In this document: positions 1 to 64,000 of the stretch, piece after piece
Position numbering within the stretch: position 1 is the stretch's first letter
Layout: each line of letters opens with the position of its first letter
From: Heliocidaris erythrogramma
Lineage: Eukaryota > Echinodermata > Echinoidea > Camarodonta > Echinometridae
Reading direction: 5' to 3'
Length of the DNA: 64,000 nt
NCBI GenBank assembly: GCA_025617745.1
Contig: CM046853.1
Location: 58,303,233 to 58,367,232, forward strand
Notes under the pieces: model-generated
Database searches by the model: none
What the model saw: only the letters and a program-made list of their open reading frames with translations
Told to the model about the DNA's origin: nothing
Translations under genes and position numbers: made by a program

Positions 1-28
1 AAAACTTATAGGCACCATATGGGTCAAA

Positions 29-610
29 ATGTATCAAGACAGAGAGAGGGAGAGTAAGAGAAAAAGGGAGAAAGACAGAAGAAATAAAGACGATAGACAG
101 AACAAAATAATGTACACTGTTAATATCTATAATTACATACATGTTTGTAGACTAAAAAAGGGGGTATTGGAGGAAAAGACAGGGATGTGGATAGAGACAG
201 AAATGGTAAGAAATGCAAGAAATAGAAAGACAGAGCATAAACTACTAAACACAAAGACAGAGAGAGAGAGAGAGAGATACAGACAGACAGAGACAGAGAC
301 TGAGACTGAGAGACAATGAACTGAGAGAAAATGAGAGAAAGAGTGAGAGACGGGGAAAGAGAAAAATGAAACATAATCAAACATACTAACAATGAGATAC
401 CTACAGAGGAAGAGAGTGAAAGTAGGACGGGGAGAGAAACAGAGAGAGAGAGAGAGAGAGAGAGAAAAGAGAATAGATACAGAAAGAGCAACATATACAG
501 ATGTAGAGACACTAAAACATTGACAAATAGAAACAGAATATTTGACACAGCAGTACATTTAGGTTGGAAAAAAAAGGAAAAAGGAGAAAGGAGAAAGGAG
601 AGAGAGAAAA
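29..610. repeat. GA/GACA-rich purine tract
   Basis: Most of this stretch is GAGA/GACAGA on the plus strand, with near-pure (GA)n runs at about 258-275 and 438-465. Open frames through it on both strands are artefacts of the simple repeat. It directly abuts exon 28's donor, so it is a polypyrimidine tract in the transcript. Confidence 0.85.
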
Positions 611-625
611 CGCAAAGACACATAC

Positions 626-768
626 CTTCCTTTCCATGAAAGTATTGGTTTGATCATGAAGATACCAGACTCCTGCTCTAGGTGAGTGAGTGTTTCCATG
701 AGAAGATGTGCTAAACGATTCCTCTCAGCTGTCAGGTTATCCATCTCCTCACCCCATCGCTGTGCTCT
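626..768 (-). CDS. Host gene exon 28, last in window (residues 1260-1306)
   Basis: Reads RAQRWGEEMDNLTAERNRLA, then LLMETLTHLEQESGIFMIKP and ends LSWKGR. Helical with a hydrophobic C-terminal part. Ends in phase 2 at donor AAG|GTATGT, so the gene continues left of the window. The following intron starts as a TC-rich tract on the coding strand. Confidence 0.92.
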
Positions 769-3700
769 CTGCATAAGACAAAATATCAAGACTTTATTAG
801 TATCATCCGCAAATGGAGTTTAGCAGTTACATTAACCCAATGCCTACATTAGCCAGGTGATTCCTGCACTATTTTAAAAGCCCATGGGAATGACAGAATT
901 CAGTACTCTACAGGTTAAACAGGGCAACTGCGTAACTACCTTTCCAGATCAGGGCAATGAACGCTAGCTACCACCAACTATTAACCCCTTGAGATTAAAT
1001 TGAGTTCTGGTCATGCGATTACATTTTTAGAGAAACAGCCTCAAAGCAATTAGGAAAGGTTAATCGTGTCTACATAAGAATTGGTGTATACTGTGAGGTT
1101 CTGGAATTGTCAAAATGATATGAGATTGACCCATTCTCGCTGTAAAGCACATGCACTGCACACAGAAATGGGTATATGGGACTGCACTTACAATGTGGAT
1201 GAATGTTCGGGCCAAACATTTCAGCTATTTCTCGTCATATTTCGAACATGAGGGCATTTGAGGAAAAATCCTTTTCAGGGGACATTTCTATTATGATATT
1301 CTTCCAAACTGGCATAAAAGAAATGAGAAAGCTTTCAAATTATTTTTCACCTTTCCCAGAACTCAACCTTCTCTTTAATTCTAGTTTTATTGCAGCTTCT
1401 TACCTTACTCTGGAGTGTTTCCATTCTCTCTAAGATCGTGAAGACTTCTTGATCTATTGAGTTGCTGTGTCTTACATCATCTACACAAACAGAAATCAAA
1501 TTAGAAAAAAAAGACAATATAATTCCCAATTGATTAGACTTTCTCACCAATACATAGTTATGTCACTACTCTGTCAAATTATTTTATTTTGTTTTTTCAA
1601 ACAAATGTTGTTGTTTCAAACCACGCTAGATTTCATATATTATGTTTACCTTGTATACTGTATCTAATATTCCTGAATGAAGAAATGATATCAAAAATAA
1701 TGCCATGACATTTCATTATGTTTAAAAATGTCTTTAAAATATTGCAACATACATGTATGTCCACATATTTACACCCCTCCTTTATATGTGTCTCCTTAAC
1801 CCGTTAAATACTAGGCCCGAGAAAGCTTGGGCTTGAGTCTATGGAAAAAAGCATAAGATATCAAAACCAAATTCATATCCAACAGATTAAATGATCTAAA
1901 GTCTATCCCATCAAAAGCAGGGTAATCATGTACATGTAGCATACAGGGAAACCCAAATGTTATTCAGATCATTACATGTATACATATTCCATGAGATGCA
2001 TTACGTGTTTGGAGTTGATCAGGAAAAGTGGTACATCTCAAGGTCTATATATTATGCCAGATGTGACTGCATTGCAATAATGCATGCACATATACATCTC
2101 ATGATTAGGCATTAAAAATGTAAATGTTTCACTGCAAACCACTTGAATATGATTGCAAAAAATTTAGAAATCAATATCTGGCTTCAAAGAATTTATAGTG
2201 ATTTCATATCGAATGGCTTTCTTTTGGATTACACAAGGTCATGCATACATTGCACTTGTTTTGAAAATATCCACAGGCTATGAAACACTCTCATTCAAGT
2301 AAGGACATGTGGGTGACTGGTAAAAATACTGTATCTTGAAAGAGTTACCTTCGATCTTCTTCATCTCTGTGTGATGGGAGTATTTACGAACTATATGGAC
2401 GAGCCTCTTGGCGGGCAGAACGGTGTACTGTTCCATTGCCCTCACTGCTTCATTGTACTGCTCTGCGGATACCTGTTGAGAAATGATTTCAGTCTTATTA
2501 TAAGGATAGGTCATGATGAATGCACTAAATATTACTAAACACAGATCAATTGATGCAAATTAATGAATATGAATATTTCATATCTATTGAAATTTTTGAA
2601 AGAAATATGATGGTCATGTCCAAAATGATCTGCAGTGACATTGAATGAGTCTATTTGCTATGAATAAGGAAATGAAGGTTACAGAGCACAAAATGATTAT
2701 CCGTGCATAATCTTTTCACCCTCTTTGTCCCTACTATACATGAAATCATACTATTAAGTAGAGATGCCGTGGTATAGTGGTTCATTCACTTGACTCTCAA
2801 TCCAAGGGTTGAGGGTTCAAATCTCAGCCCTGCACTAACATCTTCTGGCAAGACATAAATCCATGTTTGCTACTCTCGATCCAGGTATTAAATGGGTACC
2901 TGGCAGGATTTATTTCTTGACATACACTGAGTGTTGATTACGGCCCCCGGAGCTAAAGCCAGGGTAATAGTATCCAACCCCTTGGAAGCGCATACGGACG
3001 TTATATCATAACATGATATGCAATACACAAGAACGGTTTATTATTATTAAGTGACATATAAATTAATAAACACTATGAATAACCATGACAACAATTATAC
3101 TTGCACCATAATGCAAAAGACAATATAATACTTCCTAAAATCAATTTGTTTCCAAGATTTACATTGTATACATACAAATCAATAGTATTCTTCACAAACA
3201 TTTCCATCTTCTCCATATGCATGTAATTTCATACCACTAATCCAGGGTAACTTTCCAAAGAAATCAATTTTATAATGGACACATCTCTTACCCTCTGTGC
3301 ACTGATTCCCCTCTTCAGGGCTCTCTGGTTTCTCTCAGAGTCTGACCTGGAGAAGATAATGGTAGGCTCCACCTGGAGATCTCTAGTGGCTGTTGCAGTG
3401 GAGACCCTGGAGGCTGAAGATATTGATTTGGTTTCTCCTAATGCTTGCAGCTCCTGCTGTAGATCCTGTATTGTGTTCTGCATCTTCATCATCACCATGG
3501 TGTTATTACTACACAGAAATAAACACATGGGACTGTTAATTCTTAACTCTCTTCTATACTGCATGGCACATTCAATCAATCTAGACAGGAACATTTCAAC
3601 AGCCACTGTAACATTGTAACACTGACTTTAGACTAGACTTAAAGACCAACCTTCACTTTACAACCCACAGATCTTACATAATGCGCACCTTCTCCACTGA

Positions 3701-6700
3701 TATCGGTCAAATCCGCCCCATATAAAGTAAAGCTCATCATCATAAATGTTCCTCACCAGATCTCTCTTTGAGACTCGAAGCCAAGCTCAAGTAATTATTA
3801 TAACTACCAGTATTTGATTATTCCCCTAAGTCCAATGCACATGGAAACTGTCAACTATACGTCTTTAATAAAGTACAATTTTTATACTTATGTTTTAGTA
3901 TCAGTTAAATTTTATTACAGAGGGACTGAGGGCATAGTATTTCAATTGATTACATGCTCAAATTTATAGCTACAGCCCCAATTGTCTCCAATTTTCTGAC
4001 TGGTAAACCATTATATGTTACACAATCTGTAATTGATAAGAGAAATGTACATAATTTTGCTTGTAGAGAAATGTATAATGTAGGCTTATTACCGTAGAAA
4101 AATTTAAAAAATCACCCTAGAGTTCCCAATGGAGTATTCTACAAAATTTTTTTTGCTTAAGAATGTGAAGAATACTAGATAGTGCTATCTCTGGATGCAC
4201 TTACTTGAGTTTGTCTTCATAATCCATTTGCTGTTTGTTTGCCTCTTCTTTCCTACAAGATGTCAAAGTTGAGATAAGAAAACATTCATCCATTAAACAT
4301 TTTGCAATCTGTACAACTGAGATCATTAAATTAAAGACTGTGGTATAAAGTGCTTCCCTCTCAGAATCAGTACAGCAATTGTAAGCAAACTTTTTAAACT
4401 TCCATACAAATACACAACACTTTTAGTATTACGTGAATAAATAATATATATAGTCAATAACAATGTATACTGTGACTTCATGATATGCTTTCCTATGCTG
4501 TGCTTCTGTGACAGCTTCTATTGCTACATGTAGATTTAAATGGATCCTTAAACGATATAGGTAACTTGGCAAAATGTAGTGGCACATTAAGATGTGCTTG
4601 CAAGATTACTGTTGGTGACAGATAGCTAGATCTAAAAGTGAAATCCCTCTGAAGACAGTTTTGATACAAATAAATAAAGGAAACTGTAGTAGGGTATGTA
4701 TTACAAGTAGCTAAATCCAAGTGGCACAGTTCTGCCCATATGCAATAAAAAGATGATTTTCAACAAATATGCCTTCTGTGTGCCAAGTGCATCCTTACGT
4801 GCCATTACTTCTGCTACTAAGGGCCAGTCCCATATCACCGACAAGGATAACAATAACTATAACAGTAAAATAGGTCTTTTGTACCTTATGTGGATGTGGG
4901 AAAAATATTGGATACTGGAGTTGCTCATCGATTTTATGCTACTGATCCTTCAGCACCTATTTTCATGAATCCAATACCTTTTCTCCGTAAACATCATAGC
5001 TTGTTATCGTTGCCAGTGATCTGGGACCAGCCTCTTACCCCCGTCCATGCCATGGGGGGCAAATTATACCCATGGAAGATTCTCTTGTACCCACTTTACC
5101 ACTGAAATAAAGCAGTATAAGCCAAAATTCCATTCTTGAAAGGTCATTTATGACCATTGTCCAAACACTTGGTGACACAGAATGGGGTTAAGCTACCTCA
5201 ACTAAGTTTACTCACAGCCGTTCATAGTTATCCTGTATCTCCTTGATCCTCTCACTAGATTGGAAGGTCATATCAGTCAGCTCCCTCTCCAGACCCTCCT
5301 GGATGGCACCTCCTGCTGCTGACTGGAGTTGGAACCCTAGGGCTCCCATCCGTGACTTGCCTGTATCAGCCCTGGAGACCATCAGTGATGACACTGCCGC
5401 TTCCTATCAGGGTTAAGATACAAAAATTAAAACTTAGTTGGTAGCTGAATGGTTGTTCTCTTTTTTTAAACCTGTGAGTTTAGAAAAAGAGTACTGTGTG
5501 GTCTGTCTTGACTGCACTGAAATGACTGAATAACAGCCCTATCACTGTAAACATACACAAAACTGAAATGAATGACAAAAAAATGGTCGGTTGATTGTTT
5601 TACTTTACGGCTTTTTTTTTAAACAACTACTTAGGAACTAGAAACTTGCAAACCCGCAAAGGGAAGAAGAGTTATTATTATCTTTTTAAATCTTCAAATG
5701 CTGTACTTACTGGTTCAGGTGTGGTCATGACTGTTCCAAATACAGAGATGATCTCCTTTAGGACTACACAAAGAAAGAGAACATAAATGAATAAATGAGA
5801 TCAGTAGGAGTCGGAATAAATAACATGAATATATCATCTGTGTGGAGCTAGAGGGCATTAACTAATAAACTGTAGCACAGAGTTACGCCCTTCTGGCTTT
5901 CAACAGACAATATTTATACAATAACAATAACTACTGATGAAATTAAGCTTTTGAAAGCCTTGAAATATGTAAGAGAAATTCTATTAAATACTGAAGGAAT
6001 GACAGAGGAGATAAATTCTTTGTATAACAATTCAAAAAGTGAAATTAGCAAATCACTTCATAGCTTTTAAAGTAGATATTCAAAGAAAATCACAAATATG
6101 GCAATTAATGTATCACTAGAAACTGGGAAGCTTACAGATGGCAATCTTATAAGTTTTATGTCAACTGCGTATCTGGTGATTATAAAAACAACACAAATAA
6201 AAGCTCTTCTCAGCATCTGGAATATCCGAGGATTCGCCAGAAATATAGCGATGTTTTGATGTCGTCACACTCGGGATCGATCCTGCTTAAGCAGACGACG
6301 TCCTATAATGAATGAACGTAATTGCAATGCAATTATTTATCAAATTATAAAGAGTTTGGTGTATTTAAACATGACCTTATTTCACACCATTATAAAGGGA
6401 AAGTGAAACTGATTCTGATAGCTAAAACCGTTTGATTGTAAATACATAGGAGAAGGGTCAATGATCAATGAAATAAACCCCACTTTCAAATTGAAAAGCC
6501 CTCCGAATAATAGCAGGATGGTATTCGTTCCCTCTTGAAACGCCGAACATGCCCCGGTGCAAACAGCTGAAATTACAATGGCGTCTTATTTTGTTTACAA
6601 GTGACTGATTCCTTTATTTTTTTAACGCTGCATTTTTCATCAAAATAATACCATACACAAAGTTAAGAGTGAGGCAACAGACTAACATTAAGACTGACGC

Positions 6701-9700
6701 TAGTGAAGGAAGAGAAATAAGTGAAGAGGAGATGACAAAATAGGCTCTGAAAAATGTGTAAGATGTTATGGGACATCGTCTGCTTAGCCAGGACTGGTCC
6801 AGGGTGTGTCGTCACATATCTCAGCAGCGTTCGAGGAGCTCTTCAGCTGCTATATCGGGGGCTGTATTTTACCGTTTTATAATTGATAATAATCATTACT
6901 TCAAATGTTTCCAAGCGTTGAATTTGGATAACCTTGTTTAATTTATGCCATCTATGCAATAATAAGTATTAAAGTAGAACGTTGATGATTTTAAATATTG
7001 GCTTAATACTTATTATTGCATAGATGGCATAAATTAAACAAGGTTATCCAAATATAACGCTTGGAAACATTTGAAGTAATGATTATTATCAATTATAAAA
7101 CGGTAAAATACAGCCCCCGATATAGCAGCTGAAGAGCTCCTCGAACGCTGCTGAGATATGTGACGACACACCCTGGACCAGTCCTGGCTAAGCAGACGAT
7201 GTCCCATAACATCTTACACATTTTTCAGAGCCTATTTTGTCATCTCCTCTTCACTTATTTCTCTTCCTTCACTAGCGTCAGTCTTAATGTTAGTCTGTTG
7301 CCTCACTCTTAACTTCGTGTATGGTATTATTTTGATGAAAAATGCAGCGTTAAAAAAATAAAGGAATTAGTCACTTGTAAACAAAATAAGACGCCATTGT
7401 ATTTTCAGCTGTTTGCACCGGGGCATGTTCGGCGTTTCAAGAGGGAACGAATACCATCCTGCTATTATTCGGAGGGCTTTTCAATTTGAAAGTGGGGTTT
7501 ATTTCATTGATCATTGACCCTTCTCCTATGTATTTACAATCAAACGGTTTTAGCTATCAGAATCAGTTTCACTTTCCCTTTATAATGGTGTGAAATAAGG
7601 TCATGTTTAAATACACCAAACTCTTTATAATTTGATAAATAATTGCATTGCAATTACGTTCATTCATTATAGGACGTCGTCTGCTTAAGCAGGATCGATC
7701 CCGAGTGTGACGACATCAAAACATCGCTATATTTCTGGCGAATCCTCGGATATTCCAGATGCTGAGAAGAGCTTTTATTTGTGTTGTTTTTATAATCACC
7801 AGATACGCAGTTGACATAAAACTTATAAGATTGCCATCTGTAAGCTTCCCAGTTTCTAGTGATACATTAATTGCCATATTTGTGATTTTCTTTGAATATC
7901 TACTTTAAGCCAATATTAAAAATCATCAACGTTCTACTTTAAAGAAAAAAACTCGATGTAATAAAATACCCGGTATGCTTCGATGATTTTTTTCTCGTCT
8001 GAAAAGTTAAAAACAAATGCTGTTTGCAGTTCTAGAAAATAAGTCGAACAATCAACATTTTAAAATGATTACTCTACTAAAACTTTGTTTCCTACAAGCA
8101 AGATCAGATTCTATTTTTTCGTCATTTGTATGGTTGATGTAAAAATGCTAAACGTTACATAGTTACACTAAAATTTCAGTATATATTGTGTACTTACAAG
8201 TTTCTACATTATATGTCATGTCTGAGACTTGGTCCTGTACATTACTATCACGGTCAAACTGTAGTGTCTTGATTTCAGCTAACTGTTCTAATGCCGCTCC
8301 AAATTCTGCAACACAAAAACAAAGAAACTATTAACTTTTGCGTCAAGATTTTCAGTATCCAGACTTGAAAAAAGTTGAAGCCTGTCCTTTTTGTATATTC
8401 TATAAGAATAGTTTAAAATTTGTTGTATTTAATACAAACATGGTTTATGTTTTTTTCATGATTTCACTGATACTGGTGGAAAATGCAGAACATTCAAAAG
8501 CTTATAACTATGAGGGCACTTGCCTACCTCAACTCATGTTCTTTTTACAATACAAAATTGATGAAGTGTTTCTGTCTGTTTGTACAGGATATTACGTTCG
8601 TCTATAAATATTATGTACTGTAGCTATGCTACACAATGGAACTACACAAAATAATGAAGAATCTGTTAAAAAGTAATTTATCATAATTTTGAGTCAGCTT
8701 TTTTATCAATTAATTAATTACAGGGAATCTGTTTACTCCAATCAAAGTATATGTATCAGTGATCTGAGTCATTTAGAACTCAATTTGTTGTGGATCAGTG
8801 GATAAGTCCCTGGACTGTGAACCACGAGGTCCGGGGTTCGAATCCCACCGCAGCACTAGCGTCCTTTGGCAAGATGTTAATCTACATTTGCCACTCTCCA
8901 CCCAGGTGTTAAATGGGTACCCGGTAGGATGGCGAAAGTTAATGTCCTTTGCTTTAGTGTGCGCTTAACAGGCGACTGGCTGGAATGCTCCCCAGGGAGT
9001 GGAGAATGTGCATACACTGTGTACGGGCGTGCCAGAATCCAATCACCGGGGTAATAATATGATTGTTTATATTCTGCGCCTTGAGCACTCTAAGAGTGGA
9101 TATGTGTGCTATATAAGTCTCCATTATTATTATTATTATTATTAATCTGTACATAATGGAAACTGAATGATAGATTCTCGGGGCCAAAGATTATTGTAGA
9201 CAATAAGACTTCAGTTCAGTTATCCTAGCATCTACGAATCTGCTCTTACATATACTCCTTCTCTCACCTTTGTCATAGACGAGTTTCATGACATTCTCCT
9301 TGAAGTCTGCGACATGCTGATAGGTCTTCAGGTAATCCTGTACAACAGGGTGATCAGCTATGGATTCTATGGATTGCCTGTTCATGACCAAAATAAATAA
9401 GGTTACCAACATGAATTCAAAAATGATGGCCGGTATTCTCGAAAGCCGCCTGACTTTAAGCCAGGCTTAAACCCTGCCGAAGTGCGCAGATTTTGGCCAC
9501 TGAATTATGGAGTGCCAAATGTCACCCTCTTAATCCTATACAATTCACCATAGTTCTGAAACTAAATGCAAATACAAATACTTGTCCTGATGAAATCGAT
9601 TTCTGATGTTCATTTCACACCAAAACATAATTTTGAAAATTTATGTTGTTACATAAATGTAATAATCTATATGGAACTTAGGGGTTGACACTTGGCCTGC

Positions 9701-12700
9701 CATGAATCAGTGGCCCAAGATAAGCCAGGCTTAACTTGGGCTGCTTTCAAGAATACAGGCCTATGACTTTGTATCTCATTTGATGTAATCCTTGACATGA
9801 ATACACTTTTCATTATTTGTCATTGATTTCTGGAAAGTTTTTTTTTTAAGTATGGGTACTCACACATTGTATACCAAAACATAATTCAGATAATTTTGTG
9901 GCATCAGAAATTACACATGATCATTTGCCAAAGCAACATTTATCTATTACAAAACCTTATAATAAACAAAAAACTTGTGTGTAAAAAAGAAGGAAAAGAG
10001 ACATTTACCTAGAAGATTTACTAACTGTTGAATATGCAACTGGAGATGTGGCCATATCAAGCTTCTCAACTGAAAAATATAAGGTACGAAATAACAAAGT
10101 ATATTAATAAAATTATATCTAAACATGGATTATAAATATCATGACACACTACAAGAGTCAATCATGTTGCCTAAATTGCTCATATTCTCATATGAATGCA
10201 GAAATTTAGTGTTCACATGTCATCTTCACATTTCTTTTCTTTTTCCTTTTTGAAGAATTATAGACGATTATAATCTGAATATAATTTGCATTCACCGAGG
10301 TTTTAATCCAATGCAATCTTGAGCTTGATGTTCATGTCAAGTATCCAATAAGGTGGTCCTAAGAGATTTTCATTGACAGTTTTCTACATGTAAGTGTTTG
10401 AAATGGCATATGCTTCTGACTCAAAGAATGCCATTAGCAAACATATCAAATAAAAAATTTCTTATTTCTAAAATTAGAGTCACCTTAAAAATATATACCT
10501 TGCATACAACATATACTTCATTATTTTAGCAAACATACAATTAAAGAGGAAACATATAGTATAACCTACAATCTTTTTTTTTTTAATGAAGATAAGGCTT
10601 TACCATATCTAATAATTTGGACCTTGGTATATATGATGCACCACGCGTTGCCCCGGGGTATAGCGTTGTACCCCGGGGTACCATAGTGTCCCTGTATTAG
10701 AGTTGCGACAACTGGGGATTTGAACGCCATTTTGTTTCCACTATTACATAACATTTCTATTCAATTCCGATGAGCACCTGGGTGTTCTCAATAGAAAGAA
10801 TTCGAACGGCATTTTGTTTCCAGAAAAGTGAGACGTCCATGTCGCAACTCTTTGATACAAGGACACTATGGTACCTCGGGTACAACGCTACCCCGGGGTG
10901 GCGCGTGGTGCATCATATGAACATGATTACATGAAATGTCTTTATGTACTATCTAATAACAGGGTTTTTCTTACACAGATTAAAATCACAGCAAATGTAC
11001 ATGTATCTTTAATGAGTTGGATCTAAATTCACAAGGTGCAGAAAAGAGTGGTTTTATCTTGAAACAACAAAAACCAAATAAATCAACTCTTACAGCTTGG
11101 AAACATTATCAATTCGATTTCTTACTTTTCAATTCACTTTATAACTCTTCATCATGCATTCAACATGGTCGAAAATGATCAGGTGAAAAACAAAAGCATA
11201 ATAAGTCAATACATGTTCACCATCTATTGAAATTGGCAAACTTTGAAATAGCATCTTAATACAAAGAAACAGAACAGAGCCAACACAGTTCAGATTGTGC
11301 ATCCACAATCACGGAAGGAAATCCTATCATTAAGACATGGCAAACAAGTGTTCAATTAAAACAATGCATGAGTAAAATAGATTAGAGTTGGCCTATTTAA
11401 GTGCATGAGTTTACAATTGTATTCTTATACAACAATAAGAATGATTTCATGCACATAGTGATGGGTTGAACCTGTGGTGTAGATAAAGCATGAAACAAAG
11501 GCTGGGGGGATAGTGCAGGTATATTAGAGATAATTGGTTAGGGTGAGATTATTCAAAGTTTCATCAATCATTTGTAACATTTAACAGTTCTGGAACAAAG
11601 GGTTAAAAATATTCTAAGGGTAAACTTTACATCACATAACAACTACTGATAACACAAACTATCCGAAGCCTGCAAAATATCTGCATGGACATGTAGATAG
11701 GGTAGCTTCTATTTGTGTATTAAACACAGCAAATCCAAGTGCAGTGGGTTAGTGTGCTGACATGTGACATAGCACTTTATTCATACCATCTACAAAGAGT
11801 TTAGCGCTCGTAGCGGTGGCAATAAATCTCGGCAGGAAATCGCCTGCTGCTTCCTCCTCATCCGCAGAGTAACCCCCTTCCTCGTCCGTCTCCAGCATGG
11901 AGACGCCGCTCTCGGACACAGAGGGCGCTCTGCTCACAAGATGCGAGCTGACACGCCCCTGGTACCCTGCCGTACTCAACCTCGTCTGACTCATTTGGTC
12001 GTGGAAGCTCACAGCAGCATTTTGCTGCTCGCGTTGAGGATGTGGGCGTGTCGAGCTCTCCGCTGAAGACTTTTCGACCGTACCTTGGTCATTTTCTACT
12101 TTACCGTAAATTGATATCCCAAATGTTCATGATAGATCCATATTGTGGAAGGCATTAAAAGGATGGAGGGACATTTTAAACATTAGATTTGAAAGGAATG
12201 TAAGAATTTCTTTTATAAAATCTGAAACAGCAAATACCTATTCTATTCTAATAATTTTCGGGTCAAACACATTCCTATACTAACAAGTTTCTCAAATGCT
12301 ACACCATGAAGCTACAAACCATAATCATTATTACTCTTTCGGAGTTTATACACGATGTGATATTTAGGTGAAATTCATTGAATACAATAATGATAGCCAA
12401 AATAAACAATCAAAACATCAATCTAAGAATCATATGTGTATGATATAATCACATGCTGTCCTCTATTCACTGAATAGGGGATCATCAAAATACATTCCTC
12501 ATAGTATCTTCAATATTCTTTTCTTTTAAAAGTGCATTCACTAACCTTCATCAGGAAATGGCATATCCCCTTGGAGAGTCAGGACGGCCGACGAGTCCCT
12601 ACTGGGGGCTTGATCCCTGTAGCTGCCACTCTTAGCACTAAGCAATGATCCATGCATGGAGGTGGCTCGTGACCTACGCTCCACTATCTCCTGCTTGCGC

Positions 12701-15700
12701 TGTTCCAGCTGGGCACGGAACTTCTCGTACAGAGACTGCTGGCTGTGATGGCTGCTGGCTGAGAGAGGGCGATCCATCTCATCGTCTCCTTCCTAAAAGA
12801 GAGTATGCAGTGGAGGTGTATTTCTTCTTCACATGGTTTATCATAAAAGTACAAAAATTTCTTTCAATATCTTTCCTCATTTCAGAATGATTCTTACATC
12901 AAAAGGATACCATTTACAGTTTACAAGTATACTGGATTAACTTATGTTAACTAAATCATGTTTAGCTCGTTGACTACTGAATTCTTTAACTCTCATAGGC
13001 TTAATACAGGAGCCACCCAGTTCCCGTAGTCTATGGGTTAATGGAGAGGAGGCAAAGGGTAAAACAAAATTCAATATATGTCTACGATTGATATGGCTGA
13101 GTGTTATTCTCAATCAGAATACAGTTTTGAAGTTAAAGATGTAATACCCAATGCTTTTAGTTATCACAAGCAATTTCATAATTTTACTTTAATAATCTAC
13201 TTTTTCCAGCAGCAAAAAATAAGATGAATTCATATTCCTTTTCATGGTGATGGAATAATGATATCTCTTTGAATGCCTTTTATTTCTGTTGGGCAAATTT
13301 TATACATCTCTACATGCAACGTTAAAGGGAATCCTTTTATCTCAGCCTATTGTTCAAATTCACCTTAACGCACGTTCGATTCGATTTAACGTTGAATTTC
13401 TATTGTGACGGAATAAACCGCATTGTTAGGATTCGCTTTCCGTAGGAGATAGACTTATATATATATCTCTTATATAAGAGCAAAACAGAGTAGGATCTAA
13501 AAAGGCATCGTTCATGACTCTATCTGTTCTCTTCCTATTACATGATAAAAAGATACAGGGGTGCTCGCAATTACAAAATGTGATATTATACAGCACCAAT
13601 TACACATAACTAAACTATATTCCCAGAAAGCCCATGTGAACATATAATACATCCACAAGTTTGACAACTAAATTGTTATGATATACATGTAGTTATACAG
13701 TTACACATGCAACATCATGTAAGACATTAAAACTATTATTATTATGTCAATTTTAACACACAGCAGCTCGCAATTACAGGTTTTCATTACAGTGCAAAAG
13801 AAAAACTATTTTAAAAGTATTAAACACATATACATGTACAAGAGTGAATTTATAAATAAGAAAAAAATGTATAAAGTGACAATAAATGAAAAAGAATCAT
13901 TCAGGGCACTTTAATTGGAGAATTAATTACTTAACTTGACTTTGGATCGTCACAAGCAGCAAAAGTAACAGAAAGCGCTTGAATTGATCAAACACATTGC
14001 ACAACAAAAAAGTTAAGCAGTGAGTACACACATTAGCAAAACAATTTAAATAGCAAGGAATGATCATTTGTTTTCCAAAAAGGCTGCAAATGTTAAAAGT
14101 AAACATTTATACAAATACAACATTTTCAAAAAATATGAATATATTTCTTAAATGCATAAGGAATACACATATGAAATGTGTAGCAAAGCAAAATACTTAG
14201 AAATATATTGTAATGAAAGGAAGCTAAAATGGTTCTTTACCACTCCCCCCCCCCCCCCACAATAAAAAAATAAGAAAAATACATAATAATAATAATAATA
14301 ATAAAAATAATAATAATAATCATAAAAAATAAATAATAATTATAATAATGATAAGTGGGAGCTCATAAAAGTGAATAGATACAAGTACTGCAACTTGATA
14401 TGAGTAAAGAAAAAAAGCTGCTTAATTATGGTTATTGATTTAAAAGCAGAGAAATGTGGAAGTTCTTCTCAATACAAAAGTGATCCCAAGTTTTATTCAA
14501 ACATTCAATAAAGGGTGAACTAGGTTTGTAAAGTATAGATGTGACATTCATTTTTCTGTGTAAGATTCGTATGACAAAATTTGTGATACCTTACAAACAT
14601 GTGATCTAATATTTCTTGTGAAAGTGAAATTGTATCAGTAACATGCAGTATATCAAAGAATCACTTTACATTGCAGTCACTGTGATCTTCCACTATAGTC
14701 CTGTATTTGAATAAATGTATGCACACAAAAAAAGGTAATGATGGCATTCCTGATTAAAACAACTTTCATATACAATGTATTTCATATGAGGAAAACAAAT
14801 TTATGGGTCAATATATTTTGCTTCACAAGGTTATACATACATGTATATGGCAGGAAATTTATCATCCTGTTGAAAAAAAACGGGGAAAAGTTATCAAAAA
14901 CATAGCTCAATCTGGTTTCATCGGTCTCTCTGTGCGATGTAGCTAAGTAGTCCTGGAATTAAGGTTAGTTAGTCTGCATGCATTCTTATTATATAAGCAT
15001 CATCTTGACAGTATTACGCACCTCTTCGCAAAAGAATTTACATGATCTTGTTTTGATGTTTCTGGTAATCGTGTTATTGAATGATTTCCAGAGAGAAAAT
15101 AATTTGGTATTTTTAAAACTTGATCTCCAGGTACCGTACTCAATATCTTAATCCCTTCTGTGCTGTGAGCGTCAAATTCCACAGACGGATATGAGAGTAT
15201 AACAATGTGTTTGGACCAGAAATTTTCTTCCTGAAACAGAACAAAACAGGTACCTTCATAATAAGGTCTCCTTCAATGAAGATATTTTATGCCCAAATGC
15301 AACAATGGTACAAAGCATTATAATCAACATTTAACTCTTGACTAACAATTTATGATAACAGTTTAAAGTTTAAACATGGTAAATGGAAGGGGTTAACATC
15401 ATTTGACTTGTAGCAAAGCATTATTTCTTGCATGATTTAATGCTATGAAGATGATCATAAAAGCGGATGAAAATATAAGTCAGATTATCCATCTCAAGAT
15501 GAGTATTAAAACATATTAGATAATACCACACATACATGATATCTTATTTGTTGTTGTTACAGATAATAGCATGCAAACCCATTAATACATAAACAATGTT
15601 CTTTCTTGTCTTACAGTAGTTATAAAGCAGCATAGTTCCATCACCATTGATAGGAAAGCTAACTGGAGCGAGGGTTAACCAAATTGAAGAGGTGACCGCA

Positions 15701-18700
15701 ACTCTTACCAGGCCTGAGGCCAAAAGCTTTTCAAACTGATCAGCTAGTTGTGTACCATCGATGTTATCTTCATCATATTCATCACCATCCTCAAAATTCA
15801 GCTCCTCAACAACATCATCTTCATCGTTATCAATGGTGGCAATGCTTTCAGCGGGTGTTACTGGGAGTTTTGGTTGCTTGTCCTTGGGCATTGGTCGAAT
15901 ACCCGCCCGCTGCCGCTGGTTGATCGGTTTCTTAGCACGCTTTGGAGGTAACTTTCGGTGCAGGGTCTTCTGAGTTGCTCTGGAAACTGGCTTCTTCTGT
16001 TCAGTGAGGTTGTTAGTAGGAATGAGAAAAAGGTCCCACTTCGTTTTGAATGAATCTTATTAAAGAAGATATACTATTGCTGATATGCTGCCTAACTACA
16101 TTGTACTTGTGTGCAGCTAAAAAAATACTGGAGGTTTTTTCTTTCACTTACCAATGATCGACTGTCATCTTCTTTTGATAAAACTTACGATGTATGTATA
16201 AAATCTAACATTAAAGGAAATACGATTCTAATGCTTACTTGAACCACATACTGTAATATTAGATGCACATGCCTATACAACTCAATGCTTTCATTTCAAT
16301 ATCTTTAACTACACAAATGGCAAAACAAATAAGAATAATGCTCATGTGAAACACATTTTGTTCACAATATATTACTCAGTACATGTAAGTACGCACATAC
16401 ATGTATGGTTTAATATGTTCCTGATAAAGTCAATACATTAATCAGTTAAATTTTTCTAACATCAAAGGACACATAGCAAATTACAATCAGTAGCAAAGGT
16501 TAAAAAGCAGTTTATTTTATCTAAATATAAACCCAACCAGTTTATTTTTCAATTGGCAAAAAAATACTCAAGTAGGAATAAAGGGATACAAAAAAAAATG
16601 CAAGTTACGAAGCACAGGAGGAAGAGAGAGAGAAAAAAAAAATAATGAAAGAGAATGAAATTCTAGAAAATCAAAGGACAAAAATTTTGTTCGTAAGAAA
16701 CAATTTGGGAAAAGAAAGTCAAATCACTTTTGCGAACCAGCACTCACTGAAATGCTTCAGTCAAACTGGTTACAGAGAGAAGCCCATACTGCAGAGGAAA
16801 AGAAGCAGGAGTCAGACAGATCAGGATCAAAGACCTTTAGTTGATGCCCAACCATCAGTTACACTCTTCTTGGCAGGCTAGTAACATACATGTAGGTTGT
16901 TGCTATTCCCTCAGGATCTCATTGAGCATTTATCAGCAAAGAAAAGTATATCGCACTCTCCTTTCCTCAGCAGGAGTTTAAATGCCAATGCAGAGACTCA
17001 AAGATTAGTTCATAAAGCACAGACCTTTTCATTTTTTATTATTACTACCCTTTCTTTTTTTATTAGTGACAAGAAATACTTAGTTCCAGGAGATACTAGA
17101 GCAAATTTCATGTTAATCAGCTGATGCTATACAAGCCAGGAAATAAACACAAGAAGCAAGCCAGGAACTATCAACATAATGAAACCAATTACCTAGAGCA
17201 CATCAGGCAATACTGCTTTGCATAGGACGGTATTGTTAGTTTTGGTAGTCATTGAGCAGCGGATTTGCTTTCACACTTGCAACACTCTTGCTCACCGAGA
17301 TGCCACTCTCTGCTGACTGATCAGCAATGAGAAATTCATCTAATGGGTGTGGCACCTTACTGTCTCCTTCTTCTCCTCCATCTTCTCTACTAATCTCTGA
17401 AGAATTGTCCAACTCCATGACACCAACACTTCCTCCTACATCATTAGCAAAATCTGAGGTAACTTTGAGAAGTGCTTGTTGAAGATTTTTGTTGCCTTCT
17501 GTTGCTGCTGCCAGCTCCTCCTGGAGTACAGTGGGCATCTTCCTCAACCTACCAGTGGACTGGAGCTTCATGAAGAGCTCCATGTGCTCTGGGTTCTACA
17601 ATGGATATTTTATGTGTGGAAATGGGTGCAAGGGGTCAAAATGATTGTTGAGAAGTCACGGGTGATGGGGAGAAATAGAAGTACATGTATATGAAAGAAG
17701 ACCAAGAAATGAAGTTTCAAGTTTCAACTACACTACAATTGATGTCTTTAATAATGATTACAGGGACAGAAAATAAAGTTCTATAAAGTGTGGAATCAAA
17801 TAAAACATTTAAATTGAAAATTTGTATGATGTTTTCCTTCTTAAAAGAACAGTATCATACCTACATGTATGTGATTTGATTAGAATATGAAACATGTATT
17901 CAATTTACTTTCTTTATTCAATGAGTGTATGAGTGTATATAACAAGTATATTCATTTATATCTACATGTACATACTCACTGAATTACAAAGATCATACAT
18001 ACATACATATTCAATGGCAATTACAACTACAGCAAAAATACACAATACACATTTTCATTACATTCTGTTTTATTTATTTTCCATTCAATTGTTAATACAT
18101 GCATTTTATTTGCAAGCATAACAGCAATTCAAACCTGCTTTAAAATCTGTTGAAATTACAATAGCAAAAAAGAGAAACATAAATGAACATGCTTGGAAAC
18201 CCAATATTATCAAACCTTCCAGGTAAAAAAAATCATTGATCAATTTCTATTTTCCTTGAGAGTGAATAATGCCCATGGAATTTTCTTTCATTTACTTATT
18301 ACAATTAGACAGCCAAATGTAAAATAATCGCATAGAAACTCTAACCCACAAGATGCTGTTTCAACAGTCATCTATCATATGTATGTCCTCGAGTTGGTCT
18401 TCTCCTGTAAAACAAAGGCAGGTGCGAACTAACAAATGTTACACATTTAGAAAAACACAGCAAAATTAGGATTAGACACAAATAACAAAAATACATGTTC
18501 TCCTTTTAACGTGGAGTAATTCAATCCAGCTGACTTCTTTCACAAACTGTCCTATCATACATGGGGCAGTATGACAATGTTTCCAAGCAAATATAGGGTA
18601 AGAAAATTTAGTTTTCTGAACAATCAGATACCACAAATCACGATATTAGTTGACCATCTGACAAACCCCAAATGATCAGAGACATTTGAAATGGACCATC

Positions 18701-21700
18701 TGGCATGACACTGCACTTGAAAAACCAACACAAAAAACTGCACATGGGACACTGGTATACAACTTGACAAAACCTTCACAGAGTCAATGTTAGGAAAAAT
18801 GCTCACGACACACTACAAACACAGCTTTTGTGGTTGTTTCAGCCAGACTTGTTCTTACCAAGCGCGACTGGATCCGAGATGTCTGCTGTTCTTGTTCTAC
18901 CATCACCACAGGGTCCACCTGGGTGTTCTGGTCGGCCATCTCAGGAGGTACCTCCTCCTCCATCTCTTTGTTATCTTCTTCCATTCTTTCTTCTTCTTCT
19001 TGGGGTACGGATTCCTCCTTCTTTTCATCCTCCTCTTTTTCAACCACTTCAGGCTGATGAAGCATGTGAATGCAATTGTTTTTTAGAAGCAATGTGATAT
19101 CGATTTCATGAAATATAGATGAGAAAAGTGGTACCATTCTAATTGTTCTATGTCAATGAATACCATGAAGTGTTGCAATTTGCTGCTTTCTATGATTCAA
19201 TTATTTCATTGACTATCTACTATGAAGCTACACAGTACCTTCATTTCACCACTGCTGACTACAAGCTATAAATTGAAAGTGAATTGAATGGTATGGTTAG
19301 GATTTACATTTAAACAATGGCTTACTTTCCACAAATTCTGTACAGATATTGACATGCAATCCACATGATACAAAAGTATGAGTTTCTTTGCTATCCATAT
19401 TTACAGAACTTCATGTATCATCTCTTCATCCCGAAACCAAATTACATGCATTTTCTTATTCTGAAATGATCTCTGAATCTATCCTCTATATGGACTACTA
19501 ATATGTATCAGTAAACTAAACTTCGACAGGAATCGGCCATGTCTATTCTATCAACATAAACATGTGTGATACCAATGCATTATCACCCAAAACAGACAGT
19601 GGAAGACCTTAAAAAATAGAATGTACATAACAAAAACAATTTGTATGGGTAGTCATGGTGTTCCTGTCGCAATTCATTTTGAACCAACTAACTAGAGTAA
19701 TTTAACTGACCTTTTCCTCTTTGATAGGTTTCACCAAGTCCATGGGGTTGAATTCTCCTAGGTACTTAGCCCTCTGTTCAGGGGTCAGGGTCTTCAAGGC
19801 CTTCTGCTCCTGCTTTATGGCATTCTTGGTCTATGAGGAAAAAGGAGGGAAGAAACAAAGAAGGAAAATAAGATGAAGGGAGAGACACAGGCAGACAGAC
19901 AGACAGAATAATTTGGATATTGTTTCCCATCTAGATGCATTCACTTCTGTTTCTTTCACAAAAGTATACATTGTCATTCAATCTCTACACTCTTTTGCAG
20001 TATATATTCTACATCACCACAACCCCTTCTAAAAAAAGAGTCTTCCTAACTTTCAAACTGGCAACAAGTAAAAAACAAGATGAATGCGACTGCGTCTCCT
20101 ATATGCCTCCGCCTAAATTCAGTTGATGGCTCAAACTGTTCTAGAAATATTTGATAACGAGGCTAAAAACCAGTAATTCCATGTAATTTCATGTAAATTG
20201 ACCTCTGTGACCTCTGAACTTTGACCTACCTACCCCAAAATCTAATCAGTTCCTCTTTCTATGGGGATGCATACTGGTACCAAGTTTGAAGTTCTCACCT
20301 CAGATAGTTCTTGAGATATCGCGGTAACGGTGCTAAAAACCAGTAATTCCATGTAATTTCATGTAAATTGACCTCTGTGACCTCTGAACTTTGACCTACC
20401 TACCCCAAAATCTAATCACTTCCTCTTTCTATGGGGATACATACTGGTACCAAGTTTGAAGTTCTCACCTCAAATAGTTCTTCAGAAATCGCGGTAACGG
20501 TGCTAAAAACCAAGAATTTCATGTAATTTCATGTAAATTGACCTCTTTGACCTCCTTACCCCAAAATCTAATCAGTTCATCTTCGTATAGGGAAACATAC
20601 TAGTACCAAGTTTGAAGTTCTTACCTCAAACAGTTCTTGAGATATCGCGGTAACGGTGCTAAAAACCAAGAATTTCATGTAATTTCATGTAAATTGACCT
20701 CTGTGACCTCTGACCTTTGACCTACTTACCCCAAAATCTAATCAGTACATCTTCGTATGGGGATACATACTAGTACCAAGTTTGAGGTTCCTACCTCAAA
20801 TGATTCTTCAGATATCGCGGTAACGAGAAGTGGGACGGACGGACGGACGCACAGACGCACGGACGCACGGACAACCCGAAAACATAATGCCTCCGGCACC
20901 CACCTTCGGTGGGCGGAGGCATAAAAAATGAGAACAACAGTTATGTAAAGGGCAATTTCATTAATTTTAATAGATGTCTTTATAAAAGTGACAAAGCACT
21001 GATCTTAAAAACCAGGAAGATCAATATGTACTGTTTCTTCATGCTGTTTAACAAAGCTCTCCAGCTGTACAACAGCGCTGTCGGCTTCCCTCTCAGCCTC
21101 CTTCTCTGCCTCCCGAGCTAAGTCCACTTGCTGGATGAGGGTATGGCGCTCCTGAGAGTCAAGCAAGATAAAAATAATGCAGGGTCAAAGGTTTTTATAT
21201 AATAGATAATAAATATACAAATACTACGGTGTAGCTCAATCTCAAATATCCTTTATACTTAGGGAGACCATCCAAATTCATCGACCATTCCTGAATGCCG
21301 CCAGAATAGTCCCCTAAAAATCCATTGTCTTGCTCATCCCCATTCTGGCTGCGTTTAGAATGCGGTACTTAACTCCGCGCTATGGAGGATTACATCCGGA
21401 ATGGGGTCAGAATGGGGTCAGAATGGTGTCAGAATGGTGTCAGAATGGGTATGTTCCGGAATGCTTCGAGAATGCGCCACTCAAGCCAGAACACGCTATT
21501 GTTCACAGTACAGCAAGGAAGAGCTATTCAGCCAGCCGGCGCGGCCGATCGCTGATCTGTCTTTCTCATGCCGCGCGCGCCGCGATATCGATCGATGCCT
21601 CTTTGAAGTGATCGCGGACATACTTCGGAAAGCAAATGAAAAACACTCGAACCCGTCTAATATTATTTGGGGGAAAAATAACATGATTCTGAAAACAAAT

Positions 21701-24700
21701 CAGTGACGTATCATATTTTAAACGACTTACAAAACTTGCACAACATGTTATTACTTTTGATCATTGTGTGTCGATGTAAATTTGTGTGTTTGTGAATTTC
21801 ATCAACGATGTTTGAAAATGGTTACAGTCATGACGACAGGTGGCCCCGGAATTGGAACACTATACGCATTCGGGCTGCTGCCGCGTGATTCTAGTGATGC
21901 AGAGAAAATGATGAAATTATGGAAACATAAAATTACGTCCGTGAAATAAGCTTGTCAATTCTTGAGAGGGATGATTACGTATTTGTTTGGTTCCTTTCTC
22001 TTTCAATGGAATTTGATATTGTGATATTATTTCGCCAAAATTCAATGGCCATATTAATAAGTTATTAACACAAATGTCAAGCAGAATATTTTTTCATTTT
22101 TAATTTTTTGTATGATTCATTTGATATCATTATAATTATCATAAAATTTCACTCATTATCATCTTTATATTATAGCTCTAGCGACCGGGAAAGAGGGAAA
22201 GTGAAGGGAAAGTCAAAACAAAAATCAAACACCCACCCCTTTCTGTGACTTCTTACATTCGCATTAAATTTTCTGAGGACCCCCTCCCCCCCCCAAAAAA
22301 AAAGGATGCAAGTGCCCCTCAACTCAGTGACTAGGCTACAGAGATCGTCTTCGTATTTATCTTTTTTGGGGGTGGGAGGGGAGATATGCTGCTGAAATTC
22401 TTTCTACAGTAGCATGAAAATAGTCTGTCCGATATGCGTCGGGCTTTCTGGCAAGTAATTAAGTATACTAATCGCGTTATGGAGACGGGCGATCGGCGAA
22501 GGCCGGCAGTAGCCCAAACCTGGGTCCGCTTTACTGCGGCAGCCCGAACGCTGCGATCAGCAGTCATTGGAAAGGTTGGATGCCTCATAAATCCAAGCTC
22601 GTATGTCAAAATTATACCATGAAATGTGACATAACTTCATTTAAAGATGCTTTAGGTACTTACAATACTTTCCGGATAACTGTCGTCTTTCTTTTCGATG
22701 AGGATGATATAAAAAAGCCTATTAATTTCACGGATCCTGTACTAAAAAATTTCGGAGGCCGATGTATAGTTTGCAATACGCATGCGCGTCAGTATATTTT
22801 TTTTTTACATACGTTCGAATTCTCGCTCGAGAGAGACGAGAGGGAGGATTACAATTGAGTGAAAAAAGGTGACATTTTATTGATTCTATACATTTCTGAG
22901 GAAGAGCTGATCTGCGGAAGGTCTGTTTAGGTAAGTGGCATGACATATATGATACTTTGATTGAAAAAATAGTCCCTACGATACAACTAATATAATTATT
23001 TATATACATTGTCATTTGCCCATGTAAATTGTGAGACGCACGGAATAGTAGTGGTTTCACTCAGGCTGAGTTTATAAGTATAACTTCCACAATAGCTGGA
23101 TTAGAGGCGCACGCACGCAGTACAATGACATTGACAATGATTTTATTTCTGACGGCCCCTCCTGTGGGCATGGAAGAAATCATAAATAAAACGGCAATAC
23201 TTGGCATAAGAAAAATACAAAGAATACATACTGGGAATAATTAACATATGTACAGGCAATATGTCACAAAATAAAGTATATTTTTATTAGCCAACCTACA
23301 CCCACTGAGGGTAGGAAGAGATATACACCACAACACCCAGTTGGAAAGAATGTACCGTAGTCTAGAATAATGCGTTATTATGATTAGTTAAAAATAAGAT
23401 GTGATACTGGATACACACTTCGATACCGCAACAGTGGAGTAAATTATTACAGACTTGCATACAGACTATATTAAGCAACTCCAACAAAATAGGGCGTTGT
23501 GGCGTATTATGAATTTTGTACTAGACGGAAAAAAATCGGAACTTGGAGATATTTGATTGGTTGAATAAAAGGAGGTCGATCACCAAATAAGGCTAAAGGG
23601 CATACCCTCCTCTCACATTCGATATTTAAAACATATATGAATAATGATGAGTTCACAAGCGATGATACTCGCTTGGGCTAACGCCCTCGCCCATTGTCCG
23701 TACCGTCTCCATAGTTTACGTAACGCGATTAGTATACGTGCCAGAAAGCCCGGCGCATATATGCATAGGCTAGCATAAAAAACAAAAATCACAGCAGGCC
23801 ATAAATCATTAACTGGGTCAATGACATTGAGAGACTCTTGGGAGCCATTGTCTGGCAGGTTGTTGATATCACTGCGGTTATTTATAAATAGTATGCGCGC
23901 GCGCGGGTAGATCAAACAAGCCTTTCTCCCGAAATAATTTGTAAAAAGTAAAGAGGGGGGGGGGGGGAGTTACATAAAGTCTGTGTTGTATTGACGGATT
24001 GATGGAGCTAGAAAAGGGGTAAAATGAGCTAAGAAAGAGGGGATCATGCAAAAGCAAGGAGAGAAATATCGTTAAAATGAGTTGAGTTAATTCATTTACT
24101 TTTTGGGAATTTGTCGATAGCCGATGCCTCTTGCAATTTTAAGGGTGCTAAAAACTCTATCGTGTTTCCTTGTGTTACTCTTTGTTTTTATCAAGAATAA
24201 TCACCCTTTTCTTATGTCTGTTTTTATTCTGTCAGCTTTTCATTCACCTTTTCCGATGTTTCTCTTTAATTTGTCATTTTCTTCTCTTTCTATCTGTCAC
24301 GTTGACACGATTCCATTTTATTTCTCTCCTCTCCCCGTTTCTATTCCGCTCTCACAGTGTTTGCCCTCTCATCTTACGCTCTGTTTTTTCCCCTCCGGTC
24401 TCAATCCTAATTGTACCGCTCAAGCGGTGTGCTAAAAATATAAAAGATTCAGAAAAAGTATGAACCTTCGGAAGAATTAACTCTATTTCATATTTCGGAC
24501 TATGAACCACCTTTTTTTTTCCAAATATGAACCTTCAGAAAAACCAGTTGCATATATCATAGGCCTATACGATGAAAAATATCTTGGCAAAAAGAAATGA
24601 ATATCGTGACCATGGTGAATGGTAAAGGAATAAATCCTGTTGGTTACTTTTATCCTTTTCACTTTTTTCGTTATTTTATCTGGTGATCTCCTCTTTCACC

Positions 24701-27700
24701 TCGCGATCGCCGCTCTATTCTGGCGTCCTTCGCTTACATTGTTTTATTATAAATAGACGGGTTGTCACCATAAATAAAGTATAAACATGAAAAAAGGTTA
24801 TATACACATAACTTCACTGATTCTCATCATTGAAGTTATTTAAGGGCAACAAAATATATACATACGTTAAACTTCCGCAATAATTCTTGCGATCCATACA
24901 GTTCCTTAAAAAATCATTGCCGTCTTAATATCGGAAGAAATATAAAGCGCATTTGGTGCGCAAAACTGATTATCATTTGTTAATATTATCAATCATATCG
25001 TGCATTTTTCATGTATTGATCATTCTCATCAGTGAATTTATTTAAGGGCAACAAAAATATACATCGGCCGTCATTTATTTCATCTGTCTATACTGTAGTA
25101 ATATTAATAATATTATTTCTTTGGGCAATCGTCCAAATCTGTATCATCTAGCGAGTGTAATTTAATTTCATCTGATGATCATTACTTTATTTCATATGAT
25201 GAGCTTCAATTTCTTTCACCATTAAACTTCCACATAATTCTTGCGATCCATACATTTCATACAAAAAATTAGCTATTTTTACGTCTTAATATCGGAAGAA
25301 ATATATAGCGCATTTGGTGCGCAAAACTGATTATCATTTGTTAATATTATCAATAATATCGTGCATTTTCCATGTATTGATCATTCTCATCAGTGAATTT
25401 ATTTAAGGGCAACAAAAATATACATCGGCCGTCATTTATTTCATCTGTCTATACTGTAGTAATATTAATAATATTATTCCTTTGGGCAATCGTCCAAATC
25501 TGTATCATCTAGCGAGTGTAATTTAATTTCATCTGACGATCATTACTTTAATTGAAGATCATTACTTTATTTCATATGATGAGCTTCAATTTCTTTCACC
25601 ATTAAACTTCCGCATAATTCTTGCGATCCATACATGTCATTAAAAACAAAATCAGCTATTTGTTGCGTCCTAATATCAGAAGAAATAATGCGCATTCTTT
25701 CACCCGGCGATCATCACTTCGTTCAATCTGGAAATCGTATTCTTTTTTTCATCTAACGGTCGACGCTGTATCTTATCTGGCGACCGTCGCTTACAGTATT
25801 CATAAATAAAGCGAATTCACTATAGTATATGGCATCAACATGAATCTTCAAAAATAATTCTTCCGATCCTTACAGTCCAAGAAAGGGAAATATTTTGAAA
25901 CAAGATTATACATGTATCATGCCGGCATGATCGATATCGCAATAAATGAAGCGCCTTCGATCGTGCTGCGCATCCTTGGCTGTCCCGTTCATGATTTTTA
26001 ATCACCGCATTCTGGGACCATTCCAGAATGACCCCATGCCATGTCGACAACAAAGGGACATTTCCAGAATCTGTATCATCTAGCGAGTGTAATTTAATTT
26101 CATCTGACGATCATTACTTTAATTCAAGATCATTACTTTATTTCATATGATGAGCTTCAATTTCTTTCACCATTAAACTTCCGCATAATTCTTGCGATCC
26201 ATACATGTCATTAAAAACAAAAATCAGCTATTTGTTGCGTCCTAATATCGGAAGAAATAATGCGCATTCTTTCACCCGGCGATCATCACTTCGTTCAATC
26301 TGGAAATCGTATTCTTTTTTTCATCTAACGGTCGACGCTGTATCGCTGTCCCGTTCATGATTTTTAATCACCGCATTCTGGGACCATTCCAGAATGACCC
26401 CATGCCACGTCGACAACAAAGGGACATTTCCAGAATGCTCCCAGAATGCTTTCAGAATGCCCCTTTGTTCGGCAAACAAAAGGCGCCGATCGGCCGGAAA
26501 TTTGAGAAGGCGACTAGAATGGGGATATTCCCGACCCATTCTGGAATGCTTGATGACCCCATTCCGGATACATTCTGGAATGGTCGATGAATTTGGATGG
26601 TCTCCCTTATAACCCTATTAACACCTACATATTTGATTGAATTGGCAATTTACAAACCCCACCCAAGTTCTTGAATGTTGTACAATTCGTTATGATTTAG
26701 ATTAATATTTCTTTCTTCCCGAGAAAGAAACAGATAAATACATTGTGAATTGTATTTCCATAAATTATTTTTCATGCCTAATTCAACAATGAAAAGAAAA
26801 ATAATATCACAACATTTTGAATTTTGAAATTTGCTTATGAATATAATTGTTCATAAATTTGTTCATAGCGAAGGTGTTCATAAAGAAATTTAGTTGGATA
26901 TGTGTAGCTAATACTCTTCACCAGCATTAGGTTGACAGGATCGGATCTGACCCAACACTGACCTTGTTCCATTTCTCCTCTTTGACTTGGATGTGATTAC
27001 TAAGTTGTTTGACTTTCTTGTGGTTCTCCTCTTGGTTGGTCTTGATCGTTTTCTGTAAGCCCTGGACAAAGAGCAGAGCCTGGACTCAACAAATAAAAAA
27101 GAACGGACTAGCATGAGACTAGTCCAGTATGCAATCTCTGAATTTGAACAGAGCCAGGACTGAAGAAATAAAAAGAAGAACATACTAGCATGTGACAAGA
27201 CCTGCCAATAGGTCCTGGGCTATGAATTTAGCCTGGACTAAACAAATAAAAGATAAACAGATTGGGATAAAAATAGACCAGGCTGAAGGACCTGTATGAT
27301 TTTAATAATACATGAGCAAAAGACTTGACCCGGCGGCGGCAAGGCCTCGACTAGGAACAGAAACTTGTCTGACTAAATACGGAGACAAACATACAGTTGT
27401 ATTAACACAGGATTAGATCAGGCTGCAGGCCCTGGAATATGGACAGAGCCTGGACTCAACAAAAACAGCGACAACCAGTATAAGCATTTTACTCTGATGA
27501 GTTCAAGATGAAACGCATTTCAGTATTCTTGGACTTTGAAGTACTAATGAACTCCTTACTCATCTACGACAAATTAAAATAAATATATAATAAATGAAAT
27601 GAATAAAATAATTTCATCTGCTCATGAATAAACAGCAGTAAAGTGAAACTATGAAATACTCAAATGATAACTATACCTCTTTCCTGTACTGCTTGAAAGC

Positions 27701-28186
27701 TGATGGCAGCTGCTCAGGAGGAACCTTACTCCAGCGTTCCTCTTCTTCAAGTGGGATCTTCTCCTCGAACGGAACCTCGTGGACCGGCTCCAGGTTGGTC
27801 CTCATTGCTTTCTTTGGGGTGCCAGTCTTGTTCCTGGAACTGTCATCTTCAAGCACTAGGTACATTCCAAATATGAAATAAACAATGTCATGTCTTTATA
27901 TGATCATGAAGAATTTTTCAAGGGCAGCAAAACAGAATTAGAATAGTTTCATTAAACACTAAAGCCGAAACTTCTGAGAAGTATAAAAACATGATTCCAG
28001 TCAATACAAATGTAAATGCTAGTTGTTTCCTTATTAACTATTTTCTTTCAAAGAAATATAGTAAGTAACATTAAATTTAAGATTTTTATTCTCTGGTTCA
28101 TAAGGGCTTAATCCATAATATTGAGCCATGTAAAAAAAAAAAATCCTTCTCCATTTCAGCAAATCTCATTGGACCATGAACAAATT

Positions 28187-28225
<39 letters not shown>

Positions 28226-31200
28226 ACATAACCTGTATATTGCGCTTAATACAATGTTACTAAGCGCCGAAGTACATGTACATGTAGTATTATTACACTA
28301 GCTTTAGCCCAGCTGCCCCATAAGGCACTGAAATTTATGATCAGTGATACCATTCTGTCACAACAGTCGATAAATTTGTTTGTTTGTTTTTTTTCCATCT
28401 CGGTAGGACATTCTTTTTCTCACCTTTATTGATGTTCTTGGGCTTCGGGGAATCGAGGACTTTAGGTGTTCCTGGTGGTGTAGGTTTAATGGAAGCATCT
28501 GTTGTTTGTCTGCTTTGGAGATCCTGTGAAGAAACAGAATTTTGTTGCTGATCATGTGACTTCCATGGGGGGAACTATGAAAGCAAGGCAGGCAGGTATA
28601 GCCAAACTCCGCGGCAGAAAATTGTTTACCACTGGTATACATTGACTGGAATGATTTGCGAGGATCAACGCAATTTTACAGGTTGAAGTATGCAAATTCA
28701 TTACCCTTGTCGGTATCCTTGTCAGAAAGAAATTGCCCTTGGTATTTTTTCTTATACTGAACACCCCCATGACACCAAGGGTGTTATGCACTGGTGAGAA
28801 TCTGGGTATAGCTGAAGGATCTGATTCAAAACCTGCACTGTAACTGAGGCTCTAAAACAACAGAATCAACGGAAAAGGACACAAGCATCTGCTTTGGATA
28901 TCAATTAAGCACGCATGACTCACTCAGTCGGTCTTGCAATTGCCAATTTCAGGCAAGCTTTTCATAACTACACAATCACAGATGAATGATTGAGTGTTGC
29001 CCACGGACGACCTTGCTAAAGGTCTGATCAATAGTTATAAAACCGTGGCTTTCTTGATCTAACTTTGCTTTACCTGTTTTCTTATTGATGATGGCTGCCT
29101 ACTTGAAAGGCCACTCTTGAGCTCTCTCTGTAAAGACAAATGCAAAGAAAATGGTTAGTCAGACAATGTACATATATACCCTTTCATACCTTACACGACA
29201 ATTAACCAGTCTAAAAAGCTATTCCCATTTCGACTAATGACGATATTACGGTGAGGATAACTATACATCATTCCCAAATTGATCTCCTCAAATGTATGTG
29301 CAAAAAGTATTGATATTGGATAGTGGTATTGCGATGCCATCGATCCAAGACATTGATACTGGAAGCCAATTAGCAAATCAGTAAGATGGGTCCTTCAATA
29401 TCGATATCAAATACCTTTTCTACATACATTTGAGGAGATCAAGTTGGGAATGATTTATAGTTATTGTTATAATTAACAATATCAGTGAACCTGGGCCCCA
29501 TTTCATGAAACTTTTTATTAATAACAAGTTTGTAAAATCAGCACCGATTTTCTTATTTACTATATAAATCTATATACCTACCTATTATGCCTGTAGTCTT
29601 GACTACGGGACCCCTTCGAGAATTATCACACATGTGTCACAATATTGTGCGCACCCCCCGTAATCCTATTGTCCCCTTCGCCACTCACGCGCGTCAATAC
29701 GCTACGGCCATCTTCCTCTTTTGCGAGCAACCCCAAGAAGAAACATGTTGCTTGCAAGGAGCGGGGAAGGAGGGAGGGTCATAGGTAGGTATATAGATTT
29801 ATATAGTAAATAAGAAAATCAGTGCTGATTTTACAAATTTACTGCAATAAATCATATATACCTACCTATTATGCCAGACCAGCGCCAACTCAAAGACCGG
29901 GAGGCATGTTTCGAGCGGAAGGAAATAGGATTACACCAAAGACTACAAAGAAGACACAGCGGCCTTCAAGGTGGCTGACGCAAACAAAGCTTCACCTGCG
30001 GGAATATCCCTAAGGTAGCAAGAAATGAAGGAATTGGGCGAACGCCAATAAGCAGCCTTCAAAATATCAACAAGCGCCACACCTTGAAACAGAGCCCAAG
30101 AAGTGCTGACACTACGAGTATCATGAGCACGAGGCTTACTGTCGGATAAAAGAGCCTCTGTGCCAGCGGCCCTAATAGCTTCAACGATCCATCTAGAAAT
30201 GGAATCAAGAGAGGCAGGAGAAAAAGGCTCTCTAGTGATCAGGAACAACTGATCATCCTTACGATAAGACTTAGTCTTATCAATATACCATTTGAGAGCC
30301 CTAACAGGACACCAAACTTTGTCCTCACGCACCGAAGAAAAGTCAGAAAGCGGACAAAGAAAAATCTCAACAGGACCGGAGGTAGCTGTCTGATTCTTGG
30401 CAACGAAAGAAGCCCTAGGAATCAACCTAACACCTTTTCTCTCCCAGCGAACATGACCAGGAGTAAGACAGAGCATGAAGAGTACTGCGCCTCTGCCCAG
30501 AGGCAATAGCTACCAAAAAGAGCGTCTTAACCGTAAGATGATGAAGCGAAGCTTCACCTAACGGTTCAAAAGGAGGTTTCGCCAAGGCCTCCAGGACCTT
30601 AGGCAAACTCCAAGACGGCACTAACTTAGAAAACGAAGGTCGTTTCAGAAAGAACGAACGAATCAAACCACTTAGTAGCGGGGAATTGGAAATCCCCGAA
30701 CCATCCGAAAAACCCGAATGAATGGCCCCGATCGCCGAACGGTAGCCTCGGATAGTAGAAATAGATCTCCCTTTGTCAAATAACGAGATTAAGAAATCCG
30801 CAATTGAACCAATAGGAGCCTTAGAAGGGGTTTGATTTCTCTCTTTGCACCAAAGGAAAAAGACCGAGAGACGGGAATTGTAAATTTCCCTAGTAGAAAC
30901 CCTACGACTGGACATTAAAAAGTCCGCGGCTCTATCAGAGAGACCCGACTGTCTTGCAGATTCCCTGACAGGGGCCAAGCAGTCAAATGAAGAGACTCCG
31001 GATTGTGGTGAAGAATCCCCGATAGGGGCTGTAACACCAGATCCGCTCTTAACGGGAGAACTAACGGTTGAGCCCTTAGAAGGCTCATAAGTTCCGGAAA
31101 CCAATTCCTCCTGGGCCAAAAGGGAGCTATTACAAGCACCCTCGCCCGATCTTCCCTGATTTTCCGCAAGACACGCGGAATCAGTTGGAAGGGAGGAAAG

Positions 31201-34200
31201 GCGAATCCCTGAAGGTTCTCCCAGCTGAGGGAGAAAGCATCAAGAGCCCATGCTCCCTGATCGCGAACACGGGAGCAATACTTCGGCAGCTGGTGATTTA
31301 GCACCGACGCAAATAGATCCACTTCCAGTGGACCTAGGCAACTGCGAATGCGGCAAAATACCTCCGGATGGAGCATCCATTCCGATGGAAGATACCTGCC
31401 CCGGGACAGAAAATCCGCAATGAGGTTTTCCCGACCGGGGATGAAAGAGGCCACGGGTGTGATTGCCATGCGACGACACCACCTCCACAGCTGAGCTGCT
31501 AGGGCATTCAGGGCAACCGAACGAGTGCCTCCCTGCCGATTGATATATGCCGCCACAGTAACATTGTCCGTGAGAATCAGAACCGAACGACTGAGAAGTC
31601 GACTTCTGAAATGGAGCAAGGTCAACAGAACTGCCATAAACTCCAGGACATTGATATGAGGAAGAGTCCCAAGATGAGACCAATCCCCCGCAACCGTGCT
31701 GCCGTTGCAGTGTCCTCCCCACCCCAACCGAGAGGCGTCCGTCGAAACCGATATCGACGGAAGAGGGGCAGAGAAGGACCTGCCTCGCGCGAGAAACACC
31801 TCGCTCGTCCAACAAGCGAGAAGAGACTTGATCTTTACTGGTACTGGAATCCAGACCAAAAGAGAGTCTTTTCCCGGCTTGAAGAACCTGAGGAGATGTC
31901 TCTGAAAGGGTCTCATGAGGAGCCGGCAGTCCTCTAAAACATCGACTAGACTGGCTAGATAACCTAGAAACTGAAGCCACTGTCTGGCCGAGACTCTTCT
32001 GGCCAGCAAGAGCTTGCGAGCCGCAGAGACAATGGTGAGAATCCTGTCTCGACTGGGCCGAGCTAACTGATTCCTTATGTCTAACACCGCCCCCAAAAAA
32101 CTGGGCTGCGAGTGGGGACTAACTCTGACTTTTCCCAATTTATTAGGAAACCTAAGTCTTGAGTAAGAGAGACGAGCAAACGAGTCTCGTCCAACAAACG
32201 ATCGCGCGACTCCGCAAGGAGAAGCCAATCGTCCAGGTAACAAAACAACCGCAGGCCGCGACGCCTCAGAAAGGCCGCTAGCACCGCTACAACTTGAGTA
32301 AAAACCCGAGGGGCCGGGCGCAGCCCGAAGGGAAGAGCCCGAAAACGATAAGTCTCCGAGAGGAAGGAGAACCCCAGAAGATCGCGAGATGCGCGATGAA
32401 TGGGAATGTGAAAGTACGCGTCCTTGAGATCTATCGAGACCGCGTAGTCTTCCCTTTTGATCAACGGAAGAATGGAGGCAAGAGTCTCCATCCGAAAATG
32501 AACCGGAGGAATAAATTTGTTTATCCTTTTTAGGTTCAGTATCAAACGAAGTTTTCCCGAGCGCTTGGGAATAACAAATATTGGAGAAAGGGAAAGAGAC
32601 GGCCTGTCTCTTACCCTTTCTATAGCCCTCTTCTCCAGAAGAGACTCGATCTCCTTTGAAGCATGAGATCGAGACAGGGCAGACATGGGAGGTGACCGAA
32701 TTCTTATAGCCCCTCCGGGGAGCGAAGCGCAAAGATCTATGAAGAATCCGTCTCGCACGACGGAGAGAACAAACGCGTCCCCGGAGATGGCCTCCCAAGC
32801 GGGGAGAAACGCGTGAAGACGGCCACCTACCACATTCGGTTGAACAAGCGCTCGGGAAAAAACATCAAAACCCAGGCTTGGCCTTCTGCGAAGCCATCGC
32901 CTTACCACGAGTACCTCTCGAAATGCCCCTGCCACGACTCCCTCTCCCACGAGAAGGAGCTGGCTGTGGCTGAGGAGGCGGGACCCTAGACACGCGACTG
33001 CGTTGACCCGAAACGGGACCAGCAGGTCTACGCTGAACAGGGGCCCGCGTTGGCTTAGAGCTAGTGTGAAACTGCTTAGTCATATCCGAGATCTGCTTAC
33101 GCGCATCGATCTCTCTCTGAAAAACCGTAGCGAATTTACCACCAAAAAGCGAAGGACCCCGAGACGGAACATCTCGGAGAAGTTGAGCAATGCCCGACTC
33201 TCTAACACCCAGTGCCGAGAGAGCCGAGGTCCTGCGACGGAACGTAGCCGAAGCAGCTGCGGTGGAAAGCTGCGACCACTGCAGACAAAAAAGAGTATGC
33301 AACAGGTCGTCAATAATCAGCTTGTCACCATCGGTAACATTCAACTCCTCCGCCCTGGACCTAAGGTCGGAGAGAAACCCTTGAAACGCCGACAAACGCA
33401 TCCCCGACCTAACCTGGTTTTCAATATTAGACCAGATCTTATCCTCCGCCTTGAAAGCGGCGGAGGTAAGCGGATTAGTCGCCCGTAAGCGACGACCAAC
33501 CTCCAAAATCTCAGGAGACAGAGTCTTAGCCTTAAAAAAGCTGTCTTGGTCCTGAGAACAAAAGGCAAAGGCCTTACCCTTGACCGCATTAGAGCGCTTA
33601 ATCAACAGCGCGGCCTCAATGCGGTCATATTCCAGCTTGAAAACCTCCTCAAGAGCGATACCCTCAGAGGAATCCTGCTGCTTAAATTTCCAACGCGAAG
33701 TCGAACCCTGCGCGCGGGTTGACTGAAATTCAGGGAGATATTTGGACAACAAAGCAATCGCTTCTACCCCGCGAAGAGCAAGCGATTGAGACTCCGCCTG
33801 CCCAAGCGATTCGGGAACCGAAGCTTGAGAAGCCACATCCGAATCTGGTTCCACCCGAGTGGAATGAGACAAAGGAGCACTAACAAAGGCCTCCGCAGGC
33901 AGAGCCCCGCATGGTTCAACAAAAGTCTCCTCGCCCGGCGGAGCCCCAAGGGCCGCGGGAATAGGAGGCACATGCGAATCTGACTCAGACAAAGAGGAAT
34001 CAATCACAAAAGGCTGATTAGACTCAAGGCGAGATCCCTGAATAGGGACAGAAGTCAGGGTTGAAGTAGCCGGTACAAAGGACCAACCCTGATTCTGAGC
34101 AAAAGCCCGCATCATACTGAACATGTCAGCTTGAGAGGAGCTAGCTGGGTTAGCCAGGTCAGACGGGCAAGAGGCCGGCAAAGCCTTGCCACTTTTTGCC

Positions 34201-37200
34201 TTCTTCTTGGCCCTTTTCTTGGCTGGCTCGACAAAAGTCGTAGCCGAAACCCTTTTCTTAGAACGCTTAATCGGATTCGTTCGGGTCCCCCAAGCCTCTT
34301 CGGAAACACAAACCGATCCCTCCGCGGAGGGGCGTTCACTTCCCATAAAGGGATTGGAGCGCTCATGGCGTAAGCCTAGAGAATCGCCCAAATCACCCAT
34401 ATTGGCTAAGCAAGAAGATGCAGTAGCCTTGGGTTGGGAGCTAAAAGCTCCCAGTGCGTGGGCAGACCGAGATGACTCGGTATGTGCCCGATGACTACTA
34501 AAGGCGTGTGAACCCGCTATTGGACCGCTCGAAAGCAGCAATAGGGGAGCACAAGTAGTCACGCACTCAGGTGAAAACACCTGTTGCTCCGAAGAGCGTC
34601 CATAATTGTTAGCTCGAGCATTCCCATTAGCTGGCAATGTAGACAGCCCAGGAAGTACTCGTTCCCCCATATGGCGTTTGCCGGGGGCTAGGGTTTGAGA
34701 ACCCAGACCAACATGGACTAAGCCCGTGGGCTGCCCTGCAGTAGTGGGGCGCGTCTCCCCTAACGGATCAGAGCGAGTGAACGCTACCGTACGGGAAACA
34801 ACAGCCCCCCCCCCTCTGGTCTCAGCGACCGGGGGATTGGATTCGAGATATCCAAACCACTAGAATCTGACGCCACCCACCCCGAAACCACGGGCTTCGG
34901 AGTTGACAATCCCGATTCAGTTAACGCCACCCGTCCCGAAGCCGCAAGCTCCGAGACTGGCAAACTCTGCAAGGAAACACCACTAGGCAACTTACCCTTA
35001 GCCCTCCTCCCTCCCCCGTGTACCGCAGTACTCGGGGGAGTTCTGGAAGGCCGAGTCGTCTTGCTAGACGACTCTTCGGAAGAAGCAGGTCTCCTTGACC
35101 TAGCTGCTTCTTCTTCCGAATCCATACCACTGCAATAAAACAGACAATAAAGTATACTTTTTCAAATTAAGAAATACTTCAACTGAATGCAGTAAATAAG
35201 GGTAAAATTATTTGGGAGATACGCACTAAAGAAATTTTCACAGCCTAAAAACCGTAAGAATAAACGCCGAACCCGAAGGCTCGGTGACAAACGGAAACAC
35301 CCGCAAACACGGAAATATCTACGTGGGGCTGACCGTGAAAGAGAAAAATAAATGCCAAGAAAGGGAATCAAAAAATCCCTTGCAATCGGCAAGAGTGACT
35401 AATAAAACACAAAGTACTATAATCTAAACGAATATAGGTACCTAAAAGTGCTTTAACTATGTGAAAAAGCGCACCAAAAAGATACTATACGACCTGATTT
35501 CAGGAGCGCTGTGACTATACGTCCTAACTCGTCGGGGGCGAGCAAGAAAGAGGAAGATGGCCGTAGCGTATTGACGCGCGTGAGTGGCGAAGGGGACAAT
35601 AGGATTACGGGGGGTGCGCACAATATTGTGACACATGTGTGATAATTCTCGAAGGGGTCCCGTAGTCAAGACTACAGGCATAATAGGTAGGTATATATGA
35701 TTTATTGCAGTAAATTACAATAACTGTTATAAGCTACTGAAATCTTTGCATCTGATTGGCTGAGAGCAAATTTGTCATAGATATGTGGCAGTTGTGACTA
35801 ATAACAAGTTTTATGAAACAGGGCCTAGGACTTGCGCTTAACTTCTCTATAAAAAAAATTAAAGTTATTGTTTAGGCTGTCAATGTGCTAAAAAGAGATA
35901 CACCTGTCTCTATGAGGGAAAAAACACCCAAGAGTTTTATTCTGGAACATCTGAATTTCTATAAAGAAATGTTCAAGGGATTTGAGATAAAAGAGCTGCA
36001 TCACATGTAATACATTTGGATACACAGTACACTAATTTGTTATTAGCTAAAATACACAGATTGTGCTACATATACATCTACATGTATCTCACAAGTTTGA
36101 ATTTTAGTAAGAAATATCTCTATTTTTCTGAAAGATCAAATAAACCCATACATAAATGAAAACCCTGAAAGACCATTTTGATTGACTCTCTATATTTAGG
36201 GAAGCTTTTAATCAAATCATGTTGTATCATGTTGTATATGGTTTCTCTTTATTCACAACTAAAGTCATTAAAATTGTCTTTGAAACTTGATTTTAATTTG
36301 ACTTCATTTTACTTTTATACATTCTATCATTGCATAAATATTGCTGATGTGATTGCAGAAATTATATCACACCTTGCAAAAATACAGCAAAAACATTGAA
36401 AAACAAAACTGCTTCAATAAGAATAAAGCTTTGCCACTGCATACTAGACAGCTTTAAATCACACTGAATCCAATTTTATTATCTTTTTTTTTAATTGGCA
36501 CAAAATAATACTAATAATTCTCAATAGGTATGGATATACATGTATGATTAATGATATGAAAACAATGTGTGCGGTGTCTTCAGTTCTTAAAAGGGGTACT
36601 GTAAAGCTCGAAAATGTTTAAATCACCATTTCCAAATGTTGTACCATAGGATTTCACATAACAAAAAAATGTTTTATTTTCTGAAAATAACATAGCTGTT
36701 TTTCTCAGGATTTCCAGTCTAAAAGTGAAGAAAAAAAAATACAAATAAGGGTCATTTCAGGGTAATTATGAACTAGCTTATTGCTTCTCTATGTTGTATT
36801 CTTGAATTTCAAACTGATTTGAGCTGCAAATTGACCATGACTTATAAGACCATGTTCAGCAGTTAATATCTTGATTTAAAAAAAAAACATATGGAATTTG
36901 TTGTACTGAGATAGTCAACTTACGTCAGAAAATAGAGGAAAACTAATTTCAAATTTGGAGACTCTAGGAGTGCAACCCCAAAACCCTACGCCTAAAAACT
37001 TAAGAATTTGTAGGAATGGTCAAAAATCTAACTGTAAGCAAAGATTATTGTGTCAATTATACAAATTAATGTCAGGAAAATCCAGTACTGCCATTTCAGT
37101 AAGTTGGAGAAAATGTCATTATGTTGTACTCTACATTATTTCTATTTGTTTATTTATATTGTCAACAATTTCTTTTGGTCCAGACTATAGAATTTATTGA

Positions 37201-40200
37201 ATTCTGATGAATTCTGATGCACAAGGGTTGGATTGGTGATAATGAAGGTGCAAAACAGCAAAATGATGAAGTGATGTTGGGATGGATATGGAAATGCAGA
37301 AAAATTGTACAAAAATGTGAATAAGTGACAACATTCTTTGCTGAGTGCAAAATGTGATTTCTTTTCATGAAGAAAATCTGATATTTTACACAGTATCATC
37401 TGTGCCTGGGATAATAATGATAATCATTTAAAGGTAATGATGATTATCTCAAATTACTACTTTTGCCATAAAGGTCCAGTGAGGTAAAAAGTGAAAATGC
37501 ATTAAAAACTACCAACATTTGCAAAAGTTTAAGACCACTATTCCAAAATGCAATAAGTCAAAGAAAGAAAAAAAAATAAAAACTTATTTTTCAGACAATT
37601 ATTTTCATGGCATAATCTATGTATCATACTTGAACTATAGGCTTATACCATTACTCTTATGCTACTGATCACTGTAGTAAACATGTTATGTAATCATTCA
37701 ATGAGACAAAAGGAAGTATTCCAAATTATTGAAATACCCACAAATCCTGCGGTGGTCTTAAACTTTTGCAAATGATGTTACATTGGTGATGACATTAAAG
37801 ATCCCATATGTGTCATAATTTAGAATAACAACAATCTCAAGGTGATATTAGCTTACACTAAAAACCTCTTAGGTCATCTCAATAGGCCACATGTCTACAA
37901 CAATCACTTTTATTTATTTATTGTTTAATTTTTTATTTTCTTTCTTTCACCTATTAGTCACTATTTTTCAGCTAGTCCTAGATACATATTATTGATTAAG
38001 TATGGAACTGAATGAAGGAAATATGAGGAAGCAATAGGACAACAAGTAAACCATTTAATAAACTTCTGTCTTCTCACCAATCAATCCACTTGGTAAAAAC
38101 AAGCCTTTGACTAAGTTACACAAATGCTTTGTGATACTTGAGAAATTGAATTCTACAACATACTTCTAACAGATTACATACATGTATATTTATCATAGTG
38201 AATCCCTCTCTTCAGTTTAGAAATACATTGGTTTAATTAGATAATTACAGCATTGGAGCACCTTGAATACCTTGTGCGGTAGATACATGTTTGCAAGTGC
38301 TACACAATGAGCCAATATTATCATCTTTATTACTGTTATTATTATTACTGCTATCATTACCAATTACTAGAACTATAATTATAATAATTATTCTTCTTAT
38401 TACTATCACTACTATTAGTATTATAATTTATGAATATTATTAGTACATGAATAATTTTTTTTTTTTTAATTATTATTATTACCATTATTATCATTATCAT
38501 TATTATTACTATTATTATTGTTGTTGTTGTTGCTGCTGCTATCATTACTGTTTTTATCATTATATCATCATTACAATTATGGTGATAATAATTATTATTA
38601 TCTTTATTATTTTCATTATTATCATTTTCATTATCATTATTATCACTGTTATTATTATTACTAATATTACCATTGAAGGTTTTAAAATGAATTACGTGCT
38701 CCTCTATGTAAATTAAATAAATGTCTAAAAATTAAAAACACAGCAATCTGGTGGTACGTCATAAAAAATTCTGGATAAATTGGTGATTAATAAAATCACA
38801 GCGGACTACAATGTGAGGCAGACACTCAATTATTTCAGATTTGCTTGTTTTAAGACTTACTTCATCCCCTAAGATGTCTAGATCCCAGCCCGGTTCTCGG
38901 GGCTGGGACAGAGAGGTGACGTTACTCGCCACCTCCGTCATGTCAAACTCTGGTCTCTGATCCAAATACTATAGACATAGACAGGATTGGGAGTATGGGT
39001 GTGGCAGGTAAAAGAATTTAAAATGGAGGCAGAGAGTTTAGATTTGATAGAACAGGACTTATTCAAACATTAAACAAATGATATTGTATCGCAGAGGTAG
39101 TAGTTCTTTGCCATCGCTGTCATATCAAACCCTGTCACCTTGTCTGAAAGTTACGGAATGAGAGAGTTGAGAGTATGGTTGCGGCATACACACTATTCCA
39201 AACACAGACAGAGAAAAATATAGATGTAAATTGAAAACATTTCAAGAAAGTTTCTACTGTGATATTCATTTTGATGAGCTTGACAAAGAAAAGCACTCAA
39301 AGATAAATACATCGTCACTTACCCCAGATGTTCGGCTCAAACCTTTGGAGAGCTCCCTCTCGTCCTCCGAGTCTGATGCCCAGCCTTTGGGTTGGTTCAA
39401 TGCCTCTTCCTGGAGAGGGAAATGACACAATATATTATGAAAAAATGAGAACATTTAGAGTTACACTTTATGTAAGGAAGCATTCTTCTTATGTAATTAG
39501 AATAAAAATTCAAAAAGTGGTATGATATAGATTTGTACAACATGCAGTATATTTGTGTTTATATCACTATTTCTGATTGGTTTTCTGTAGTAATTTAGGG
39601 GGAAAAATATGTTTTCATACACTGAAGAGATGACTCTGTGTAAAGATCATAGAATAATGAATTTAAAGTAAAAAAATCAATCAATCAATAAATAACCTCG
39701 CCCCTTGCGGCTTTTATCAAATAAACATATCAAATTCATATTTCACATTTTGTTGCTAAACGAGGCTAATCCTATTCTACTCTATCTAAAAACATGATCT
39801 CTGGCCAAATTTGTTAGAATGAACATATTTTGCTAAGTAAATAATTAAAAAATATATAAATACATTAAATACACTGTATTTCATCCACATTCTGATCGAT
39901 CAATACTGTCTATTTCACAATTCTACTGTAAAATCCCTATTGTTAACCCAAGATTACATTTTCCTAAAACATGAATTTTATATTCTTTTTCATATTCATT
40001 AGGATAGAATAGATACTCACACAGTAAGCAATTACTACTGTAGAGTCGATAACACATCAAACAGGTCATAAGTGAGAGTAACCAAAATTGGAAATGTTTT
40101 GAAAATGAATTATCCATATTGTTAACTCTATAGAACAATCAAAGTATACATGCAATTACAAACAAACCTGTGATATGGAATACAACAACTCTTGAAGTTC

Positions 40201-43200
40201 GACTGCAACAGACATTTTGATTTATTCCTTTTAAATCAATCCAATGTGCTTTTCCATAGTTAACACCAGAGCAATCATGAAAATATGTCAAACAATGTTT
40301 TAAAAAACAATGTGGACAGATGGAAGACATGAGAAGATTGCTACACAAACAACTGTTTTGCTGAGGAAGTTTTGAAAACAACTACAATTGTCATCATGAT
40401 GAAGTTTTCAATGAGCAAAATGAATGCAAGCACTAAAATTAAATATGGATAGGCAAGATTTTGTCACGTAAGTATATCCTTGATAATCCAGAATAAAAAG
40501 TTGTAATGTACATGTAATTACGATCAAGAGTTGTAATTATACTTGAACTCAAAGAAATAAATGTTTTTTTAATGTGCTCAAGGTCCACAGAAGTCAAACG
40601 TGGCAAACATCATATCCAAATCATTAATGTACATATACTGTAGGTGAAGTGCACCCCTAAAGAAATAGGCCTACAGCGAGCTCACGGTTCATCCTTCCAC
40701 CTCCTTATCACGGCAGTTGCGAATCGATCATTTAGCCTTCATGAAATTGATTTGTATTTTGTACTCGCTGTCAGATTTGCCCAAGGCATTTGCTCTTGAT
40801 CAATCAACTCACAGTTGATATAGAAACCTGAATAGCTGTTTTAGTCCAATAAATAGAACTTCACAGAGCCATTTCAATCATATAAGCGGTGATGCATGAA
40901 AAATCAATTTTGCTCATGACAAGTCCTACCACACATCAGAACAAGTATAATGCAGCACCTTGCAAATATATCGATGGTGGGTATAGACTCTGACAGACAT
41001 ACAGTTTGAATATATCCCACCGATATGATGAACTGTTTTTCTACATTTGTGTTTGTCAGGGCCAAAGACCAATAATTTACATTTGACAGCTTCTGACAGG
41101 TTGCCTTTTCCTTTCCTCGACATCGAGGTCCCTGATTGGTTGCTTTTGTTGTACGTTGCCATGGTGTCCCCTGCCATCTTGTGTCAAGTCAGGTGACCTC
41201 ATGACCCTACCCTGGTAACCCTGCACCCTGGGGGTCTCTCTCTCTCTCTCTGTATTTTTGGTGCTTTCTTCCTCTCTCTCTCTCTTGCTCTCTCTCTCTC
41301 TCTCTTTCACTCCCTAAATCTCTCTCAATCTCTCTCCCCACCAATCTCCCTCTTTTCCATTCTCTCTCTGGCTCCATCATTAATATACTTCGCGAGGAAC
41401 ACACATAATGTCACATTGTGCTTTGGATCAATAGTTTACTACTGATTTTTTTTAAATACAAATTGCACAGCTTTGTTAAGATTTTTATTGCAAGTCGCAT
41501 CATATTATGATTACTACAGTCTACATGCTCCAATTATTTCTTCTCCAATTTGCTTCATGTTTACTATTTCTTTTCAAAGTGGTTAATTAACAGAAGAAAA
41601 AGAAATGTTCCCACATTATACATAAACATGTAGCTATGTCAAAAAGTATTATGAAACTACTGTACATGTAAGTTACACAGAAAACTAGAGCTGATACTTC
41701 TGAAATATATTTCCATTAAACTCACCAAAAGGATAATGTTAATTTCTATTACATTTCATAGCCTAAAAGGTTTTCATATAGATATAAATCTCTTGTTTTA
41801 TATCTGAATAACTTGTCAGCACAACGACTATCAGAAAATCAATATATCTTTGCCTACATCACCACTTCAATAGTAACATTGCTGATTTTTAAACAAACAG
41901 ATAAAAGGCTATGAATTCAGACAAACTAAACTTACACAATGATGACATAGGTCAGATAATAACCTCTTTAGGATGGTAATACTGGAAGATATGTAAAAAA
42001 AAAAAAACATGTCTCATACTGCTCGTGAAAAGACAAAACTTGCCTCCATTCAGTCTATGCACACCTTTTTTTTATACATAGAATATAATGTACATGTATG
42101 TGAAGGAGGCCTATTAACTACTAAGAATTAGATTACAAGCTCATATCAATGAAGTGATGATTACGTGGATTTGTGCACGTTTAATAGCAAACTAAACAAA
42201 TGCAGAATATGACATAGACGCAGAGAAGAAAAGAGTGAGCCCTTTCTGTGCCATGGAAACAAATCAGGGCCAAAAATTGAATGATGAACTAGATGTTTTG
42301 ATAAGAAATAGGTCCTCCTTTCGTCCAAATACGAGAACACATATGTGGATTCTGAAGGGGGAAGGGTACGTGCGGGAGGTACCTACATGTAAGCTACTTA
42401 TTAGTAAGTAATCTTACCTAATTAAAACAAAATGATACAGTAACTAGAAATTTAATTCGTCATGAGGACGAATTAGGTGGTCTGTCTTTCAATTTGTACG
42501 ATCATGATTGTAATCAGGATGATCATAATAATGGGGAAATACTAAACTGAAGATAGGAAGTCAAGAATGGCACAAATGGAGATGCTTTTTCAGGACAGGA
42601 ATGTAGCAAAATGTGTGAAACGGTCATTGTAAAATGATTATGGTGATGATGATAATGGTGATGATTATGATGATGAAGATGATATAATGATAATTTAAGA
42701 TAATTGACTAAGCCAATTTTGAGAAATTGTGATATCAAACAGGACTATTTGATATTGCAGGATACTTGGGAGATAAACCCCATAGCTCTAATACACGACA
42801 GGGAATCAAAATTGCCATAGAGTTGTACACAAACTACTGCACACTACTTTCTAATAGACATAATATGGAAAATAAGGCAGTTTATTACATGATTTGTGAT
42901 TTTTTATGTTACAATAGTCGAAGAGGATGGTAAAATGACAGGCAAAAAGAAGCAAAAAAAAAAAAAAAAAAATCGGCCCCGGGGATCGAACCAGGTACCT
43001 TGACCATGGTAGTCATGTGCTTTACCGATAGACCAGAATATTTCCCATAGAGATAACACGTAAACGAAAACGGGATTCTCAAATCACATTTTGTACTGAA
43101 AAATTGGGCATGATCCCGACATCTGATCAAAAATTGGAGACCACACTTGTAAAAGCTTATAGTCTCAGCTACAACATATTAAAATCTGGAAGAAAATAGA

Positions 43201-46200
43201 CCAAAAATAACTGAGATACAGCTCAGAGAACGATGTCATGTAGATTCATGATTCGAAAAAAAATCATCTTCCATAGACATAACACGCAAATAGGGAAAAT
43301 TCTGACATGGCATCTTGCATTGAAAATTTCAGTGTGATGACGTCATCAAAATGAAAAATGGTGGTGACTGATCTTGTAGAGAATTGTCTCAGCTATAACA
43401 TATCAAAATTTGGAAGAAAATCGATCACCTATTACTGAAATATTATCAAATGAATACAAAAAAGATGACGTAATTTTTTCAAAATCATTTTTTTGAGTTC
43501 ATATGCAAATATGATGACGTTAGAACATGCGATCGGGAAAAATTCTGCATGAATTCCAATCTACAACTCACAGGCTTTCATAATATGTACAGAAATTTGG
43601 GGGTTTCCTTGCGTTCTGACGAGCTATGGCGGATTCTAGATAGGCATGTTTTTACCACTTTTTACATTAGAATGCCCATTGACGTGCGCACGAATTTCAA
43701 AGTTTGACGCGCGCGTACGACATTATGGAAGGTCGAGATTGACTGTAAATAGTTGGAAATTGTCAAGAATAGTGTCAGGAAGACAAAATATGCGAAAAAA
43801 CGGCGTTTTTACGTTCTCTACGCGCTGTGTGCGCGCATAACGCGCGCACGGACGCGCACGGACAGAAAAATTTAAAATGCTTAAAATGTCCTGAACAATA
43901 CTCGAATTTGATTAAAAAGTGATTTTGAGCATTTTTAAAATTTGACGCGCGCGTACGTGCGCGTCAATATGTGCGCGCGGATTTTGATGACATTTTATGT
44001 TGACCCTTGACCTGAAGTTAATGTATGTCAAATATGGTTCGTTTTTGACGACTCGTTATGAAGATATGATTGATAATGTGATTTCACAAAATGGCGCCTG
44101 GATGACGTCACGATGACCTCATGACCTTGAAATAGATACCCAAGCTTGATCTGATATGTCCTCATGACTGTAGAGATTTTGATAAAATTTGACTCAGCCG
44201 ATATTGAGGAATCATTGTAACAAGAAAGTGGTGGAAAAATAAAAATAAATAATAATAATAATAAAGAAAATTCTGACGAAATTAAGAGGTGGTCTGTCGA
44301 CTACGACAGACCACCTAAAAAGCTATTTTCGGCATGGTTCTTCCCAATGTTATTTAATGTGGGACAAACCATAGCTATTTCTCTCACGTAAAAAAGAATA
44401 ATCAACAAAGTCCATATGAAGAAAATTCACATTATTTCATTCAACAAAAACATATTTGCAGTTCTATGAATAATGAGAAGGGTCAATGGTGTTAAATACA
44501 GGTATCCGTAATCTCATAAAAGGGTAGGCCTGCACATTTATCATCTACATCTACAACAATAGGTACGTTCACACGTAGAGCGATAGCATCGATGCTATCT
44601 AGGTTTCGAGACTATTTTGGTCATGACCAGATAGTTTTAAGACCAAACGCTGTCTGAACGCAGATAGTCACGAGATAGAAGCGAGTTGGCAGCGAGTGAG
44701 CGATGGATATTCACGAGTGGGTGATAAAAGCAAGTCGATCATGGCCTGTCTGAACGTACTGGAATAGTTTCGAGACTTACATAGCATCGATGCTACATGT
44801 ATGTACATAACTTGTGTAATTAACACATGAATAGTACATTTCAGCCTGGCAGGCACATTCCACCGCGCTTGTGACTATTTGTAATGTGAGCACAATCGCT
44901 GCTTCACTCGCTGCTATCTTCACTCACAACTATTATAATTCTGTCTGTTTCATGTGGTGCTATAATATTATGTAATGTATGGATTCATGTGATGTACCCT
45001 CTTCCCTACTTTTTTCTATTATTATTCTGTTTCATCTGGTGCTGTAATGTAATGTATGTATTCATGTGATGTAGGGGTAAGTAGGCTACTGTGTATAACT
45101 GTGCGGTAAGGGAAGGGGTTTTTTATTAGGTGGTCTGTCGGTATCGACAGATCACCTATTAATTTTGTCCGATTTTTCTTCTTTATTTTTATTTATTTTT
45201 AAGGCAAATTGTTGTGGCCACCAAATCTCAAAATCGGCCAGGTCAATATCATCGAGTTTCATGTCACGTATGAGGTCAATCATGGACATGGTCCATTAAG
45301 CTTTTGGAGGTCATCAGGTCATCGTGACGTCATCAAGACGCCATTTTGTAAATTTACAAGATCGATTATATCTTCATAATCGATCATCAAAAATCAACTA
45401 TATTCACACCACATAAACTTCACATGACGGGTCATCAAGTCATGTCCTCACAGGTCATCTAGAGGTCAGCACGTGTGCGTACGCGCGCGTCAAAATTTAA
45501 AAATGCTCAAAATCACGTAGGATCAAGTCTGCACACGTTTCAGGTCATTTTGAGCATTTCAAAAATGTCCGTGCGTAAGCGTCCGCGCAAGTCGTAAATA
45601 ACGTTAAAACGCTGTTTTTTGGATTGATTTGCAATCCTGACACTTTTCTTCATCATTTCCATCAACTTGGAATCAATTTCAATCAATAATAAGGTCGTAC
45701 GGGCGCGTCAAAGTTCAAAATCGATGCGCGCATCTATGGCGAAAATAACGTAAAAACGTTCAAAAACATGCCTCTACAAAATTAACTCTAGCTCTTTAAA
45801 TAGTCCATAAACCCCCAATTTTTTTTCATCATCAGGTAGGGTATGAATCATAGATTTCATTTCATGTATCATTTCACCCTTATAAATATTATGACGTCAT
45901 CAAAATGGCGCCAGAAGTCAAAATTTCCAATTTTCATGTTTTGACGTCATCACATTTATGCAAATTTGGCTCTAGATTCGTAATTATTGGTCGTTTTTCG
46001 CCCAGATTTTGCTATGTCATAGCTGAGACAATTCTCTACAAGATCAATTATCACGGTTTTTCATTTTGATGACGTCATCACAGTGAAATTTTCAATTAAA
46101 GATGCCATGTCAGAATTTTCCCTATTTGCGTGTTATGTCTATGGAAGATGATTTTTTTTTCGAATCATGAATCTACATGACATTGTTCTCTGAGCTGTAT

Positions 46201-49200
46201 CTCAGTTGTTTTTGGTCTATTTTCTTCCAGATTTTAGTATGTTATAGCTGAGACTATAAGCTTTTATAAGTGTGGTCTCCAATTTTTGATCAGATGTCGG
46301 GATCATGCCCAATTTTTCACTACAAAATGGGATTTGAGAATCCCGTTTTTCGTTGACGTGTTATCTCTATGGGAAATGTTTTGGTATATTGGTCAAAGCA
46401 CTTGCCTCTCATTCCGGTGACCCAGGTTCGATCCCCGGTGGGTCCATTAATTTTTTTATTTTTTTTTTTGCTTCTTTTTGCCTTTCATTTTACCATCTTG
46501 TTCGAGTATTATAACATATACAATCACAAACCATGTACTAAACTGCCTTATTTTGCGTGTTTTGTCTATTGGAAAGTAGTGTGCAGTAGTTTGTGTACAA
46601 CCCTATGGAAATTTCTCAAAATTGGCTTAGTCAATTATCTTCAAATTTTCGTCAGTTATCAGTCCTATTAAGGTCAAGTTTGTGCATTTTTTTCAAGGTC
46701 ATCAGATTATTGTGACGTCATCCAGGCGACATTTTGTAAAAATCAACTTATGGTCGTATCTTCATAACGAAATGTGATTTCTCTTTCATATTTGGCATGG
46801 TTAAGGTCACTGTCATTGCAGTCATGGTCATCACCATTATCATCACCATCACCATCACCATCATCATCATTATATCATCATCATGATTATCATCAACATC
46901 ATTATCAACATAACTGTCATGATATTCATGATGATGATGATGATGATGATAATGCTGATTAACATCAACTTCATTATCATCATTGCTGTCATGATGATAT
47001 AATGATCATCATCATGATTATCAACATCATTATCATCATCACTGTCATGATGATATTCATGATGATGATTATTATCAAAATCATTATCATCATCACTGTC
47101 ATGATATTCATGATGATGATTATCAACATCATCACATCTTCCAATGACCGTTTCACACATTTTCTACATTCCTGTCCTTAAGAAGCATCTCCATGCGTGG
47201 CATTCTTGACTTCATATCTTCAGTTTAGTATTTCCCCATTATTATGATCATCCTGATTACAATCATCATACAAATTGAAAGACAGACCACCTAATTCGTC
47301 CTCATGACGAATTAAATTCTAGGTTTGTTTTTGTTTTCCTTCTTTTTATCTTTTTCTTTTTATATATATGATATGGTCTTTAGATATTGATTTACATGTG
47401 CTTACCAGATAATAACGTGCATGTGTTTTATTTTGGTATAAGATTGGAGTTCAGTCAATTTTGACATGTACAAGGTTTATTTAAAATTAATTATTTCAAC
47501 ACATGTATTTGCTAGTTGATTGTATTATCGACATATTACAAATGAATTGTTATTGTGTTATGTTATGTTGATTTATGAAGACAAATAATATATTATTCAA
47601 AACAAAAACTTCACATGATATGAACTCTGTGCACAAACTTCCGCGCGTTTTGACCATGCATATATACCACTTATACTCGGGTCACCGTGTGTGGCGCAGT
47701 AATTATTGTTTTGGCAGCGAGTGAGCGATGAATAGTCACGAGTGGGTGATAGAATCAAGTCGATCATGGCCTGTCTGAACATACTGGAAATAGTTTTGAG
47801 ACTTACATAGCATCGATGCTATGTACTACGTATGAACATAACTAATAATTGTTGAATTTTGTCTGCATTCCAAGAGCGACATTTTACCTTGTCTTAGGAA
47901 AATGAATAGGCTTTCCTTTCCATTCTTCTCCTCTTTTTCTTCCTCTTTCTCTCTTTCTGCTCCCTTTCTTCTCCCTTTTTCTTCTCCCTTTCTTCTCTCT
48001 TGCCTTTCTCCTTTTCTTCCTTTCTCCTCTTTTATTTTCTTTTTGGAGGGGGTCGCAACTGGCCCCACCGCCCCACTTGGCCCACTGGTTCCCTACGCCC
48101 AATCCAATAATTACATATGGATGAAAATTGGACAATGGACCCTTGAATGTTCATTCACAATTGTTGGTATACCTAGTGGCACACAGAAGGGGATAAACTG
48201 CAGTCAAATGCTAAATTTTAAAAAATTCCATACCAGCAATTCCACAAAAATAAAAATCTTTCATTTCATTTCAACCTGAATAAATTCTTCAAGAGTGTTT
48301 AATCGATATACAGGGTATGCACATAATTACCTCTAGCTCATCTATCCTTGCCTGGAGTGTTTCTCTTACACTCTCTAATTCTTCCTTGTGCTCTTCTCTC
48401 ACTTGCTGAAGGGAGACCTCAAACTGCTTCTGAGAGTCTGGTACCAAAAAGATACATTATACAATTCAAAATTTGATATCACATATATACAATTTTCTTT
48501 GATATTGGGTGGCATTAATAAGTTAACATGAGACAGTAAGAGAGAGAGAGAGAGAGGGAGAGGGGGAGAGGGAGAGGGAGAGGGGGAGAGAGAGAGGGAG
48601 AGGGGGAGAGAGAGAGTGGGAGGATGGAACAGAGAGAGGGAGGGAGGGAGGGAGAGAGGGAGAGAGGGAGTTATTGTACATAACTTTAATAAAATTTTAT
48701 TAAGAGAACAATAAAAGAGAACAAAATGAAACAAAATGAGACAAAATTTTACAAGAGATTTACACATAAGGATATACATGTACATGGGAAGACCAGGGGT
48801 GGTATTCTGAGATTTATTTTATCTTGATTTTAGTGAAAAGATTTTAATTGTCATAACAAATTTCAAATTGCAAAATTCCATTGGTGTTTGCGCAGATGAA
48901 TTCCGCGTAAGCAGCCACTTTTGCGCAGGTTAAAATTACAAATTTTCGAATTTTCGAAGAATACTGATATTCTTTTGTAAGTATGAAGGCCTTTCAGTAC
49001 ATGAAACTGTCCAACAAAAAACAATTGGCTTCATGGACAATAGGAGCATTCTTCACCCTTGACACCCACACAATGTCCTATAATGATCTCATTTATCGTT
49101 CATGATTTCCTAACCTTCCCTTTGTTTTTTTACTTCACACATCTAGTTCTCAACTCATCTGAATGAAAATGATGTACGGGTAAAACACTTTGATCTTTTA

Positions 49201-52200
49201 ATCTTGGGAAAGTTGCTCTGATTTTAAGGGATTTTTTTTTTTTTTACATTTGCTTTTATTCGAAACATAATAAATTATGCATACAATAGATATGGCAATA
49301 ATGCAAAAAATATATACTTAACACAAAACACCAGCTTTTTTGTTCCTTAGCATGTGATTGTACATTCATTTGTCTATTTCATATTTCATTAAAATTGAAT
49401 CAATTCGATCAAATTTTACATCCAACTAACATCTTGATTCATCTGAATTTTGAAAGTGAAAAATCATGATTACAAAGACAGGCTTAAGTTGATCTAATAT
49501 CCATCTGTTCTTCTGTAATGCAGCATGAAGAAGAAAGAACAGAAAATTCCACGCTAAAAAAATAACGACTGAAGGGAATGGTCTATCGCAGCTGTGTAAG
49601 ACCAGTGATGTTATATGGGAGTGAGACATGGTGTTTAGGTGGGAATGAGCTGGCGATCTTGACGAGGACTGAGTGAGCAATGGTGAGAGCAATGTGTGGA
49701 GTGAAACTAATGGATATAAAAAGGAGCAAGGACCTGTTGGAGATGTTAGGACTGGAAGAATCAGTGGTTCAGATGGCAAAAGCAAATGGACTGAGATGGT
49801 ATGGGCATGTGCTGAGAAGGGAGGACGGGTACAGTTTGAGAAAAGCTCTGGAGTTTGAAGTGAAGGGCCCGCGGAAGTGAGGACGACCGAGGAAAACATG
49901 GAGAAAACAAGTTGAGGAGGAGTGTAGTGGAGTTGGTTTGAGGTGGGAGGATGCCATGAATCGTGCGAGATGGAGGGCAGGTGTGAGAAAGATTGCTACA
50001 AAGTGAGGTAAATCCGGCCACCCCCGTCAACGGGGAATATACCCGGATCAAAACTGGATTGATGATGATATCTTCATGCAAGTAAAAGCCAAGTAACTAT
50101 GGGAGAATCTCATTAATGAAGCAAGTGCTTGATAATGAGAGCAAATTCGTCCTTTTCAAGGAAGAATTTGCAAAACAGACAAGCCTTGGTATAGCTTAAA
50201 GAAACCTTCAGTTGGCTTTTAATTATAAGTAAAATATTATTTTTTACATAGAAAGGTCAGCTATTACTGGTCTGAGGATTAAGCAACTGATAGCAACTGC
50301 TAGCAAGAAAACAAGTTGTTGCTTCTTCTTGGTAGCAGTTGCTTAGTTGACATAACTGGCAATGAAAGTAAACGCCTAAAAAGACAACTGTCAGGCTATT
50401 GCTAATTTTATGAATCTGGCCAAATGTTCAAATACATGTATGTTATTCGCTACTCGAAACGAACCATCAATATTATTGTCATATCTATTCATTTTTTTAT
50501 TTTTTTTTTTTTTTGTGGGGGGAGGGGGGGAACAATAATTACCTGCAATATACATGTATGTACATGCTTACCATTCCAAGAATCTGCAAGTTGAACATTT
50601 AGAGCTTGAATCTTCCTTTGTAACTTCTCAATAGTTTGCTGGATAATAATGAACAACATGAACAAGCATGGTTATTCAAAAACTTGCATACCGGTAGACA
50701 AAGTATTAATTACATAAAGTCAAGGGGCCATCACAAGCTTACCTGAAAACTCAATGATCATTTGATTTGCAAATTTGTATCCTTTTAAAGTATAACATTT
50801 GTTAAAGGTATTTCAATGGATAATACACTTTATTTCTTATTTCTGTTTTTGTTTTGTTCCTTTTTTCTGCTTTTTTGGGGTTTCTTGTTATGGTTTACTG
50901 AGAAGATCATAATAACAATAATAGTTACATGTATATTGTGCAAGCATCCATCCCAGGGGATACTCAAGATGCCTACAAAGTACTATTATTAAGTGCTGAA
51001 AGCATTCAAGGAATAAATTCCTACCTGGTGCCCATTTTACTACTTCCAGAAGAAGAGTGGCAAAAGTAAATTTAGATCAATGTTTTGCCAAATGACATTA
51101 GGTCGTACGCAAAGCGAGAAGTATGTGATCCACAGTCCAGTGACGTATCCACTAGACCCTAACACCTCCGAATGTTCGTATTTCCAAACTTAAGTTCTAT
51201 TTTATTTTCAGAATGACCTTTCCGAATTATTAACCCCACATATTTAATTTTATTAGTATGACCCCTAATCCATTTTTTAATTATGTATCAGTTTTGGGGA
51301 AACCATTTTAAGTCTTCTCATAATATACAAATAACTTTTTTGGTGATTGGGCCTCTTTACATAGAACGATCCAATATACAGTGTGTGAGTCAATAAAAGG
51401 AAACCCCAGATTCAAACTTAAGTATTGTTTCAATCAGTAAATAAGGTTTTAGTCAAAGGTTTCACATTGTAGCCCATCATTTGACACCTTGATCAAGTGC
51501 TAAGATCTGAACATGGAAAGCTGAACATTAGCATATTTTCCTGATTCATGTCATATTTGCCTGTTCCATAGTTTTGAATGAAATGGATGGTCAGCCCCCA
51601 GTTTACTTGAATTTTCCCCGTTCCAATCGAATGCACTTACACATAATAAATTTAAAGTAACTGCTGAACACCATTCATCCCAAACTTGGGCAATGGCGAT
51701 TTTGATATGCTTAGTAAAAATTGGCCAGTGCTCAGTCATCCCGTATTAGAGAGCACGGTATGAAATTAAAGAAGACATTATAAACTATTCTACTATCAAA
51801 ATATACTTCAGCAATTCCACTTGGTTTTTAAAATATAAGGGCTTGAACATGGGTTTCCTTTTTATTCACTCCCACTGTATATTTTAACATTGCTAAAATG
51901 GGCAAAACCGGTTAAAGAGTCAAATGCCCTTTTTAATACATAAAAAAACAGAAACAGTAAAGGAATCTCACAGAGCCATAAAAAAAAACACTTTAGAGCT
52001 TCTGCAGAGAAAATTGGTACCATTTTCAAACAGTGCTTGTTAAGATTGAGTAATCAAAAGACATACCAAAATGTTTACTTCAACTAAGAAAAACAGCTTC
52101 TAGTTTCCAAGGTGGTTTACCCTTTAAGTGATTCCTTTAATCCATGGTTCAAGTCCACTTGTGTCATTAAGGACTAATTGCTGCAGATGGTAATCAACAT

Positions 52201-55200
52201 TAATTGCAGTTTGTCAGTGTGGATTCCTCCTTAATATTCGCTTGCCTCGATAATAAGTACAAATTTTGTTCAACAACGAGGTAATGTTGTTTGCGATATC
52301 CTCTGCCAAGGGGGAGCAGCGAAAAGATCAATATTTCTCCTTGTTGGCTTTCTGTTTGCTTTTCTTTTCTTTCTGTCTACACATCATCGACTCCACATCA
52401 TGTAGCAGCTACCTTTCAGCGATAACAATGGAACCCTAATCAATAATAATAGCTAAGGATGGGGGCTTAGTGGTAGGGAGGGAAGGAAAGAGACATACAC
52501 AGCCTGGGGCTATACCGAGATCAATAGGATTACCATGGTGCTGCTACCTGTGGGACAATTGATCACGGAGCTAAAGTTTGAAAGTGGTTTGGGACTTATT
52601 TGTGATATGCTCTATATAAGTTTGGTATATCATTATTATTATTGTTCTTCTTATTATTATTAAAATAATCTTGAGCTCTAGGAATGAAGCTGCATTTTGA
52701 GGTTTATGTCTGATAGTCACTCTGAATTACTAATTATAGAGCAATAAGAATCGTCATGAATTATCTTATAGACTAGGAAAATACTAAAACATAAAAAAGA
52801 GAACTAACTACAAAAGAACACACATTTACACTGATTGGGCAACATATGCACATAGTGAAATATTATATGTGTATAGTATGTGCATCAGTTCTCTTTTCAT
52901 CAGATATCATCACTATTCTTTACTTTTTACTCAGCTATTTCACTTTTCCATAAAAATTGTTTCTTATAAATCATTTATTTCTGAGGCTACATTTTTAGTG
53001 AGTGTGTGCAGACCTCTAATCATTGATTAGGAATAGATTAAGTGTTGCTTTCAATGGAATTTTACCTATGGAAATCCACATCTGAAAATAAAGTAAACTC
53101 CTTTAAAAAATACAATGACATAAAGACTTTACATATCCCTAATTGTATTCATTTCATCCAATTGTGTTTCAAAGACTTGTTAGGTAAGGGGGAAAGAAGA
53201 GAAAACAGGGAGAGAAAAAGGAAATTAAAAAAAATGAAGGACACAAAAAAATGATGAGGAATGTACAAAGAGAGAAAAGGCAGCAAAGAAATTGGAGGAA
53301 AATAAAATAAAAGAAAGAGAGAGACGAGAGAATGAAGGGGAAAGAGTGAGAGCGAAAGAGAAAAACAAGAGGGAAATGTGAGAGAGAAAAGTGTGAGAAA
53401 AGTGAGGAAATGGGAGAGAAAACAAGAAAGAGAAGAAAAATAAAAGAAATGGGAAGAAAGGGGACTAAAATGAAGGAGAAAAATATAGTAAAAGAGCAAA
53501 AGAAATAGAAACAAAGATAAAAGGAGAGAAAACAAGAAAAGAAATGACATAATAAAGAGAAAGAGAGAAAGAAGAAAGGGGAAGAAAAAAGGGGACTGAA
53601 CAGGATTGAAAAAGGGAAAGGGGACAAAAAGAGTGGAGAGGAAAAAGAAAATGGGGGAAAGGGAATAGAAAAGAGCGCGGATGTATAAGAAATGCAGAGA
53701 AATGTAAAAGAAAAAAAAGAACATAAGAAAATGACAGGAAAAATGTGAGAGAAGATAGGATAGAAAAGATTATCTATAGTACAGTATCTAAAATTCAACA
53801 TAAGAGGGCGCCAATGCAATTACTTTCTTCAAGGTGTATGAGGAAATTTTTCAAAAGCTTACACAAAAAGTACTGTCTTTTAAAACAGGGTATTTGAAAC
53901 TGGCGCCCCTTTGGGAGGAAAAACATAAATGAGGCTTTCATCAGGGCTAAAGATATGATCCTATAGACTTTTTTTTTTTTTTTTTTTACTTTGTACTGAA
54001 TGAGCTATAAAATACTTGATATTCCCTTATACATCTAACACATAGAAATACTGTCTTCAGGGGTCATAATCGAGTGTTTTAATCACTTGACTGGGAATGC
54101 AAATGTCGTGGGATCAAGCCCTGGGATGGCACTTATGTCAATGAGCAAGGCATTTTATCTATAATGCTCCTCTCCATCCAGGTGTTAAACAGGTACCAAG
54201 TAGGATTCCGAAAGTCATTATGAATGGATTAGCATATGCGCACCTGTAAATAGGCGACTGGGTGGAATAATCCCACCGAAGTGGAGAGTGTGTAAAATTG
54301 CAATTAAAGCAAGTGACCAAGGTAATACATGTAATATGGTAAGTACTTTGGTTAATTACTTTAAAAATTCCAAAGCAATATCAAGAAGAAAGTACATGTA
54401 TTATTATTATTAATGATCTTACTGTCATGCAGCCATTAATTCGTCCATAAAATGCATGTCAAAAGTATCATATACATGTATATTCATATCGTTGAAATAA
54501 AACACTTCTAAAGGAAAAATAAAAAGTAATATGGGTCAATTATCCACCATGAACTTTTATAATGTCCAAATAACAGTATGCTTTTTTCTGCAGTGTATTT
54601 CACCTTAATATGCATGTAATGTATAATATGACATATATAGTTGGCATTTGCAAATAATACAAGCCACTTACAGCTATTAAAGAAGAGTATCAAATGGAAC
54701 ATGTCACTTTTTTCAACTCTTTTTTATTTGCTGAGAATGAATGAGTACCTTGATGTTCCAGTATAACACAACATTAAACTGTTCAAATGGTTGTTTATTG
54801 GTTCTTCATAATTTCCAAATACTTCTAAATACATACCTACCATTTCAACTTCAATTTTCTATCTTTTTCTTATCTATATACACAAACATGACAATTATAG
54901 AGCAATTGTAATGTATTATATGCACCAGAAGTTGGCATCGTAGCAGCAGACCTTATAGTAATAATGCAAATTTCTAGTGTATTATACTAATGAGTTATCA
55001 CATAGCACTGTGATAACTCCATGCTATTAAATTTGCAATACATTAAAACCACATGCTTTCCATATAAGTTGTTCAATTGAGAAAGTCATGCATAATCGTC
55101 CAAGCACTGATAGTAAGCAAATAATTACTGCTGGTGAAGGTGATGGGACAAACTATCACTTCCGAGGTGATCTGGATGTAGCTATTTTACCAAAGCGAAA

Positions 55201-58200
55201 CTGAGGAAAGATAGTATATACATTCAGATCGCCATGGAAGTGATAGTATGCCTCATTGCCTGAAACCAAAAGGTGATTATTTGCTTTATATTCCACATCT
55301 GAAACATTTTTCATGAAACACTTTCATTTCACGCGTACCCAAAAAACATATATGTGACTCCATAGACTGAAGAGATCAGCGAATCACATAAGTACTATGT
55401 CCGTCGAGGTCACAAACTTTTCTTGTGGGGTGATTGATTGGGAAAACTATGTTTTATCACGTGATTACCTTTTGACCAATATAACATCAAGATTCTTAAT
55501 ATGTGGAATACAATAAAAACTAATGTCATCGAGGATTTGACAAACACATGCATGTTTGACAAGCAATTAACACTTGACAACATCATTCCAAACGATCCAC
55601 ATGGTATACAAAATGCATCTTTTTCTATGATAAACATATAAGAGTTAGTAGATCATGCTTATAAAGCATCATGCAAATTAAGAGACTACAATGTACATCA
55701 AACAATTAGAAGCATGCTGCATGCAGATTAGTACATGTATGTAGATGTTTTTTCTTCCTTTCTTTACACATTCCTTACAAAGGGAAACAGAATTTCTCAT
55801 ATACTTGCTTCCTTAACACCAGAATAATCAGGGAACAATGTCAAAGAAACTTTGAAAGGATCTGGCTAAGAATTAGAAAGTTTTAGGGTACGTTCTTATT
55901 GTGCAATCAAAAGTTAGTCTCAATTTTTGTTAACTTCTAGTCATGTTTTGCTTTTTATGGCAAATAAATTTGTAAGTAAGCAAAGTTCTCAGAGGTTCCA
56001 ATCACTGAATTCTTTTCTTTTTTCTTTCTTTCTCTTTTTTTTGTGTGTGTATTTTCTATTCATATGTTTTTAATGAACTGGTCAATGTGGATGCATATAT
56101 TACATTTACACATATATATTGAAAAATGTAATACTGATCATAGCTAATAACACTAAAAACATAAAAATAATTAATTAATCCTGTCATGAAAAAGATCTAG
56201 AAATTACGAGTCACGTATTGGTAGGCAAGACCAATCATCATCATTAACCATGAAAAAAATATATTTCATGCATATTAAAAAGCACAGCTTTATCTTTAAA
56301 AGAAAAACTGAATTTGATGATTCTAAAAATACTGAAGAGTTATGACCTACAATGTAGCAGATACATGTTACGGTACATGTATTATGCAGCATAAGAATCA
56401 GCATGGTACATGTACATGTTTTATAAATATCACTCAATTAAAAATCACTCTGTCACAAAGCAACTGATTACTGACATGCGACACTTCAAATATCCTTAGT
56501 GAAAAAAGAGCATATTAGTATCTTAAAGTTCAGAGATAGAGCAGCCACCGCAATCCCATCTAGTCTAATAAAAGGAGATGCTTCACAAATCAAATTTACA
56601 TTTTTATTCTGCATAACGAAGATGTTCCGGAGTTCCACAGAAGTGCACATGAATAAATTTGCCAAAAGAAAATACACAATATCACAATGATTCAAGGAAC
56701 AGGAATTGCATCAAAGGAAAAATAAAAGGCATAGCAATAAAACTAAGAGCACAAAATAGAACAGTAAACCACCATGTTGGTATTGGTGTCAGAGTCAATG
56801 CACATATTCACAATTTCTGAGGAAACCTGAAGTAAAGCCCTCTTCAGTAGGGCTCTTTCCCCTCCCACTTAATGTACATTCAGCTTGCTCCCCCCCCCCC
56901 CCCCCCACCCCCTTATTTTATTTTATGGGAGGTGACATGGAGCAAGTCACCCTCTGCCCATGATGGCTGTTTATTTGTTGCTTCAAAACTTTGTATAGAT
57001 CCTCATCAAAATGTTGATACTTAATACTATTTTAATATTAGACAAGGTACATGCAGAAAGGAAAATAATAATATTAAATGGCATTGTAACTTGGAACCCC
57101 TTGACCAACATGGTGATTGACCTAAAGATGCTGTATTGTGCAAATTACAATCGTGGTTGTTCACATTATTCAAAGTTTCTGTGTTTGTATTAAAACTCTC
57201 TGTAGAAGAGGATAAGGTAATTTTCTTTTTACTGTCACATAATGTCTAAACATCTCCACCCAAACTTAAACCTTTACAAGTGTTTTCCTTCAGCATACAC
57301 AACTGAAAACATTTAAAGACATAATATGCTAATATATCTGTTATTTAATATATCAAACAAATATCTAAGGAATCCCTCGCATTTCCTGTAGGTTAAAAAT
57401 AAGATATCATGATGCAAGGATCATGAATGATTGGTCTAGCTGAAAACAATTAAAACATCTTTTTTTAATTTATTTTATCTGTTATTCAATACATGTATAG
57501 CAAACAAATATCCAAGGAATCCCTAGCATTGCATGTAGGTTAAAATGATGCAAGGATCGTGAATGAAAGGTCTAGCTAAAAACACTTCAAACATCTTTTT
57601 TTTAGTTACTTTTATCTTCTTTTTCTAATACCATAAAACTGTCTGAAGGTAAGCAAATATATACCTAACAGATCATAAAGAAAATTTTAAAAACTTTGAT
57701 AATCATAAATCATTTCAAATTTCAATAATACTAGAATTTTGGAATTTAAGGTACACTTAATTCATGAAAGATTTGACACTTAAATCATGAAAGATTTGAA
57801 TGATGACAGTTTTAATCCTGACATATGATTGAAAGATTCCAACTATTTCTTGTAAAAAGCAAAGTGCTGCTCAAAATTGGAACTCAAACAAACAATCAGA
57901 TGATAAAGGGCAAATAAGACTGTTTTGTGATGGAAACAAAATGAGAGCAAGCATTCACAATTTGTCATTTAAATGGATTTTTGCATGAACAATCCCTTTA
58001 AAGGGCAAAAACGAAGCAGAGAGAAAAGAGAAAAAATAATAATGAGAAAAGAAGATGAAGGGAGAATGAAAACAGGAAAAACAGGGAAGTAAGAATGAGA
58101 GCAAGTGGAAATGAGAGAGAGTGAAAGAAAGAAAAAACATGACAAAGAAAGAGAAAGTGAAAAATAAGTACAAAGCAAAAAGAGAAAGAGATAGAAAAAA

Positions 58201-61200
58201 AGAAGATTAGAAGGAAAAGAATTTTACATAGTGCAATAGACCTACCTCTCCATCATCATTTGCTGCTTTGAGTCTGGCAAAGCTGTGCTCCTTCGAGTTC
58301 TCCAGCTGTTTCAAACTCAGCTGGCTGTCATCCAGGGCCTTGTTTAATCTCTCTATTTCCTCATCTCGCTCAGAAATCTCCAACTGCAGCTCGCTGATTT
58401 GATCAAGTTTTTTCTGTGTTGAATAAAACATGGCTTTATTAAGTGCAGGGCAGAAAAGGTGCAGGGAAATACTGTTCTTTCAATGCCCTAGGCTATTTTA
58501 ACTGCCCACAACTTAATACTGCCATTGTACATGTACATGTATACATTGTGGACAGATGAAAGTTTGCTTTTCTTTGGGAAATGGGCTCAAAAACTGTGAA
58601 CCTATATATCATGACAAGAATGAACTGTTAAGATGAAGACTGTCTAAAAAAATTGTATTTGTGATACAAATTTGTAAACTTGAGGGCACCACATGAATTA
58701 AAAGAAGTTTGAGGTGCATTACTTCCGAACTGTTTGCTCTGCTATTTTGAGAAAAGATACATCATTCTTATTCTGCCCAAGAAACCACTTATTTGCTAAA
58801 CATTGTTTTTCCAAAGATTAAAAACACAAAGGTTACACAATAGAAGGTATGAATCAGAAAAATATTTTACACTCGGCTTTTTCTTTTCTTTTTTGTTTTT
58901 CTTGCTTTTCTTTTTTTTTTGTAATTGTTCTTCTCTTTCTTTCCTAACAAAATGTGCAAATTTGCTTGCATTGCAACCTTTAAAACGGCACTGATACATA
59001 ACAAATAACAAGTTTATTAACTTTCGCTTTCATAAATACATCAATTAATGTCTGTCCAATTAACCATGTTTCCAAATTCTAATTCAAATGGAAATGATAT
59101 TCTAATCTAATTGGCAAAGCGATAATATGCTGTCATCAGTGCACATAATATTTACGGAGTACACAGGAGAACAATGGTCCTGATGCATGGACTGAAGGTA
59201 TTAATTAGTAGCCCACACATACCAAATCACTCATCAAATTTTTGATCATGGCTTGCTCTCATCATGCAAGTTCTTTTAAAAGATCATCAAAGGCTGACGA
59301 ATTAATGATAGCAAAGATAATGAAATTCATGAGTTGTAACCTGCAGTAATATTACACCAGTAGAGGAAGAACTGTATAAATAGCGAGCAAGTTTGTATGG
59401 AGTTGACCCCTTTTGACCTTGCAATTTCTTGCATTTCCCATGATCTAGTACGTACAGTTGTTTACAAATGCAAGTTGAAAAATAATGTATTAAACGGCAT
59501 TTTTGTAAACATTTTTGTAAAAGTTCAAGAAATTATAAAATATAGATGTACCTTTCACAACAATACTGCAAAATCAAAGTCAGACCAACGAAGAAATATG
59601 AAAATTTAGCGGTATTTCTTCGGTCACAAACAGATAATTTTATCCGCTAAACTTTTGGTATCACTGCGCATACTTTGCTGCAAGATATCATGTGAAAAAG
59701 ACGTAATATCTCTGCAAAGAAAGAAGTCCCATCAGCGAAACTTTTTCTAAATATGGAATATACACCCCCAAATAAAGAAATGAAGTTTCATGAATATTTA
59801 TGCAGGGGTAGATTTGTGTCAGAAAACAATATACACACATAGTTTTTGGACGATTTCATTATAAAATGTTGCTATAACTTGACAAAACGGACATGTACAC
59901 ATTTCATGATTTTTTCAGACATCATTTACAACTACAAATTAGTTCATATGGGAAGATTAAGCTCATAAATCAACAAAATAGGGGTGCAAATTTAGGTTAC
60001 TTGTTTTGCCACTGTGATAACTGCACGCACGCACAGAGCTAGAAATCTGTTGGTATTTCAAAACAAACTGACTCATATGCCTGGTAATCCACTGATAATT
60101 GGTGTTCTGCACCAGGGCCATCAAGATCTTAATTTAGTATTCTTTCTGATAACAATTATAGCACTTTTTGACAAATTTCAAAAAAGAAATATTGAAGCCA
60201 TAATTATGTTTCAATGCTTGAACATCCTTTGTAGTGATTCAATCCTTGAAATTAACACTTGCATTGATCTAGGCAGTTTTTTAAGGGCCCATAGTCTGAT
60301 ATTGATTCTAACATTTTTTTGAGTAAAAAATGCTGTCTTCTTCCTCAAATTCACAATAGGCTCACAATAATCTTAATACCATGAAACATTGTTTTCATCA
60401 AGAAACAATGAAACATGAAACAATTAAACATGAAACAATTAAACATGAAACAATTAAACATGAAACAATGAAACATGAAACAATTAAACAATAAAAAACA
60501 TTGAATAAAGATTAAACAACTGTCTTAAATTGAGAGGAACCTGATGACAAGGTAAGGAAACAATTTTCCTAAATTGCTTCTTAAAAATAAATACAGTCAA
60601 ACCTGTCTTAGTGGTCACCTGTCTATAGCGGCCACCTGCTTATAGCGGCCATCAAAAAATCCCCCGCAGGATATTACTGTGTTGTAGACCCTGCATATAG
60701 CGGTCACCTGCCTAACGCGGCCAGCGGCCACCCATAATGTATCCCTCGGTCAATATCTGACCGCGTATAGCGGCCACCAATATCGAGTCGAGCCGTAGCT
60801 TCATGCACAAAAAGTAGTTTTTGCCATAAAAAGTTAGGCATAATAAAGCCGCGATGTGTTTACCGAGTCCTAGCTCAGTCACACTCTCACACAAACGTCG
60901 TGAATAGATTCTACAATGGCCAAGAAGATCTAAAAGTTTTACCACATTGCCGACTAATTAGAGATTAAAAGTCTTTTTAGTAAGAATTAAGCACTAGTAT
61001 TGTTCGCACCATCCAGCTGCGATCTCGGGCACCTGTATTGTTCTCTTAAAGCTATCACGGTCGGCATTGATAGCGATCGCCATTGCGCAATAGCACAGGC
61101 TCGTACACTTCAATATTAATTTTTATTTTTTAAAAGATTTATCAAAAAAATTTTTAAAGGGTTATAGCTATCAAAAAAAATTATAAAAGAGTGATGTTTT

Positions 61201-62746
61201 TTTTAGAAAGTGAAATTAATAAAATACTACCCAGCTATTATTTTTTTAAGGATCAATAATAACGATTTCATGTACGAAATTGTCCTGCTGAAAAACAGCA
61301 GGAAAACTCGTCCACCAGCGATCCATTGCATTGTCGACGTTCGCACTTTCGACGAATCAAGCGAGCACCTTCTATCGCCTGTTCTCAAAAACAGTTAAAA
61401 CTTCTTTTAAACCATTCAAAAGGCAAATATTTATTGAATGAAAATTGATTGCATGATTTTATTCAAAAGATAAACTCATTATTGTAATTTTTGACAAGAA
61501 GCAAAAGCATGATTATACATCGTTTTTAGACTATAAAAATCAAGAACAGCAGTCTACCGCGGGGCGACTACGTACGTGGTACCGTAATTAATTTTACAGA
61601 GATTGCTCGTATATCTAGGCCTATTGTTTTTCTCATTTATTGACAACAAAGCACATTATTTTGGCATTTTATATATCATATGACATGTTATACGTCAAAT
61701 CTGTAGATCTATAGCTTGTTTTCCTAAGTGATATATATGGATACATGTAGGCCTACACTAGAAGTGATGTTGCGTGTATGTGCAAAAATTAAAAATGGCC
61801 GCCGACCTGTCTATAGCGGCCACCTGTCTATAGCGGCCACTTTTTCCGTTTCCCTTTGGTGGCCGCTATAGACAGGTTTGACTGTATGTCTATCTGAAAT
61901 TATAAAATTATTGCCTACCAGCAAAAAAAAAAAAAAATACACGGGGGTGGTGAGCAATTTAGCTGTAAATACATGTAGCTCTAATATAGCTTGGTAATCT
62001 CAAAAGGAGCTCTGGTTCTAACCCTTATTGTACTACCGCGCTTTTCGAACCGCTGCATTTCACGCAACGCCCTTTCTGACTTTTTTCTTTTGAGTATTGC
62101 ACATCTTTTGACACCATGTTTACGAAAATCGGTTATACCGTCACCGAGTCGTGTGACCTTTTGAACCTCATGTCAGCCCGAAAACACAGAATTTCTGATT
62201 TTGTGTACAAAACGAATGGGAAACGGCATTTCCTCATGTTCCTCCTTTATCACCTATAATTTCTTCTTTAAGAAGTTATTATAATCTATTCTAACTGAAT
62301 ATTGGTTTAGATAACACCCTTAAACAGCAGATTTAAAAAAAACAATTAAAAAAAGTTAAAGGTGTTCTTCATGCGATTCATGAGGTCCATGCAAAATTTT
62401 GCGGCGATCGGTCATGTCGCAGCCAAGATCAATCCTAACCCCTAGTCTGACAGGAGCTTGAATTAGCCCAGTACAGTAAGGGTTAAAAAAATAAAATTGT
62501 GGAAAGGAAATCCCATATTTACACAGATAATCTAGAAAACGACCCAAAGAACAAAAAAGCATTTTTTTTTTACTGCTGCCTACATTTTTTAATTTTTATA
62601 TGATCCATGCCAACCTTCTCCACCTATTAAGCCAAAATAACTCACCTTTGCTTGCTCAGCTGCATTCTTGTATTTCACGATTTCCATGCTCTTCATATCA
62701 ATCTGTTTGTACAGTCTTGTCATTTGATCTTCCTTGTCTTCAATTT
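626..62746 (-). CDS. Large coiled-coil host gene, 28 internal exons, open at both ends
   Basis: Twenty-eight exons were found by reading the minus strand for open coding segments bounded by AG/GT splice sites. Phases agree at all 27 junctions, giving an uninterrupted frame of 3,919 nt (about 1,306 residues, numbered here from the first residue recovered). The product is hydrophilic, with no signal peptide or membrane segment. Residues 2-148 are heptad-rich coiled coil; 149-330 are low-complexity Ser/Pro/acidic; 374-483 are coiled coil; 484-548 are Glu-rich; 649-744 go from basic to very acidic; 745-826 include a basic coiled coil; 1,042-1,306 are coiled coil again. No catalytic motif is visible. 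A scaffold of cytoskeleton, cilium or centrosome would fit but is inference; I do not recognise the family. Introns make up about 94% of the span. The 5' and 3' ends lie outside the window. Small skipped exons of length divisible by three remain possible. Confidence 0.88.
769..2348. other. Introns around exon 27, no further feature seen
   Basis: Apart from the exon at 1,404-1,480, this is AT-rich intron sequence with scattered TACATGTA words. I see no repeat boundary, RNA gene or extra exon. Confidence 0.6.
1404..1480 (-). CDS. Host gene exon 27 (residues 1234-1259)
   Basis: Reads DDVRHSNSIDQEVFTILERM then ETLQSK, a short helical segment. Acceptor GTGTAG, donor AAG|GTAAG, phase 1 to 0. Confidence 0.88.
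2349..2472 (-). CDS. Host gene exon 26 (residues 1193-1233)
   Basis: Reads VSAEQYNEAVRAMEQYTVLP then AKRLVHIVRKYSHHTEMKKIE. The second half is basic and amphipathic and may be a binding helix rather than simple coiled coil. Acceptor CTCAACAG, donor GAAG|GTAACT, phase 0 to 1. Confidence 0.92.
2764..3050 (+). mobile_element. tRNA-derived SINE copy 1
   Basis: Starts with a tRNA-like head: an A-box-like TGGTATAGTGG, and a B-box-like GGTTCAAATC about 45 bp later. The shared SINE body follows (GGCAAGACATAAATCCATG, then AAATGGGTACCTGGCAGGA), and a short TTATTATTA tail. It matches the 8.8-kb copy in order but is diverged. Confidence 0.78.
3292..3508 (-). CDS. Host gene exon 25 (residues 1120-1192)
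   Basis: Reads NNNTMVMMKMQNTIQDLQQE as a Met-rich coiled coil, then a Ser/Thr/Ala linker and a basic helix ending RALKRGISAQR. Acceptor TCTGTGTAG, donor AGG|GTAAGA, phase 2 to 0. Confidence 0.92.
4205..4252 (-). CDS. Host gene exon 24 (residues 1104-1119)
   Basis: A 48-nt exon reading LKEEANKQQMDYEDKL, coiled coil, phase 2 to 2. Acceptor CTTGTAG, donor CAA|GTAAGTG. Short, but phase fits exactly on both sides. Confidence 0.82.
5216..5403 (-). CDS. Host gene exon 23 (residues 1042-1103)
   Basis: Reads EAAVSSLMVSRADTGKSRMG, then helical and charged (GLERELTDMTFQSSERIKEI), ending NYERL. Acceptor CTGATAG, donor CT|GTGAGT, exit phase 2. Confidence 0.92.
5711..5763 (-). CDS. Host gene exon 22 (residues 1024-1041)
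   Basis: A 53-nt exon reading FLKEIISVFGTVMTTPEP, with donor CCA|GTAAGT. The upstream acceptor TGTGTAG was chosen because the nearer CTAAAG acceptor would create an in-frame TGA. The intron before it carries the 1.87-kb palindrome. Confidence 0.82.
6067..7942. mobile_element. TTAA-target transposon inserted in a copy of itself (near-palindrome)
   Basis: Arms 6,067-6,972 and 7,003-7,908 (906 bp each) are inverted copies at roughly 99% by eye, with a few mismatches. The 30-bp spacer at 6,973-7,002 recurs inverted at 7,909-7,938. TTAA sits at every boundary (6,067, 6,969, 7,003, 7,905, 7,939). The simplest reading is one copy interrupted at its own internal TTAA by a second, inverted copy, each about 932 bp with ends AGTAGA...TCTACT. 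TTAA targets are known for piggyBac and Kolobok families; the superfamily is unresolved. No transposase frame is present. Confidence 0.85.
6973..7904 (+). mobile_element. Inner copy of the TTAA-target MITE
   Basis: This 932-bp unit begins AGTAGAACGTTG, ends ATATCTACT and is flanked by TTAA on both sides. It carries a subterminal inverted pair around GTCTGCTTA(A/G)(G/C)C(A/C)GG (about 7,190 and 7,685), possibly transposase-binding sites (inference). Non-autonomous. Confidence 0.75.
8198..8305 (-). CDS. Host gene exon 21 (residues 988-1023)
   Basis: Reads EFGAALEQLAEIKTLQFDRD then a polar segment ending MTYNVET. Helical; phase 1 to 1; donor CTT|GTAAGT and acceptor TTGCAG. Confidence 0.9.
8790..9147 (+). 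mobile_element. tRNA-derived SINE copy 2 (best preserved)
   Basis: The tRNA-like head has A box TGGATCAGTGGATAAGTC and B box GGGTTCGAATCCC. A body of about 250 bp contains AATGGGTACCCGGTAGGATG, and the element ends in an (ATT)n tail at 9,124-9,147. Head, body and tail are all present, so it looks full length. Pol III promoter function is inferred from the boxes. Confidence 0.88.
9268..9377 (-). CDS. Host gene exon 20 (residues 951-987)
   Basis: Reads RQSIESIADHPVVQDYLKTY then QHVADFKENVMKLVYDK; predicted helical and moderately hydrophobic. Phase 2 to 1, donor AAAG|GTGAGA, acceptor ATGAACAG. Confidence 0.9.
9428..9762. mobile_element. MITE with ~20-bp TIRs
   Basis: The left end GGCCGGTATTCTCGAAAGC is matched inverted at the right end (GCTTTCAAGAATACAGGCC). 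A second inverted pair around AAGCCAGGCTTA lies just inside each end. There is no coding potential. Length 335 bp; superfamily not assigned. Confidence 0.78.
10009..10069 (-). CDS. Host gene exon 19 (residues 931-950)
   Basis: A 61-nt exon reading VEKLDMATSPVAYSTVSKSS, phase 1 to 2. Acceptor TTTTTCAG after a T-rich tract, donor TAG|GTAAAT. Confidence 0.83.
10631..10919. mobile_element. Foldback MITE with long TIRs
   Basis: The left ~85 bp (ATATGATGCACCACGCG..., CCCCGGGGTA..., ACCATAGTGTCC) recur inverted at the right end with a few changes. It would form a long hairpin with a middle of about 110 bp. The GC-rich CCCCGGGGTA cores stand out from the AT-rich intron. No coding potential. Confidence 0.85.
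11787..12098 (-). CDS. Host gene exon 18 (residues 827-930), Ser-rich
   Basis: The longest exon in the window. Phase 1 entry gives VENDQGTVEKSSAESS. The middle is Ser/Arg-rich (GYQGRVSSHLVSRAPSVSES); then an acidic run and FLPRFIATATSAKLFVD. The acceptor (GGTAAAG) lacks a good pyrimidine tract, so the 5' edge is the least certain part. Donor GATG|GTATGA, phase 1 exit. Confidence 0.86.
12546..12792 (-). CDS. Host gene exon 17 (residues 745-826)
   Basis: Eighty-two codons plus one base. Reads EGDDEMDRPLSASSHHSQQS, then a basic coiled coil (LYEKFRAQLEQRKQEIVERR), then a Ser-rich linker ending MPFPDE. Acceptor CTCTTTTAG, donor GAAG|GTTAGT, exit phase 1. GC content is well above the flanks. Confidence 0.93.
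12793..15708. other. Long intron without recognised gene
   Basis: AT-rich intron. The only clear structure is a C-run followed by AAT/ATA repeats at 14,243-14,355. Short open frames (for example 15,000-15,182) lack splice sites in a compatible phase and are not called. Confidence 0.6.
14243..14355. repeat. Poly-C run and (ATA/AAT)n microsatellite
   Basis: A run of about 14 C is followed by A-rich sequence and imperfect AAT repeats. Confidence 0.85.
15709..15996 (-). CDS. Host gene exon 16 (residues 649-744), basic then acidic
   Basis: Ninety-six codons, phase 0 to 0. The first 40 residues are strongly basic (KRAKKPINQRQRAGIRP), a possible nuclear-localisation or nucleic-acid/microtubule-binding stretch. 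The next 40 are acidic (VVEELNFEDGDEYDEDNIDG). The end, QLADQFEKLLASGL, is amphipathic. Donor CTG|GTAAGA. Confidence 0.93.
15997..17295. other. Intron, nothing recognised
   Basis: AT-rich intron between exons 15 and 16. Two plus-strand open frames at 16.6-17.1 kb look random: they have no homology I recognise and unbiased codon use. Confidence 0.55.
17296..17595 (-). CDS. Host gene exon 15 (residues 549-648)
   Basis: One hundred codons from acceptor CATTGTAG: NPEHMELFMKLQSTGRLRKM, a helical segment (VLQEELAAATEGNKNLQQAL), then an acidic tail ending in AESGIS. The donor is TCG|GTGAGC. The frame stays open 15 codons past this donor, to a stop at about 17,236, so intron retention would give a defined truncated product. 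Confidence 0.92.
18859..19053 (-). CDS. Host gene exon 14 (residues 484-548), Glu-rich
   Basis: Sixty-five codons, about a third Glu, starting PEVVEKEEDEKKEESVPQEE and ending QQTSRIQSRL. The Glu-rich composition suggests a disordered or single-helix spacer. Acceptor CTTCATCAG, donor TTG|GTAAGA, phase 0 to 0. Length variation in the GAA/GAG-rich run would be expected between individuals. Confidence 0.92.
19711..19830 (-). CDS. Host gene exon 13 (residues 444-483)
   Basis: Forty codons, phase 0 to 0: TKNAIKQEQKALKTLTPEQR, then a compact segment AKYLGEFNPMDLVKPIKEEK. The second part is not coiled coil and is the most distinctive motif in the protein. Donor AAG|GTCAGT. Confidence 0.92.
20102..20922. 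mobile_element. TIR element with four internal tandem units
   Basis: The ends TATGCCTCCGCC (20,102) and GGCGGAGGCATA (20,911-20,922) are inverted. The interior is four tandem units of about 156-172 bp. Each unit holds CTAAAAACCA, TGACCTC..GACC, ACCCCAAAATCTAATCA and GATATCGCGGTAACG. A GGACGGACGGACG run follows, then a strong terminal hairpin at 20,886-20,922 with a TTCG loop. No protein is encoded. Confidence 0.8.
20159..20826. repeat. Tandem array, ~160-170-bp unit, four copies
   Basis: Unit starts are near 20,159, 20,332, 20,502 and 20,658, each beginning GCTAAAAACCA. Units 1-2 share the fuller GACCTCTGTGACCTCTGAAC form; unit 3 has lost part of it, and unit 4 restores it. The pattern suggests local duplication and unequal exchange within the element. 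Confidence 0.85.
21032..21151 (-). CDS. Host gene exon 12 (residues 404-443), donor weak
   Basis: Forty codons starting ERHTLIQQVDLAREAEKEAE, a clear Glu/Ala/Lys coiled coil. The acceptor is ACTCTCAG. The only donor keeping phase 0 with the next exon is ACA|GTACAT, which is weak, so the last few residues (KQHEET) are less certain. Confidence 0.82.
22432..23762. mobile_element. Nested inverted-repeat unit inside the composite element
   Basis: About 85 bp at 22,432-22,515 (ATATGCGTCGGGCTTTCTGG...) recur inverted at 23,676-23,762 with gaps (GCCGGGCTTTCTGGCACG on the other strand). They bracket about 1.2 kb. Either a smaller transposon nested in the larger one or an inverted duplication; target duplication not resolved. 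Confidence 0.55.
24866..25600. repeat. Tandem duplication, ~360-bp unit, two full copies
   Basis: Copy 1 (24,866-25,220) and copy 2 (25,221-25,595) both run from TTAAACTTCC through GCATTTGGTGCGCAAAACTG and TACATCGGCCGTC to TCATATGATGAGC. They are nearly identical apart from small indels; a third, diverging start lies at 25,601. Confidence 0.85.
25498..26437. repeat. Second tandem duplication with internal deletion
   Basis: The block from GTATCATCTAGCGAG (25,500) to TTTCCAGAAT (26,070) is repeated at about 26,070-26,437. The second copy lacks roughly 205 bp matching 25,775-25,978. The two copies are almost identical elsewhere, indicating a recent event. Confidence 0.8.
26963..27052 (-). CDS. 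Host gene exon 11 (residues 374-403)
   Basis: Thirty codons reading KTIKTNQEENHKKVKQLSNH onward, basic coiled coil, phase 0 to 0. Acceptor GCTTACAG, donor AAG|GTCAGTG. A diverged tandem repeat lies directly upstream. Confidence 0.87.
27060..27470. repeat. Diverged tandem repeat (GAGCCTGGACTCAACAAA units)
   Basis: Four to five irregular units share CAGAGCC(T/A)GGACT followed by AACAAATAAA, spaced about 75-110 bp. They lie immediately upstream of exon 11's acceptor. Length may vary between individuals. Confidence 0.6.
27677..27855 (-). CDS. Host gene exon 10 (residues 314-373)
   Basis: Sixty codons completed by the previous phase-1 base. Contains VPFEEKIPLEEEERWSKVPP and ends SAFKQYRKE. The exon is clearly GC-richer than its flanks. 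Donor GAG|GTATAG, phase 0 exit. The Trp-containing acidic/proline motif would be useful for homology searching. Confidence 0.92.
28190..28332 (-). mobile_element. SINE 3' fragment with (ATT)n tail, reverse
   Basis: An (ATA)n run at 28,190-28,223 is followed by sequence that, read on the minus strand, resembles the 3' part of tRNA-type SINEs (GGCGCTTAGTAAC...GCGCAATATA). The tRNA head is missing. Confidence 0.55.
28424..28523 (-). CDS. Host gene exon 9 (residues 281-313)
   Basis: Reads DLQSRQTTDASIKPTPPGTP then a Lys/Pro-rich stretch; probably a disordered linker. Acceptor CTTCACAG, donor AAAG|GTGAG, phase 0 to 1. Confidence 0.88.
28705..28851 (-). CDS. Host gene exon 8 (residues 232-280), 3' boundary uncertain
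   Basis: Begins SLSYSAGFESDPSAIPRFSP after acceptor TGTTTTAG. I used the donor AGG|GTAATG, giving 49 codons in phase 0. The second half (hydrophobic, from HNTLGVMG) differs from the hydrophilic linker around it. A shorter exon ending at a weak CCA|GTGCAT donor would also keep phase, so the last ~29 residues may be intronic or alternatively spliced. Confidence 0.6.
29074..29127 (-). CDS. Host gene exon 7 (residues 214-231)
   Basis: Eighteen codons reading RELKSGLSSRQPSSIRKQ, basic and Ser-rich, between acceptor CTTTACAG and donor CAG|GTAAAG, phase 0 to 0. Being short, it rests on splice signals, phase and the matching low-complexity character of its neighbours. Confidence 0.75.
29493..29530. 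mobile_element. Left part of a palindromic MITE split by the DIRS element
   Basis: GGGCCCCATTTCATGAAAC...AATAACAAG is the inverted match of the sequence ending at 35,825 (CTAATAACAAGTTTTATGAA ACAGGGCC). The two together form one short TIR element interrupted by the DIRS insertion. Confidence 0.75.
29531..29722. repeat. DIRS terminal inverted repeat, left
   Basis: The core from ATATACCTACCTATTATGCC to ATCTTCCTCTTT matches the right repeat inverted, essentially base for base over about 150 bp. The outermost ~45 bp are specific to this end, as in other DIRS elements with one extended terminus. Confidence 0.92.
29782..29875. repeat. DIRS internal complementary region
   Basis: Two adjoining parts. 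29,782-29,839 is the inverted match of the element's left outer end (from 29,531), and 29,838-29,875 is the inverted match of its right outer end (to 35,714). They therefore meet at the sequence expected where the two ends join in a circle. This is the template role proposed for the internal complementary region in DIRS replication. Confidence 0.9.
29943..31119 (-). CDS. DIRS tyrosine recombinase region
   Basis: This encodes the DIRS recombinase that integrates the circular DNA intermediate. The N-terminal core-binding part has SRRVSTREIYNSRLSVFFLW and GYRSAIGAIHSGF. The catalytic part shows an Arg in SGQRRSTLHAL, a HDTR box (RAHDTRSVSTSW) and a later Trp and Tyr (WRSPNSFISCYLRD), as in the family. 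Position at the 3' end of the coding part agrees with DIRS1. Confidence 0.88.
30915..32950 (-). CDS. DIRS reverse transcriptase, RNase H and C-terminal domain region
   Basis: Reverse transcriptase signatures include KRSGKLRLILNLKRINKF, DLKDAYFHIPIH, RALPFGLRPAP and the palm motif YLDDW. RNase H follows (STDASRLGWGGHCNG, LTDNVTVAAYINRQGG and IADFLSRG). Downstream, VDLFASVLNHQLPKYCSR and AFPPFQLIPRVL match the methyltransferase-like domain typical of DIRS polyproteins. It copies the element RNA in the cell. Overlaps both neighbouring regions. Confidence 0.9.
32865..34670 (-). CDS. DIRS Gag-like region
   Basis: A 601-residue open frame occupying the first coding position of a DIRS element. It is Ser/Pro/Ala-rich with basic clusters (KKRVSATTFVEPAKKRAKKK). 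A predicted helical middle follows, then an Arg/Gly-rich C-terminus (RGRGSRGRGISRGTRGK) suited to nucleic-acid binding. The assignment as Gag/ORF1 is by position and composition; no zinc knuckle is visible. It overlaps the start of the next region. Confidence 0.8.
   Translation of the reverse strand: MGERVLPGLSTLPANGNARANNYGRSSEQQVFSPECVTTCAPLLLLSSGPIAGSHAFSSHRAHTESSRSAHALGAFSSQPKATASSCLANMGDLGDSLGLRHERSNPFMGSERPSAEGSVCVSEEAWGTRTNPIKRSKKRVSATTFVEPAKKRAKKKAKSGKALPASCPSDLANPASSSQADMFSMMRAFAQNQGWSFVPATSTLTSVPIQGSRLESNQPFVIDSSLSESDSHVPPIPAALGAPPGEETFVEPCGALPAEAFVSAPLSHSTRVEPDSDVASQASVPESLGQAESQSLALRGVEAIALLSKYLPEFQSTRAQGSTSRWKFKQQDSSEGIALEEVFKLEYDRIEAALLIKRSNAVKGKAFAFCSQDQDSFFKAKTLSPEILEVGRRLRATNPLTSAAFKAEDKIWSNIENQVRSGMRLSAFQGFLSDLRSRAEELNVTDGDKLIIDDLLHTLFCLQWSQLSTAAASATFRRRTSALSALGVRESGIAQLLRDVPSRGPSLFGGKFATVFQREIDARKQISDMTKQFHTSSKPTRAPVQRRPAGPVSGQRSRVSRVPPPQPQPAPSRGRGSRGRGISRGTRGKAMASQKAKPGF
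35547..35714. repeat. DIRS terminal inverted repeat, right
   Basis: The inverted partner of the left repeat, from AAAGAGGAAGAT to GGCATAATAGGTAGGTATAT, plus its own outer end TGATTTATTGCAGTAAA. In element orientation this is the 5' end and likely carries the promoter (known for DIRS; not shown here). Confidence 0.92.
35715..35825. mobile_element. Right part of the palindromic MITE split by the DIRS element
   Basis: Runs from TTACAATAACTG to ACAGGGCC and ends in the inverted match of the left fragment at 29,493. An internal TCTGATTGGCTGAGAGC segment is typical of a small high-copy foldback repeat (family by recollection only). Confidence 0.72.
35826..38300. other. Intron with one MITE, otherwise nothing recognised
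   Basis: AT-rich intron sequence between the DIRS insertion and exon 6. Only the MITE at 37,517-37,773 was recognised. Confidence 0.55.
37517..37773. mobile_element. MITE with 22-bp perfect TIRs
   Basis: ATTTGCAAAAGTTTAAGACC(AC) at the left recurs exactly inverted at the right (GTGGTCTTAAACTTTTGC AAAT). Interior about 210 bp and non-coding. Length and TIR suggest a Tc1/mariner-type MITE, but no clear TA duplication was seen. Confidence 0.8.
38320..38670. repeat. ATT/ATC-rich microsatellite
   Basis: An imperfect mixture of ATT, ATC and TTG triplets over about 350 bp. Open frames through it (Tyr/Ile-rich) are artefacts. Confidence 0.85.
38861..38968 (-). CDS. Host gene exon 6 (residues 178-213)
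   Basis: Thirty-six codons, phase 0 to 0, reading YLDQRPEFDMTEVASNVTSL and ending GWDLDILGDE. A GC-richer island in AT-rich flanks, with donor GAA|GTAAGT. The next intron (9.7 kb) contains the DIRS element. Confidence 0.92.
39323..39409 (-). CDS. Host gene exon 5 (residues 149-177)
   Basis: Twenty-nine codons reading EEALNQPKGWASDSEDEREL onward; acidic and Ser-rich, leaving the coiled coil. Donor GGG|GTAAGT, acceptor CTCTCCAG, phase 0 to 0. The SDSEDE run resembles a casein-kinase-2 type acidic Ser cluster (inference). Confidence 0.9.
41062..41230 (-). other. Candidate alternative first exon or promoter block
   Basis: A GC-richer island within an intron. On the minus strand it carries an inverted-CCAAT-type CCAATCA, a GTTGCCATGG half of an RFX X-box-like site, and an ATG opening MAGDTMATYNKSNQSGTSMS before a GTAAAT donor. 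The donor phase does not fit exon 5 simply, so coding use is doubtful. Alternatives: a conserved regulatory element or chance. Confidence 0.25.
41235..41375. repeat. CT/TC microsatellite
   Basis: Interrupted (CT)n runs, densest at 41,237-41,251 and 41,274-41,307. Confidence 0.9.
42444..44318 (-). mobile_element. Helentron/HINE-like non-autonomous element A
   Basis: Read on the minus strand, the 5' end is TTAGGTGGTCTGTCG with an immediate inverted copy. The 3' end has GACAGACCACCTAA set inside, then a hairpin AATTCGTCCTCATGACGAATT and a CTAG terminus. One end has the inverted motif terminal, the other has it internal to a 3' hairpin; this asymmetric arrangement is characteristic of Helentron-associated elements. 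The interior has TGACGTCATCA-rich sequence, GCGCGCGTACG blocks, a tRNA-like module and GAT-type microsatellite. No Rep/helicase is encoded. Shares ends and much of its body with element B. Confidence 0.68.
42973..43040 (-). ncRNA. tRNA-like Pol III module in element A
   Basis: On the minus strand, an A-box-like TGGTCTATCGGTAAAGCAC is followed about 30 bp later by B box GGTTCGATCCCC and then a run of about 16 T, a Pol III terminator. The arms do not fold into a clean cloverleaf by eye, so this is tRNA-derived rather than a working tRNA gene. Confidence 0.55.
44582..44800. mobile_element. MITE with GATAGCATCGATGCTATC-type ends
   Basis: The left ATAGCATCGATGCTATCTAG plus GTTTCGAGACTA is matched inverted on the right by TAGTTTCGAGACTTACATAG CATCGATGCTA. 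About 220 bp, non-coding; each end is itself palindromic. Confidence 0.75.
44938..45077. repeat. Direct repeat of ~55 bp
   Basis: ATTCTGTCTGTTTCATGTGG... at 44,938 recurs at 45,024 as ATTCTGTTTCATCTGG..., each running to ATTCATGTGATGTA. Two tandem, slightly diverged units. Confidence 0.65.
46380..46447 (+). ncRNA. tRNA-like Pol III module in element B
   Basis: A-box-like TGGTATATTGGTCAAAGCAC and B box GGTTCGATCCCC, followed by T-rich sequence (T7 and T11). The central part differs from the module in A while both boxes are kept, which suggests the boxes matter. Probably not a working tRNA. Confidence 0.55.
46815..47140. repeat. ATC/GAT microsatellite expansion in element B
   Basis: Mixed ATC, CAT and GAT triplets with a higher-order unit around GATTATCA(A/T)CATCATTATC ATCATCACTGTCATGATGAT, seen about three times. 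Confidence 0.85.
47711..47825. mobile_element. Truncated copy of the 44.6-kb MITE
   Basis: TTGGCAGCGAGTGAGCGATG through ACATAGCATCGATGCTATGT matches 44,686-44,800 in the same orientation. Only the right half is present. Confidence 0.8.
47905..48045. repeat. Pyrimidine-rich tract
   Basis: TTCCTCTTTTTC-type sequence, almost free of purines, on the plus strand; hence purine-rich in the transcript. Confidence 0.8.
48331..48437 (-). CDS. Host gene exon 4 (residues 113-148)
   Basis: Reads DSQKQFEVSLQQVREEHKEE onward, charged coiled coil. Enters in phase 1 and leaves in phase 0 at GAG|GTAAT. A GA microsatellite begins about 100 bp upstream of the acceptor. Confidence 0.92.
48538..48672. repeat. 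GA/GGGA microsatellite
   Basis: (GA)n passing into GGGAGA and GGGA repeats, just upstream of exon 4. Confidence 0.9.
49570..50073 (+). mobile_element. LINE 3' fragment (reverse transcriptase C-terminus)
   Basis: Translation shows VRPVMLYGSETWCLGGNELA, then MVRAMCGVKLMDIKRSKDLL, LRWYGHVLRREDGYSLRKAL and GRPRKTWRKQVEEE, the C-terminal part typical of non-LTR retrotransposon proteins. At least three in-frame stops (after RTE, after KGPRK and after RKIATK) show decay or the true end. A GATGAT-type tail follows. The clade cannot be fixed from this part (jockey/CR1 or RTE-like). Truncated at the 5' end, as is usual. Confidence 0.85.
50572..50638 (-). CDS. Host gene exon 3 (residues 91-112)
   Basis: Short exon reading QTIEKLQRKIQALNVQLADS, continuing the coiled coil, phase 0 to 1. 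Donor ATG|GTAAGC matches consensus strongly; the acceptor is ATTATCCAG. Confidence 0.88.
50905..51175 (-). mobile_element. tRNA-derived SINE copy 3, reverse
   Basis: On the minus strand, GGTGTTAGGGTCTAGTGGAT, then ATTTGGCAAAACATTGATC, GCCACTCTTCTTCTGG, AATGGGCACCAGGTAGG and a body to about 50,905. This is the same order as the 8.8-kb SINE. The B box is degraded. Confidence 0.7.
51379..51877. mobile_element. Mariner-type MITE with TA duplication
   Basis: The left CAGTGTGTGAGTCAATAAAA(GGAAACCC) is matched inverted by the right GGGTTTCCTTTTTATTCACTC CCACTG, and both are flanked by TA. TA targets and CAGTG ends fit Tc1/mariner. The 499-bp interior has no transposase. Confidence 0.85.
52494..52650 (+). 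mobile_element. SINE 3' fragment
   Basis: GGGGCTATACCGAGATCAAT through TTGTGATATGCTCTATATAAG to an (ATT)n run resembles the tails of the local tRNA-SINEs. The head is absent. Confidence 0.45.
53175..53760. repeat. ~580-bp purine tract
   Basis: Almost entirely A and G on the plus strand (GGGAAAGAAGAGAAAACAGG and similar), with only scattered pyrimidines. Not a short-period microsatellite: the words vary. On the coding strand it is a 580-nt polypyrimidine tract inside an intron. Long open frames on the minus strand are compositional artefacts. Confidence 0.88.
54056..54405 (+). mobile_element. tRNA-derived SINE copy 4, diverged
   Basis: Keeps the order head (CGAGTGTTTTAATCACTTGACT), GAGCAAGGCATTTTATC, CTCCATCCAGGTGTTAAACAG GTACCAAGTAGGAT, GGCGACTGGGTGGAATAATC and an ATT tail. 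Many substitutions suggest it is older than copy 2. Confidence 0.78.
55151..55255. repeat. ~105-bp imperfect palindrome
   Basis: ACTATCACTTCCGAGGTGATC at the left is matched inverted by GATCGCCATGGAAGTGATAG at the right, with GGATGTA/TACATTC inside. A small foldback repeat or MITE relic. Confidence 0.7.
55256..57335. other. Intron, nothing recognised except a poly-C run
   Basis: AT-rich intron. A C-run of about 17-22 bases interrupted by A occurs at 56,890-56,912. I see no exon or element. Confidence 0.55.
57336..57618. repeat. Two-copy tandem duplication, ~141 bp
   Basis: ATCTGTTATTTAATATATC... (57,336) and ATCTGTTATTCAATACATG... (57,477) share AACAAATATC(T/C)AAGGAAT, GATGCAAGGATC and GGTCTAGCT in order. 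About 85-90% identical by eye. Confidence 0.82.
57995..58215. repeat. Purine-rich tract next to exon 2
   Basis: GAGAAAAGAGAAAAAATAATA AT-type purine sequence ending about 30 bp before exon 2's donor. It is a pyrimidine tract in the transcript just downstream of the 5' splice site. Confidence 0.75.
58246..58413 (-). CDS. Host gene exon 2 (residues 35-90)
   Basis: Fifty-six whole codons, phase 0 to 0, starting KKLDQISELQLEISERDEE with regular heptad spacing of Leu/Ile, a confident coiled coil. Acceptor CAACACAG, donor GAG|GTAGG. A purine-rich tract lies just downstream in the intron. Confidence 0.93.
58414..60400. other. Intron, nothing recognised
   Basis: AT-rich intron without visible repeats, RNA genes or phase-compatible exons. 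Confidence 0.55.
60402..60492. repeat. 15-bp minisatellite
   Basis: About six units of CATGAAACAATTAAA, one or two with ATGAAA in place of ATTAAA. Clean and probably polymorphic. Confidence 0.9.
60594..61884. mobile_element. Tigger/pogo-like TIR element, non-autonomous
   Basis: The left CAGTCAAACCTGTC and right GACAGGTTTGACTG are inverted and flanked by TA. Inside the left TIR, the unit TATAGCGGCCAC(C) is iterated about five times over 150 bp; the right end has three copies. TA duplication and CAGTCAAACC-type ends fit Tc1/mariner (Tigger/pogo branch). The 1.29-kb interior has no readable transposase; a short plus-strand start (ATGGCCAAGAAGATC) stops at once. Confidence 0.82.
62019..62486. 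mobile_element. Possible MITE (TAACCCTTAYTGTACT ends)
   Basis: TAACCCTTATTGTACTACCG at the left is matched inverted by CAGTACAGTAAGGGTTA at the right. The 16-bp TIRs enclose about 435 bp of non-coding sequence. Target duplication not clear. Confidence 0.6.
62646..62746 (-). CDS. Host gene exon 1 of those in window (residues 1-34)
   Basis: Begins two bases into a codon, so an upstream exon ending in phase 1 must exist outside or unrecognised. Reads EIEDKEDQMTRLYKQ onward, a charged coiled coil. Donor AAG|GTGAG is close to consensus; the acceptor follows TTGCTTTTAAA. Ends in phase 0. Confidence 0.85.
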
Positions 62747-64000
62747 CTTTTAAAAGCAACAACAAAAATAGTAAATGAATATTAACAATTATTTAAAACC
62801 GATCTAGGGTTCTGGTAATAAAATGAAACTGCATTTCAGAAGAAACTGGTTTAAATGTGAATTGTTTTATCACACGGCACATGGGTTGTTTTGGCCAAGT
62901 ATAATCAAACTTACAAATACCCACTGGAAATCAGATTCACTGGAAAGCAAAGCTCCACTTTCACACATCGTCATTAAAATAAGTAGGAAGAGAAAAGCGG
63001 TTGGGACTATTCTAACTTGATTTCCTCATCTTCCTTTGCTCATTTCTCAGTCCCGCGATTAATTTTTCGCTCGACTGAGTAAGGTGAATTTCACATGCTT
63101 TTAATTTTGCCGACGCCCTAGGCTCCCTGGCCAAAGAATACATAAATGAAAATATTCGCATGTTTTTATTTTCATTCCGCGCGAAATGCACGAAAATTTC
63201 CACACCGCGAAATATTCCATTTTTACAGTATTATACATACTGTGCTTTTTCTATTAAAAAAGGTTGGCAAATAACAATCTATACACTGGTAATGTACATT
63301 ACATTTTGATCCACAAAAAAACACAATGAAAACAATGAAAAGAAGAAGCAAGCCACTGAAAAGTTGCGTCTGATTCCATAGTATATGACACAGGTTGCTG
63401 AGTTGAATTTTGTTCATGTACACTGTAGGAAACCACACAACAAAATCTTACATTGACAGAACAAGGCAAAAGCAATCACGTGTGACATGGTGTAAGAAAA
63501 ATATAAATTTCAAGAGGATAAAGTGATTCACTGAGAACTTCATTAAATCCTTTTTCCTTGATATGTTCAGTGATGATGATTATCATTCCTCTCTTCCTGT
63601 TTTCCTCGGTGACCATTCTTTGTATCCAATTTTGATCATACGGATAAACATTTTCAAAAGCAGTGTGTAGGATGGACAAAGTTCTCACTCTGTTTCTCAC
63701 TTCACCCTGGTTGAACCCTAACTTTCTTCACCAACTTGTAGAATACTTGGTGGATGTCGGGATGAATAGTCCCCCTCCCCTCCCCTCCCTCCACACCCTC
63801 TCTCTCTCTCTCTCTCTGTCCCTCCCCTTGCTTGCACACACTCTTTCATTCTCCCTCAAAGTTTTCTCCGCTCCACCCCTCTCTCACTTTCTCTTTTTTC
63901 CTCCCCCCCCCCCCCCCCTCTCCCCCCTCCACCCTCTCTACATATATGTATACCCCTCTCTGTTGCACAATTGATAAAATGAAGTTTATCACCAAAAATA
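62747..64000. other. Upstream intron; preceding exon not found
   Basis: The exon before 62,746 must end in phase 1, but no acceptable segment was found. A minus-strand open frame at 63,476-63,700 (HTAFENVYPYDQNWIQRMVT...) looks protein-like but lacks matching splice sites. The region ends in a CT/poly-C tract (63,775-63,960). Confidence 0.5.
63775..63960. repeat. CT-rich and poly-C tract
   Basis: (CT)n at 63,799-63,818 and a C run of about 16 at 63,903-63,918 in pyrimidine-rich sequence. Confidence 0.85.

Follow-up and report, generated by a model that had tools for sequence, protein, structure and literature searches.

Near the middle of the window (the whole 64,000-nucleotide stretch of DNA analysed) lies what is very probably a DIRS1-like tyrosine-recombinase retrotransposon of recent insertion, as judged jointly from its structural identity, its youth and the directional character of its junctions. 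In the family to which it belongs, and in a second DIRS family of the same genome, the 5′ junction keeps the ATT of the donor and the 3′ junction keeps the trinucleotide of the target, in a fixed direction.

Structure and classification of the element

The element lies on the minus strand, within an older MITE, and is composed of the following features.

29530 to 35715, minus strand: whole element, probably DIRS1-like, 6186 bp; ends defined by sister copies and by MITE relatives whose empty site is flush
35547 to 35715, minus strand: 5′ terminus (element orientation), an inverted repeat beginning ATTTACTGC; conserved repeat part 35547 to 35697
32865 to 35125, minus strand: gag region, ORFs 35125 to 34784 and 34859 to 32865 in different frames; frame broken near 34.8 kb, next to a C-tract
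30915 to 33079, minus strand: pol, comprising reverse transcriptase (RVT_1 match), RNase H and a methyltransferase-like part; frame broken near 32.1 kb
29943 to 31239, minus strand: tyrosine recombinase (YR), overlapping pol, with GQRR, HDTR and Tyr blocks in the sequence; frame broken near 30.5 kb
29781 to 29875, minus strand: internal complementary region (ICR), 95 nt (56 + 39), a copy of the circle junction, TTTTACAA joined to ATTTACTGC
29530 to 29721, minus strand: 3′ terminus, repeat plus right extension, ending TTTTACAA; conserved repeat part 29571 to 29721
29493 to 29529, strand not assigned: left portion of the older MITE, the target of the insertion; MITE matches continue across the join
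35716 to 35828, strand not assigned: right part of the same MITE, from MITE relatives and their empty site

The flush empty site and the sister copies place the outer bounds at 29530 and 35715, in place of the 29531 and 35714 given in the first-pass annotation. The termini form an inverted repeat (29571–29721 with 35547–35697) of 151 nt that is 100% complementary. One half of the ICR (29781–29836) pairs with the left end (29530–29585) at 55 of 56 positions, the other (29837–29875) with the right end (35677–35715) at 39 of 39, and the two halves abut with zero overlap exactly at the circle junction, which is the exact sum of both element ends with no base gained or lost. Across the repeats and the ICR of the window copy, 246 positions were compared and a single mismatch was found, so that the earlier description of an almost exact match, with each ICR half corresponding to one outer end, is borne out. 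An exact inverted repeat of this length, combined with two matching half-junctions, is not the product of chance. A tRNA scan of the window found none.

Inverted repeats, a two-part ICR, a right extension only, the likely gag/pol/YR content with overlap of pol and YR, the ATT start and the lack of target duplication are all shared with DIRS1-like retrotransposons as these are described by Piednoel et al. (2011; PMC3266345), and the element falls within the ranges given there for length (3974–6283 bp) and for the conserved repeat (31–304 nt). PAT-like elements, Ngaro and VIPER likewise combine RT and YR, but are described as having split direct repeats and, in the case of Ngaro and VIPER, no MT (PMC3266345, PMC6681497); the terminal repeats here are inverted rather than split and direct, and are accompanied by an ICR. 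The ICR, inverted repeats, YR and high copy number are also features of Dictyostelium DIRS-1, which, however, is reported to cluster at centromeres and within copies of itself (PMC5633606), whereas flanks in family A abut family A sequence in 7/49 cases at the 5′ side (L085 and L119, two of the seven, being odd cases) and in 4/45 at the 3′ side.

Coding regions

The minus-strand ORFs of the window copy follow the order gag, RT, RNase H/MT and YR, as had been claimed, with weak profile matches for RNase H, MT and YR. The reverse transcriptase matches RVT_1 (Pfam) with an E value of 7e-21, above the curated cut-off, and also matches reverse transcriptases in the PDB; a scan of IMG/VR with this piece gave 43 pattern matches, of which 0 were confirmed as a relative. 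RNase H and MT gave sub-threshold Pfam matches only and are named from their position and from motifs that are taken to be theirs. The gag-like first ORF lies in the expected place, and profile searches of it were without match; Pfam, NCBIfam and PDB yielded little for gag, YR, RNase H and MT alike. For YR, the profile evidence is weak (a sub-threshold Phage_int_SAM match) and a comparison with the PDB gave no match; the GQRR, HDTR and Tyr blocks are presumed here to be its motifs, and an HDTR...Y block is present in 22/22 sister YR frames (frames selected by motif with a script; 29 loci looked at). AlphaFold2 predictions for the C-terminal piece of YR and for the RNase H/MT piece, both from the window copy, had a pLDDT of 35, leaving the folds uninformative.

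In the window copy, gag, pol and YR each contain a frame break that went unnoticed in the first-pass annotation, and because of these breaks the description of the element as nearly whole is true of its structure and not of its coding capacity. With its frames as assembled, the copy would need proteins from sister copies to move. It is unlikely that the breaks are assembly errors and the copy intact in the animal: the gag break does adjoin a C-tract, homopolymer runs lie close to the pol break, and 8/13 testable loci, the window copy among them, have the 5′ gag stretch out of frame, but within this one assembly 20/26 testable sampled sister loci have pol open and 27/37 have YR open, and the YR break is outside any long homopolymer. 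Among loci selected by their repeats, YR is open in 5/10 testable cases.

Age and spread of the family

The host genome is rich in near-identical copies. All 40 of 40 scored repeats are 100% alike, as are 40/40 scored pol segments (rounded), and the near-identical copies are spread across 15 contigs and have differing flanks. Across the pol and YR regions of 25 copies, the mean pairwise difference is 0.48% (range 0.16–0.87%), and over about 3.7 kb the window copy has 3 substitutions found in it alone; because the sample was made up of the best-scoring copies, it is weighted towards young ones. These sequence comparisons indicate that the family has expanded recently in its host, an echinoderm as judged from the mitochondrial genetic code; in a genome where DIRS elements have lately multiplied, the copy is nothing out of the ordinary. 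The copy had been called recent, with the proviso that the genome might hold only old, divergent relatives; instead, a search of the assembly recovered many copies of high identity. Repeats identical across many copies could also arise if an old, inactive element had been homogenised by gene conversion, an explanation that is scarcely credible where pol and YR are also so little diverged and the copies so scattered among different flanks.

Insertion sites and junction trinucleotides

Every full-length MITE match that was scored (40/40) continues across the join, and in 8/8 fetched MITE loci the empty site is flush and gap-free, with no target-site duplication. At sister insertions, 7/11 cross-join alignments were judged convincing as flush empty sites, including that of copy 6, which is only 86% alike, and that of copy 17, in which a gap of 4 nt lies five bases to the left of the join; the alignments of copies 4, 13, 33 and i4 were weak, gappy or self matches and were left unused. 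Target bases in family A show a pyrimidine at +2 in 45/45 cases and at +3 in 43/45.

At the 5′ junction of family A, the ATT of the circle is present in 47/47 cases (49 matches less L010, which belongs to family B, and L085, an internal false match). The 3′ junction carries the target's own bases, which are ATT in 12/45 clean ends (50 ends less five without a clean TTTTACAA). Paired ends numbered 42, of which 8 were skipped because one of the ends did not map to exactly one place; among the remaining 34, pair 4 (a doubtful 3′ end whose cross-join match is its own locus) and i3 (with the flanks of i2) were dropped, leaving 32 usable pairs. ATT is at the 5′ side in 32/32 of these, and the target core is not ATT in 21/32, with 0 reversals among the 21. 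Family B, which comes from the same genome and has similar ends, gives ATT in 22/22 cases at the 5′ junction and in 15/36 at the 3′ junction (40 ends listed; two antisense false matches and L185, a 5′ end, were dropped, and repeated flanks merged). In the model given in PMC3266345, the 3-bp target is identical to the circle junction; such identity is not the rule at these 3′ cores, which depart from it in a fixed direction. Trinucleotide identity is treated here as a feature of the integration model and not as a criterion of DIRS1-like membership.

Strand exchange during integration

In the published DIRS model, RNA is copied into cDNA, the missing ends are rebuilt from the ICR, the ends are joined, and YR integrates the product with no duplication of the target; a 2017 review describes this replication mechanism as proposed and not fully proven (PMC5633606). 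From the directional junction cores, we lean towards a one-strand exchange step, in which YR would cut the sense strand between CAA and ATT and complete the exchange on that fixed strand only, its partner being filled in afterwards by replication or repair. The entries of Table 3 in PMC3266345 count against such a rule: of the 26 usable rows, 7 elements have an end unlike the junction, and in 1, AcasDIRS1, which goes in the opposite direction, it is the start that is unlike it (p 0.07). In addition, complete copies in Xenopus are reported to have TTT at both ends (PMC9210276), so the variability of 3′ cores may not extend to DIRS elements in general.

If a double-stranded circle exchanged both strands across a 3-bp overlap and mismatches in the overlap were then repaired with a fixed bias (nick-directed, for example), the identical asymmetry would result, mimicking one-strand exchange. 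This account, which we regard as somewhat doubtful, is in keeping with the published model, where the cDNA circle is double-stranded before recombination (PMC5633606), and with the leaning of the target towards ATT, which implies that likeness within the overlap matters. Spacer heterology, however, is said to stop second strand exchange in Cre/Flp-like systems (PMC2727003), yet it is present in 21/32 pairs here, and a repair bias would need to be complete to yield no reversal. It is quite improbable that both strands are cut flush at one place and joined flush, with no overlap and with the trinucleotide a matter of target preference only; the summation of the ends to the junction and the flush empty sites would fit, but immediately 3′ of the cut the target is like the donor, as expected from an overlap. 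Tyrosine recombinases are not known to cut flush, which we also count against that explanation.

Beyond a one-strand exchange step, it is tentatively proposed that DIRS elements insert as a single strand, whose joined ends would pair with the 95-nt ICR of the same strand to form a nearly perfect double-stranded recombination site; YR would then exchange the junction strand only with the chromosome, in the manner of an integron cassette. In cassette integration by IntI, a tyrosine recombinase likewise uses a folded donor strand as a double-strand-like site and exchanges one strand (PMC2727003), a likeness that we draw by inference and that is mechanistic only, as integrons are bacterial, with attC/attI sites, and DIRS is not a member. 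The directional cores fit exchange of one donor strand, as they fit a repair bias. According to the integron literature, spacer heterology can also lead to rapid reversal of the first exchange (PMC2727003), which counts against the one-strand reading.

If single-strand insertion is correct, the ICR would serve as template for the ends and would also make up the other half of the recombination site; the fixed way in which the cores are inherited at both ends would be its genomic footprint. The asymmetry between donor and target at the two junctions can be read wherever a genome carries a young DIRS family; should it hold widely, it would separate one-strand from two-strand exchange and give the ICR a second job.

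Anatomy and coding capacity of the window copy

The DIRS1-like element in the window contains an internal complementary region (ICR) in addition to its terminal repeats, and its parts are placed as follows.

29530 and 35715, minus strand: outer ends of the DIRS element
29781-29875: ICR, with abutting halves of 56 nt and 39 nt
near 34.8 kb: frame break in gag
near 32.1 kb: frame break in pol
near 30.5 kb: frame break in the tyrosine recombinase (YR)

The conserved inverted repeat is exact over 151 nt. The 56-nt half of the ICR is complementary to the left outer end with a single mismatch, at 29545, and the 39-nt half to the right outer end with none; the 246 positions compared (151+56+39) include some repeat bases that enter two comparisons. 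Because the halves abut, the junction they encode, read in the element sense, consists simply of the 3′ end joined to the 5′ start, TTTTACAA followed directly by ATTTACTGC. The first-pass annotation (29531..35714) was correct to within one base, and its account of two ICR halves that each match one outer end and meet at the circle junction is borne out. The observation of a DIRS element with an ICR is confirmed, and the element is ordinary in kind.

The coding order is gag, reverse transcriptase (RT), RNase H/methyltransferase-like (MT) and YR, so that the earlier claim of all DIRS1 parts in order holds for the order, with one frame break each in gag, pol and YR. RT matches the RVT_1 profile at 7e-21, as well as solved reverse transcriptases. 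Profile matches for RNase H, MT and YR were sub-threshold, a sequence search of the PDB with YR gave no match, and single-sequence folds of the YR and RNase H/MT pieces were useless; these names presumably apply in the window copy, on the basis of position and motifs.

Among 29 sister loci selected by pol, 20 of the 26 testable have an open pol stretch, 22 of the 27 testable have an open YR, 17 of the 29 have both, and 22 of the 29 carry a YR frame in which both motif blocks occur. YR is also open in 5 of 10 testable repeat-selected loci, which brings the total for loci other than the window copy to 27/37 testable. The 5′ gag stretch keeps its frame in 5 of 13 testable loci and is out of frame in 8, including the window copy, which is among the 18 of 26 testable loci with an open 3′ gag stretch. 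From these counts, the family has open frames and the window copy is not open as assembled. Of the 22 sister YR frames (L032-L060), 13 are 974 codons long and overlap most of pol; in the window copy this frame is interrupted by a stop at 31240-31242, upstream in YR where it overlaps pol.

Copy number and age

The searched assembly comprises 1.064 Gb in 26 contigs (window, C1:58303233-58367232). Its COX1 gene, on contig C24, reads AAA at sites of asparagine in animal COX1, as in the echinoderm/flatworm code, and a tRNA-Arg is found downstream of COX1, as in echinoderm gene order; the host is accordingly taken as an echinoderm, perhaps a sea urchin. A search for high-identity copies, as proposed in the first-pass annotation, found the 151-nt repeat at 100% in 40/40 scored places (best 40 of 745 candidates), two of them the window copy's own repeats, and an 801-bp pol query at 100% after rounding in 40/40 (best 40 of 1470 candidates), spread over 15 contigs and including the window copy. 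Only the best candidates were scored, so copy numbers are lower bounds and the sample is skewed to young copies. The mean difference is 0.48% (0.16-0.87%) over ~3.7 kb in 25 copies, and along this length 3 substitutions and 2 indel events are private to the window copy (private meaning unique where at least 80% have another state in common).

In the gag-side 1.7 kb, sampled copies form identity classes of ~99.5% and ~97% to the window (among 5′ ends, L003 and L021 vs L005, L007, L009, L014 and L019), and L056 and L058, which hardly differ over the 801-bp pol query, have gag stretches only 74% alike; such copies are perhaps mosaics produced by template switching or recombination. Two copies 19 Mb apart on contig C2 have both flanks in common (L008/L009 and L014/L015), representing either an insertion duplicated with its surroundings or one repeated by the assembly. 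At L119, two elements lie head to head, their 5′ ends 6 bp apart.

Junctions and target sites of family A

In family A, the window copy and its near-identical sisters, all 47 independent 5′ junctions start with ATTTACTGCA, as retrieved with a mismatch-tolerant search anchor that covers +3 and leaves +1 and +2 free. A clean TTTTACAA ending is present in 45 of 50 independent 3′ junctions, and the three bases that follow it, the target core, are ATT in 12/45 and other in 33/45. Junction pairs were resolved in 34 cases, 32 of them usable: the 5′ side is ATT in 32/32, and the target core is non-ATT in 21. This 21/21 in one direction has p about 1e-6 if either strand's outcome is equally likely.

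The window copy interrupts a MITE, parts of which flank it on both sides. A joined-flank search gave 40 scored full-length MITE matches at 90-94%, all crossing the join (best 40 of 3062 candidates), and the join is gap-free in all 8 relatives fetched; the insertion gained, lost or duplicated zero bases. Alignments spanning the join were obtained for eleven joined pairs, of which 7 are regarded as convincing (the window copy and insertions 6, 12, 14, 17, 32 and i1). The target core is other than ATT at 6 of these 7 empty sites, and in 5 of the 6 the uninterrupted relative carries the exact 3′-junction trinucleotide; the relative of copy 6 differs at +1. Target bases are non-random, with A at +1 in 24/45, a pyrimidine at +2 in 45/45 and a pyrimidine at +3 in 43/45, which suggests that likeness to the donor matters and identity is not needed.

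At +10, A occurs in 26/45 family A 3′ junctions; this is the donor's base there, and is perhaps part of a recombinase contact. An inverted repeat at 29257-29464 (55-nt arms, 91%) forms a second MITE-like unit beside the one holding the element. Elsewhere in the window, a 906-nt inverted repeat at 6067-7908 (5 mismatches, 30-nt spacer), with a stretch resembling the spacer in inverted orientation immediately beyond the right arm, is either a young fold-back or an assembly artefact. An imperfect palindrome of ~4.9 kb at 42449-47318, its arms 75-96% alike in pieces, is perhaps an old fold-back element, and 20049-20825 and 24921-26436 hold tandem and higher-order direct repeats with copies of 92-281 nt.

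Junctions of family B

A related second family, B, adjoins locus L010 (5′ start L010:2303, 3′ end L144:4396). Its inverted terminal repeat is 155 nt at 96.8%, and its ICR encodes the junction TTTTACTG followed by ATTTACTGC. An ATT start is present in all 20 5′ ends fetched beyond L010 (among the best 40 of 1432 candidates), or 22/22 with L010 and L185 added. All 40 listed 3′ ends were examined (best 40 of 1781 candidates); in the 36 independent ones the core is ATT in 15 and other in 21 (5′ vs 3′ cores, Fisher p 2e-6). At L196, a family B 3′ end runs straight into a 5′ start of like orientation, as would be seen in a tandem linked through a circle junction.

A possible strand-exchange mechanism

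A donor core at the 5′ side together with a target core at the 3′ side is the pattern expected of the sense strand alone, if its cut fell at the CAA/ATT boundary of the donor and at the -1/+1 boundary of the target. Two-strand exchange across a 3-bp overlap should show the reverse in about half of unequal-core insertions, and one-strand exchange is therefore favoured. The main rival is two-strand exchange followed by a complete repair bias. As the boldest inference, the donor may be one strand paired back onto its own ICR, a reading supported by the 95-nt pairing and consistent with the title of Malicki 2020.

According to PMC2727003, spacer heterology keeps simple YR systems from exchanging the second strand and can also make the first exchange reverse, and integron cassettes recombine via one strand, with resolution by replication. 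PMC5633606 and PMC3266345 respectively describe a double-stranded circle and recombination with an identical 3-bp target. For 28 elements, Table 3 of PMC3266345 lists the start, the end and the circular junction; among its 26 rows with a trinucleotide junction, 1 start and 7 ends depart from the junction (p 0.07), the lean seen in families A and B, with one case against. The TTT that PMC9210276 reports at both ends of complete Xenopus copies could hardly be distinguished from a core fixed on both sides, and it counts against generality.

A literature search that covered few subscription papers found no paper with a junction rule of this kind, which may already be in print. The directional junctions are a side result on the integration of these elements, and one that is open to direct test.
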